Of a stretch of 64,000 nt of DNA, positions 1 to 64,000 are shown piece by piece. Location: assembly GCA_963575645.1 (NCBI GenBank), contig OY754475.1, positions 5,456,001 to 5,520,000 on the forward strand, given 5' to 3'. The position numbers were made by a program, and so were the translations under genes. Under the pieces are notes generated by a model. That model was not told the origin of the DNA and did not search any database. It saw only the letters and a program-made list of their open reading frames with translations. This DNA comes from Xanthostigma xanthostigma (lineage: Eukaryota > Arthropoda > Insecta > Raphidioptera > Raphidiidae). The number at the start of each line of letters is the position of its first letter. Positions within the stretch are counted from its first letter, which is position 1.

Positions 1-2
1 TC

Positions 3-1807
3 GATTTAAACGAGAAACGCGTCACGGTTTTGGAGCACGAACACGATAATATCCAACAACGATTCGAAGACGTGATACAAACATTTTATTTACTCACCAA
101 CGATATTATGGGTAAGAATCGGTTTTTATCGTTATCGATAGTGTTGGGCGATTATGAATGATATAATCGATATATTTCGATTATGGCCGAATAATCGATC
201 ATTCGATTATGGCAACCGAGATATCATTCGCTTGAATCGATTATGAAATATGAAATGAATATTCAATCCCGACACAGTACCTACTATTATATATCGATAT
301 ATCATTCGGTATCTGCATCTACATGCACTGGGATGGGACGGCTTTGCTAGCACTGGAGAGTGGGGGTGTTTCGATTGTACATACTTTGTAGTTTGTTGGA
401 TCATTCGATTATGGCAACCGAGATATCATTCGCTTGAATCGATTATGAAATGAATACTAATCCCGACACAGTACTATTGCTATGTCGACTGTCGATTATA
501 ATATGATATATTTGATATATCATTCGGTTTCTGCATTAAATTTCAATTTTAATGTTTAACTCATTATGTAAATTGACGATGTATCCATCTAGGGATTAAA
601 AATATACTTATTTCTATTCGATCATATCAGTGATTCCATTATTAATATTGTGTTAAGTAATATTAACAAATCGAAATTGCAAAGTTAGCACATAATTCAT
701 AATCGATGTTTTGAATGATCATTCGCTTACACTGTAAAAGTATATAAAACGAAATTATAAACTGCCAGGTTTGCGCATCATTCATAATCGATAATTCGAA
801 TGATCATTTGATGATCATTCATAATCGATAATTCGATTTATCATTCATAATCGATAATTCGAATGATCATTCGATTTATCATTCATAATCGATAATTCGA
901 ATGATCATTCGATTATAAAAACCGATTATTTCGATTCATTCGATTATTGAAATGTATCGATTATGCCCAACACTAGTTATCGATAACTTAGAAATTTACA
1001 CGAATCCGTTTTTTTTGCAGATGCGCGTAAACTGCTCGAAATTAAACCGGTTTACAAACGCCAGCTGGAAGGTTTCGATAGAATTTTAAAGTGCATAACG
1101 CATTTAATTTATCTAATGGTCGAAACCGCCGTCACTCCGGAACAGAAAGCCCTAGTGCAAGTTTTAATTACAAACCTCGTCAAACGTAACCCTCGTAGCG
1201 CTTCGACCGAAGACACGTTGCTACATCTCTGCGTGTCGAAATTGAATACGATTAAATCGAGCTACTTTGGCGATGAAGTTCAGGTAAGCGTCTTGCACAA
1301 GTCTCCGCCCCTTTGCGTCACGATACAGTCCGGTAGACGCGTTGCCAAACGCAGTTACTAACGAATATACTTGAATTTCAGGAGATATTCCCGAAATTAG
1401 AAGTAATTCAATTATTATTAAACTGTGGGGCGCTAGTCAATGCCAGAAACGAATCGAAATCGACACCGCTACACATTGCATCGAATTATTATAATTTCGA
1501 TAATTCGGTAAGTTTACTTTTTTTAATTTTCACTTGTGTAATTTAAATGTTACACGTCGTAACACGTATTCGCATTTTCTAGCTGGTGGAACTGTTACTG
1601 AATTACGGGGCTCATTTAGACATGCCGAACAGAGCGGGAGATACGCCAGTTACGCTCATCGCTCCGAACCCGTTGAACTGTATTAATCTTGTTAATTACG
1701 TATCGCTCAAATGTTTAGCGGCCACTGCAGTTAGCAGAAACCGTATTAAATATAAAAATCAAATACCTAAAACGTTGGAAACATTCGTCGCGTTTCATCA
1801 AGTTTAG
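3..1807 (+). CDS. Fem1b: fem-1 homologue (FEM1B-like), 3' part, four exons
   Basis: FEM-1 proteins are ankyrin-repeat substrate receptors of CUL2-RING ubiquitin ligases that recognise C-terminal degrons. Exons read as 3-111, 1021-1283, 1382-1507 and 1583-1807, all with GT-AG borders and matching phases, giving about 240 C-terminal residues. The 5' exons lie left of the window. Visible features are the helical middle segment (LLEIKPVYKRQLEGFDRIL), ankyrin repeats (STEDTLLHLCVSK, KSTPLHIASNYYN, ELLLNYGAHLDMPNRAGDTP), and a C-terminal SLKCLAA segment where the family carries its VHL box. The ending IPKTLETFVAFHQ is characteristic of FEM1 proteins and looks most like FEM1B. Assignment to the B rather than the A/C class is inference. 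The first visible intron is filled by a transposon. Confidence 0.85.
139..975. mobile_element. Non-autonomous hAT-type element in a fem-1 intron
   Basis: The ends are TAGTGTTGGGCGATTAT and its inverse ATTATGCCCAACACTA. An exact 8-bp duplication GTTATCGA flanks the element at 131-138 and 976-983, which is the hAT signature. The inside is non-coding and dominated by ATCGAT/ATTCGA words, with near-tandem units of about 37 bp around 780-915. It fills almost the whole intron at 112-1020. Confidence 0.85.
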
Positions 1808-4013
1808 GATTTCTTTTTCGCGCGTTAATTTGTATTTCAACCTGCAACTAATGTCCGAATCATCTATCGCAGCGATTTGTTTTTTTTTTGTGTTCGGAAA
1901 TTAGGTTTCGATATCAACACAGTCGGATATTATTTTGTCAGTGTTCGAGTCAACGATAAAACATTTAAATTCCGGCGGGAACTCTCGCGTTAAATAATTC
2001 TTTTAATTGCGTTGAGTAAAAAAAAGTTTCGTAAATTATAGTCTTATAGTAATTTTTCAAATCAGTGTTAGAGGAATCAGTTTTGTTTTGCCGTCGACCT
2101 AAATAGTGTTCTATGTTATTTCAGTTAGTAAAATTCAAATCGTACACATTTGACGTAGTAGCAACATGACAAGTACCTAATAATAATAATAATCCATATA
2201 ATAAATACTCAATATTCTCTATAATTGTGATAAAAATTCTATCAAAGAAATTCACCGTATCGCTGAAGTAAACGTGATTTTTTGCTTACTTATGTGAAGT
2301 CTATCATATTTTGTACTTACTCAGTCTCTCGATGTTATCAATATCTTTTTAAAAAGATATTTGGTCAAAGTATATAATATTGAAAATAAATCAATATTAA
2401 TTCGCGCTCTAGTTTATCAGATGCCATATTGATTTTATTTTTTAGAATTGGCAGCTGGATCGCATAACCTTTCAAAATTGGCGCATTTCAAATGTTCCGA
2501 CGCCATCTTGTTAGTTGTTGATTTGTTTTTTAATATTCTTTGGCAGTTAGATTGTATATTGTTTTTACGCAACAAGTAAACCGTTTGTCTATTGTTTTTT
2601 TTTATAAATTCATTTTGGCCAAGTGTTTTACACGTATTGTGTATAGGTTTTAACGTTTTAATAATTTTACTTCGCAAATTTCCCATGTTTCTGTTTTTTC
2701 AATATCTTAAACTGAATGTCTATTAGTCTAAAAATATGTATTCTTAACACATATGCCTAAAAAAATGGTGGTTTTGTCAAGTAGTTACATATTTTGATTG
2801 TTTATTTATAAAACTGTTTAATTACCTCATTTATTTAATTTTTAATTGTTAAAAGTTTGTCATTGTTTAAGTATGTATGACGTTAAAATGACGGTGACAA
2901 TGACAGATTTTCAACTCTTTAAAATACCTAGTTTTGTAAATAATTTAATATTTTATATAAAATAAAGAAGTCGTATATTTGATGTACAAAAAGTGATAAA
3001 AAAAAATGTTTCTGTGCTCTGATAACAATTTAAAAATATGTAATAGAAATCTGTTCACTCTCTAAATTGCATTTATTGTAAATAAAAATATATTTAAGTA
3101 AATTAACAATTTGTATATTTATTTCTATTTAAAATACTTATTAAAATCGAAATTAAAATGTGGGTTATTTGAGTTATTTTAAAATATTAAATTAAAACGT
3201 TATTGATTCATTGTTTTGCGGTTAATTTATTAATATCACATTTCAATGATAAAAACGATAATTTCAGTCTGTTACGTAAGTATTATCAACATGCAAACGT
3301 TGGTAAATTGGCAGTTTATATCCGCCATTTTGTTTTTGCCCATATTTCCATCATTATAAATTATAACAAAGTTCTATATTTTGATGCATTCTCTTTCGAA
3401 AGTGTTACCAACATAATATTGAGATAGAAAACGGTAAGTTCCATATGTAAAAAATACCATCTCTTTCTATTTACAGACAAATTCATAGTGCGCATGCGCT
3501 ACTAATAACAATATCGCGATGCTCATTTGTTAGCAGATGGAACCTCACCATCTCAATTGTTTGCAGATTGCAATTGTTTCAAATGGGAACGAGCTAGATA
3601 TATCGTTTGCTCTCTTAACCTCAATTTTATAATATATGGCTGTACGCAGGCGCAATAACAGGATAAAGGGGAACTAAGGAAACAACCAAACAGAGCCCCA
3701 AAGTTGATAGGGAGGGTCTCAGTCATAAAATGTTAATTTTTCAGTTTCTATTTTTTTTTATATTTAAATTGCACGTTACCGCAGGAAAATTCTTTTTAAA
3801 ATTCCATTCCTGTAAAAATTGTCCTACACACCCAAATTTCTACGAAAAAATTTGATACTCTTGACCGATTCTTTAATAACACTAATAATTTTTTTGCAAC
3901 TTCACTATTTGAGAACAAAGGTTCCAAAAGGATTCAATCAGATCGCCGGGCATCTGTTGTATCACGATTTTGAAATGTTTTTAGTCGCGTTTCGTAAAAT
4001 GAATACATTGGGG
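1808..4013. other. Intergenic region between convergent fem-1 and knk
   Basis: This AT-rich stretch has no convincing ORF. It must hold the 3' UTRs and polyadenylation sites of fem-1 (+) and knk (-), and AATAAA words occur, for example near 2387 and 2960. No repeat family or RNA gene was recognised here. Confidence 0.5.
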
Positions 4014-7000
4014 TCAAATAAATAATCTGGATATTAATAGGAACGAAATTATATGCGTGAAAACGGGTGTTACAATAACAGTTGACGATCGCGTATTATA
4101 GCTGTCTATGATATGTATTTTCCAGCCCATATTCGAATGGGTAAACGAATTATAATACACGGTATCTGGCCACGACGTGTTTGGCGTTACTTCCAACATG
4201 GCCGCGTTGCCTGGCTCACAAGACCATATTAAAGAACGATTGAATTTTTTGAACGTTGGAAAATCGTCGTCCAGTCTTCTATCTCTGCCTTCTTTGTGTT
4301 TGGCGAGGCACAGCGGACCCGCTGAAACAAAATTCATATCCATGTAAATGATGATGTCTTCGTGGATGAAGAACCATCATTAAATGATGGTAATGGTATG
4401 TCTTCTTGGCTAAATAGTCCTTCCTAGGGAGTCAAGTGTCAGGATGCTTAAACACATACCTGCTGTAGGCTTGGGCCTTCCGCGTCTGGTAAATTCCACG
4501 CCGGCCAACACCCTAATCCTACTCTGCGCGTTGTCTGATAATCTGTCAAGGCCACCGTGAGGCTCGTCCGTTATGATGAATGGATGATACAGTTCGGTGC
4601 TGTGCGGATTGTTCCCTCCATACACCCTGAATGCGTACGTCAAACCTCGTCGTAACCACAATTCAGGCGCCATGAACCCGTTTATATACCATGCTAGCGA
4701 TGTTGAAGTTTGTCCTGAAAAAGAACAACGCGTTTATCAGAACTGATACTGTGAATTATAATCGCTTGAAAACGGAACTGTGGACTAAATGCGCAGTAAT
4801 GACTGGGCAGTACAATCCCACTCTGTTGCCCGCTAGCGGCGCTAGTAGTTTTTGTGGAAGTTAAAACAAATCAGAAAAGAAAATTACCAGTTATTGCTTG
4901 ATATCCCTTTTTTCCGCCGGACGGTCCTAAAGTCGCTCTAAACGTTCTAATCGTTCTGTCAAATATTTGTCCTTTATCCCACGGCTCTTGCAACACTTCG
5001 TCCGATTTTGTGAACGCGAAACAGTTCGATTCCGGCTCTTTTTGATTAAAATCGATTTGAATATTGCCTTTCGGATAAATGTCGTGGAACGTCGGCTCCT
5101 TATTATCGTCGAGACGACCAATTGCCCAAACAATATACGACGGTTTGTCAGTTGATATTTCTTTATCACCATGGTCGGCTTAAATTGAAAAACAATATCT
5201 TTCATGAAATGTCTGGACTTAATACATTTATAAACAGAAAAGCTGCACTGCAACAGCAGGGCCGTATTAAGCCCCTAGGCAATGCAATCAGGTCTTTTCA
5301 GTTTTTTTCTTGGTGCGTGCACGGGCCCCTAGTCGATGCCTACTCTGCTTAATGATTAATCCGACACTGTGCAACAGTGATATTTAAAATCTATATTGAA
5401 CCAAACTTGGAACATCGTTATATATTTCACTCACCCGGAATTAGAAACCGTCTAAATGTAATAATGTTTAAGCCATTTTCTCTTCTAAACGTATGTATAT
5501 CATTATTGTTTTGACCTCCGACCAATTCGTCTTTGCAAACACCTTTGTACTGTCCCAAGACTTTAACACACTGGAAAGAAAAATCACAGACATTTGTACC
5601 CAAAAAAAGTACACGTTTGCGTTTAAATTTTTACGTTGGGTCATCGAGTTTCGGATTTTCTGGTCATTTACAAACGGAATTGCGTGCTTGCAAGAATTTC
5701 ACTAAGTATAAACTGATTTTAAATTCGTAAGTTATTAAGCAAATTTGACTTACCGGAGCAAGTGCTGTAATATTGTAGTCGACGGCGTAACCAAGATAGC
5801 CGTCTATGTAAGCAACTGTCACATCTGCTCCCAACATTTGACTCTGACTATCAGAACCGGACAATCCGAAGGCCATGTATTCATCTTCTCCTATTTGACC
5901 AACGAGACGTATCGTTACGGCCGGTCCAAATACTAACCACGACACCTGCATTTCTTTGTGCAATTGGACACAGTTTGGAAACTCGCTTTTGATAGGCTAG
6001 AGAAAGAATAATTACCATGTTACACGCTGAAATAAACTTTCAATTAAAAGCTTAGGAGTTGTGTTTTCTTATTTAACTTACGAAGACTTTAGTCAGTGAC
6101 GGCGGTACGTTCAATTCATCCGGAATTATCACAAATCCAAAGTTTTGTTGCGTTTTCAAATCATATATGCTCAACCAGGTGATATCAAATATTGTCATTT
6201 CTCCCGGAAGTTCCAACACAATATCTTCGTTGTTGTAAGCCCTTATTGGATCTAAGCTGTAACAATAACATAAATCAAAATGAAGCACATAGTGGCAGAA
6301 GAGAAGGTGTTTTTTCTACTTTTCAGTGCGTGTTCTTTATTTTTTTTTTGCAAACTTACTATCCGTTTTCATCGGGTACTTTATTTCCTTTTGACGACGG
6401 CTGTGCCCCAACTCCCACCCAGAAGTGTGTATCCTGTCCTTTGCCATCGTATCGAAATTCCTGCAATTTAATAGTTTTTGCGTCCAGAACCAATATCGAG
6501 CCAGACGCCACTTCGTTCGACTGACCGCTGAGCTGCGAAATTTTCTGAGGCGCAGGAGGATCGAATTCTTCAGGAATGTAAATATCGGCGAACGTATTTT
6601 GAGTCGACAAATCATAAACAGCGAACCATTTCAATTCAGTTATTTTCTTTCTTTCCGGCAGCGTCAAGGTAAAATCTCTGTTGAAGTAACGATCGAGAAC
6701 GTTGGTTCTGAAAATAACGTTACACAGTTAGTATCTGTCGTATTTAAAGCGCGGGTCACACTAGGCTGCTTGTCAGCTGCTGCGGACAGTAGCACCAGCA
6801 AGCAGCGGCGGGCAGCCCGGTCACACTACGGCTGCTACTCGCGCGTCTACCGCGAGTAGTGGCTGCCAATCCGGCCACTACATCATCGAACATAAACCAC
6901 GTGATGGTTTACTCGCCTATGATGCACTGCTTCGATCAGCCTGCGCTGCTCGCTGGTGGTAGCGGGTGAGTCACGTGACCTGCTAGTCGCCGCTGCCTGG

Positions 7001-8623
7001 CTACCAAAATAGAACATGTCCAATTTCACCAGCCGCTGATAAATACTCGCCGGCTGGCGGCGCCAGCGACGAATTTTATGCTCACGCCAAGCTGATTGAT
7101 GGCTGACAGTAGCGACTTCCACAACTCGCGGCTGGCAACCAGCCTAGTGTGACCCGCCCTCAAGAGACATCTCTGATGTCTGAGAAGAATCTAAGACGTC
7201 CCTGTTTAACTGGATATTGATAGCTTACTTTCCGAATTCGTCCGGTACAATGAATCCCTGCGGTCCGGGTCTATTCGAAGCTCCGGCCCAGAAGAAGGTG
7301 TCGGCTCCATTTCCGTCGTAATTGAATCCGACGAGCAATAAGGTAAATTCATCGACAGCGTAAACGTCACCGGCCACTTGGTGGTGATACGAATTTAATT
7401 TGCCTAAAAACTTGCCTTTATATGGACCGTCCTCTTCCGTATTTGCTAATGTATCTAAAACAATTGAGCAGAGGATAAACTGTGTCACGGTTTTGTTTTG
7501 TTTCACTGCAGAAACAAAAGGAGACATCAAATTAAATTATTAAAATTTAATCTGTAAAGAAGAGATACAAATAAATGCAAAATACAGCAAAAAAGTGTTC
7601 ATGTGTAACTCACTTCCAGATGAGGTGGAGACTTTAAAAAATAATACCCGTGAACTAACGCAAAGAATGTTAAATAGGGGTTAAAGAACCCCTCAATTTG
7701 TCTAATTGACTGAGAATATTGTTGACCTATATTTTACAAACCAAAAAATAGCTTTTACTTTGATTGGAATATTTTCTATAAATTATAAATAATTAATCAC
7801 AGTAATAGAAGTTTCCATAAATAAAAAAAATACTGGAAAGAATTTCAAAAAAATAAACATGAAGCAATTTTTTTAATAACTAAAATCTACCAGAATTAGA
7901 TAACTCCTGATGTATTCTGTTATTTTTCTATTAAATAAAATTAACGAACCATTCACTACATTTTCGTTCTCAAAAATGTCGTAAGCAAATTTGTTTATAA
8001 ATGAACATTTTAAAATCTGGAACAACAGTAGATAATCTTTGTATGCATCTCTATTAGTTCTTTCTGTCTTTTTTTAAAAGAAAAACAAACTTTAATTTGC
8101 CAATTATCGCAAGATTTCTCTCAAGTAAAAACGTAAATAATCTACATTTTTCAAAGCAGACATGCTAAATAAATTAACAACAATCTGATTTAAATAAGTG
8201 AAAATGAGTAAACAAATTATATTCCCGACTATATATTAATTATGAATTAATTATGCAAGCTAATTAGCAATGAAGAATGTTGAATAAAAAAGTGTTACAC
8301 TCTTATTACTCTTGGAGACTTCAATGCTAGAGTAGGACACGAACGTTATAAGCGTGTAACATTATGGTTTTTACTTATAAACATTCCTCAAATTTTAGAA
8401 ATATTTTTATTAGTCATTACGAGCATTAGTTTTAAAAATTTGTATGACTAAGAAAAAAATCATTGCAAAAATGTAAAAGTCACTTGCCCTAGATTTCTAC
8501 ACGTATACCTTTTTAAATTCATGTCGAATCAAAATACTTTTCTAAATATTGAAGAAAATACTTACATTTTGGTAAACATATTGCACATAAAATAACACTG
8601 AGAAACGTTATCAACAAGTTCAT
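4014..8623 (-). CDS. knk: Knickkopf, GPI-anchored chitin-protecting protein
   Basis: Knickkopf is an extracellular protein that protects and organises cuticular chitin and is delivered to the apical surface with a lipid anchor. Nine exons, all GT-AG with consistent phases: 8566-8623, 7229-7454, 6360-6707, 6082-6256, 5754-5996, 5435-5570, 4888-5178, 4460-4714, 4014-4321. They encode 679 aa, close to the known length of about 690. The order is a signal peptide (MNLLITFLSVILCAICLP), a first DM13 domain (about 25-140, YHHQVAGDVYAVDEFT, NYDGNGADTFFW), a second DM13 (about 150-270, RYDGKGQDTHFWVG), a DOMON domain (about 275-410, DEYMAFGLSG), a plastocyanin-like region (about 470-650, LAWYINGF, HPFIITDEPHGG, GWKIHIIDS) and a hydrophobic C-terminus fitting a GPI signal. 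The start was chosen because it gives the signal peptide in phase with exon 2. A paralogue lies at 19830-55347. Confidence 0.93.
5257..5369. mobile_element. 113-bp hAT-type miniature element in a knk intron
   Basis: Starts CAGGGCCGTATTAAGCCCC and ends TTAATCCGACACTG. A perfect 8-bp duplication TGCAACAG sits at 5249-5256 and 5370-5377. It lies in the intron 5179-5434. The ends resemble those of the element at 31806-32302, so this may be a deleted relative. Confidence 0.8.
6748..7160. mobile_element. GC-rich inverted-repeat element in a knk intron
   Basis: Terminal inverted repeats GCGGGTCACACTAGGCTG and CAGCCTAGTGTGACCCGC bound about 410 bp that are much more GC-rich than the surroundings. 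The element lies in the intron 6708-7228. It has no coding capacity and I see no clear target duplication, so the superfamily is open. Confidence 0.7.
8311..8352 (+). pseudogene. Fragment of a non-LTR retrotransposon endonuclease
   Basis: One frame reads LGDFNARVGHERYK, and GDFNARVG is the conserved block of the apurinic-type endonuclease of non-LTR retrotransposons. Only about 14 codons are recognisable and no ORF continues on either side. It is a short relic inside knk intron 1. Confidence 0.5.
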
Positions 8624-9120
8624 ATTGTAATTTGAAAAGAATACTAATTAAGTAAATACTCTTGATGCACTACATTATTTTAAATTAAAAATATATTTGT
8701 TTATTTATAGTTCTAAATTTTAAAAAAACGAACATCACATTGGTGTCTACACTCTATAAATCATTTCACTATTATTTATAATTAAAATGGCCATCTGTAA
8801 TGGCTAACCCGATTGTCTTTTTGTACAGCGGTCAGTGGTCTTACTGCAGTGGCTCGAAATCGCGGAATGACTTATTCTCGACTTTCGCCATTTGCCTCGA
8901 CTTAAAGTAGGCATGGATAACTTTCTCATTGCTGTTCAAGTACTACAAAACACACAGATTCTAGTGATATTTCATCTAGGAAATCTTACAAAAATTTATA
9001 ACTCTTTAGCTGCAATTCCAAATAGATTCCCGCAGGTTTCTGGATAATTGTTCGATCGATTCCCGAAAGATATTCTATCGATTTCTAGATGAATTCTATT
9101 ACATAGATGAACATTGCATT

Positions 9121-9434
9121 ATAATATTCGCCACGAATCTAAAAGGCTCGGAAGTTAGATGCGAATGCGGGCTTGCGCTTGTACAGTCTGTTGAAAAACT
9201 ACAAACTCGCAACTCAACAAAACTAAAGTAACAATAACAACTTGACAATACTCGACTGTACTTTAAAGCAGGAAAGTGACAAAGGCAACGAGCGATCACG
9301 GCCAATCACCGACGAGCGCACGTTCCGTGCAGGTAGCTGAGAGGTGGTGGGAGTCTTAACGGCCTAAAATGTGCCTTTGCGACGCTGTGTGTGACTAGCT
9401 TCCGAACCTTTTAGATCCGTGGCGCGTATTATAC
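9121..9434. mobile_element. Inverted-repeat element, family M1, copy 1
   Basis: Ends are ATTCGCCACGAATCTAAAAG and the inverse CTTTTAGATCCGTGGCGCGT (imperfect). The interior is shared with copies at 11379-11685 and 58346-58671 (TACAGTCTGTTGAAAAACTA, GGCAACGAGCGATCACG). It is non-coding and about 315 bp long. A TA-flanked insertion is possible but not proven. Confidence 0.8.
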
Positions 9435-9591
9435 ATAGATTTTTATGGTGTTTATGCTGGGTTCTTAAATAGATTCTTGTGGATTTCTGACTAAGTTTTC
9501 GATCGATTTGTCTGAACGGTTTTCTATTCCATACAATGTTGAATAGTGGGATGACCCATTCCAAAATCCCACTATTCAACATTGATATGTA

Positions 9592-9832
9592 TTTCCAAAA
9601 CTCCCCTTTGTACCAGTCCGGCTTCGTCCGAATTTGCAGATTGCCATCGTTTTTTTTTTGTCGACTTTTATTTTACCGCGACAATATATAGCCCATGTCC
9701 ATTCTGAAGGTCCGTTCTAAATATTGGTGAAGAAATTTTTGAAATCGGATGAGAAGTTTCGGAGATTACCTCCTACATCCAAACTGAGAAATTTTACCTT
9801 TTTATAATATCAGTATAGATTAGGTGTTAGCT
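9592..9832. repeat. Dispersed retroposon-like repeat, family R1
   Basis: It carries the word sets GGCTTCGTCCGAATTTG.AGATTGCC, GTCGACTT, GCCCATGTCCATTCTGAAGG and GAAATCGGATGAGAAGTTTC. These recur at 19272-19470, 30640-30790, 37225-37345, 49752-49975, 50930-51108 and 52236-52700. Copies are fragmentary and occur in both orientations. They look like the 3' part of an RTE-like LINE or a derived SINE, which is inference. Confidence 0.6.
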
Positions 9833-10164
9833 ATTTTGATCGGCCTCTATATGAAGTACAGTTAGCTACGTCCAGACAGACAAAGATAGACATATTTTAT
9901 TAAGAAGGAGACCTTGAGTTTATGATACGACGTGAAGAAAGAAATCGTTTACCTGGCAATACACTGACACACCTGAGAAGGAAATTCACACCTGGAGGTC
10001 TTGTGAATGTACCAGTTCTATAGACAATGCAATAAAGAACTATTAATTCCAACAATTGACGAACATATTTTAACAATACTTAAGAATGTTACCCTCAATA
10101 GTAAAATCATAAAAAACTGTAATCAAAATTGCTAGTAAAGTAATTTTGTTTTCAAAGGCGATAG

Positions 10165-10242
10165 AAATTAGTTCTTCCGCCGAAATTCGAACCAATTATC
10201 CCTCAAAAGCGAGTCTAGCGCTTCACCACTGGGCCACCCGTT
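10165..10242 (-). repeat. tRNA-derived SINE fragment
   Basis: On the minus strand the segment reads GGGTGGCCCAGTGGTGAAGC followed about 30 bp later by TTGGTTCGAATTTCGG, which match the A and B boxes of a tRNA gene. The anticodon arm does not fold cleanly and no acceptor stem closes. I read it as a tRNA-derived repeat rather than a functional tRNA. Confidence 0.5.
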
Positions 10243-10316
10243 CATTTGTTTTATCAATATTTGTTGACTAACAATTTTAGCCTGTTACACTTTGGCCAAG
10301 TTATCAACACATTAAG

Positions 10317-12348
10317 ATGGAAACTCGAGTTGTAGAAAAGCCAATTGTTATCGAAAGAACTAGAAACGAGTTATATTTATCGTGGGAACACAATTTTCAC
10401 GAAAATGAAAATCATATCGGCGAAGTTTCATACACATTACAATATAAACATTCCGTTGATGGTTGGAAAACTATTTACAGGTATTTCTGACTCTTTGATT
10501 CTTAAATTTAAAAAAATGATTCATAAAATCTAGATTTAAGACTATAAGTCGTACCAGAAACATTAAATAATTAGTTTTTGGGCCAACAACTTACATAATA
10601 CCGTTCGATACAGCTACAGTTTGCTATTATTGTTATGAAACATTCATTGTTACAATGTGCTATATTAGAAAAAAAATTTTTTTTTCAAACAGCGTCACCG
10701 TCGGGACTCAAATCTTCCAGTATCGCGGCGGCTGAGTTATCATTTACTCTACAACGACATACCCAAACAATCAACCTTTCTCAAATTAAAAAAAACAGAT
10801 TTAACGTAACTGTTTTTCACATCATGCGAGAGCAAAATATGGCTATATCGAATTTGTGTGTCAATTATTTCATTATTGCAGTGTAGCTGCCACTAACAAA
10901 CGGACAGACAGACAGAACTGTTAGAGCACGCTTTGGAATTCTAACAATGAAAAAATAATTGTTTCTAATTCTTTAAGGGGATTCAGTACTCGATACAAAG
11001 TCTGCAATTTAACACCGTGCGATATTCATAGATTTCGCTTGAAAGCCACGTCGCCTGAAGGTACTGAAACCTCTTGGAGCGATTTACTGAAAACGAGTAC
11101 ATTAGAAGAGCCGGTGCCGATGTTGAGATTGATTTACGCCGTTCAAACTGGGAAGCAGCAGCTTGTCAAAAAGTTATTAAAAATCAGGTGTGGTCCGAAA
11201 ATGATCATACTTTAAATGCGCCTGGCGTTAGGCAACTGTTTTTAGACTACGCATGCGCAGTGGGTATAGTTTGCAGGGGCATTTTAGTAAAGTTAACTTT
11301 CATTTTAATCGTCCCAATTCATAGAGTGTGGATGATTGCAAGTTTAATGAAATATGGTTTAGTCGTAATGGTACGCGGTTATAATACGCGCCACGAATCT
11401 AAAAGGCTCGGAAGTTAGATGCACTTGTACAGTCTGTTGAAAAACTACAAACTCGCAACACAACAAAACTAAATTATCAATAACAACTTGACAATAGCGT
11501 ACTCACAGTTACTGTTCTGTGAGCGTACTCGACTGTACTTTAAAGTAGGAGAGCGACAAGTGACAAAGGCAACGAGCGATCACGTTCCGTGCATGTAGCT
11601 GGGAGGTGGTGGGAGTATCGACGGCTCTAAAATGTGCCTTTGCGACTAACTTCCGAACCTTTTAGATCCGTGGCGCGTATTATACCACTGGAAGTCGAAG
11701 AATCAATTGAATTAGAGTTTCTTTTATAGGCCAGAGTTGATCGACTGCGAAAACAGGCTGGGCGTAAGAGCTTTAAGAGAAAGCGTCTTTAAGAATGATT
11801 TATCAATGACCAGTTTATTATTAAGCCACGGCGCAGACGTTGAAAGTCCTGTGCTAACAACAGGAAGAACTGTTTTAATGATAGCTGTTTACGACGGCTA
11901 TCTGGACGTGGCTGAAATTTTGATCGAAAAAGGTGCTGACGTTAATCGAAAAGACATAAATCACTGCACGTCGCTCCATTACGCTGTCGATTCGAATAAT
12001 TTAAAATCAGTTGCGTTTGTTTTGCAACACGGAGGCGATGTTCAGCGAAAGGATAGGTCAAAATGGACGCCGTTGATAAGAGCAGGCACGTTTAATACAC
12101 CGATGCGCAAATATTTTATTGTTTTGTTTATAATGCGATAACACTGATATGCTATTGTTTCAGTAATAGTTGAATGCGATACTGAAATAATAGAACTGTT
12201 GTTGGAACATAAAAGTAATAAAGACGTAAAAGATATCAACGGAATGAGTTGCCTAGATCACGCTTTATTAAATGAAAGAAATGACTTGGTTGAATTATTT
12301 CGACGTGAAGAAACTAAAGTTGAAGAATCAAATACAGACGATTTATAA
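10317..12348 (+). CDS. Fank1: FANK1-like: fibronectin type III and ankyrin repeats
   Basis: Four exons, 10317-10480, 10978-11187, 11730-12085 and 12164-12348, encode 304 aa. Residues about 5-95 form a fibronectin type III domain (LYLSWEHNF, VSYTLQYKHSVDGWKTIYR, RFRLKATSPEGTETSWSD). Residues about 105-295 form ankyrin repeats (SLLLSHGADVESP, EILIEKGADVNRKDINH, FVLQHGGDVQRKDRSKWTPL, ELLLEHKSNKDVKDINGMS). The FnIII-plus-ankyrin order defines FANK1, which is testis-enriched in mammals (about 345 aa); its insect role is not known to me. The ATG at 10317 gives the FnIII domain directly. The last intron needs a GC donor at 12086 to keep the reading frame and a full ankyrin repeat. Intron 2 holds an M1 element. 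Confidence 0.88.
11379..11685. mobile_element. Inverted-repeat element, family M1, copy 2
   Basis: This has the best-preserved ends of the family: TATAATACGCGCCACGAATC and its inverse GATCCGTGGCGCGTATTATA. It lies wholly within FANK1 intron 2 (11188-11729) in the same orientation as copy 1. It lacks the segment GAATGCGGGCTTGCG present in copy 1. Confidence 0.82.
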
Positions 12349-12404
12349 GTAAACTTTGTAATTTTATTAAGAAATATACTGCAGCTCTGGTTTAGATACA
12401 ACAT

Positions 12405-13205
12405 TTAAATTGAAAACCCAGCGCTTTATTTCACCTTTAGAAGTAAAACTTCTTAAGTTCCAGCATTTGTTGACGATTTTATTATTTCAGGATTAGGAAA
12501 TGGATTATGTGGAATTTGTTACGGTGGCTAGAGAAAATGCTACGTATACACAATATGCATTGCGCATGCGTGTAGAGTTTGTATGACGCTTTGATAGAGA
12601 GAGAGAGAGTAGAAACGCTTCTCTGACTCTTTTCTCTCAACTGCCAGTTGAAGTCGAAGAAGGGAAGCGTTTCAATTTTAGGCTGATCCACGCCAATTTT
12701 CTCCTGTACTGTATATACAGTATGTAGGTTACGTTACGTATATCGGTTGCAATGTAAACAGCAAACGTAGTGTTTCACTATAACACTTACTTAAGTGGTC
12801 TAGTTAAATGCGCATGGGTTTGTATTTCAAATTGATATACGTAACATAACCTCCATACTGTATACACAGTACACTCCCTTAGCGCACAGAAAAAAATTCA
12901 TTGAAAACCCAGCGCCTTATTTCTCCTTTAGAAGTGAAACTTCTTAAGTTCCAGCATTTGTTGACGATTTTATTATTTCAGGATTAGGAAATGGGTTATG
13001 TGGAATTTGTTACCGTGGCTAGAGAAAATCAAGGTACCTTGGAGAAAATGCTGCGTATAAACAATATGCATTGCGCATGCGTGTAGAGTTTGTATGACGC
13101 TTTGAGAGAGAGAGAGAGAGTGTAGAAAGGCTTCTCTGACTCTTTCCTCTCAACTGCTAGTTGAAGTCGAAGAAGGGGAAGGCTGATTCACGCCAATTTT
13201 CTCCC
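12405..13205. repeat. Direct duplication downstream of FANK1, split by a small palindromic element
   Basis: About 290 bp from 12411 to 12700 recurs at 12900-13205 with few changes, sharing AACCCAGCGC, AAGTTCCAGCATTTGTTGAC, GGATTAGGAAATGG and a (GA)n tract. Between the copies, 12709-12877 is an inverted repeat with ends TACTGTATATACAGTATG and CATACTGTATACACAGTA. The whole block is 3' of FANK1 and has no ORF. Confidence 0.65.
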
Positions 13206-13878
13206 CTATCGCGCCGAAAAATATATCGCTTCAAGGAAAAAAAGGAAGAAATGAAAGAATTGAGTTAAATAAGTAAAAAAAAACATTTACAAAAGATGAT
13301 ATATTTTGTATTTGCTTTGAAGTACGTTATAACTAATATAATAAACCATTATATGTTTTATCCGTTTGCTTTTGTCACAATTAAATGAAAATGAAATACA
13401 AAATCTCCGATTGATTAAATAGTTTTTAAACGTGAGTTAAGATCTTTATTGATTTTTTTGTTACGTTTTGATGACTGAACTGGCCACTCGCCGTAGCTTC
13501 GGATCTAGCGCAATCTAGTCACATGAAACAATCGGTTACAAAAAACAAACGAAATAAATAACTTGATTTTAATAGTTCCGATTGAAGTCGCTAAAGTCAC
13601 TTCCCATTCTGAAAAGGTTTTTTACAGTCTGGTATTTGAAAAATAATATAACTCAGTTATCGCTACATTGTCCAACCAATCAAATACACTATTGAAGGGT
13701 TCGGGACTTCTTAATCACATTTATATTTTAACGAAATATAAAACAAGCTAACTGAGAACAATTTAGATAAATTTTTTTATTTAATTTCACGAGAAATCTA
13801 GTTTGTAGTAATGCTGGAAATTTTAAAGTATTATCAAATACTATTATTTTTATATGTTCTGTTTTGTAACTTCTAGAC

Positions 13879-14240
13879 CAGGGGCGGGCAAATCTTTTGA
13901 TCGCCGGGCCACAAAAATTCGACCGAGGGCCGTATAGCTGATGGAAATTTGATCGCGGGCCAAAAACTTGCAGAGCAAAAAAAAAGTCTATTTCCGCATT
14001 TGGAGGGCAAAAAAAAATAGATCCTCACATTCTATTTCCGCATTTGGAGAGCAAAAGAAAAAAAAAAAGGTCCTTACATTCTATTCCCGCATTTGGAAAA
14101 AAAAGGTCCTTACATTCTATTTTCGCATTTGGAGAGAAAAAAAAAAAAAGATTTTCGTCTGTTCTGGCGCCCTTGCTATTTCTTTACTATTTTTCTCAAA
14201 TTTTTAAAATGCTTCGCGGGCCGCCATTTGCCCAGGCCTG
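13879..14240. mobile_element. hAT-type element with internal tandem repeats
   Basis: Begins CAGGGGCGGGCAAAT and ends ATTTGCCCAGGCCTG. The flanks TTCTAGAC and TTCTAAAT agree in six of eight positions, as expected for an aged hAT duplication. Inside, an approximately 50-bp unit with ACATTCTATTTCCGCATTTG and poly-A tracts repeats three to four times. Confidence 0.65.
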
Positions 14241-14506
14241 TTCTAAATGGTTGAAATTTGGTATACTTTGAAATAGTTTACCGGCGTCGAATACTCTACA
14301 TTCTAATGTAAAATGTAGTTGTGTTTTGTCAGCCAGCAAGAATAATTTAATGTATATTACGAATAGTATTTGATATTATCTACGAATCTTACGGCACACT
14401 TGAAATATTGTAAATGTATTTTTTTTTAATAAATAAGATACATCTATTAATGTACGTTACAAATCAAAAATCAGTATAAATAGTTTGTACATTTTTTAAA
14501 AAGGCT

Positions 14507-17500
14507 TTAAAGGACAGGCTGGTGCCAAACAATTTTCCCGCTTAAACATCCCGTAACCAAAAGTTGATGTTTCGGACTAAATTTAGAACTAACGACGATA
14601 TCCGAATGGCAAACGTTCGTTCCGAGTTCAAACAATCTAACGGAACCTTCGTTCGGCAAACAAGTCGACATTTCACTACATTCCGGGGAGAAAGCCAACA
14701 ACCTTATACCGTATCCGAACGGTGAACAGATCAGTCTACCGTCTGGTGAAAAACACAGCTCTTTTATAAAACCTTTACCGACATTGGGCTCGTCGATATA
14801 ATGCGTTAATCTAGGGAAATTTTTATATATTCTGAGTGCCGTGCGCTTCTTGACTTTGGTCCGACGATTCGGTTGAGACGACGAGCCGCTAGCCGAAGGT
14901 TTCGACGCGGCAGAAGACGTCGAAGGTGTCGGACTACCGGGTTCGTCCACTTCTGTTTCGACGTCTTCTAGATTTTCGATAATTCCGTTAGGCGCCAATA
15001 TGCCCGTAGTTGTACTCGCTATCCTTTGCATGTTATTGAAATTAAAATTTCCTTCCGGATTGCTACTGACTAGGTCCCTTCGTATACGAGATTCCCGGAC
15101 CGCTATCAAGGCTTCCCAAACGTCGGCCGAACTCAAACGCAAGTCCGGACCGGGCGTCGACCCCGTTCGAGACGTGCTCTGGTTGGTCTGTTCGCCTTCG
15201 AAAGGAATAACGCTCGCTCGACTTTCGCTATCGATATGTATCGACGAACCTTGTCTATCGTTTTGTGAATTCAACAGATCGTTCTCTTTCGCAATTTCCG
15301 TTTCGAATTTCTCGATTTCTTGCGGCGACCGTTCTTGTATATCGTGTACGCAAGTCCACTAAAAAGTTTTTCAATTTTAATACGGACACAGAAAAGGACG
15401 TTGCCAATGTTATATACAGATTGTATCAAATCAAAACGGTTCATAGAACATTCTGTGTGTAAGACAGAGACGATATTATATAAAGCACTAAAGCAGTAAG
15501 TAAGAATGAGATAAATGATCGCTAATAGTTACTGTGGTTATACAATCTGATAGTATCATCTTTGTTTTTACCCACGACGGAACGGAGGCATGTATATGCG
15601 TTTAGGGTGAGAGATTGTGTGTTCGTTTGTTTGTGCACTCGATCAATGTCGCCATTTATCTGGAAAACGGTTTGATCAATTCAGATGCGGTTTTCTGTAA
15701 AGGGTTTGTAATTCATCTGAGATGGTTCTTAGATAGATATTATTACGATGATTACGCCCCAGGGGGCGCTGCACTGCACAAAAAACCGTAACAAACGTGC
15801 TACGCACGAACAGATCTAACAAGCGTTCGGAACTACTGCTTTTTACAGCATTACACGTACATTTAAAATACCATAACAAAAGTGCTACGCACAAACAGAT
15901 CTAACAAGCGTTCGTTAGTAGTGGTTTTTACAGCAATACACATAGATATTTATTACAAACACAATTATGAGCACTCTCGCACATAACGCGATTCGACAAT
16001 TAGGGTATCAGATATGGTTACACTGTGTACGCTAGTTCGGCAAGACGATCAATACACACTTTTACAAAATCTCTAAAAAGTTTAAAATAAAATAAAATTA
16101 AAAATTTTAAAAACCCACGACGAAAGTAAAAAAAGTAAATGTTATAATAGAAAAAGAATTAAATAAAATTCAAAAATCCCCCGACTAAGAAAATCCGTCG
16201 CGGGGCTGCCATTCGCTGCCCTGAATTAAGAATAGAAGAATATAAATTGCAATATTTTAGTTCATTTCAATGCAGCCAAATGGCAGCCCCCGACGGATTT
16301 TCTTAGTCGGGGGATTTTTGAATTTTATTTAATTCTTTTTCTATTATAACATTTACTTTTTTTACTTTCGTCGTGGGTTTTTAAAATTTTTAATTTTATT
16401 TTATTAGACAGTAAAAATCACAATTTTATCAAATGTCAGTATTCACTAGTGAAATTATTGATAAAATGACTATTTATACTTTTCGAGAAAAAATCCAAAT
16501 AATTAAATTATGGGGATTTGTAAAATCCAAAAATGGCTTTCAAGAAAATAGAGCTAATAATTTGAACGAATTGAAAATACAGATTTCCAATGCATGTCAG
16601 TCCGTTGTCCATGAGATGTTTGTTAGCCAATGTGAAGGAAAATATTTATAATCAATTAGGATATTGTTTGGCAGAACGTGAAGGCCTTTTTGAACATTTA
16701 ATAAATTAATTATTAAAAGTATTGTTAAAACTTTTGTACCAGATATAAATCTAATACGAATTAATATTACAGTTTAGTTGTTTTAATTGATAAATTGGTA
16801 AAAAGATTTACAGTGTACGTAATTATTTACTTACGTAACCACAGTAACTATTAGCGATCATTTATCTCATTCTCACTTACTGCTTTATATATCGTCTCTG
16901 TCTTACACACAGAATGTTCTATGGACCGTTTTGATTTGATACAATCTGTATAAATGAGACAGCGGAAACACTGAACCGATTTGGAGCGGCAGACCTTTAA
17001 AGATAAATTAAAATAAAAGCTCACCTCTGAATTTTCGTCGCTACTGATATTTCTCGATAGACAACACCAGCCCATCGGATGAATTTGCAGCGAGCTCATC
17101 ACTTCGGCGTCGTCGCCCGGCGGAAAATCTGTGATAAATTCCACCCGGTTCGTTTTTCGTTTCGACGAAAACAAATGACTGAAATTTGTTGCAACGGGAA
17201 TCGATTGTTGACTCAGTTGCATCAGTCTATACATATTTGGCTGCAAAAAATATCCAAAAATAGTTTCAAATTTCCTTTTTCGAGTCGAACAACCGATTTA
17301 CCTTGAATCCTTGCAAGTCGTGCGCAAGCGTTTTAAGGTCTAAATTATGAATGAGTATCAGGTAGCCTCCCGTCGTACAAATGACCATTTTCGACGAATT
17401 AGGAGACAGTCGGGTTCTCATCAGTCCGTTCGTATGGAACACCCGTTTGTAGGTCAGACTGTGTTCCGTATAGCAATTGATATCCCACGTGTAAATGCTA

Positions 17501-18376
17501 CCGTCAAAGCCCGAAGTAACGAGCAAATCGTCTTTCGGGGAATATTCTATGTTTTTAACCTACAAGAATAAAACACAGAATTAATAAACGTAAAATTAAC
17601 GTAAATATTTCATAATAATTAACATTTACCCAATTTGAGTGTCCGTACAAAGTTCGAGTTCTGTATTTTAAGTTCCGAGCGTCCCAGAGTACGACTGTAC
17701 AATCATCGGAACAAGTAGCGAAGGTCCGCGAGTCTAGGAACCTGAAATCACGTACAGGCGTTAGTTAAATGTTTCGGTCCGACGGGGAAAAGTCAACTTA
17801 CCGAACACAATTGACGCAGTCTCCGTGTGCATCTCCGACGGAATAAATTAGTTTTCGAGTTAGTGGATCGAACATAAGAATCGATTTTTTTTCGCATGCT
17901 GCTACTAATAGAGATCTACAATAAAATAAATCGGTTAATATAGAATTCCTTGATTTAAGAAAGCATTGTCAATTTCAGTAATAACTGTCAGTCTGTCCGT
18001 ACTTGTTCATTGTTTAAAAAAATCTATGTCGACACGGTAACCAAAGTTTAATACTGTAAATTTATAGGAAGGCATCTGGAATATGATTTACTGTCAGAAT
18101 TTTCTTGTGGATAGTGTCTAATATAGGTTAGAATTTTGATTGATTAAGAATGTTACGGAAAACTTACCCGTCTGGCGAGAATTCTAAGTTGAAAACACCT
18201 CCGTGAATTTTATTTGTGATTAACTGATGGTGATCCCAGGAAGTACAGGGTAAAAGACTCGAATATAACGTTTTACAAAATCTATCCTCGAAACCTAAGC
18301 GTCTTCTGAAACCCAATTCCCTTTCGTGGAGCCATATGGGACTCACTATACGCTGTCGAACTTTAATTTTTGGCAT
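14507..18376 (-). CDS. Dcaf10: DCAF10, WD-repeat substrate receptor of CUL4-DDB1
   Basis: DCAF10 (WDR32) is a WD40 protein that binds DDB1 and recruits substrates to CUL4 ubiquitin ligases. Six exons, all GT-AG and in phase: 18168-18376, 17802-17915, 17630-17741, 17302-17559, 17025-17240 and 14507-15358. They give 586 aa, against about 559 in human. The N-terminus has the family block RQRIVSPIWLHERELGFRRR. WD repeats follow (GGVFNLEFSPDG, HGDCVNCVRFLDSRTF, HSNWVKNIEYSPKDDLLVTS), and a WDxR DDB1-docking box is seen at residues 127-130 (WDAR). A Ser/Thr-rich acidic linker in the last exon precedes the C-terminal repeats (GKGFIKELCFSPDGRLICSP, SKFSPKHQLLVTGCLSGKIV). The start is the first in-frame Met before the conserved block. 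Intron 5 (15359-17024) is full of inverted repeats and a transposase relic. Confidence 0.92.
16086..16403. repeat. Near-perfect long hairpin repeat in DCAF10 intron 5
   Basis: The left arm, about 16086-16200 (containing CCCACGACGAAAGTAAAAA and ATCCCCCGACTAAGAAAATC), returns as its exact inverse at about 16290-16403, with a loop of about 90 bp. No transposase is present. As part of a transcribed intron it would fold into a long RNA hairpin. Confidence 0.75.
16466..16709 (+). pseudogene. C-terminal relic of a mariner/Tc1-type transposase
   Basis: The frame reads KLWGFVKSK, then NNLNELKIQISNACQSV and HEM, the usual end of a DDE transposase of the mariner/Tc1 class. A frameshift near 16620 moves the rest (LANVKENIYNQLGYCLAERE, GLFEHLIN) to another frame, ending at 16707-16709. 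The catalytic domain is absent. The relic is on the strand opposite to DCAF10 in its intron 5. Confidence 0.7.
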
Positions 18377-19829
18377 ACTTATATCAATTTTTCACTGAAA
18401 ACCATTTCGAAAGAAAAAAATTAATTAGATGTTTTGTTAGAAAAAACTGAACTTCATTAGCGATCACTATTATTTAAAATATGATTAATTATTACCGAAC
18501 ACAAAGAGCTTTTGATTGTTGAACAGTAATTGTTACAAATATATGTCACTTTTGTACTTAAATTAATCTGAATTTTCTTAGCCTTATAAATTTTATTCGA
18601 TCATTGATCAGCTGTTTGACGTTTTGTTTTTCTTGAATGGTGGAACTTTTACCATGTTCATTATCAATACCAACTTCAAAGCGTTGACGAATAAAGTAGA
18701 CGCAAAATCCAGACAAATTTTTTGAAAATATTATTTTTAATATCCATGTATTTATGTACATTGATTAATTTAATGTTATCAATAAATAAACAATTATTAC
18801 TGTTTTATACATAAAATATCTTTGTTTAGCATTACAGTTATAAGTGAATGAATTTTCAAATTTGTATCCAGAAGTTACGAAACTTTTACTACCTACGTTA
18901 ATGTTTATTCAAAAAATCAGTAACAGTGTGTCATGCAGGGCAGGTTCAGGGTCATAGCTACTGCTGTAACAAAAATACAGCCCCCCCTAGCTAGATGGGC
19001 CACAACAACTGTGTGAATTCGCGGCTTTTCAAAAGCATATCGACTGACCTAATATCACCAAATGCTAGACAAGGAAGCCCGTTCTCATTGTTCGTGAAAT
19101 TATATACGCACATTTGATGCAATCGGTTTAGTATGACATAATAAATACATTTGTCGAAAAAAAAAAGGCAAGAGAAGTACGTATTTAACTGATAGACTAT
19201 ACAAATATATTTTGTTTATGAAGGTGTTTTTATTAGTTTTCCGAAAAAGGCTTCTCTAGAAATTTGATAGTCTACAGGGTTCGGAATTTAAAAAAACACG
19301 GACTAGGCATAAATAAGTTTGGATGTAGGAGATAATCTCCGAAATATTTAGAGTCGAACTTTAGAGATTGGAAAGCGCGTTTCGTGGAGACCGATTTAGC
19401 AACGTAAGTCGACGAAAAAACGGTGACAGTTTGTAAATTCGGGCGAAACCGGACCGCAACTTTATAATAAATAACACACAATACATTTCTATATTTATTT
19501 ACAAAATATAAAAAAAAATCGTGGTAACACATTTTTATACAAATATTTAACTGCAAATATACCTTTTTAGAAAAAAATTTATATGTCTTTTGCATTACAA
19601 TCAGCGACCTGAAAGCATAAAATGTATTCGGTTTTAATTTGTTTAACAAATATTTTTTATTACGTACACTATTAAAAATAACCATAAATAATTAAATCAA
19701 AAACTCATCTCCTATTCTTTTTTATTTCGCTTAAATATTTTATGTAAGTTTTATAGAGTTCTTTTAACAATAATTAAATTTATTAATTTAACAATGGCAA
19801 ACATACAAAATACAAAAATAACTTATTGT
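18377..19829. other. Intergenic: DCAF10 5' flank and Skeletor 3' flank
   Basis: This holds the DCAF10 promoter side (right after 18376) and the 3' UTR of the Skeletor-type gene. An R1 repeat fragment lies at about 19272-19470 (GTCGACGAAAAAACGGTGAC, GGGCGAAACCGGACCG). No ORF or RNA gene is supported. Confidence 0.45.
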
Positions 19830-22800
19830 CTATCTTATCTGGTTTATAACAAACTGAATTAAGAAACCTATAATTAAAATAACAGTAAATGGTTTTGAAT
19901 ACGACCCTGTATTTACATTTTCGTGACCGCTGTGATGACTGTGATCACCTTCATTTTCGTGATTTTTATTATGTTGTTCAGCCGTGTGTTCCGGCGTATG
20001 ATGAGCTTTCCTTTTTGTTCTAATATTATCCGATTGTTCAGCTGAACTTTTGAGAACATTGGTTGCGTTCAATTGTCTGATTTGTTCAGCCGTATGTTCC
20101 GCTGTATGGTGCGACTTTCTTTTTGTTCTGATATGATCCGATTGTTCCGCTGAACTTTCGAGAACGTTGGTTGCGTTCAATTGTCTAATTTGTTCAGCCG
20201 TATGTTCCGCTGTATGATGCGACTTTCTTTTTGTTCTGATATGATCCGATTGCTCAGTTGAACTTTCGAGAACGTTGGTTGCGTTCAATTGTCTGATTTG
20301 TTCAGCCGTATGTTCCGCTGTATGATGCGACTTTCTTTTTGTTCTGATATGATCCGATTGTTCCGCTGAACTTTCGAGAACGTTGGTTGCGTTCAATTGT
20401 CTGATTTGTTCAGCCGTATGTTCCGCTGTATGATGCGACTTTCTTTTTGTTCTAATATTATCCGATTGTTCAGCTGAACTTTTGAGAACATTGGTTGCGT
20501 TCAATTGTCTGATTTGTTCAGCCGTATGTTCCGCTGTATGGTGCGACTTTCTTTTTGTTCTGATATGATCCGATTGCTCAGTTGAACTTTCGAGAACGTT
20601 GGTTGCGTTCAATTGTCTGATTTGTTCAGCCGTATGTTCCGCTGTATGATGCGACTTTCTTTTTGTTCTGATATGATCCGATTGTTCAGTTGAACTTTCT
20701 AGAACATTGGTTGCGTTCAATTGTCTAATTTGTTCAGCCGTATGTTCCGCTGTATGATGCGACTTTCTTTTTGTTCTGATATGATCCGATTGTTCCGCTG
20801 AACTTTCGAGAACGTTGGTTGCGTTCAATTGTCTGATTTGTTCCGCCGTATGTTCCGCTGTATGATGCGACTTTCTTTTTGTTCTGATATGATCCGATTG
20901 TTCCGCTGAACTTTCGAGAACGTTGGTTGCGTTCAATTGTCTGATTTGTTCAGCCGTATGTTCCGCTGTATGATGCGACTTTCTTTTTGTTCTGATATGA
21001 TCCGATTGTTCCGCTGAACTTTCGAGAACGTTGGTTGCGTTCAATTGTCTGATTTGTTCAGCCGTATGTTCCGCTGTATGATGCGACTTTCTTTTTGTTC
21101 TGATATGATCCGATTGTTCCGCTGAACTTTCGAGAACGTTGGTTGCGTTCAATTGTCTAATTTGTTCAGCCGTATGTTCCGCTGTATGATGCGACTTTCT
21201 TTTTGTTCTGATATGATCCGATTGCTCAGTTGAACTTTCGAGAACGTTGGTTGCGTTCAATTGTCTAATTTGTTCAGCCGTATGTTCCGCTGTATGATGC
21301 GCCAATCTTTTAGCTCTTTTTGAATGTCCATCATCCTCATTTTTCGAATCATTTCGATTTTTAAATTTTTCTTCAATGGTGTGTTCAAGATTATGATGAG
21401 CTTCCCTTTTCTGTCTTTGCTCGTCTTCTTTAGCAACTCCAAACAATTCATCAAGTAATTTATCAAACATATTTTCTTCAGTGTTTTCTTCAGGTTTTTC
21501 AGTCGCTTCAGCTTGTCTCACTAAAACTAATTTCGTAGATTCTGTCGAAGAAATGTGCGGGCTAAATTGTTGAGCATTTGTAAATTTGGAAACTTGCGGA
21601 AACTGTGTTGGATGAACATGTTTGACTTGCGAATACAGTTGGGGTAAAGTTTCAGGTCGTAAGTTTTCAGGGATTGGTGGTGGCGCGTCGCCTTTAAAAG
21701 CAACATACTGCGGTTTTTCACGTATGAATTGTTCTGTTCTTGATAATCCATATTTGGGGTTGATATCCACTTGATGATTTATTGGCAAATCAACTGACGA
21801 TACTACTTTCCCATCAAAACTAACTATCGAACCAGCTGGTACTTCCAAATTTGATGGTTGTTCGGTATTTGGATGTATCCTGATACCATCAGATGGCGGT
21901 AGATAGTAACTGTCTAATCTTTCAGCAGCCATAACCATGTCATCTCCGTCTGAACTCTTAACATTGTCAGAACCTTCAAACTTCTTATTATATTTAACAT
22001 AAACCGGCCTTCTTCTAAGATTTGCATGATCCTTCTTTAAATTATTGACTCTTCGTCTTAAATTATTATCATCGTGTGTTTTTTCAACAGTAGAATTCAA
22101 CAATGCTGGTCTTCTATCAACTGGAGATGGTATAAACATCGGTTCAAATGTTTCGGTAGATTGTTGCGGTATATCGTTTGATTGATCTTGAGTCGGCCCT
22201 AAATCAATAACGCCTATGTTATCGGTGATTGGTTCCGTGCCAGTTTCTTCATGAACACGATCTTCAGCTTCAGTCAATCTCGGTTTTGTTGTTATCGGTT
22301 TAAAACCGCTTTCGATTACAACAGAGTCCGGTCGAAAACCGGTATTTCTTGCTGGTTTCATTGTAATGTATTTCTCCCATAATTCGGGTTTTATCGAAAT
22401 CATTGGCGAAGCTTGGACCGGAGCTGTCGACGAAGATAACAATTTTATCATTGTATGCATAGTCGGTTTTATTGGTATTGGTTTTGTAGAAGGCGGTGGT
22501 TGTGGTTTCAGAGTGGTTGATATTGGTTTCGCAGTGATTTCCGACAACGGTTTCATTCGTAATGGAGGTGGAACATTATTTTCTTGCAAAATCAAAACAC
22601 TTTCTTCAATAATAGGCGTTTTAGTTTTTACAATCTTACTCGCATATATTTCTTGATCTGCAATGTTTTGCATGGGTTTGGTTTTAAAAATAGATTGCTG
22701 TAAATTAGAAACTAGTTGTGTATTATCTGGAAATATCATCGGATGCGTTGTTGTTTTGTTGTGAAAAAATGATGGCGGTTGTTTAATTAGCATTGTAGGT

Positions 22801-23804
22801 TTTTGATTTTTATAATTTTGCATGAAATTCAGTTGAGCCATTGGATTTATCATCATCGGTTTGTGGTCTGGAAATTTTGAAGGGTACCTAGTAACAACCG
22901 GTCTCAAAACAGTTGACATCGCAACTGGTCTCTTGGTTGATGGTTTGAAATATGGCTTCTTCATCATAAAGTTAGGATTGTTCATGATTATGGTTGGTCG
23001 CATCATTGGACGGTTAGTAATTCCAAAACCAGGACCCATCGAATGTAACGGCTTCATCATGAAATTTGGTCTCACCATATTGTTCATTATAGGTCTCCTA
23101 ACGATCATTTGGTTCGGTGGAAAGTACGATTTTGGCGGTTGAATCAACGGTAAAGCTAGATTTGGATTCTGAGGATAAATATGATTATCGGGTACTGTTT
23201 TCGATTCTTGTAATATGCTTTCGGCAATTGATAATTTCTCTTCTGGTTCTATTGTTGTTGTCGGTGAATTTGTAGTCGTATCTTCAATTATTTCAGTGGT
23301 TGTTGATATTTCTTCTGTTGTCGGTGACGGAGTTGTTGTTGTGGTAGTTGATGTTGTTGAAGTGGTAATCATAGCACCTGTGGTAACTTCATGTATGGCC
23401 GATTCAGTGGTACCAATACTCTCGAAAAGGGCACTAGTAACATCACGAGGACTTGGTCTGAAATCAGTGAAAGAAGGGATTGTTTCATACTGAACAGGAT
23501 TGTACATGATTTGTTGTTGGTGATGATAAAGCGAGCTATAGTGGTCATTATCATTGTTATTTTTGTTACTGTATGGGTTAGTAGCTAGTAAGTGTGCTTT
23601 GCTTATGTCGTATAAGTGAAGATTGTTAGGTTTAATTCTAGTTTCGACTAGGATTGAAGGACTTGCTTTGAACTCGTCAGTGGCACCGCTTTCGAGATCG
23701 GCGGGAGCTTCGTGATAGGAAGGCACAGGATCACTTCCTTCGGGTGTGCTATCGCACGAATCCAGCACGTTGATTCTCCAACCCAAATAGCGATGCGAGA
23801 AACA
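19830..23804 (-). CDS. Skeletor: Skeletor terminal exon: mucin-like, proline-rich and repeat tail
   Basis: One exon of 1324 codons. It begins with the end of the plastocyanin-like domain (CFSHRYLGWRINVLDSC). After that come a Thr run near residues 145-190 (TTSTTTTTTPSPTTEE), a long Met/Pro/Lys-rich segment and an acidic segment with RQKR. Twelve 36-residue repeats occupy about 835-1268, followed by a His-rich spacer (HENEGDHSHHSGH) and a C-terminal hydrophobic stretch of about 18 residues that could be a GPI signal or membrane anchor. Long ORFs on the opposite strand here are by-products of the biased composition. Confidence 0.88.
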   Translation of the reverse strand, partial: CFSHRYLGWRINVLDSCDSTPEGSDPVPSYHEAPADLESGATDEFKASPSILVETRIKPNNLHLYDISKAHLLATNPYSNKNNNDNDHYSSLYHHQQQIMYNPVQYETIPSFTDFRPSPRDVTSALFESIGTTESAIHEVTTGAMITTSTTSTTTTTTPSPTTEEISTTTEIIEDTTTNSPTTTIEPEEKLSIAESILQESKTVPDNHIYPQNPNLALPLIQPPKSYFPPNQMIVRRPIMNNMVRPNFMMKPLHSMGPGFGITNRPMMRPTIIMNNPNFMMKKPYFKPSTKRPVAMSTVLRPVVTRYPSKFPDHKPMMINPMAQLNFMQNYKNQKPTMLIKQPPSFFHNKTTTHPMIFPDNTQLVSNLQQSIFKTKPMQNIADQEIYASKIVKTKTPIIEESVLILQENNVPPPLRMKPLSEITAKPISTTLKPQPPPSTKPIPIKPTMHTMIKLLSSSTAPVQASPMISIKPELWEKYITMKPARNTGFRPDSVVIESGFKPITTKPRLTEAEDRVHEETGTEPITDNIGVIDLGPTQDQSNDIPQQSTETFEPMFIPSPVDRRPALLNSTVEKTHDDNNLRRRVNNLKKDHANLRRRPVYVKYNKKFEGSDNVKSSDGDDMVMAAERLDSYYLPPSDGIRIHPNTEQPSNLEVPAGSIVSFDGKVVSSVDLPINHQVDINPKYGLSRTEQFIREKPQYVAFKGDAPPPIPENLRPETLPQLYSQVKHVHPTQFPQVSKFTNAQQFSPHISSTESTKLVLVRQAEATEKPEENTEENMFDKLLDELFGVAKEDEQRQKREAHHNLEHTIEEKFKNRNDSKNEDDGHSKRAKRLAHHTAEHTAEQIRQLNATNVLESSTEQSDHIRTKRKSHHTAEHTAEQIRQLNATNVLESSAEQSDHIRTKRKSHHTAEHTAEQIRQLNATNVLESSAEQSDHIRTKRKSHHTAEHTAEQIRQLNATNVLESSAEQSDHIRTKRKSHHTAEHTAEQIRQLNATNVLESSAEQSDHIRTKRKSHHTAEHTAEQIRQLNATNVLESSTEQSDHIRTKRKSHHTAEHTAEQIRQLNATNVLESSTEQSDHIRTKRKSHHTAEHTAEQIRQLNATNVLKSSAEQSDNIRTKRKSHHTAEHTAEQIRQLNATNVLESSAEQSDHIRTKRKSHHTAEHTAEQIRQLNATNVLESSTEQSDHIRTKRKSHHTAEHTAEQIRQLNATNVLESSAEQSDHIRTKRKSHHTAEHTAEQIRQLNATNVLKSSAEQSDNIRTKRKAHHTPEHTAEQHNKNHENEGDHSHHSGHENVNTGSYSKPFTVILIIGFLIQFVINQIR

Positions 23805-26800
23805 CTGAAAAAACAAATAAACCAGGATCAGCACCCCTGTGATTACGACGGACGATTTGGAGGAATTTCAAAGTACCTGATAATAAACGGTGTTTGGTGT
23901 GTTTTTATCTGGTGTCCATGTGATAACACCCGGTTCGCCTGCGTCGCAAACTAACTCAAGAGTACGTTGGTATCCTCCAAATGAGGCGAAGTCTTCTGGA
24001 GCGGCGTCACCTCGTGGTGTCCAATGACATAATCGACCGACACCGGTTGGAACGATTTCTCCTGAATTTGTTTGAGCGACTCCGGCAAATATCCTGTAGT
24101 TCTGTAACGAGAATGTTTTTAACAGTGTAAAATAAAATATAACATCAACACTAAAAATGTTTATTTATTTTTGAAAACATCTTCTTCTAATATTTACTTC
24201 AAAGAGATTAAATACTGAAGGCTTTTCACGAAACAATTGATTTTAAATGTATTTAAAGATAGTAAGTTTTTAAAATATGTTTCAGTTACTAACCGCTCTT
24301 TCTTCTGGAGTTCTATGCTCATATCCTCCAACTGGATCATCGGTAATATAGAACGGATGATATCTTGCCGGAACTTCCGGATCAATACCGCCTTCAACAA
24401 CAAACGTATACGTCTTTCCGCGAACTACGTTAATTTCAGGAATCAAAAGTCCATTGATGTACCATGAAATTCCCCACCCGACGTGTCCAGTAATAGCTGA
24501 ATATCCTTTCTTTCCACCAGTTGGCCCCATCTGTGCATAGAACACTCCGTCTTCGGGTTCGTAACATTGGATTGGTGGAATATCCCACGCTTCTTTACTA
24601 GCCACCGCTTTTGGAGTCGGAACTGGTCTCGGAGTGGTCGTGCTACCTCTTGCTTTTGTAGTTTGTCTGCTAGTTCCTCTTTGACTCGTTCTTCTTCTTT
24701 CGTTGGTCGATTCTTTCGACGAATCTTTCTCAGTTTCTTCTTCTTTGAATCGATTTCCACCTCTTTCGTTCTGACGAGACGGCACCCTGCTTGTTTGGGT
24801 TGTCGCACTATTCTGAGGACGATCGGTTTCTGGCATCGGACAGTTCCATTTCGGTTGACGACCGAAGTCGAGGAACTGATCGCCTTTCAAGTACTGACTG
24901 TGGAACGACACTTCGTTGCGCGAATTCAGAGGGCCGACAGCCCAAATTATTGGCTGCGATTGGTTAGTTAAAATGTGACGATCCAACTCGTCGGCCGGTT
25001 TCAAAGTTCTTTGATACGTCACAATCGAGTAGCCGTTGACCATCGCTGCGTTCAACAGACGGACGCTGTTCGAATTATCCTGAAAAACAAGAGTTCCGAT
25101 AAGAAATGAGTATCGGTCAAGCGTTTCAAGACATTTAGAACTTACAGCTAGACGTTCGTCAGGACAAGATCCTCTGGTTCCAGCGCATTGTGATTTGTCA
25201 TCGAGGAAGTAATCGATCGCGTATCCTTTCAGAGACGCCTTGTCTACCCAGGCCACAGTGACGTCACCTCCAATCATAGCGCTCTTGTGATCGTCGCCGG
25301 ATAAACCGAACGACATGTATTCGTTGTCTTCTGTAAAAAAAAATCGTATTACAGTATATTGTGCGACTAGTGAGAGAAGGAGAAGATTCCATGAGCGTGA
25401 AATTTGCCGCACGAGCGTAGCGGGTGCGGTAACACGCGAGTGGAATATTCTCCTTCGATCAATAGTCGCACATAATACTTTATTCAATTAGCACGAGTAA
25501 TATGTAATCGGGGCCCTGATAAAAGAGGGAGAAATAATAAATTACTTCATGTTGACGCGTAGAGTGCGAATAATGAGCCGAAACTGCACGGTAATATATT
25601 ACTGCATAGTTTCTGGACCAATAGGAACGCGGCAAACGTGAAGTAATTTATTATTTCTCCCAAATTTAACAGGGCCCCGAAATTATATATTACTCACGCG
25701 TGTTGATTAAACACTTTTTTTGCTCGACGGGCAGAAAGCGTCCACTTTCGTCCCGCTGCGCTAAACGAAGTTGCCTCTTCCTGCCTATACGTCGAGCAAA
25801 AAAATAGTATACACACCACGGGAAGTAAAGTAAGAAAGCCTAAGATCACATATTTGTTAACCTTGGCTTCGCGTCGGCCAACAATTATATGTGATCTCAG
25901 ACATTTCTTACTTTACCTCCCTAGGTGTGTAATATTATCTTTTACCCGCAACATAAAACGTTGAATAATTTGATGCGCTAGAAAAATATTCTTTTTTAAA
26001 GCCATTTGACAGAAAACTTTCTTATCTTTTTATAGCTTAGATTTCATTGACAAAATACTAAAAATCACAATTTCTGGCATATATTATATATACTCGTATA
26101 TGAATGCAATCACGTATTTTGGAAAGATTTGGTTTGTTTGCATGCTTTCTCGCGTTAAATTCAAGTAGTTTTTAAGTAAAATTCTTGTCTTTATCATTTC
26201 CGATTCCGTGTTGCGGATGTAGTTATTTTGTTAACAAATGAACGATTTGCTTCCTTATGATGCGCAAAAGGTTACAATAATATAATTGTTAATTCTAATT
26301 GTTTATACCTCTATACTAAGCGTCGAACAGTATTAATTGGTAGTTTCTTTTTAAACATTTAAAATTAATAAGAATTATAAAAACATTAACAGTGAATATC
26401 GTACTACTTATATTTTAAATTGTTGTAAACTGGTTTAGTTATTCCGCATAAATACATAAAAAATGTAATATTTTTGGCAGAAAGAAGAACAATTAAAAAT
26501 TATTTTTGTATTTTGTAGAGCGTGAAGATAATCTGATCGCATTTTTAATATTGAATATTTAAATACTTAAAACATTTTAATGCAAGACGATACAAAAAAA
26601 GGTACTGTGTTCCGTTTACGATTTCTAATCATTTCAGATGATCGCCGAGAGAAACTATATTATATTCGATTTATTAAATATGGAAATTCTATCATTATAG
26701 CGTAGCACGTTTACATTATACCCCCTGTGGCGAGAAAAGATCAAAAATAAAACGCTTCCTTCTGTAATATATTATGTGACAACATTTTGAATCGAAGAAA

Positions 26801-29800
26801 TTGCCTTGCTGTATTGAAAAAAACAAGAAATGCATAGTTTAAAAGATTAAAGAAAAACAAAAAGCGAGAATCTCCCACCCTTCTATCTCCGAACCACCGA
26901 ACATGATTTTTAAAAGGAATATAGGGCCTCATAGGTCCCACGAAAAAAGGAAGGAACCTTCCCCACGCGAGTAGCCGACCAGTTTTTATTAATATTCCGA
27001 TCCATATAACGAAGTTCGGTGTAGGTATTTATTTTTTTGTAATAGACAATCAATTTCTCTTTCATAATTAATAAAGGCGATGATTCGCTGTAGGGTAACG
27101 AGATCTTAACCTCGACTCAACTGTTTTTTTACTCTAAAAACAAATGGCAAACATCAAATGCATCATTGCTTAGAGGTATATTTTTAAATGCTATCAGATG
27201 AAACGATTATTATTATTTAAGATTGAGGTTAATGCGGCTTGAATAAATGAGTATCCTTGAAACTTACAAATAAATCATTGCAAATAGGTGGAATGCATTT
27301 AATTCACACAAAAAAGAAACAAATACAGGAAATAAGTATAATTCCTGCCAATATTGTATAATAAATGATACCGCAAACCACAAAAAACAAACAAACTTGA
27401 AGACGAATTAACATGACAAAGAAATTGATAATTATTTTTAATATAAGGCCGGAACATCTTCGGTTTTTAATCAGTACTAATTTATTAATACAAGGTCTCT
27501 GGAATTACATTTTTGAAGGTATTTTGTACGACATCCAGACAGGAGATCGCGTTTTATGTTGGATGAACCCAATAAATACTATTAATAAATCCATCGCTTT
27601 ACTGTCTGTTCTGTGTGGTTCATTTGTGGTTGTACCAACGTCTGCATGACCACAAAACTGTCGTTGGAAAGTGGTCGAGTTCAACCACATTAGGACCACT
27701 TTTTTGTGATCGGAATTCTTAGAAATAAGGTAGTGAATCAAAAATAGATTAAGATTAACTTAGACTTTATAATTAGATACACACATGCGGTTGAAGTTAA
27801 TAAAAGAGTGTCAAATTAGTATCTGTATAAAGAATCATGAAAAATATTGTGTGGTATGGCGTATATAGAGAGTAGGGCTCAATTAAAAAAAAAAGAGAAA
27901 AAAATTTAGAAACTAAAGTTGGGTTGCAGCATCTACGGTCAGGCTGATGTTAATAGCTGTGCCTAATCCATTTGGATGTTAACACAGAGACTTATTGTGT
28001 GTTTATCTCTTGTCTGTGTTTTATTTTATAAGAACAGCAGCGATTACAAAAGAGTGAAATGATGTTTCTCTCCGCGCCGCAACTCGTACTTTCACTTGCA
28101 TACGTACAAGTGACTCGAGTGGATCATTATTATTAGTGATCACAGTGAGCCGATGTCTCGAGATTCTTTTGTTGTTATCAGAGGCGTAGCTGTACGCTAC
28201 TTCCTTCATTTCTCAAGACAACCCAAGTTGCCAAGTCTCGTTTTCTCGATAAAACAGTGGCGGATTTACTAACAGGCTAAGTAGGCTGAAGCCTAGGGCG
28301 GCAGATTTATTTCGATTTAAAAAATTAAAAAAAAAATATTATACACACAAAATACGAATATCGAAAATTGGAGAAAATCCAAATATAGTCAGTGCTAAAT
28401 ACTAAATATTTCAACATCTCTACATGAACAATTGCTAAAGGCTTTGTAAAATATATTTTAATGATCATGAATTTTTAGAATATCGCAATAGCGATTCGAT
28501 ATTATAATCGAAATTTAGTTATTTTTAAATATTTTCTTCACTGATAATTACTATAATTTTTTCTCCATGTACCTAATTATTATGAGATCTGCTTACACAA
28601 TTCAATCTTGATATATCGATGGTCTAATCATGATTGTTGCAGCAAATTGTCAAATTCAATTTCAGAAAATTATTTCTTTATGCGTTAAAAATACTGACTA
28701 AAATAATCAAGGATCTGACACCTTAGTTCTCAATGATACTAACCATACTGGAAAAGTTGATGTAACGAGGATGATGAAGCACAAATCATAAAGTTGGAAT
28801 TTTATTGATAGAAAATGTAATTGATATGATTGTGGACTAAGGTATCAAAATTCAGAGGCGGCAAAAATTGAATAGCCTATACAGGCGGCAAATCTGTAAA
28901 TCCGCCACTGCGATCAAATGTCGATATAGATTATTATCGATCCGTTTCTCCTTTCCGTGCGTTTAGAATTTTTGCGAAGGGGCTACTTGGTCAGTTACTG
29001 TTACGAACAATAGTGACGGTTTTGCGCAGCCTACTAAGTCCGTTTATCGAATATAGCGCACTTATACATAACCAAAAAAATCTTGATATGTGTTTCAGAT
29101 CCAATAATTAAGTATTATAATATTATTTTTTTTAAGAAGACAAAAAATGCTGATATTTTCAATTTTTGTAGAGCCTGAGGAAGTTTTAAAAATTAAAACG
29201 AAACGTCGCGATTGAAAATATAACTTAACAGCATTTTTTGTTATTGATCCATTATCCTCTTAAAAAAAATAATATTACAAAAAAAAGACGGGTTGCACTC
29301 CGAGAGTGCCGTCAGAAGTGAAAAATATGTGATTAGGTACATTTTGTATTTATTTTAAAATAGCTAAGCAAAAAAAATCAAAAAAGTTTTCGTCTTACGA
29401 ATTTTGTCTTACGCATTTTCGATCAGACAATCTGACGCGAGTTTAACATTTTTTACCCTTTACAAAAAAAGTGTACAACGCCGCTAAAGAAGTTTTCACT
29501 TCAAAAATCTTTATATACAGTCGAACCTGGATAAGCGGGAGTTCAAGGGAGCGCGATCTCCATTTCGCTTATGGAGGTTTTTCACAAACCCGAGTTTCTA
29601 GCTTATCGAAGTACTTACAGGAGTGGCCTTTCTTACTTATAGAAGGTCTATAAAAATACAGCAAATATGTAGCGATAAACATGTATGGATTTATTCGACA
29701 TAGATGCACTATTTATACCTTAATTGTTTATTATCTATCTTATATATATATAAAAATGAATCCCTATATCCCTTGGTCACGCCATCACGCGTGAACGGCT

Positions 29801-32800
29801 GGACCGATTTCAATATTTTTTTTTTGTTGTGTTTGTTATTGTCAGGAGAAGGTTCTTGACAGAAAAAATTTAAAAAATTGCGCGGTAAAAGAGAAAATTT
29901 AAGAATCCTTATTTAAGAAAACTTAACAACCATATATCTAGATCGAGGATGTAAAAAAACTGAATATCGTTTAAAACAAATGCTTTTTTTTCGAGCACGA
30001 CGGCGCAGCCGGAGTGCTCGACATACACACATATACGCCCATGTATATTTTAAAATAGCTAGCAATTAATAAAATAGATAGATAGATGTTCCAATTAAAT
30101 TGTTTTATTATTTCACTTTATACGTAGCGAAGCACGTACAGGGCCGCTAGTTTTATATAGGTACGACACAGGTAAATGTTTATGCGAAAAATCAAGATTT
30201 AATTATTATATTTATTTTTAAACCGATGAATTTTAATTGCGAATTATTGCAGCTGTTTGTATCCAGTAATTTATTATGTAGAAAATATATTTCAAAACAA
30301 ATCAAGATAAAGAACTAAGCGCAGTGTCATTGTACTTAGGTATCCGGCATGATCCGGCGTTCAAGTTTCCATGGACATTATGTCATTAAATTATGACATA
30401 ATATGGCACAAAACCACAAATTATATGCGAAAATGAGTCCATGCCGCCTTCTTTGTTTGTCCTACATTGAATCTATGCACATATATACAGGATGTCCAAC
30501 AATTAAAAAAGAAAACGCGCTGCGTCAGGCGTCTATGACAGCTTCTCATTAGAACGACAGGAAACTAAATAATAATTAGTACTAGGCCCAGTTAACCATG
30601 ACCTTGATGGACCAAAATTATTAATTTTTAAACAACAACGAGATGATCTAGTTTTTTGTAGAGTCGTCGTTTGTAACTGCGCATTGAACTCTCTACTACC
30701 AAACGAACAATTTTGCAACGTAAGTCCACGAAAAAAAGGTGGCAATCTAGAAATTAGGGCGAAGCCCATCCCGGCCGCTATTTTGATATAAACTTCTGGG
30801 GAAAAGAATCTTGACGGAGAGCATTGTGATCTTATAAGGGTTACGTTCTGTTTTTTAATCTGAGAATAGAAGTTTTCGGGTGATCATTTATTTCTGATAA
30901 GCGGAGTTCATTCAGAATTCTGTTGTCCTATAAAACTTATAAACAACATTTGGATCACATAAACTGTATTTTTTTAAATCAAAATATTTTCTTCAAAGTA
31001 GCATTGTGCCAGTTACACGTATTAAAGAAATTTGGACACATTTCAAAATACAAATTAAATTTAATTAGATAATATTTTCCTCTATTGCTTTTAAAAATAT
31101 ATAGTTTTTTAGTGTGAAAACGGAATACTGACTTCTGATTAAATTATTAAATTATTTATTTACTTATTGAGGATTATTGACGTTCCACAACAATATTTAG
31201 CGTCTAGTTACATTAAAATTAAAATAAACGACATCCCAAAATAACCATTAGCGGAAGTGAGGTTAGAATCCACGGTAGTGTCAGCGTGATAACCGCTACA
31301 TCAAGCTGTACCTAGAGGAAAATCTTATATAAACGTGCTCGGCTATCATCAAGTTCGTAATTATGAAGAGACGTGTGTCGACAACATTCGGTATACAATT
31401 ATATCCATTCAGAACGAATATCTTCATTGAGAGAATCGTTAATTTATAGCTCATGTAGATTGTAACCTTGCAATTACATTCGCTTTATTTGAGATCTGTT
31501 TATAGACCCGTCTATATCAACTATTATAAATCTTTCGACAAATACGAAAACAAATATCGCGAAATCTATTAAAAATTTTGCAATTTTTTTCAACGACAAA
31601 GTGAAAGGTACGTAGCATTGAGAGTTAGGATGTGTAATTTCGATTCGTCTTGTTGGTTTTAAAATTTATTTGGTACATTTGAAACTAAAAACACATGACT
31701 CTGTAATCTAAAAAAAACACACACACACATTCAAAGCATTAATAATACAAATCCTCTGTATTTTCAAAATTCAGTATCTTAGAAGATCGAATGATGTTCG
31801 AAATACAGTGCCGGATTAACCTATAAGCAAATTAAACAATTGCTTAGGGCATCACGTCTCAGGGGGCACCAAGAAGCACAACTCAGAAATGAAAAGTACC
31901 TCATTAAACCGTGTCAACATTTTTTTTTTCTTTTTGTCATGTCCTGAAAAATTTTATCTATACTGGTATGTCTTTAGAAGTATACAAGTTAAAAATAAAT
32001 AATAATTTATTTTTGAAAATAAACACGAAAAAAACATCATTTCTTAAGGATTCAATTTTTTTAATTTTAAAGTTTTAAACCTTTTTTCTATTAATTGTAC
32101 AAAAATGCCTAAGGTCCGATTTTATATACAGGCAAATTTTCAATGAGAGCATTGATTGTATTTTTTTGTAATTTTTTTCCTAAAAATTTTTGCTTTTTAA
32201 CTTTTTTCTATCAATTTGACTTTTTTATAAACTGAACATATTAGAGATGGGGCTCATAAGCAAGAAATGCTTAGGGCATCAAGGAGTCTTAATCCGACAC
32301 TGTCGAAACATACACATTTTCTGCTGGTTTTCCGTTCATTTTCAGTATATTTTAAACATTTTTGACAGCTTCATTGGATAACAAGCTTCGGTTTTATTAG
32401 AATGCTTATGGAAATTGCAATTAGCGTCTGCTGTTGTTTACATAATATATTTCTAATGGTATAGGTTTAGGTGATTTATGAAAATTACTGTTGAATTAGA
32501 ACGTGTACGTTTATTTTACCTTTACGAACTAGTGTTAAATGAATCATTTTATGGTCGCTGTAAAGGCACGAGAAACAACTATTTTATAGAATTAGTACGC
32601 TACTTATACATATCTGTTAATTATCTCATATTATGTTAAAAAGAAGGAAACGATTGATAGTATTTTTCAAGTTGCATTTTTACGGAATAAATCATAAACT
32701 TACCAAGTTTCGAGACAAGCTGAATAACAATGCTGTCTCCTGCAACGGCCCAGCGAACTTCAAACGCCAAATCGTCAAACAATACTTCACAATTTAATTT

Positions 32801-35800
32801 CGACTGAAACAAAAAATTAAATTAAATATTTTTTGTTTTCCTTTAAACTTTATTACATCTACATAATTTCGATTTGTTTATGGCGTTTCGTTAGTTTTTT
32901 GTACTGGTTTCTTTTGTTACTTGAGGATATTGGGTAGGTAATTGAATCATAGACTATAGAGATACTAGACTGGAGTACGCGAGTGGGCCGTGAAAGTGTC
33001 TGCGCAATTCAGACATGAGAACAGTTCCTTATCTCTATGGTAACTAATCATACAAAACAATTCTGATTTGAGTAAACAAATATCTGGTTTTCTGGGCTTT
33101 CTGCAGCGTTCTCTCTCTCAACTGAGGACACTTTCACTTACGGCAAGCATACGAACTAGCGTACTCTAGTTACTTATATCTCTATGGTCTGAACACAAAA
33201 TCGAAGACCTGGCTGAAGGGTAGTGGGCCATGAATTTTTAACTTTGCGAAAGCTTTCGATAAACAAGTGAACAACGTAAATATGGCTACTGTTTAACAAA
33301 ATGTGTTGTAAGTTTTTTTTTTGTAACATTTCAACTGAACAACATTTATCAATATTTACATTAATTATTATGCAAATTATATGATATTTGTATTTGAATA
33401 ATAAAATGGGCGTGTTCACGGTTTATCTAATGCCGATCTCACAGAAGACGTTCAACTGTTCCGATATCGTTCTTCTGTTACTAGGGTTACCAACTCTTTG
33501 ATTGAAACCGTATTTCAATAAAGTTCTGTATGGCGCATTCTGGTTTTAAAGTGTAACAAACGAATTTAGTTAAAGACCGCACACACTTGTCAAGCTTAAA
33601 TCTGCACAGCAAGGAGCAAAAAAGCCTGTTCGTGAAGGTACCTGTGCTGCACATTAGACCAGCACCTGCAACAACCGGCAGTCTCTTTCTGTCTAGCCGT
33701 GCTGGACCGATTCAGTGCGCTAGAGTGAGGTGTCGTGTTCATTAGTTAATTTTCGTTGACAAAACTTAACCTGAAAACTGCAAAATGTCTACCGCACATT
33801 ACAAATAGTATATTACCTACACCACACTGGCCGAAAGTGTGATATTCTTGCCCTGCACGCCAAGGTATCAGAATTTCGGCCAGTGTGGTGTATACTATTT
33901 TTCTTCATACCTCGGTCGTAAGCACATTAATTAATTAATTACTTATAAATTACATAAAAACACAGATAAATTTCAAGCAAGAAGCTTTGAGGTTAAACGT
34001 AACAACACGAATGACAGCTGTTCGCGACTATTAGCTGAAATGTAATAGGGTTGCTATGGAAACGACATCTAAACAACAGTTGATTGCTTGTTTAATTGCT
34101 TTACTACCGGCCGAACGTACGAACTTCTCGCATTGGTGCGTGTAATTCCACCAAGGAGAATCGAGGTATAAAGAAAATGTTCTGTTTGTGCTGGTGCCTG
34201 GTCTAGTTTGCGACATTGTGCAGGTGCAGGTCGTAGCAGTGTGCGCGGTCTTTCATTTCTAGACTGGATAATAAACCTCCATGAATTTTAAGGCCCCTAA
34301 AACAATTACGAGACCGATCGTGCCAATTGCATTATTACAACTTATTTAATTGTATATTTTCGATGCCTTGCAATGTTTACAGAAGTGCAAATTCAATGCA
34401 AGTGGCTAATAAATTAGGCGATGCGGCACACCTTTGTGCAAACATATTTCATATCGCATCATTATTACATAAGATACGCCGGTATAATTATTATTACGTC
34501 AGGTCGTTATTTACTTTTTCTGTTATTTGGCGCTCTTAGCCTCTTATTATTGTTGACAGGATGACTTTATAAACTTGTGTGGTCTCTCACGTTGGGATTG
34601 ATCATTTATTTACTTCGTATTGGTGAGAGAATTTTATGGTTTTAAATATTCGTATTAATTATTTTATAAACATCAGTAAGTATTCTTAAGGAAGTTGATG
34701 CGTTACAGTCCCAATCAAAAGTAAGTCGAATTCTAAATGGGAACTTTTCCATTATAAATTTTTACAAAAGGTTATAAGTCGATGATTAATAAATTTGTCA
34801 TAAAGGCATTTAAATTAATATTTTTTTTCAATATTAATTAATTATTTCAGAATTTTACTTAATGGACTAACTTCTCAATTTTTTGCAAGTACAAAGTTAG
34901 GTTAGAAAAATAAATTTTTGTAAATATCTGTATTTTACATATTTTTTGCAGTAAATAATTAAAAAAATAAATTAAAAGTAATAAAAATTAAATCATTAAA
35001 AAGTTGAAAATTCAGTTAAAATTGGCAAGAATAAAAGTCCATAATCGAAAAGTGTTAGAGGTTTAATAATTTTTTTTATTGATTAAAAGTCTCCTAATTA
35101 AACTGGAAAAAATATTAAAATATGCGTAAGACATCGATGCTTTACATAGTTAATTTTCGGAGCTGCTGATATTATTTGGTTATTTGCAAAAAATTAAAAT
35201 GTAGGTACCGTTTGCATGCTAGTTGACATATTTTCCATAAAACTAAATGTACCTAAAAGTTTTTTTTAATTTTTAACTTTATAAGTCTCCTAATGATTTT
35301 GGATTTTTTACAGAAAATTTTGTCATAAAAAACTCTATTAAAAAAACTTTATTTCAGATTTTTTTCATTATCTTTGTAAAACGGCTCAACCTCCTTAAGA
35401 CACGAAGATATCTTCATACATAAGTCATCACAATTAAGCGCACTCTATATTCCAACCAAAATTTTCTCTACATATTTTGCGCCTAGGGGCCACCTGAAAT
35501 TGCCGCCCCCCTAAATTGATTAGACGAAAACACGAAATCTAATTAAATAAAATACATTTTCATTCACCAAAACCGATATATTAATAAATCACCGTTTCGC
35601 GAACATCGAATGTACTGCTACGGTAAATTAAAATTTAACAGCGCGTTCTGTTATTAATTTGATTTATTGCAATGTTATATTCGAGCCCGAAAAACAAAAT
35701 GGCTCATGTCCAATTTGCGGCGTACGTTATGCCCACCCAGCTACTTCAGTCTATATTTAAAGGCGCGCTTTTGTGATTTATGGCGTTCCAAGTATCGACT

Positions 35801-38800
35801 GTATATAGGATTCATGTTCGGGTTTCTCCTAGATTTCTGCTAGATTTGCATACTAGTTTTCTAGCGCTGGTTTTCTCGATTGCTGTTATGTGCTCGCTTC
35901 ACACGAGACGTCTTTTCAAGCTAGTTTTGTGAATAGATCTGGTGCACGCGCAGTGACAGTTCAAATATAAACACAGAGCAAAACGTGTCTGTTGTCTGAC
36001 ACTGAGCAGAATGACGCCGTGCTGGTTTGTAGGCGTTTATTCAAGTCGCCGACGTGACAAGACACTGCTTCCAGATTGGGTCTTGCTCACATACCTAGCA
36101 GCGAACCTAGCAAGGAAAATAACCTCTGTTCTAATTTTAAAAGCTATCTTCTAAGCTAGCAGGCGAGCCCGCAGTGACTTTAGTTCCAGCTTCGTACCCA
36201 GTCTATACCGGCCAGCAGAACTCCAAGCAGTGTCTTATAATTAGTGATGTTCCGGATCGTTAAAAATGTATATCCGCGGATACGGATCTGAATACGGATA
36301 TTTGGTTTCAAGATTCGCGGATACGGATACGGATCTTAACTTTCTTAGAGTACGCGGCGGTAAATATTGCACATCGACCTTTGGAAAGAGACTAACTGTT
36401 ACGGGAAAAAGTTATTCATAACAGATTGTCTCTTTCCAAAGATCGATGTGCAATATCTCATTATAAAGATAGTTTTTTAGTACCTTTGAGTTATGTACTA
36501 TTGGCATGGTACTCACTACGATAAATGTTTGCAATATAAAGGTGCCAAATACGATTTTACAAAATAAAAAATAATCTGAATGGAATTTAACAGTTTTTCA
36601 TTATTACCTAATCACCTATATATATAAAATTTCATCTATGAATTGAAAATTAATAAGGTAAAAGATCTGCCAAAAACTAACGGGTACGGATACGGATCTT
36701 TTTTCTCCCTCGGATATCTACAATCTGGTGAATTCAGTCGTCAGCTCCGACATAGGCGCTTTTGCTCCTTGACCACAGATGTTATGCTGTCGCGATTTGT
36801 TGTGCTGCCATGTTACATTTATTTAGCATTCCGGTGTAAAGGGATGGCAATGCTATAATTTATTATTAAACCGAAAACGTACAAAACCATTTACCAAAAT
36901 AATTAACTGCGGTAATATCAGCTTACAATCAAATCAATCGACGGTTGACCGACCTCATTAAGGCAGTTCTTAATGGCCGATTCCACTGACGATACAAATA
37001 ATAACAATAGTGTTGAATATTTCAAATATTGATTGCTTGAGTGTGTCACAGTTGAGTAAATGTTAGCTCAACCGCCGCGATAGTAGAGGATTCAGGTAGA
37101 GTTCCAACGGTGATTTTGTTTGAAAATACATTTTCAACAATATTAATAGCAAACTTTCAAAGATCTAACTGATAAAAACAATAAAAAAATTGAAAAATAT
37201 AAAGCGAGAGTGCAAATTTTGTGAGTAGGGGATAATCTCCGGAACAACTGCACCTATTTGAAAAATTCTTTCATCATTATTTAGAATGATCCTTCAGGAC
37301 GGACATAGGCCATATATTATCGCGTTACAATAATAGTATATTGTGCGACTAGTGAGAGAAGGAGAAGATTCTATGAGTGTGAAATTTTCCGCACGAGCGT
37401 AGCGAGTGCGGTAACACGTGAGTGGAATATTCTCCTTCGATCAATAGTCGCACATAATACTTTATTCAACTAGCACGAGTAATAATATTATGTAATAGGG
37501 GCCCTGATAAAAGAGGGAGAAATAATAAATCACTTCATTGATTGACGTACCCACCGCCCTCAATGCACACAAGACGGCCCTGACTTTCGCTGAATTGTGA
37601 TGCTGTTTTCATATATACAGATCGCTACCGCGTTCCTATGGGTCCAGAAACTATGCAGTAATATATTACCGTACAGTTTCGGCTCATTATTCGCACTCTA
37701 CGCGTCAACATGAAGCGTGTTGAATAAAAGTGCTTTTCGTGGAGACCAAATTTTGCAGTCGACGAAAAAACGGACCGGACCACTATACGAAATATTAAAT
37801 GTGACGTCACTCCATTAATTCACGGAACGCATTTTATATGTTATATATTTATTGATGCATTTTTTTTAGTGTATGCACAACGATTTAATGAAGATCATCG
37901 AAGCGGCAATTTGGACAATTAATATAATTATTCAAAATTATTTCAAACCGTTTCCGATTAATAAACAAAACCTTGAACAATAGTTTGAACACGTCTATAG
38001 TTTTCAATTGTATTTCGGTACTCATGTAGAAAAATGTCAAAATCAAATTATGATTAATTTGCAGACTAGAATTAAAAATAAATTTTAACAAAAAAAATAT
38101 CAGCGGAATTCACGCCGGTAAAAAATTGTGACAAAAGAACATTTATTCTAAATACTTGACGGAATTTTTCAACTATACTTTACGACTTTTTTGTTCGTCG
38201 CTCTATAAACGGCAATTTTACCAATAAAGGCCGATGCACACAAGCTATACTTTTTGTGTCGAAAACGCGCGACTTAAGACGCTAAATCGCGAGTTGGAGT
38301 TCAATCCGCGATACTCGTGTATTACGTATGCCTTACGCTGCATCTGTCCACGTTCTTAATCGCAAACTCGCGCAACAAAAAGCAGCATATTTGCATTGAC
38401 TCTTGCTGATTTAAGTTGAACTAGCTTTTAATAGCGTCTTTGCTTGCGTTAATGTCGGTTTTGATGAGACAGACAGTCAAAAAATGTGAAATATAAATTC
38501 AAGCGTAATTCTATGAACTAAATTTCGCCCTGTAATAAATTTTGGCATGTCATGTACAGGGTTGCAACGATATATCGGTCAGCCGACATTATCGATAATA
38601 TCGCAACGAAAATATCGATATGATATTATCGATATTATGGCATAAAAATATCGGAGAGTAAATGTGACTTAAGGAATTTCGAATTTCGCGGTTTTTTTGT
38701 GTGTTGGTGGAAGGTTAATTAACAAAATTTATCGATATTTAAAGGGTCGATATTATCGATATCGGTTCGATGTCGATATAAATATTGACATTAAAATTAT

Positions 38801-41800
38801 TTTCGTAGGTCTGTGTCAAAATATATGAAGATACATTATTTATAAAAATGCATACGAATTGCCCTTTTTAACAAATAATTTGTCTACGTTTATGACTGGT
38901 TCAAATGTGCATTGTGTTTGACCAAAATTAGTCCGTCCGCTTTCACTGATGCTTCCCGGCAGTCGTTGCAAAATTAAACAAATGAATCTTGAATATACAG
39001 TCGGGGTCCAATACAAGTACGGCGAACGATACTTTGGTAAATCTTGAAACGTTTTTCTCCACCTTTGTTTTCATACAACTGTCGCACATTTGTTGAAAAT
39101 CCGATTTAAATGAAATTCGTAGCCACACACAAAAGAATAGAATGCCATTTTCTTGTATCATTATCGTAGAGGTTGATTTTTTATTTCAGTCCGTTAAGTG
39201 GTTTCTTTTCTGAATTTTTCTTCGACATATTAATGGTGGCATAATGCACATATGTATGGCTTATGGACCCGTTTTCGAGAAAATTGTTACGTGAAGGGAA
39301 CAGGAAAAATTAAAAAAATAATATCCCACAAAAAACGTTGAAAATTTGGTTTAGATTCGTTGAATGGACCTTTAAAATTAGCTTCCTTGCTCTGTAGATA
39401 CCGTGAAACGTCTAAATCCGTCGATTTTTTTTGCAAAATTACCCATAAGACTTCACTCGATGGAAAGTAAAAATTATTTTATCGATGTTTATGCGAATAT
39501 AAATTAAAATCAAATATATTATTATTATTATAACATTCCCGGAAGCGAATCCTGGATTTTGATCATATTAAGTCAGAACACAGGACTTATTTAACCAAAT
39601 ATTTTCGACTGCTCCAAATGATTTAATTAGGTCAGTCCATATAAATGATTTTTTGTTTAACAAAATCAGCAGATTTAACGAAATATACGTTAAATACTAA
39701 TCCAAAAATAGTTATTCTAAAATCAGAACTTTTATACGTACGTTGCAAAAAAATTAAAATACGTTTTATATTTTGCTCTCTACTGTATACTACAAAAAAA
39801 TCAATCAAACATACAGACTTATGTTATAATGACTGAGTTTTTTTTGTTCTTCAAATTGCGCAAAAATATTAAATATAATTTTATGGGAACGAATTTGTGA
39901 AGATTGTTATCGCATTTCAATAGACAAAAAAAAACATCGCAATTATGTAATAAATTTCTGCAATTTATTTATCTCTTTTTAAAAGATATTTACAAAAAAG
40001 AAAACATTAACAATATTATTATAACTGAATATAATAATTATTATTACATTATTGGGCAGTGTAAATGTTTAACAGAATTGTATTTTATCAATTAATGTTT
40101 AATTAATAATAATTAAATAAATATGTTAATTGAATTTTTAATTAGAAAGTACTATGTATAATATAATCAGTTATTTGTGTATATTCTTGGATGGATTGTA
40201 CTTGAAAGTAAATTAATTTGTTTAAACAAATGAGTAAAGAATCTCTAGGAAAGAATGGTGAATTTTTAAAATAATATCCAGTATCAATCATGAACAGCCC
40301 ACTAAAACAGTAATACAAAAAAGAAGAGACTGTGTATTTTAAACTACACACTGGAGAAGGTTAACTGGTGTAATTACATAAAAAAAGCTATAATAGCACT
40401 GACCCCTTGGATCCAAAGTACGATCTTTAGGTTACGAGGCAACTGTTCCGCCTTAGCTTAATGTTCTACAGTCGGTTTTTATAAGTTACATTGCCACACG
40501 TTCATTACATTTTTAATCTCAAAAATCGATTTTACCTTACCGTGCCAAAAGAAGTTTCACTTCAAATAGAGGTGCGTGACTTTTTCATTAAATAAGAATT
40601 ATTTTTGTTCTCACAATTCTGTTAAACTTTTATGTATTATATTGGCTAATTATATTCTAAAGTGACATTTTGTTTAACTTAAGAAATATCTTCCGTTACA
40701 AGTACAAAAAAAACAATGATTATTTAAAACTTCTATTAATGGATAACGAACAATAAAAATAATAATAATATAAATAAAAATAATAATTAACAATATTTTA
40801 TGGTCATTGTTGTCAATTTGGCAGTGCAAATATTGGCTAACATCAATAAAAAAAAACATCGCAACAATCGTTCACTGCGTTTTCTGGACTATGAAAATAT
40901 ACAGGAGTTTTCAGAGATTTATTAAACGAATCTATAGTGATTTTTACTTTAGAACACTGATGATGACTATAAATCATTAATTAATAAATTATTAAAATTG
41001 TAATTGCGAGGGATTCATCACGATTTTAAGTTGGGCTGGTAACATCCAGAATAATTTGCAGTGCTGCAGTAAAATAAATATGTGACAATTAAATATAACA
41101 CCCTGTATATTTTTGGCCTAATGACTGTCAATTGTTGTTGGTTGGCTTCAATGTTTTTTTTGGGTATCAGGTGGGAACGCACTGGTAGTTTTGCTTGCGA
41201 ATCCCCTATTTGGCATCTTTAGCCTAAAAATAGACAACAGACAATCAGTTCCTCTAACTACGAGTTAATTACTAGTTAATTAGTTAATCAATAACACCTG
41301 CCTTGACATTGACCAATTCGATTGATATTTACAAAATGTAAAATAAATAAATTTGATGTATGAAGCAAATAATAAACTGGTGCATTTTTATTTAAATAAA
41401 AAAAAATGGTTATTTTACACACAAAATGATATAAATAATGGCGACGGAAGATATTTGTGAATCTTTCGAAGGACGTCATGCGGAAATAAATTTATAAATA
41501 TATACAAAATCACAAGTTTCAGATATAAATGCATTCTTACTGGCCTCAAATCTAAAAAATATATACAAAATATAAAGTGACGTCATTTGAAAGATCAGTT
41601 AGTACTTATATGGTTATTCTACAAAGATATTTACAGAAAAAACACTGGCAAAGTTTTTAAAGGACCGATCGAAATATTAAAAAAAATATTTTAATATCAA
41701 TTCAAAAAGCACTGTTTCGATGAAATTTTGTTGATTTCTCCGATAACTTATCCAAACTGTTGAAAATTTTGCTGACGATACTGATTCTGTTGCCCCAAAT

Positions 41801-44800
41801 CGAACCTATTGACCGACCTTCCCAATTGTTGTTGCAAATTATACTGTTGATTATTATTAAATCGTTGTTGTTCTAATTGATACAACTGTTGACGTCTAGC
41901 ATTTATTTGTTGTTGTTCGTAATAAAATTGTTGTTGTTGCAACTGATTGTTATTAAAATTATTTTGCCTGTTATTAAAATTGTTTTGAGGAAACTGTTGA
42001 TTATTATATATGAATTGTTGTTGTTGTGATTGTTGATCGAAATATTGGCGTTGTGGGACATTGTTGTATTGTTGTTGAGGAATATTATTGTATTGATTAA
42101 ATTGTTGATTGTTAAAACTGTTTCTTCTTTGGAAATCGTTGGCAGTTGGAATTGAAATTGATTGTTGAATTTGGAATGATTGATCAACGCTGTTGTGTTG
42201 GGGACGCAATGATTGTTGCTGATGTTGTTGGAAATGCAATGATTGTTGCTGATGTTGTTGGGGAACGAGCGGTTGTTGTTGTTGATGATGTTGTTGTTGT
42301 CTAATGAATGGTATTTGCGGTCTGTATGTGGTAGCCTCTAACAGCTGGTTTTGGGGAACCCCCTGTGCGAATGATTGGAACGTTTGCTGATGATGAAGCG
42401 ACGAAGGGAGTAATGATTGGATCTCTGGTGTCAAAAATGGTATCGCGCGAGCATGCTTCTGTAACATCAGAAACAGAAACGATACTACTGCTTCGTTTTC
42501 TTCGAACGCAATGAAAATGAAAGAAAGAAAAAAAAAACAAGAACTCCGAAAAAATATCCACACAATTCCACAGAAAAAAGCAGAGCAGTCTGGCTTCATC
42601 CTAAATCCCTACTGTGTAAGCGAGTTTTTAAGCCCCTGTTTTTTCCGCTTCATGAAGTCATTTTTTTTTGTTAAAAGAAGAAAGTTAGAAGTTATATAAA
42701 GAGTTCTTCATTAGTTACAAAATTTCTTTTTAGCACAAGTCAAATATTCTCTGTCAATAGTCAATTCTATTGATTTGTCATAATATCGTTTCTGTTTCTA
42801 TACAAATTATCAGAAGCAAACTTCTCTTGTTTATTTTGTGTATGGTAGTGTTCACTTGTTTTTTTTTTTTTATTTTTTAGTCAAAACCAGTTGTCAAGTT
42901 GTTCACGATTTTTGTCTGCGACGTCAATTTGAGATTATATATTTCGTTTGTAGTTGATTTTTCAGCAAACCAGTTTTTATATATCGTTCAAAGTTTATTT
43001 ACACTGTAACTCAACGGATTCGAGCCGACCTGCGTCTCAAATCCAGTAGCCGTTTCGTTAAACTCATTGTTAGTAAACTGTTAGTTAAAATCACATGCGT
43101 TCCATAGAACAAAGAGCCAATTTTGGTTTAAATCGGCTCGAAAATCACACACATACACACAAAACACGAATTATATATAAAGCATTTTCATTTTTTTTTC
43201 TTAAAGCACACATTTTTATACACATGCATCAAATCACTTATGATTTGAGTATATATATGAACTTTTAAAATTTGTTTTCATCACGACCACATTTTTGAAA
43301 AGCGCATAATCCTTTCTAAGAGGCACTGACATGCAAAATCTATATTTTAAAGACACAATATTCTATTAAGGCCGTAGCACACAAGGCTAGAAGCGCTGTT
43401 AGATTCCTTGCTAGATTTGTCTACTAGTTTTTAACCGACGAAAAACAAAAACGGAGGAGGTTCTCAAGTCGACGCGTATATTTTTTTTTTTTTTATGTAT
43501 GACCACGCATAATTTTTTACAGAGTAGTCCGATTTTGATAAATATTTTTTTGTTTGAAAGGGTATACCCCGAAGTTAGTCCCATATAAATTTGGTAAAAA
43601 AATTCCAACCCTAAGGGTAGGAAAACAGGGGATGATTGATTGTTCACTCACTGATTGTAATGTATGACCACACATAACTTTTTACAGAGTAGTCCGATTT
43701 TGATAATTATTTTTCTGTTTGAAAGGGTATACCCCGAAGTTGGTCCCATATAAATTTGGTAAAAAAATTCCAACCCTAAGGGTAGGAAAACAGGGGATGA
43801 TTGATTGTTTACTCACTGATTGTAATGTATGACCACACATAACCTTTTACAGAGTAGTCCGATTTTGATAATTATTTTTTTATTGGATAGGGTATACTTC
43901 GAGGTTGGTCTCATATAAATTTGGAAAAAAAATTCCTACCCTAAGGGTGCTAAAATAGGGGTGATTTATTGTTCACTCACAGATTTTCATGCTGAGTTGT
44001 GTATTACAATTATAAATTATATAGCCACAAAAAATTATAAAATAAAAACTTTTTAACAAAAAAATTAAACCGCCGAAAAACTGAAAAGCAAAAAATAATA
44101 AATCTTTTTATTTAACTAAGTTCTATTTAAGTAGTTGAACGTATGTGACAATCTAGTATATCTAAGTAATTTTGAGTCGGCGTCAAACAACCAATGAACA
44201 AAGATCACTAAAAGAAATAACCAAATCAAATTAGAGAACTCTCGTGAACTCTCAGAGATTTCCGGCGAAGGATTGTTGACGCCGACTCAAAATTACTTAG
44301 ATATACTAGATTGTCACATACGTTCAACTACTTAAATAGAACTTAGTTAAATAAAAAGATTTATTATTTTTTGCTTTTCAGTTTTTCGGCGGTTTAATTT
44401 TTTTGTTAAAAAGTTTTTTCTAGCGCTGGTTTTCTTGATTGTGAGACATCTTTTCAAGCTAAATCTGGTGGACGTGCAGTGACAGTTCAAATATGAACAC
44501 AGAGCAAAACGTGTCTGTAGTCTGACTCTGAGCACAACGACGCCCCATGTTGGTTTGTGGGCGTTTGTTTAAGTCGCCCACGTAACAAGATACTGCTTCT
44601 TGATTAGTTCTTGCTCATACCTAGCAAGGAAAATAGCCCCTGTTCTAATTTTAAAACATATCTTGTGAGCTAGCAGGCAAGCCCGCAGTTCCAGCTTCGT
44701 ACCCAGTCAACCGGCCAGCAGAACTCCAAGCAGTGTTTCTAGCCTCGTGTGCAGAAGCCTTTAAGTCTGCTTATTGGCACATTTACGGTTTAACGTGGAG

Positions 44801-47800
44801 TTTAAGCCGCGACAAATCATGCAAAATATATATTTGTATAATTTAAAATAAAAAATGTAATTAATTCGTTACTAACCTGTGGACTAACTCCGAGCATCTT
44901 CAGCGACGGTGGAACATTGAGACCTGACGGTATTCGAGCATGTCCGAAATCGACAGTGAACGCCTCGCACCAAATTCCGAAATGTCCGATATCGAACACG
45001 GTGAGATCTCCGGGCAATGTCAATACGACCGTCTTTCGATCGTAGCGTCTGAGTGGGATTTCTTTTCCGTTTTCGTCAGGAACGCGTATCCCTTGAGGAG
45101 ACGGTTTCGGCCCGCGGCCAACCCAGAATTTCGCGTCTGTAAAGAAAATAATTACCCGGTAAATACCGCATACTTTTGGAACGAAGTTTCTTATGGGACA
45201 TTATAGATATGAATGGAGAGGGTTAGAAAAAAAAACGTAAGAATAAAGGCCGTAAAGAAAATCTATAACGAAAATCTAATCTAATTACCTATTGTATGTT
45301 CGTAGACCATTAAGCTATAGATTTTTGACGTGATAACGTCTTATAAATTGATGAATCACCAATATTATAAATTGATAAAACACCGGCTGCATGTACGAAA
45401 AAGTGTAACGTAACGTTCCTAACGCGTAACGCATAACGCGTAACGTTCCGCCTGACCCTGTGCGTGCTTTTTGCTAATTTCTCGCTCAATTTAAATCAGA
45501 TCGGTTTGAAACCAGTCTTAAACGAAAGAGGAGAACATTTTACATAGATTTCGTATAACAGAATTTGCCTAAACAGTTTTTTTATACAAATTTATATAGA
45601 AAAATAGCTGTATAAATGCAATGTTGTCTAATGCATGGCGCGACGCGGTCGGTTGTCTTTGTTTGCCGTACATGGAAATTAGAAGCAAACGTATGTCTTG
45701 TCTTAATATGAAAACGGCTGCATTTCTAATGTTTAATTCAATTTTTTGACATTAGTATATTGTGAAATGCAACGCCTTCTAAGTTAAGTATTGGAATAAC
45801 TAATTATTATTAGAACATAATACTTTGTAAGTTGCAAACGTCACTTTTGACATTTCTTATCATTCCGACAGCAAGGATAAGCGGATTGAAACCAAATTTT
45901 GGGAGGTTTAGGTTATGTATTACGGAATACGTTATCACGTAAAACTATCGTCCGTAAACCGACTTTACAGACAACCAATTTTTTAAGACATCTACAAAAA
46001 TGCGAGATTTGAGTGATTTATCTTCAAACCTGTAAGTTATCTGTTTTAAAATGAATATAGTTAATTGGAAATTCTCCGAAGCTATTATTTAAGTTCGAGG
46101 AGGTATTTTAAAGTTCGACAGTTAGTCGATAGTTCCCAAAGATGCTTAGCTAATGTTCATCATTTCAAGAAAATTCAAACCGTTTTAATCCATCTCAAAC
46201 TCGCTTTTCACTTAATATATGAAACTGTTTGATCAATGCACCTGAACTTTGCCTTCATTCTCTAAACTGCTTTGAACTTTGAACACCTACTTCCAAATAC
46301 AGTTGTCAATAGTGAACAAGTTACAAAAACAGTTTTAAGTAAAGGATTTCTACTTTATTGAAGTAAAACTTCTTTTTGGCACGCTTGACTTGGGGAGTAA
46401 GCTGGTAAATGCCTGACGAAATCATTTACGGAAATGCATCATTATATACAATTGTTTTTTTGTATCAAAAATACATTTCATCGAATTTTGCTGCATTTTG
46501 TAACGGGAAATAATTTAGGTTAGTTAATAAATTCTTTTAAATGTATTATAAATTATGCTAATAATTATATATACATATTTTGCCTATTAATTAATCAAAA
46601 ATTATATTTTAAACATTTCGTCTTTGTAGATATGTGCTACAGAGTGAGGTTATATTGTGTAAATCAGGATGTCTAATCAAAATATGGTGATAGATTATCG
46701 AATATTACTTATTGTATCCTTATTGTATCATTATTATATATTATTATGTATTATATATTGCAGGAAGAAGTTTTACTTCAGTCGTGTGGTCTAAAGCAAA
46801 CTCGGTTTTTTGATGAAAATATATACAGTGTAAACTTCATTCACCGTCACTCGATATAACGACAAACTCCTTAAAACGTCGAAATTACTTAACTCTAGTA
46901 GATTCACCTTGTTGCTCATACAATGGTACACTCTAAATAACGACACACCCAGTCTAAATAACGACAACAATACGTAATCATTAAGCAATAACCAGTGCTT
47001 GTTTGTTATTTTGTTGCTTTGTTGTCGGCATAATGCGTACCGAAGATTCTAAGAAATTCGTTCTTTTGTTTGTTGGGAATTGGGATTATCTTTCATATGT
47101 TTAGCTCAGCTGCTTATCGATAAGTTAACATATTCTTAGTTGCCCTCAAACTTGCAAACTGTGAACATGGCGAGTAAAAGAAAATCTATGTGTATTGGAA
47201 ATTTTAATGGATTATTTCTTCTGTCCGTTTAACGACAACTCTCAATGACGCCACAAAGTATAAAGTCCCTTAAAAGTTTATTACTAGCTGCCCGTCCCGG
47301 CTTCATCCGGGTGCAAAACTGTATGATTTATTAAATACATAGTCTCTCCCATTCAAAGTTCATGAACTATACGAACTCTGCATTATACATTTTGTGACTA
47401 CAATAAACTCAAATCAATACGGCGGACATTAAATAACATTGTATACTAGTCGTCGTAAACAAAACACAGCTGATTTATCGACGCGTGTTTGTTTGTGACG
47501 TTTATAACAAATGCAAGTGTTATATTAACAAGAGTTTGTTATAGTGTAAGCTCTTTAAATTAACGCGTTTTCATTGTAAAATAGAAAATTATATTCGGTA
47601 TATTATGCTGTTAAATATAGTACCTATGGCTTATAAACAGGAAAACTTTGTTGATTTGTATTCTCAAAAAAATGCTGAACCGATTTAAAAAATTATTTCG
47701 TTGTTTAAAAAAAAGACAAAAGAGGGATGAGAAGTGAGCGAAAATCTAAAGAAAATCAGAGAAGTCATATATGCCAAATTAAAATCTGTCAAACAAATGA

Positions 47801-50800
47801 TAATCGTTTTTGTTGCGGTATATCTTCTAATCGAAAGTAACATTTTTTCCCAAAAGTAATGCCATCTCTCGGTATAAAAATGAAAAGTCAAAATGTATTT
47901 GTATTCCTGTAAACAAGGCTTTTTAGTAGACGAACTTGGCGATCTGGTTGATATAGGACTAACAATTTTGTGCAACTGCCGAAATGTTTGTCCGTAAGTG
48001 TACCTACATCTTTATTCTACTACAACGATGATTTATTTGGTATTTATATATAAAATAATTATAGTGTAACGTAATAATTTTGATAACAGTTATAATTTTA
48101 ATGATATATGTATGAGATTGCGATGGTACCAACATTCTCTGTCTGTTGATTGTTCAATAGATTTAATTGCTACATTAGGTCGTAATTAACCTTTTTACCT
48201 GGCTACGGCGAAGCCAAAAGGAAGGGTTATGAGTTTATGTATGTTTGTATTTACGAGTGTTCAACCGTAGCGCCTAAACAATTCATTCGATTTTGATAAA
48301 TAAGATGTCAATCGACTCGTTATTATGGCCCGGGTAACATTTATTTTTGAATCTTGGTCCCAGAGAGGAGCAAATTATAAATAAAAAATAAGTTCAAAAA
48401 GTAAAACCCGACTCCTGAAAAGTATGAAACAAGAAAATATTCTCATCTGAGGATAGCCGTGGTCGTATGCCATCTCATATTTATATGAGGCCCTCTAGAT
48501 GTATAGCGTGTTGGCACTTTGCCCTAGAGCTTATGATCGCTTACTATACTGTTAAAATGTAATGTTTTGTTAGGGTAGGTGGCATATGACCGCGGCTATC
48601 CTCAGATGACAATATTTTCTTGTTTCATACTTTTCAGTAGTGGGGTTTTAAATTTTAAACTTATTCGTATCGAGTATGGTATCTCAATAATCGGTATAAT
48701 ATTGCATTTTGACATATCGATATGGAATCCTAAAGTTTATTTCTATACTAATATATAAAAAATTATCTGAACGTTTGTGTGTTTGAATGGAAATTTAAAA
48801 ACTTAACGAATTTTAATTAAACTTTTTGATAATGGCGCGGAGACTTTTTTTGATTTCTACTAATAGTGACATAAAATATGTGGTCTCGTTATGCTCTCAT
48901 AACAGGGAACTGTTTTTCCCGGGCAAAATTAATAAACAACAATTATTACTTCAGATTGTTAATAAAATTATAATTCAAAGTTCATAATTTATTTGATTCC
49001 TTAACGACTTATTACATGCACTAAACAGCTATTATTGTTTCTTAACAATTCGTGACACTGGTAACGAATAGGTTAAATAATTTGGCGTGCACAATGTGTG
49101 ATATACCTATACACTTGATTATTATATTTATACAAATAAATTAAGGCCGTGTACTTTTTTTTATAGAATTATATTAACCTTTTGACCTCACCTCTATCAT
49201 TTATGATCGGTGAAAAAATTAATGTTTGATGGTGTAGATTTGTGGCATAAATAAGGTCGTTAGTTGACGGGGTCAAATGAATCGATTTTTTGAACGGGTG
49301 TTTTTAATTTAAGGTTATATTTTTATAGATTTTTAAAGGCGAACCGTACCTACCACGAATTTATTACAGTAGATGACAAAAAATTGGTACATGCTTAAAG
49401 AAAACTTTTATTTTGAAAATTTAAAGAGGAATCAAAACAAATATTCCTTTGGACTTACTCAAACAGTTAGCGGGAATGTTTTTTAACATTCGAGAATGAG
49501 ATAATGAGATTTTCATTTCCCAATTTTTCCCCTGAAATGAACAACCAGAACCAAAATTCAACTGTTTATACTTCTCGCTTGTAATAATGGGTCATCATAC
49601 CCTATCTGTGTGCTAATTTTCAAATTTTTACATCGAATAGTTTCAGAGAAAATCGCCTGTGACACAAACGGACGGACACCGAAGTCAATCCATAAATGTA
49701 ACACGGAACACTAAAAATAAAAAAAAAAAACAAACTGGGATGCAATCTATACCAATATTATAAAGAGAAAACAATTGTAAGTTTGGATGTGTAATCTTCA
49801 AAATTACTCATCCGATTTCAAAAATGTTTTCACCAATATTTAGAATGGACCTTCAGGATGGAGGTATTATCGCGTTAAAATAAAAGCGCCTTTCATGGAG
49901 ACCAATTTTGCAACGTAAGTCGACGAAAAAACGGTGGCAATCTACAAATTCGGGCGAAGCCGGACCGGGTTGCTAGGAATAAATAAAGAACTTTACAAAA
50001 AAACCCTTTACAAAAAACCGCATCTCGTTTTCGAGATAAATGGCGACATTCGAGTACACCAAACAAAATCTCACCCTAAATGCATACATCTTCTCCGTTC
50101 CGTCGTGGGTAAAAATTATGTTTGGCTTGGACTAGGAAGATATAAAGAGAACAAACTCCCGTTAAGTCATTCTTTTCCAACAACCCCGCAAGTTCTGATT
50201 TAATGGCAGCCTACTGGCTCTTCAATTGATATTATTATTATTATAAAAAATCAATGACTCACTTTTGAGTTTGAAAGGTTTTTAAACTTGATTGGGTTCA
50301 ATTGCAGTTCGTCACGGCGGCGTTCTAGATCGTATAACTTTACAACACATAATTATTATGCATTATGGGCGCATAAAATGTAGTTATAAATCTAATAAGC
50401 GTAACCTTGATCAAATATAATGCTGCTCACCTGTATTTGCCAGGGTTTTTACAGCCGCCATTTAAAAAAAAATCAATATTGGTAAAAGTCTTTAAAGTTT
50501 GGACTTTTCAGAATCGAGAGTACCTATTTATATTTATTGGTGGTCCGGTTCGGCTTAGTCTTAATTTGGAGATTGCCACCGTTTTTGAAGTAAAACTTCT
50601 TTACGCACGCTTGACTTGGAGAGTAAGGTGGTGAATGCGTGACGAGAGTGTTACGAAAATTGTGTGATCGAGCGAGGCGAACGGAATAGCGTTGCGCGAA
50701 CGGTGATTTCTTGATTATTTCGTCATTTCATTTCGTACTTGAACAATTTTATAAATTAATATTTTGTTCAATACATTAAATAGTCTACGTTTAAAGTGAA

Positions 50801-53800
50801 TAAAATTGTAAATTCATTTTAAAGTTCATATTTTGTGAATTTTCGGGTGAATAATAACAAATTATGGCAGGAAGAAGTTTTACTTCAGTCGTGTGGTCTA
50901 AACTCTAAAGCACACTCGTTTTTTTTTTCGTCGACTTACGTTGCAAAACTGGTCGCCACGAAAAGCGCTCTTATTTTATCACGATAATTTATAGCCTATG
51001 TCCATCCTACATAATGGTGAAAAAATTTTTGAAATCGGATGAGTAGTTTCGGAGATTACCTCCTACATCCAAACTTACAAACTTTACTTCTTTATAATAT
51101 TAGTATAGATAATCTATACTAAAATATAAAATTTACACTCTTTATAATATTAGTATAGATATGCTCAGTTGCAGAAAGTATTGTCAGAAAATGTGATTTA
51201 ATAATGACGTTAGATTGTGAACATTCATATTTCTCTCTATGAAAAAGCGAAAGCACGTTTTTAAACTCACAAAATTCACCCGCTTAATCAATAATTTTTG
51301 AAGGTGGATATATAATCTTTTTGAAGACCCTGGACGCATTAAACTTGCTGGACAAGTAGCCTTTTACTTCTGCCTTTCTATATATATGTGTATACTATAT
51401 TAATGTTATAGGTGTCTATTGCACGTGAAATAACATTATGCAGGTATAGTCTGGCAAAGATAATTGCTACAAAACAAAACACTATTGGAATTTGTACTAA
51501 TCATATACGTTTATTCTATACTGAGCATAGGAATAAAATCGCAATCGAACCATTAGGGTGCAAAGACATACTTCTGTCTTTTTTTAAGCCGTAAGCACTG
51601 GCGTATCCAGGAGGGCAAAACAAGCACGGGGAACCGGCTTAAGAAATTTCTAATTTTCCCCCTCCTGGGCCAAAAGCTGAGTACGCCCATGTTAACGTCA
51701 TACAAAAGACAAAGTTTTTGAAACAGAGATACTTTATTCAGATTGAATGCAAGTACATCAACCAATCCTATCATCGGAGAAAGCAGGGAATTACATCGAA
51801 GAAAGAGACGCAGATATATTTTCGATACGCTTTGTTGCTTCCACTCACCGCACATTGAGTACATAGACAATGATTCAAATAGTAAATTATTAAATATATG
51901 GTACTAATTGTACGAAATAACATTCAAAAAGTTGAATGGAATACTTTTACGGAATGAGTTAAATTAAATAGATTTTTTCAGAATATTTTATTTTTATAAA
52001 TACAATTATTTTTAGAGCACTATTTAACCAGGATGGGCGTGACTTGCAAAAATGTTGCTTCGTGGTTTATGAAAATATTTTCTCACGTCGTTTTTATGTT
52101 TTATATAAAAATGTACTTAATTTAAAATATCGTGGATATGTTTTACATATTATAACAAACTTACGGCGGAAACAAAAAAAAAGTCATTTAAAGAAAAATA
52201 AAAAAATTGCATAGATTTATTTAATACTAGTTCCCCGGTCCGGCTTCACCCGAATTTGTAAATTGCCACCGTTTTTTTGTCGACTTACAAAATTGGTCTC
52301 CACGAAAAGCGTTTTGTAACACCACGTCTTAAAAAGACACGCCGCCACTGGTGTACTCTGGTGGTCATGTAGAAAAACAGAGGCAAGATGGCAGCGGAGC
52401 GTATGAACTAGGAAGTAGTGTTCATGTTAAAAAACTTAAATTAATAAGTGTGTTGAATAAAATAATAATAATTGTTACAAACTGGCGCCCAACGTGGGGC
52501 CCGATCACTCTCGAAAATATGTTGAATAAAATAATAATAATTGTTACAGGTTTTATTTCAATGCGATAATATATAGCCTATTATATGTCCATCCTGAAGG
52601 TCCATTCTAAATAATGGTGACATAATTTTTCAAATATGTTCAGTGATTCCAAAGATTATCCTCGCAAAATTTATACTCTCTATTATATTAATCAAGATTA
52701 TAGATGTTAACATTAAACTAAAAAGGCATTCTTTGACGATAAAATGTTCATTTATTAATTTTTTTAACCAACAGTTTTTTAACATTCAACATGAAATTTG
52801 TTTTTTAAAATGAAGTTTACTTTCTTTAATGCATTTCTTACATTTTCAACGAACTTTGATTATTGGGTAAAGTGTAAGTATGGAAAAAGGGGCATTCCCC
52901 AATAATAAACTTACCGGGTGCTTCCCCGTCGTACGACAAATTTGGAACCAATAGTGTTTGGGCATCGACTATAACGATGTTGTCAGAGGAAATTCCATGA
53001 ACACCTCTTAGTGGGTCCATCTTTTGTGGTTTTGGATACTCGAAACCGCGAGGTATTTTGACGTCGCCGAAGTTCACCTGTAAGACAAATAAAAGTCAAA
53101 TACCGTATTGCGTTATTTATCGAGATGCAATAATCTTTTTGTAATTTATGTTAAAATCTTTAATACGGAAATTTTATCCAAACGTCTAATGATACAGAGG
53201 TGGGAGTGGTCGGATCGATTCAGCGTGATTTTTTCTATATGAATACCATCGGTCGTTTGTGAACATTATCTAACAGATTAAAAAAAAATAATTAAAAAGT
53301 AAGAAGGGGGAATTTTTTTACACTTTAAACCGAAACAAAATTGAAAAATTTTTGAAAAATAGATTCGTCTGATATCATGCATACTTATAGAAAAAATCAC
53401 TCTGAATTGATTGCGACCACCCGCAACCTTGTATCTCTTTTAGTTTCGGAGATATAGCCAATTTAAACGGTTTAAATTTTTTTACACTTTAAACCGTGAT
53501 AGCGTCTAAACTAAGCGAGATACGAATTTGCGCTTAGGCCCAATCGATTCAGCGTACTTTTTTCTATAAGACACGTTACTATTAAGCATATCTGAAAAAA
53601 TTATATATTTTGCCAAAATCGCAAAACGTTCATGTTTTCATATGCGTTTTGCAAAAATTCAACTTTTTAAGACACTAAGCGACTTTTGGACCGTTCTATA
53701 CTAATCTAACTTATAGAAAATTTCAAGCTGAATCGATTCCGACAATCCGCAACCCTGTATCGCCTTTAGTTTCAGAGATATGAGCGCCTCTTTATATTAT

Positions 53801-55347
53801 TTGAGGAAAACTTAAAAACGCCATAACTTCTAATTAAGGTTAAAAGATTGTCAAGAATAGAACAACGATTAAAAATCTCTTTTGTTGTTACTTATAACCT
53901 TAAAAAAATATTGCAATCGAACTTTTTTGGCCTTGAAATTAATAGCCGTCCATATGCATTATTTATAACATATGAAAATCGTGACCAATCACGTGTAATT
54001 ATTGATACTCTGAAGTTAGTACATTATCAATAATACTGTATTTGACTAGTAAGGTTAGAACTATTTCCGTATTTTAAAATGGAACTACCTTGAAAGTATT
54101 CGAAATAATGTATCGCTTTTTTCGGAAGTTATTAAAAAGTAGTAATTATTTCTAATACAAGCAATTATTGGTTACATGAAAAAAAAAATATAGTGAGTTC
54201 CTGACAATCACACGAGATGTGTAAACATTCGGAAAAGAAATAACTCATCTTAAAAAAATGACAGCCGACAAAGGAGGATTAGCGAATAACAACTGACAAT
54301 TTAACCAGCACGAATCTGACCGTTTGAAAAGCTAATGGCAACTTAGTTGTCTAACATGTATTTCGCCAATTAAAGTGAATTCGTATTATGAAAAGTTGTC
54401 CTAACAATAAATATTAATTCATTCTAAAATTATGAAGTACCTAAAGTTTTGTTTGTTCTGCAGCTCTGATCGATGTAAAACGAACTTTCAAAGCCAGGAT
54501 TGCAAATAAAAAAAAACAGTTTATAAACTAACATTATAAGTATCGATTTTGACACAACGTTGTAACTAGTGATGTGCCGGATCGTTAAAAATGTATATCC
54601 GTGGATACGGATCTGAATACGGATATTTGGTTTCAAGATCCGCGGATACGGATACGGATCTTAACTTTCTTAGAGTACGCAACGGTAAATATTGCACATC
54701 GACCTTTGGAAAGAGATTATCTGTTATGGGAAAAAGTTATTGACCTCTTTAAGAGTTAACTCTCACAACAGATTGTCTCTTTCCAAAGATCGATGTGCAA
54801 TATCTCATTATAAAGATAGTTTTTTAGTACCTTTGAGTTATGTACTATTGATATGGTACTCACTACGATAAATATAAAGGTGCCAAATACGATTTTAAAA
54901 AATAAAAAATAATCTGAATGGAATTTAACAGTTTTCCATTATTACCTAATCACCTATATATATAAAATTTCATCTATGAATTGAAAATTAATAAGGTAAA
55001 AGATCCGCCAAAAACTAACGGATACGAATACGGATCTTTCTTCTCCTTCGGATATCCGGCACATCACTAGTTGTAATATCTACTACCCATTTTCCGTCTA
55101 TTCTTCACTAATGAGTGCCGATGGTTGATGGGAATATCTGAAAACGTGTCTGGATATAAACTTACAGAGAACTCATCACACCAGACGCTGAACCACTTGA
55201 TACTGTTGAGTGTTTTGCCGTCGGGTAGTGTCAAGGTGATACTCTTCTTCCTGTAACGTTTCAACACTCCCGGACTGCCCGTCTCGTCGCGGATACGGAA
55301 ACCGGAGCCGCTTGGCGCCTTCGAGTTGCCGACGTAGAAGTAAGCCG
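19830..55347 (-). CDS. Skeletor: Skeletor/Knk3-type DM13-DOMON protein, 3' eight exons
   Basis: This is a paralogue of knk. Skeletor was described as a Drosophila spindle-matrix protein, and the family also acts in cuticle organisation. Exons, all GT-AG and in phase: 55166-55347, 52915-53077, 44877-45136, 32704-32803, 25146-25330, 24294-25079, 23877-24101 and 19830-23804, giving about 1957 residues. The visible part starts inside the first DM13 domain (YFYVGN), then a second DM13 (LSYDGEAP, FWVGRGPKPS), DOMON (DNEYMSFGLSGDDHKSA), a disordered RS/T-rich linker, a plastocyanin-like region (ISWYINGLLIPE, HPFYITDDPVGG, YLGWRINVLDSC) and a huge last exon with Thr/Pro-rich and tandem-repeat parts ending in a hydrophobic tail (FTVILIIGFLIQFVI). 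The signal peptide and first half of DM13-1 were not found by 64000. Introns reach 12 kb. Confidence 0.9.
19999..21302 (-). repeat. Coding tandem array, 12 units of 108 bp
   Basis: Each 36-aa unit has HHTAEHTAEQIRQLNATNVL, then (E/K)SS(A/T)EQSD(H/N)I and RTKR, then K(S/A). Units differ at three residues only and at a few silent sites. Counting from the N-terminus the variable residue pattern is T,A,A,A,A,T,T,A,A,T,A,A, with units 8 and 12 carrying the K and N variants. A degenerate thirteenth start (KAHHTPEHTAEQH) follows. Each unit has one N-glycosylation sequon (NAT) and ends in an R-x-K-R furin-type site. Confidence 0.95.
25345..25945. repeat. Four successive imperfect palindromes
   Basis: Four back-to-back inverted repeats lie just upstream of Skeletor exon 25146-25330. 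The first, about 25348-25490, has arms with TATTGTGCGACTAGTG/GTCGCACATAATA. The second, about 25508-25685, has GGGGCCCTG and AGAAATAATAAATTACTTCA. The third, about 25708-25805, has TTTTTTTGCTCGACGGGCAG. The fourth, about 25805-25940, has GGAAGTAAAGTAAGAAA. The central loop of the first contains CGCACGAGCGTAGCGGGTGC. Nothing is coding. Confidence 0.7.
25946..28254. other. Skeletor intron sequence, nothing recognised
   Basis: AT-rich intron sequence within 25331-32703. I see no exon with coherent splice sites, no RNA gene and no element with clear ends. A short imperfect palindrome with CCACAAAACTG/GTGGTC words lies near 27600-27715. Confidence 0.4.
28255..28910. mobile_element. hAT-type element, CAGTGGCGGATTTAC ends
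   Basis: Begins CAGTGGCGGATTTAC and ends GTAAATCCGCCACTG, a perfect 15-bp terminal inverted repeat. Flanks CGATAAAA (28247-28254) and CGATCAAA (28911-28918) match in seven of eight positions. Subterminal GCCTAGGGCGGCAGAT and AGGCGGCAAATC are also inverted. The 656-bp element is non-coding. Confidence 0.85.
29105..29285. repeat. Inverted repeat around a CTGAGGA...GAAAC hairpin
   Basis: Arms sharing AATATTATTTTTTTTAAGA and AAAAAATGCTG.TATTTTCAAT are inverted on the two sides of a core at 29175-29207. The core reads CTGAGGA, a 7-bp stem with a small loop, then GAAACGTC. The same core arrangement occurs four times in all in this window, with the others near 61940, 62112-62153 and 62167. Confidence 0.6.
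29286..31805. other. Skeletor intron sequence with a decayed R1 repeat
   Basis: No supported gene. An R1-like fragment occurs near 30640-30790 (ACGTAAGTCCACGAAAAAAGG, GGGCGAAGCCCATCCCGG). A generic transposon end, GCGAAGCACGTACAGGGCCGCTAG, occurs near 30127-30150. Near 31255-31320 there is a weak tRNA-like segment on the minus strand that I do not call. Confidence 0.4.
31806..32302. mobile_element. hAT-type element, CAGTG(C)CGGATTAA ends
   Basis: Begins CAGTGCCGGATTAAC and ends TTAATCCGACACTG. Flanks TCGAAATA (31798-31805) and TCGAAACA (32303-32310) match in seven of eight positions. Subterminal GCTTAGGGCATCA occurs near both ends. Non-coding, 497 bp, in Skeletor intron 25331-32703. Confidence 0.82.
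32948..33190. repeat. Imperfect inverted repeat in Skeletor intron
   Basis: The left part ATAGACTATAGAGATACTAG and CCGTGAAAGTGTC is mirrored by GACACTTTCACTTACGG and ATATCTCTATGGTCTGA. This gives a 240-bp palindromic element just upstream (minus sense) of exon 32704-32803. Confidence 0.5.
33802..33900. repeat. Short palindromic element
   Basis: CACCACACTGGCCGAAA and TTTCGGCCAGTGTGGTG are perfect inverse copies about 40 bp apart. They are extended by AAATAGTATA and TATACTATTT. The hairpin is about 99 bp long and lies in Skeletor intron 32804-44876. Confidence 0.7.
33901..35809. other. Skeletor intron sequence, nothing recognised
   Basis: AT-rich intron without supported ORF, splice-consistent exon, RNA gene or bounded element. 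Confidence 0.4.
35810..36237. mobile_element. Dispersed element E1, uninterrupted copy
   Basis: Shared with the interrupted copy at 43375-44757. Common words are TTCTAGCGCTGGTTTTCT, GTGACAGTTCAAATAT, ACACAGAGCAAAACGTGTCT and GGCCAGCAGAACTCCAAGCA. Non-coding, class unknown. Confidence 0.6.
36242..36718. mobile_element. Truncated hAT-type GATACGG-rich element
   Basis: A relative of 54567-55069. It starts TAGTGATGTTCCGGATCG and shares the internal GGATACGGATCTGAATACGG and the small hairpin ATTGCACATCGACCTTTGG/CGATGTGCAATA. Its far end lacks the terminal repeat, so it is 3'-truncated or diverged. Confidence 0.65.
37336..37720. repeat. Second copy of the 25345-25945 palindromes, loop inverted
   Basis: It begins with the same TATTGTGCGACTAGTGAGAG palindrome, followed by GGGCCCTGATAAAAGAGGG. 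The segment between the second pair of arms (CGTTCCTATGGGTCCAGAAA to ACTCTACGCGTCAAC) is in the opposite orientation to the first copy. A piece of unrelated sequence (37540-37620) is also present. Confidence 0.65.
38556..38790. mobile_element. ATCGAT-rich miniature element
   Basis: The stretch opens ACAGGGTTGCAACGATATATCG and is packed with ATATCGATA words in inverted order at both ends, such as ATTATCGATAATATCG and CGATATTATCGATATCGG. This resembles non-autonomous hAT elements. Borders are approximate and no target duplication was read. Confidence 0.45.
38791..41747. other. Skeletor intron sequence, nothing gene-like
   Basis: Very AT-rich. Words GTGTATTTTAAACTACACACTGGAG and GTTCTACAGTCGG near 40330-40480 recur near 58275-58345, so a degraded repeat is present. 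No coding exon is supported. Confidence 0.4.
41748..42599 (-). CDS. Q/N-rich protein, unrecognised, nested in a Skeletor intron
   Basis: A single ORF of 283 codons. The first 35 residues are hydrophobic (FFCGIVWIFFRSSCFFFLSF, then IFIAFEE) and could be a signal peptide or anchor. A short unique region follows (IPFLTPEIQSLLPSSLHHQQ). Residues about 95-283 are dominated by Gln and Asn with spaced aromatic and Arg residues (QQQYNNVPQRQYFDQQSQQQ, RQNNFNNNQLQQQQ). A TATA-like box lies upstream of the ATG in the correct sense. There is a good splice acceptor (TTCTGATGTTACAG) near 42452, so an alternative 5' exon is possible. No family is recognised. Secreted cuticle or silk-like and prion-like candidates both fit. 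It lies in the same sense as Skeletor, within the intron 32804-44876. Confidence 0.55.
   Translation of the reverse strand: MKPDCSAFFCGIVWIFFRSSCFFFLSFIFIAFEENEAVVSFLFLMLQKHARAIPFLTPEIQSLLPSSLHHQQTFQSFAQGVPQNQLLEATTYRPQIPFIRQQQHHQQQQPLVPQQHQQQSLHFQQHQQQSLRPQHNSVDQSFQIQQSISIPTANDFQRRNSFNNQQFNQYNNIPQQQYNNVPQRQYFDQQSQQQQFIYNNQQFPQNNFNNRQNNFNNNQLQQQQFYYEQQQINARRQQLYQLEQQRFNNNQQYNLQQQLGRSVNRFDLGQQNQYRQQNFQQFG
42692..42698 (-). promoter_or_regulatory. TATA box upstream of the Q/N-rich ORF
   Basis: The minus strand reads TTTATATAAC about 95 bp before the ATG at 42599. Two ATGs between the box and the main start each reach a stop within a few codons, which would make them very short upstream ORFs. 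Confidence 0.4.
43490..43985. repeat. Tandem repeat, three units of about 170 bp
   Basis: Units start near 43494, 43660 and 43825 and share TGTATGACCAC.CATAA, AGAGTAGTCCGATTTTGATA, AAAGGGTATACCCCGAAGTT and CCTAAGGGTAGGAAAACAGG. The third unit is the most diverged. No ORF continues through them. Confidence 0.8.
44044..44419. repeat. Long perfect inverted repeat, arms of about 145 bp
   Basis: The left arm runs from AACTTTTTAACAAAAAAATT to GAGTCGGCGTCAA (about 44044-44190). Its exact inverse is at about 44273-44419, with an 80-bp loop. The arms look base-for-base complementary, which points to recent origin. Confidence 0.82.
46360..46795. mobile_element. Inverted-repeat element M2, copy 1
   Basis: Starts TTGAAGTAAAACTTCTTTTTGGCACGC and ends GGAAGAAGTTTTACTTCAGTCGTGTGGTCTAAA. 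The TGAAGTAAAACTTCTT block is inverted at the two ends. The copy at 50585-50915 shares both ends and the following CTTGACTTGG.GAGTAAG.TGGT.AATGC.TGACGA. Confidence 0.65.
48415..48643. repeat. Inverted repeat, arms of about 60 bp
   Basis: AAAAGTATGAAACAAGAAAA and TCATCTGAGGATAGCCG are mirrored by CGGCTATCCTCAGATGA and TTTTCTTGTTTCATACTTTT with few mismatches. The loop is about 100 bp. This is a miniature element type. Confidence 0.72.
49752..49975. repeat. R1 repeat copy
   Basis: One of the fuller R1 copies. It opens ACCAATATTATAAAGAGAAA, then GTAAGTTTGGATGTG, CCGATTTCAAAAATG, GACCTTCAGGATGGA, GTCGACGAAAAAACGGTGGC and ends GGGCGAAGCCGGACCGGG. The order suits a retroposon 3' region. Confidence 0.6.
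50585..50915. mobile_element. Inverted-repeat element M2, copy 2
   Basis: Same ends as 46360-46795 (TGAAGTAAAACTTCTTTACG and GGAAGAAGTTTTACTTCAGT) but a different, GC-richer centre (CGAGCGAGGCGAACGGAATAG). It is flanked on both sides by R1 fragments (50520-50580 and 50930-51108) and may have been inserted in one R1 copy. Confidence 0.65.
52236..52700. repeat. R1 repeat copy split by an LTR element
   Basis: 52236-52314 holds GGTCCGGCTTCACCCGAATTTG through CTCCACGAAAAGCG. 52549-52700 continues with TTTTATTTCAATGCGATAAT, ATATAGCC and GTCCATCCTGAAGGTCCA. The halves join in the normal R1 order if 52315-52548 is removed. Confidence 0.65.
52315..52548 (+). mobile_element. Miniature LTR element with lysine-tRNA primer site
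   Basis: The LTR-like segment 52315-52479 starts TGTAACACCACG and ends AATTGTTACA. Three bases later, at 52483-52500, TGGCGCCCAACGTGGGGC is a classical primer binding site matching the 3' end of lysine tRNA. After about 20 bp the LTR end (TGTTGAATAAAATAATAATA, ATTGTTACA) is repeated to 52548. There is no coding region. The flanks CGTTT and GGTTT suggest a 5-bp duplication with one change. It is a deleted LTR retrotransposon or a TRIM-like element. Confidence 0.75.
53160..53860. repeat. Diverged internally repeated block
   Basis: Two words recur about 350 bp apart. ATCGATTCAGCGT.TTTTTTCTAT occurs near 53214 and 53556. The set GATT.CGAC.A.CCGCAACC.TGTATC, TTTAGTTTC.GAGATAT occurs near 53410 and 53735. 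CACTTTAAACCG is also repeated. It is probably an old transposon fragment in Skeletor intron 53078-55165. Confidence 0.5.
54567..55069. mobile_element. hAT-type GATACGG-rich element next to a Skeletor exon
   Basis: Ends are TAGTGATGTGCCGGATC and GGATATCCGGCACATCACTA. Flanks GTTGTAAC (54559-54566) and GTTGTAAT (55070-55077) match in seven of eight positions. The interior has many GGATACGGATCT words and a hairpin built on TTGCACATCGACCTTTGG. It ends 97 bp from the DM13 exon at 55166. Confidence 0.85.
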
Positions 55348-56816
55348 CTGCAAACGACAAAACGGTCGTACATTAAAAACGATCCAGTCAATTCGCATTA
55401 GAATGGATATAGCTTACAAAGATTTATATTTAAGAAAAAGAAATGTGATTTTTCAATAAATATACATTTATTTCTGTACGGTTTCAACGATATATCTATA
55501 TAGTTGGAAAGCTAACGAACATTTTTGAGAGGTATTTGAGGCGAAGTAAAAATTTGTGTAACACATACCCTACCGCTAATCTAGCGGTATGTGCTTTATT
55601 ATCGCTTTGCGCGTCAGATCTGACTTTCGTTCACATAAGAAGTTATATCTAAGTTAATTTCACACGAAATCCATTCAAATTGAAGCATTTTGAAAAGAGG
55701 AGATTCTGATCTATAAAACAGAACCATTTTTAAATCCATTCGAGTTCATAAATACTACTAAAATTGTAATTGAAAATCACGAACAGCAGTTGTCGGTTGG
55801 TCTGTATGTATGTACGTCTACAGATCGCAATTTTGGTCGGATTGTCTTGGGTTATATTTTATTCACTTTGTATACTTTCAGACCAGAACCCTATTAATTC
55901 ACTAAAATGTGTTCAGTATAGTTTAATTTTTATAAACTAGTTTTATTTTATTATTTTTGACAGCTAATAGTTAAAAACAAAACAAAAATGTTTGTTTTGC
56001 AGTTATTAAAAAAATATTATTATAATATGTACATTGGAAAACTATTCTGTGATGTTAGAACGCAAAATCGAAGATTTGGCTGAGGGCTAGTGGGGCCTAT
56101 ACAGCTAAGCTGTGAATTTGTAACTTAGCAAATTTTATAGACAAAAAAAGTCCTAGAAGCATTTTGAAATTTTAATACCTTCAAATTTAGTATTTAATAA
56201 AATAAAAAATAAACAAACCAGATCATTTAGTCGGGTCTGAATGTCTCCCAAATTCGAATAAGAATAGAAAAAATAAAAATTTTGAATAGGTTTCTTTAAT
56301 TTTTGCAAAGTGTAGTTACAGTCAATTAATTGTATTTAATCATTAATGTCATAGTTAATTGGAAACGACCCTTATCTGAAAGAGAGAGAGAGATAGAGAG
56401 GTGTTATGTTACAAAGAGGAATTCAATGTTACCTACTTTATTATTAACTGTATAATGTCATGTCAACCTAAATACTTTTAAGTTCAATGTTTCTCTATAA
56501 CTTGGCCGTAGAAGGTTGAATTGTACAATAAATTAAAAAAAATCTTTTAACTTATCTGATTTTAACAATTATATATGTAACGCATGATGGCCTGATATGA
56601 TTAAAAAAAAGTGTGTGTGTGTGTGTGTGTCAGCTCCGACGCACGACTGGAGTTTACTCCTTAGATACGCTGTGTAATGTATTCCATCTCATTCTTTCGC
56701 ACGTTAAATCCTACAGATATATATCTTTGTCTCTCTGTATTCCATCTCATTCTTTCGCACGTTAAATCCTACAGATATATTATATGTTTTTCTCTTTTGT
56801 ATTCCATCTTATTCAA

Positions 56817-56873
56817 TTAAAATGTCTGACACCTCGAATATGTTCGACATATTCGAGGTGTCAGACATTTTAA
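56817..56873. repeat. Perfect 57-bp hairpin bounded by TTAA
   Basis: TTAAAATGTCTGACACCTCG and its exact inverse CGAGGTGTCAGACATTTTAA form arms of 27 bp around a 3-bp loop (TCG). Both ends are TTAA, the piggyBac target site. Confidence 0.75.
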
Positions 56874-57579
56874 ATGGTTCATGTTATTTGTCAGAGAACA
56901 TTATTTTAGCGGTTTGGTTGAAGTTTTTAAGCTATCCAATTAAAAAAGCAAACAGTATCTATAAATTTTTACATGTCGTCAAAACGACATATTTCGGAAA
57001 ATTTAGAGGGAAAACGTCCCAAAATCAAGAAAAGTCATAGAGGAAATAGGTGTCAGACTAGGCCTTATGAAGCCATATTCAAAGTTTGGGGAGAGTATGT
57101 ATCAATAAAATTTTTGCCGACGGGCACATAATAAAATGAAACTAATACGTTAATACTATTTTTTGTAAGTCATTAATTAAAAAAAAAAAAATCCTTGCAA
57201 GGGACCTCACACGTTCTGCAGCGATGTTCATAAGATTGTGTCTTTGTATTTTTGGGTGATAATAAACAAGCGAGGCCATGACTTTTTCTTTCTGAGTGTG
57301 ACCCAGAAACCGACAGCTCACTTTCTAATCAAGGTCATTCTGAATTTACAATTCAATTATTTTATCTTCTGCGTCGATCTATTGGCCACAATGACATGTT
57401 ATTTGTTTTCTGAGACATGTAATAATTAATAATAAACGACAATTGTCCGTTTGGGAACATTCAATCAAATTTATTATCTACTTAATTATGCAATTCCAAA
57501 ACAAATTACTTATTTTATCTTCAATTGAAATCAATGTTTTTGTAATGTGATATTAATACCTTCAGTTCTACAAAGATAA

Positions 57580-57848
57580 AGAAACTATGATAATATATAA
57601 TGTTAATAGTATCTAGTGTAGCAAGTTTTGTTACATTAACTCTCTCTCTCTTTTTTGTAATATTGTCAAAATTAGTTTTCCTTAGCTACGCTAGAAAAAT
57701 GAATGTTGTTATTTTTTTGGAAAAAATTAATTGATTAATTTCTTCTCTAGAGAAAACATTTTAATTTGTCTAAAAAAATAACAACATTTATTTTTAATGT
57801 AACAAAACTTGCTACACTACTATTAACATTATATTATCATAGTGCACA
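57580..57848. repeat. Inverted-repeat miniature element
   Basis: CTATGATAATATATAATGTTAATAG and TAGTGTAGCAAGTTTTGTTACATTA return inverted at 57790-57848 (TAATGTAACAAAACTTGCTA, CTATTAACATTATATTATCATAG). Central parts also pair (AACAACATTTATTTTTAATG region). Non-coding. Confidence 0.72.
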
Positions 57849-58011
57849 CAGTCGTTTATGTATTAAGAATGTAATGCACTATTTTATGTACGAGTTCTGA
57901 CATTGTTAAAACGAGGCATCACCTAGTTTTAACAGTCACGCGAGTCATAAAAGCATTACAATCGAGCACAAAAAATATTTACGATATAAGTAACAAAATT
58001 TAAAAAAGGAG

Positions 58012-58228
58012 GCTGTGTATTTTGCTGATTGGTATTTGGAAAAAATTCCGTGTCATAAGGATCTAAAATGAAGCAATACTGATAACATGTGACAGCATTT
58101 GAAAACTCTGAAGATGATACAAAACGTATCGCAACGTCAGCATTAAATGCAAGTTCAAAAAATTTCAGTTTTGCTTCATTTTCGATCCTTATGCCACGGA
58201 ATTTTTTTCCAAATACCAATCATTAACT
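58012..58228. repeat. Inverted repeat, arms of about 55 bp
   Basis: GATTGGTATTTGGAAAAAAT and CATAAGGATC at the left are mirrored by GATCCTTATGCCACGG and TCCAAATACCAATC at the right. The 87-codon ORF on the minus strand here is an outcome of the palindrome and is not called as a gene. Confidence 0.68.
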
Positions 58229-58345
58229 TCAATGGATCACAGTTACTCTATTTATTGAATAGAGTCAAATTCATGTGTATTTTACATTACACACTACAGA
58301 AGTAAAACTGGTATAATCGCCGTTCACAGCTTAACGTTCTACAGT

Positions 58346-58671
58346 CGAATACTCGCCACGAATCTAAAAGGCTCGGAAGTTAGATGCGAATGCCGGCTTG
58401 CGCTTGTACAGTCTGTTGAAAAACTACAAACCGCAACTCAATAAAACTAAAATAGCAATGACAACTTGACAATAGCGGACTTCGACTGTACTTTAAAGCA
58501 GGAAAGCGACAAGTGACAAAGGCAACGAGCGATCACGGCCAACCACCGACGAGCGCACGTTCCGTGTAGGTAGCTGAGAGGTGGTGGGAGTATCGACGGC
58601 TCTAAAATGTGCTTTTGCGACGCTATTTGTGACTAACTTCCGAACCTTTTAGATCCGTGGCGCGTATTATA
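58346..58671. mobile_element. Inverted-repeat element, family M1, copy 3
   Basis: It has the same ends (TCGCCACGAATCTAAAAGGC and CCTTTTAGATCCGTGGCGCG) and interior as 9121-9434, including the GAATGC.GGCTTGCGC segment missing in copy 2. It lies about 230 bp upstream of the first gustatory receptor exon. Confidence 0.8.
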
Positions 58672-58903
58672 TTTATAGTATGTCTCATGAATCGATTTTT
58701 CCATACCGTGTCAAAAGAAGTTTTAATTCAAAAATTGACATACGCTACTATTTTTTATGGTATAGATTTTATGAACTCCCTATGGTAAAGCTGAAACAAA
58801 TGAAGCTATTAATTAGAAATGTCTTATCTATACGTATATTTAAAATTTCAATAGTTCAGTTTGCTGGAAGTTTTGAAATACTAACTCGTTTTGTAGTGAA
58901 ACA

Positions 58904-61900
58904 ATGAACCGGCTATATATTTTCATAAAATCGGCATTTCAATGGTGTAGGCTGTTTGGTTTCATGCCTCTAAAATGGAACGAGACCTCACAAAAATTCG
59001 TAATATCAAAATCTTGGTCAATGATTCCAATATTTATAATAGTGACTTACACGATCTATGAGCTCAAATTGATTTTTGTTTTATCAAAAACGAGCACACT
59101 GCACGAACGTCTTTACTTTTGGGATTTTCTTCAAAATAATATTTATGTGTTTCTTACATCGGCAGCCAGTCTGATAAAATCTAACCAAATAGCCGACAAT
59201 TTCAACAAAGTATCGATATTTTTTGAAAAAAAATATTTTTGTGAAGACGCTCAAAAAGTCATTAGATCCAATCAAAAAATATTTATTTGGCTTTACGTTT
59301 TTTTCATGTTCGTGGTTATCGGAACCGTGGTAGATTTTCATTTGGCCAAAGCCACCTGGTCGAGTGTTGATGTATTTATTTATAGATTCTCCTATTATAT
59401 TCCCTATACCGCGTTATTTCAATTTATAATATTTAACACGATTTACATAAATCTGTTCAATTGTTTTACGAACACCGTGTACCAAGAACTAAATTACGTT
59501 CGTCAAAATCCAGCGAGCGAAATAGAAAAATACGTCTTCTGTCCAAAGAAAACGTGGGGTTTCGTGTTCACTTTCGTAAGCTGTGACAAAGATCATAAAA
59601 TAATAACTCAAAAATTGACGGCCGATCAAAAAATCGACTATTTGCGAATCGTTCACGAGCATTTGTGCGAAGTATTTCGTGAAATGTGCAAAGCGATACA
59701 AGTGCAAACGTTTCTGCTCTTATTTTTCGGATTGGGGTTTGCAATTATCCAGTGCGTGTCGACTATAAAGAACTATAATAATGGCGTAGAAGACAAGCTA
59801 CACGTGTTTTACTATTCGATTATTAATTTTTCCGCAGTTTTAAGTATGGGCTTTGCACTGCCGTGTCAAAAAGGGGCGTGGTTAATTTCTACCGTAAGTA
59901 TTTTTACCGTTTCAGCGCCACAAACGGGGACTGATTTAAAAACAAAATTGATTTTTCAAAATTTTAACACGATACAGGTCAAACGGATGAGTGAATTGAA
60001 AACAATTTTTTTTTTTTGGGAGAAAATAGTATATTGTGTGCAGCTAGTGCGACAATGCCGCACGAGTTGCACATACTATTTTTTATTACGAATAAATTAA
60101 AATTCCCAAAACAAATGTTCAATTTTAAAATACACATTTTTTGCTGTCACATTCAGTATTGGTAACTATATAGTAACTCTGAATTTGCGTGCGGCAAACA
60201 ATAATATCAGTGTGACAAATAAAGTTTGCGCACGCAAATGAAAATAGCCACTTTTCAACCGTAACAGCATGCGTAAAGATACCACTTTTACCACATGAGT
60301 AATAAAAAAAATATTTTCTGCTTTTTTAAAATGGATTGAATGAGAATATTTTAAAATCGGTTCAAGAGATGCTCTGTTACTTCATTTTAATGTTTTTTTA
60401 ATAATTATTCAGTAGAATAAATTAACATCAGTTTTGATTTTGCGGTTCCACTGTATCAGCATTTACCAATAAAATAATGAAACAATAACCCAGAAATTGT
60501 TTTATAATCAAACAATTCTATTAAATTAATGTTTTTGTAACGTTTTAAAAAAATACACCGCCATCAAACTGTCATTCGAATTTAGAAAACTGTTTTCTTA
60601 AAAAAACAAAATGACAGTTTTATACTCACAATAAAACTTCTAATGTACTGATCGACGCGTTTCGAATTTTCATTAATTTTAGTAGAAAAAAATGCATCTA
60701 TTTCATAAATATTTGAAATTAATATTTCTATGGTGTCGCGTTTATTTCGTGTTCCCAATCATTTGGAACGACAGTAAAAATAAATTTGTCGTTTCAAAAT
60801 TTTGGATCTTCGTTTGCTTTGCTGTTATTTTTATTAACACAATGCTGATTATTAAGGCTATTTTATATATTAATACAACTGAAAAAATTTCAAAAATGTT
60901 CTATTATTTTTACGAAATGTATCAATACTCCATTTTTCACATTCTCGTTTCTTTAATAACAATTTTACGCTGTAAACAGTTGTCAGACCATATTAATATT
61001 ATAACAGATCTTTCGGATGAAAAATATATTTGTGAAAGTGCCTTAAAAAACATTAAAAAACAAGGTCACAGTCTATGCTCCTTTTTAACAATACTAAATA
61101 TATTTTTTGTTGTACTTAGTTCTTATTTCATATATCGTTCAGATCTTCATTTGTCGTTTTGGGAAATCATTTTAAGTCGATATTCTTACATAGTTCCTTA
61201 CAGCGTATTTATTTTAATAATTTTCACCGTCATTATTCACGCTAACATGTTCAACTGTTTTTTATCAATTGTTTCCGAACAACTGAAGAGCAATTTATAC
61301 CGCGATTGGAACATGGGACATTCCACACAACAACATTGGACTGTTTTTGGCTTATTTAACGTAATATCTTGTTCAAAAAAACATTATAAAAATTGTGACA
61401 GATTGTCGACAGCACAAAAAATAGACTATTTACGCATTATACACGAAAATCTCTGCGTCGTGTTCCGAAATATGAACACTGTGCTGCGAGAACAGACACT
61501 TTTGTTCGTTTCGGGAGTGCTTGCGTTTTGTATTTGTCAACTGGCATTTCCTTTATTGAATTATCGTAGCTTTGACAAGGACGCGTTTTTGTTTGCACTG
61601 TGCAATTTTTGGATAGCCTGTGCAATTTCACTGGTGACATTGTGTCAAGGTGGAAGTAAAATAGAGCTGATGGTAATTGCATTTCTTAATTATAATAGCT
61701 GAATATTAATCAACATGCATTCTCCCAGAATAAAATATTGTCAATGCTACTAGACGTCAATTGTTTTTGTAGTAATGAAAATATATGAGAAAAAAACAAC
61801 GTTATAGCATTTTAGTGGGTTGGAATGGTAAAAACAGAAACTGCGCGATAGGGCTCTTCGTATTTACATGTCAAAAATCTTTACAAAATTTGGTTTCGAT

Positions 61901-62606
61901 TTGTTTGATCTGTTCAAAGCTGGGTGCGTGCAATGCAAGATCTGAAAATGAGAATACATTTTTCGAAACGTCGGCCACAACCATTTTTATAAATTAATCA
62001 GCTAAACTACCCTTCGACATTTAATATTTATTGTAACAAAACTAATACATTGAAGGAGATTTATTTGGTTGAGGAACAATAGAAATAAGCTTTACCTTGT
62101 GGCCAACGTTTCGAAAATTATATTTTCATTCTCAGGACAATTTACCATTTCAACTTGCATTGAGGCCCTGAGGATGGAAATAATATTTTCGAAACGTTGG
62201 CCACAAGCGATACTTTGGTAAAGCTTATTTCTATTGTTCCTCAACCAAATAAATCTTCTTCAATACATATTTTGGAACAAAACTTCTACTAATACCGACA
62301 ATATTCCTTTTGGTTTCAGAACGAAGAACTCCAAACTATTTTACTGGAATATTCTACAAGGGCAAAAACTGAAGAGGAATATTTTCAAACTTTGTTGTTC
62401 ATTAATAAAATTCGTAATTTCCCAGTTAAATTCAACGCAATATTTTTTGATATCAAGTTACCGCTATTTTCCTCAGTAAGTTTTTCAAAATAGTTTTCGA
62501 AAAAACGCTGAACTTTTTTAAATTAAAATATTTTTTTTAGCTACTTGGAAACATCGTCACGTATGTTCTTGTGGCTTTACAGTTTCAAATAAATGACAGT
62601 AAATAA
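58904..62606 (+). CDS. Gustatory receptor, isoform with 5' exon A
   Basis: Insect gustatory receptors are seven-helix ligand-gated channels in the sensory neuron membrane. Exon A, 58904-59893, encodes 330 residues with six hydrophobic stretches and the family block ADQKIDYLRIVHEHLCEVFR. It ends at a strong phase-0 donor (ACC|GTAAGT). No C-terminal exon follows before the second receptor start at 60692. The exons 62320-62475 (EELQTILLEYSTRAKTEEEY, then NFPVKFNAIFFDIKLPLFSS) and 62541-62606 (NIVTYVLVALQFQ) are in matching phase, giving 403 aa. The TYVLVALQF motif is the gustatory receptor signature. Joining A to these shared exons is inference; a separate A pseudogene is the alternative. Confidence 0.75.
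60692..62606 (+). CDS. Gustatory receptor, isoform with 5' exon B
   Basis: Exon B, 60692-61672, encodes 327 residues paralogous to exon A (FLWCRVYFVFPIIWND, STAQKIDYLRIIHENLCVVF) and ends at a phase-0 donor (ATG|GTAATT). It is followed in phase by 62320-62475 and 62541-62606, for 400 aa in total, the usual receptor length. The last exons carry the conserved seventh helix with TYVLVALQF and a short tail ending NDSK. The ATG opens a hydrophobic N-terminal pattern aligned with exon A. The intron before 62320 contains an inverted-repeat element. Ligand and subfamily cannot be told by eye. Confidence 0.85.
61930..62275. repeat. Inverted-repeat element with repeated CTGA...GAAACGTTGGCC hairpins
   Basis: GGTTGAGGAACAATAGAAAT, AAGCTTTACC and TTGTGGCCAACGTTTCGAAA at 62070-62125 are mirrored at 62185-62250. 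Each arm carries the hairpin CCTGAGRATGRAAAT...ATTTTCGAAACG. A third, related hairpin without the outer arms lies at 61940-61985. The element sits in the intron before the shared receptor exon. Confidence 0.65.
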
Positions 62607-63065
62607 CTGAATTAAAATTTATAAAATGTTAGACCTATTTGAGTGTATTTTATCACTGTTTTTAACAGTATGTGAGAGAAGGTCAATAAATAAATTTGGG
62701 GTGTGTACGGTTTTTTTATACAACATAATATTCAGGCTTAAGAAGTTGTCTTAGGTTTGTCTAATAAATATTAGTATGAACAATTAGACTTATGTTTAAG
62801 AAAAAATAAATTCCACGTGGACGAAGTCGCGGGTCACGGCTAGTTTGAAATAAAAATATACATTTTTCTACAACGTCGAGGGTCTACTGTAATATTCTGG
62901 CTAATTTATTTGATAAATCGACTCTTTATTAGGCAGATAGACTTTCATTTTTATTGAGGTTTATATTATATATTTTACTTCCTGTGTTATTTTTAAACGC
63001 TTTATATTAGTTTGGGTTGTAAATATGTGTGTATGTATGTCCGTAACGGAATCTTTGAGCATAAT

Positions 63066-63480
63066 TTTCACCAATTTCCCGAAGTCTGATTAATTTGAAA
63101 CTTTGCATACGTATCAAGGACCGATGACAATGCAATAATTTGATAACAGTTTCCCATTATCCTTATTAGGACCCCCAGGATTAATAAATTCTTTTATAGA
63201 TCCTCTGTAGTAAACGCTTTATTTTCACCAATTTCCCGAAGTCTGATTAATTTGAAACTTTGCATACGTATCAAGGACCGATGACAATGCAATAATTTGA
63301 TAACAGTTTCCCATTATCCTTATTAGGACCCCCAGGATTAATAAATTCTTTTCCCGAAGTCTGATTAATTTGAAACTTTGCATACGTATCAAGGACCGAT
63401 GACAATGCAATAATTTGATAACAGTTTCCCATTATCCTTATTAGGACCCCCAGGATTAATAAATTCTTTTATAGATCCTC
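63066..63480. repeat. Tandem repeat, three units of about 125-160 bp
   Basis: Units near 63066, 63227 and 63354 share CCCGAAGTCTGATTAATTTG, GCATACGTATCAAGGACCGA, ATTATCCTTATTAGGACCCC and AGGATTAATAAATTCTTTT with almost no change. Unit 2 lacks the ATAGATCCTC tail. Confidence 0.85.
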
Positions 63481-63492
63481 AAACTAAAAAGT

Positions 63493-63723
63493 GAAAAATA
63501 AAATATAGTTTAAAAAAAACTAAAAAACACGCTTTATATCGGACTAAAAAGTAAAAAATAATTGTTTTAAAATAAGCTTAAAAAGCGTTGGGCGCTCGAT
63601 GTACGAAAATGTGGAACAAAGCGCCCAACGCTTTTTAAGCTTATTTTAAAACAATTATTTTTTACTTTTTAGTCCGATATAAAGCGTGTTTTTTAGTTTT
63701 TTTTAAACTATATTTTATTTTTC
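63493..63723. repeat. Long perfect inverted repeat, arms of about 100 bp
   Basis: The left arm includes ACACGCTTTATATCGGACTA and AAGCTTAAAAAGCGTTGGGCGC. The right arm is its exact inverse, and the loop is about 22 bp (TCGATGTACGAAAATGTGGA region). It directly follows the tandem repeat. Confidence 0.82.
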
Positions 63724-63807
63724 CTACGTTGGTGTTGTGTTTGATACAAAAGTGACCTCGACGACTGAGGTTGGCAGGCCTCACTTTCATTTACGTTTAT
63801 CAATGAG

Positions 63808-63991
63808 GTAGGGGAGGACGGGGTCTATTGTAACACGGGTCAATTGTAACAGTGACTATTTTAGTGACATTTACCAACAAAATCAGAAAATGATACTACT
63901 GCATTGATGTACATTCAGTCACCAGCGACTCATTTTGTTGGTAAATGTCACTAAAATAGTCACTGTTACAATTGACCCCGTCCTCCCCTAC
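63808..63991. repeat. Inverted-repeat element GTAGGGGAGGACGGGGTC
   Basis: Ends GTAGGGGAGGACGGGGTC and GACCCCGTCCTCCCCTAC are perfect inverses. The inner arms TCAATTGTAACAGTGACTAT and ATAGTCACTGTTACAATTGA pair as well. The left arm has an extra 14 bp (TATTGTAACACGGG). It is a miniature element of a type widespread in insects. Confidence 0.78.
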
Positions 63992-64000
63992 TTTATTTAC

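Follow-up and report, generated by a model that had tools for sequence, protein, structure and literature searches.

What is a long, histidine-rich repeat array doing in the tail of a Skeletor/Knk-like protein: is it cut into peptides, kept whole as a stalk, or simply tolerated? The question is raised by a stretch of 64,000 nucleotides of the Xanthostigma xanthostigma genome (contig OY754475.1, positions 5,456,001 to 5,520,000; hereafter the window), in which a first-pass annotation, made from the letters alone, had read the end of a Skeletor gene as a precursor of a dozen near-identical peptides separated by furin-type sites.

Gene structure and the 55-nucleotide stretch

The assignment to a Skeletor gene is supported by matches to the DM13 and DOMON domains (table 1). 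By its sequence, the array gene is a Skeletor/Knk3-like member of the Skeletor/Knk family, a placement that we make because it combines two DM13 parts, a DOMON domain, and a C-terminal domain common with a neighbouring gene; indeed, the ORFs at 23871-24164 and 24285-25487 both match that neighbouring Knk gene, the C-terminal domain being common to Knk paralogues. A further upstream exon, encoding the first half of a DM13 and preceded by a splice acceptor, lies 2 kb outside the window (L017, 3013-3129). The signal-peptide exon of the array gene was not found in the 75 kb beyond the window, which were searched with DM13 queries only; a regex scan of the window returned no more DM13 exons either, but it missed the known DM13 exons too and hence provides no evidence.

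Several other features surround this gene. A second Knk-family gene (4014-7536, minus strand), arranged head to tail with the Skeletor gene, has a DM13, a partial DOMON below the cut-off and a short hydrophobic C-terminus, with no long tail. The Skeletor gene region also holds a Gln-rich ORF of 286 aa (41748-42608, minus strand; no Pfam match at E 0.01), which is perhaps an exon of another isoform, and a 165-bp tandem repeat in three copies (43495-43985). Two chemosensory-receptor-like ORFs (58877-60100 and 60686-61702, plus strand) lie on the opposite strand inside the span of the gene, the former matching 7tm_7 and the latter resembling the former by eye. Finally, WD40-like ORF pieces on the minus strand, at 14507-15358 (WD40 match just below the cut-off) and 17266-17559 (by eye), resemble AMBRA1. 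Elsewhere in the genome, COX1 is carried by contig C28, with two partial nuclear matches besides, and the mitochondrial tRNAs run in the order I-Q-M, the ancestral arrangement of insects and crustaceans.

Table 1. Features of the array gene in the window, with the basis of each call
Feature	Position	Strand	Basis
Partial last unit KAHHTPEHTAEQ, His-rich stretch and hydrophobic C-terminus (GPI-signal-like)	19833..20009	-	translation; GPI by analogy with TcKnk3-FL-2
Last exon (exon 9 equivalent), long reading frame	19830..23804	-	splice sites read from sequence
Twelve 36-aa tandem units, consensus KSHHTAEHTAEQIRQLNATNVLESSAEQSDHIRTKR	20010..21305	-	ORF translation, Tandem Repeats Finder, codon analysis
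Diverged first unit, 33 aa, EAHHNLEHTIEE...RAKR, sequon NDS	21306..21404	-	alignment to consensus against shuffles
RQKR, first basic site, between upstream tail and repeats	21405..21416	-	ORF translation
55-nt GT...AG stretch, apparent equivalent of Tribolium "exon 8a"	23749..23803	-	sequence and published description
72-nt intron between exons 8 and 9	23805..23876	-	sequence
Exon 8, conserved C-terminal Knk domain	23877..24101	-	sequence; ends VYYQ
ORF with DOMON domain (exon and intron sequence)	24285..25487	-	PF03351, E 8.6e-12
ORF with DM13 domain part	44820..45200	-	PF10517, E 4.5e-18
ORF resembling DM13-bearing exon of neighbouring Knk gene	52844..53095	-	blastp E 6e-9; no Pfam match
ORF with DM13 domain part	55073..55372	-	PF10517, E 2.6e-15

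Beyond what had been claimed at first, the tail turns out to depend on the retention of a 55-nt stretch that begins one base into exon 9: when it is kept, the tail frame is open, and when it is removed, the protein stops after 33 codons. In the open frame, exons 8 and 9 join to encode 1399 aa from the start of exon 8 to the stop codon (19830-19832, minus strand). In Tribolium Knk3, "exon 8a" is likewise described as a stretch of 55 nt that starts with GT and, if retained, gives access to a long frame for which a GPI anchor is predicted; RNA-seq is reported there to support a similar retained stretch in Drosophila Skeletor (PMC4140639). The gene studied here thus has in common with TcKnk3-FL-2 and the long isoform of Skeletor, as these are described, a DM13-DOMON protein whose long C-terminal frame is opened by a 55-nt GT...AG stretch (PMC4140639). 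This stretch ends with TAG here and with CAG in Tribolium, the comparison otherwise resting on the published description, and the tails differ in length, with about 477 aa in Tribolium (1205 minus 728) against 1324 aa after exon 8 here (PMC4140639). TcKnk3-FL-2 has a predicted GPI end; here, the extreme C-terminus consists, by eye, of small residues followed by a hydrophobic run, and by analogy this GPI-signal-like end is probably a GPI-type anchor signal.

The repeat array and selection on its protein

The tail frame (ORF 19830-23867, minus strand) contains exactly 12 tandem units of 36 residues, the number first proposed, with a span of 20010-21305 that is a few bases off the 19999-21302 initially given. 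The motifs ascribed to each unit are borne out by the translation: HHTAEHTAEQ, a NAT sequon and a closing RTKR each recur in 12/12 units, and the RTKR is followed by KS in 11 cases and by KA in one. Tandem Repeats Finder describes the array with a period of 108, 12.3 copies and 95% matches, and the units are on average 95.8% identical (pairwise range 88.9-100%). GC3 is 0.34 in the array versus 0.29 in the rest of the exon. The RQKR and RAKR motifs reported ahead of the array are also present, and we add that they bound a diverged unit of 33 aa, of which RAKR (21306-21317, minus strand) is the end. This unit retains HH, EHT, a sequon (NDS) and R-x-K-R, and its alignment score against the consensus is above those of 20000/20000 shuffles of the same unit. 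Since it has kept 6 of the first 12 residues and 3 of the last 4, against 4 of the 16 aligned middle ones, the block around the putative cut is the best kept.

With regard to its origin, the array seems to be confined to a single place. In the 623-Mb source genome, at least 12 matches were recovered at E up to 0.001, all of them at this locus (17/17 candidates scored). The viral collection IMG/VR, scanned with the array and diverged unit, gave three pattern matches and no relative, and no relative turned up in prokaryote genomes (50 pattern matches) or among PDB sequences at E up to 1; these collections do not bear on other insects. Units 12 (20010-20117) and 8 (20442-20549) have common derived variants (Lys23, Asn31 and synonymous changes), which is a sign of block duplication or conversion inside the array; together with the high mean identity of the copies, these variants indicate that the expansion is recent.

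Such a recent expansion is what one would expect of a tolerated minisatellite, that is, of a 108-bp coding unit that unequal crossing-over would have multiplied in a disordered tail and whose copies would matter by their length only, and the difference in tail length from the Tribolium protein, as published, points the same way. Yet the units differ mostly by synonymous changes, which argues that the array protein is under selection. Among the 15 mutations counted across the 12 units, six are nonsynonymous and nine synonymous, when random mutation of the consensus would yield a nonsynonymous share of 71-78% (P 0.0017-0.011 over three ts/tv ratios, values that are rough because gene conversion can spread variants). 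Three of the six nonsynonymous changes fall in unit 1, in its first two codons and so at the array edge, and leaving this unit out gives three nonsynonymous and nine synonymous changes (P 0.00015-0.0012, rough for the same reason); accordingly, omega among units goes from about 0.19-0.27 to 0.09-0.13. Synonymous changes fall within the conserved blocks too (codons of His3, Ala10 and Arg36). As HHTAEHTAEQ, NAT and RTKR are moreover intact in every unit and much of the conserved block is also kept in the diverged one, we regard the minisatellite explanation as unlikely.

The array also looks translated in this frame, judging from its codons. In a tandem of the consensus unit, the coding frame alone is open, the other five frames having 3-6 stops per 107 codons.

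Two Pfam hits on the tail were rejected as likely artefacts of its repeats, no single stretch passing alone: Phage_tail_terminator_6 (E 1.7e-9, above the cut-off) and HA (E 1.4e-5, below the cut-off). Automatic annotation may thus mislabel the tail protein (ORF 19833-23867, minus strand) as Phage_tail_terminator_6, a false match that probably comes from summed weak repeats. The HxxEH of the units resembles the M16 protease motif, but this reading was dropped, 36 residues being too few for an enzyme of that kind.

Basic sites, predicted copper-binding ends and the fate of the tail

The exon ORF contains 14 R-x-[KR]-R sites, every one of them at a unit border, and none occurs in the 793 residues before them, so that 13 units (one of them diverged) are bounded by 14 basic R-x-K-R motifs in the layout of a multicopy precursor. 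P4 is Arg, P2 Lys and P1 Arg at 14/14 sites; on the other side of the predicted cut, P2' is always Ala or Ser and P3' always His, when P1' is Lys at 12 sites, Leu at one and Glu at one (RQKR followed by EAHH). All 14 sites fit R-x-K-R followed by x-[A/S]-H-H-x-x-E-H. Any basic site would be copied by tandem duplication whether or not it is ever cut, which counts against reading the array as a precursor. When the array is collapsed to one copy, three R-x-[KR]-R sites are left against 0.20 expected, all with His at P3'; 17/20000 shuffles reach three sites and 0/20000 reach three with His at P3', a test that overstates independence because the three remaining sites are homologous to each other.

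On this basis, the explanation that we favour, with a probability that we would put close to an even chance, is that the tail is a multicopy peptide precursor within the long isoform of a Skeletor/Knk3 cuticle protein. We infer the following course, from secretion and glycosylation to cleavage, metal binding and a role in the cuticle. An mRNA that retains the 55-nt stretch would add a Thr-rich stretch, the His-rich array and the hydrophobic, probably GPI-type, end to the protein. A furin-type convertase of the secretory path would then cut at all 14 R-x-K-R sites or at a subset of them (predicted substrate stretches SDHIRTKRKSHH and SDHIRTKRKSHHTAEHTAEQ), which would detach the portion ahead of the array from the anchor, leave a His-rich stub on the membrane and set free as many as 13 N-glycosylated peptides, each some 33-36 residues long or shorter if trimmed. 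The predicted average masses are near 3840.05 Da for a peptide ending RT and 4124.41 Da for one ending RTKR, to which a glycan would add. Each product would start with X-(A/S)-His-His, a putative ATCUN copper-binding end located beside a second His and HxxEH (predicted free N-terminal stretch KSHHTAEHTAEQ), and the peptides may take up Cu(II) and have a local role in the new cuticle, such as aiding catechol oxidation or joining the matrix.

The enzyme that this course calls for has candidates in the source genome, where four convertase P-domain matches were found on two contigs, at three places in all; the match compared with furin structures is clearly furin-like (E 4e-74). Lysine, the P1' residue of most sites, is disfavoured by furin at this position. 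According to published work on furin, Ser is preferred at P1' and aliphatic residues are incompatible (PMC3713968). Cutting of the array sites by PC2-type enzymes, or partial cutting, is possible.

The residues that follow the sites bear on cleavage in another way. The ATCUN rule requires that positions 1-2 be free of Pro, and the N-termini predicted after a cut behind the Arg agree with it in 14/14 cases, with His as the third residue and no Pro ahead of it. An X-X-His sequence with a free amino group is described as the ATCUN motif, which binds Cu(II)/Ni(II), for instance in histatin and hepcidin (PMC7701195). A cut after the Arg would therefore give each product an X-X-His end, that is, a candidate Cu(II)/Ni(II) motif as far as sequence can tell. 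Because the motif is absent from the uncut chain, it ties the array sequence to cleavage, and the variation of P1' (E, L, K) next to a fixed Ala/Ser at P2' and His at P3' is the pattern that an ATCUN end allows. The predicted ends resemble those of the ATCUN peptides histatin 5 and hepcidin by their X-X-His N-terminus, histatin 5 starting with DSH and having His pairs too; unlike these peptides as described, up to 14 ends are predicted from one precursor, only upon cleavage, and they are known here from sequence (PMC7701195). Concerning what such ends may do, the Cu-ATCUN complex of an amyloid peptide was reported not to be redox-inert towards catechols, and the N-terminal copper complex of the same peptide also suppressed catechol oxidation by a second, His-pair site (PMC8155989). 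A bolder proposal, which we consider rather improbable, is that tail cleavage constitutes a metal switch: the uncut tail would have no ATCUN motif, and the cut one would simultaneously expose as many as 14 X-X-His-His ends (those of 13 free glycopeptides and of the membrane His-rich stub), supplying or buffering copper or oxidising catechols where new cuticle hardens, with splicing of the 55-nt stretch setting the timing.

The main rival of the precursor is an uncut repeat stalk, in which the array would be a spacer between the protein domains and the membrane anchor, either as a helical rod or as a flexible glycosylated stretch; we grant it an appreciable chance, albeit one well short of even. 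The best evidence for such a stalk is a model: run on the single sequence of the array, AlphaFold predicts an almost wholly helical chain (helices 2-22, 32-239 and 246-468 of 469 residues), with a mean pLDDT of 68.3 and a pTM of 0.23 for the best model and mean pLDDTs of 62.6, 60.5, 59.8 and 38.6 for the other four. Since the 36-residue period equals exactly ten helix turns (36 x 100 degrees), a rod with all its glycans on one face is conceivable; it would measure about 65 nm (432 residues, with a helix rise of 0.15 nm each), the glycan, His pair and basic patch of every unit recurring on the same face. On a stalk, the basic and His clusters would act as fixed binding sites for chitin, catechols or metal. 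A structural repeat would fit the selection on the protein equally well, the P1' residues are poor for furin, and a helical array, if the helix is real, would be disliked by a convertase. However, the helical moment of the array is low (0.02-0.31 in 18-residue windows), so that no coiled coil or amphipathic rod is expected, and the model comes from one sequence, at low confidence and with no control, when single-sequence AlphaFold runs on repeats tend to give helices; for these reasons, we weigh it lightly. Nor would a stalk need the diverged unit to keep R-x-K-R in full.

A third way of reading the sites is that a single ancestral one, the RQKR that precedes EAHH, functions in shedding, releasing the upstream part from the anchor, and that the later copies are passengers. 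This site is the sole one whose P1' (Glu) is other than Lys or Leu, and one cut would presumably be enough to shed a GPI-anchored protein, but the preservation of RTKR in 12/12 units with few protein changes makes this scenario very unlikely in our view.

Precedents and meaning for the Knk family

By analogy, the array would sit in the counterpart of the region encoded by the Tribolium exon-8a transcripts, which are described as needed for moulting, RNAi against exon 8a resulting in moulting arrest and death (PMC4140639). The authors of that study suggest that C-terminal sequences or the anchor may be critical, with no mechanism given in their account (PMC4140639). Because the lethality was assigned to transcripts without a known signal peptide, it counts slightly against the precursor reading and in favour of the stalk: an essential short Tribolium product of this kind argues against the tail being secreted in such a form, since a product without a signal peptide might never enter the secretory path.

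Overall, the initial proposal of a furin-cut precursor survives in part. It is carried by the R-x-K-R sites, found at all unit borders and only there, by a frame that looks translated under low omega, by the ATCUN-type pattern from P1' to P3', by the convertase genes of the genome, and by two outside points, the Tribolium exon-8a form, with its predicted GPI anchor and its requirement for moulting, and the precedent of Baramicin; it is weakened by the P1' residues, with Lys at 12 sites and Leu at another, by the helical AlphaFold model, and by the signal-peptide exon that our search did not recover. In this regard, Drosophila Baramicin A is likewise a single insect precursor with tandem related peptides and furin sites between them, whose processing was shown; likened here by its description, it differs as an immune peptide gene with RXRR sites rather than the tail of a cuticle protein (PMC8423362). 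In fungi, Ustilago Rep1 and other KEX2-processed repeat proteins offer a comparable case, the Rep1 precursor being cut to 37-aa peptides that control hyphal wall properties; again by description, it differs in being fungal and is not described as fused to a chitin-organising protein (PMC6339444). Furin-cut repeat precursors of insects and wall-acting repeat peptides of fungi are hence known, and what appears to be new here is a candidate of this kind in a Knk-family protein, with its ATCUN pattern. That no such array had been described in Skeletor/Knk proteins, as the first-pass annotation held, agrees with the open-access literature, in which we found no text with both "Skeletor" and "furin", and no repeat-peptide precursor built into a Knk-family protein was found in the open-licence part of PubMed Central. 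The main text of the Tribolium Knk3 paper uses "repeat" 0 times and "furin" 0 times, and, the comparison being by description, basic sites may be common to both proteins (PMC4140639).

Should the tail serve as a peptide precursor, what is essential may be the released peptides or a shed protein. The predicted ATCUN ends of the array may in turn be linked to the hardening of the cuticle and, if this were true, processed copper-binding ends would connect a protein that organises chitin with the chemistry of copper and catechols by which cuticle hardens.
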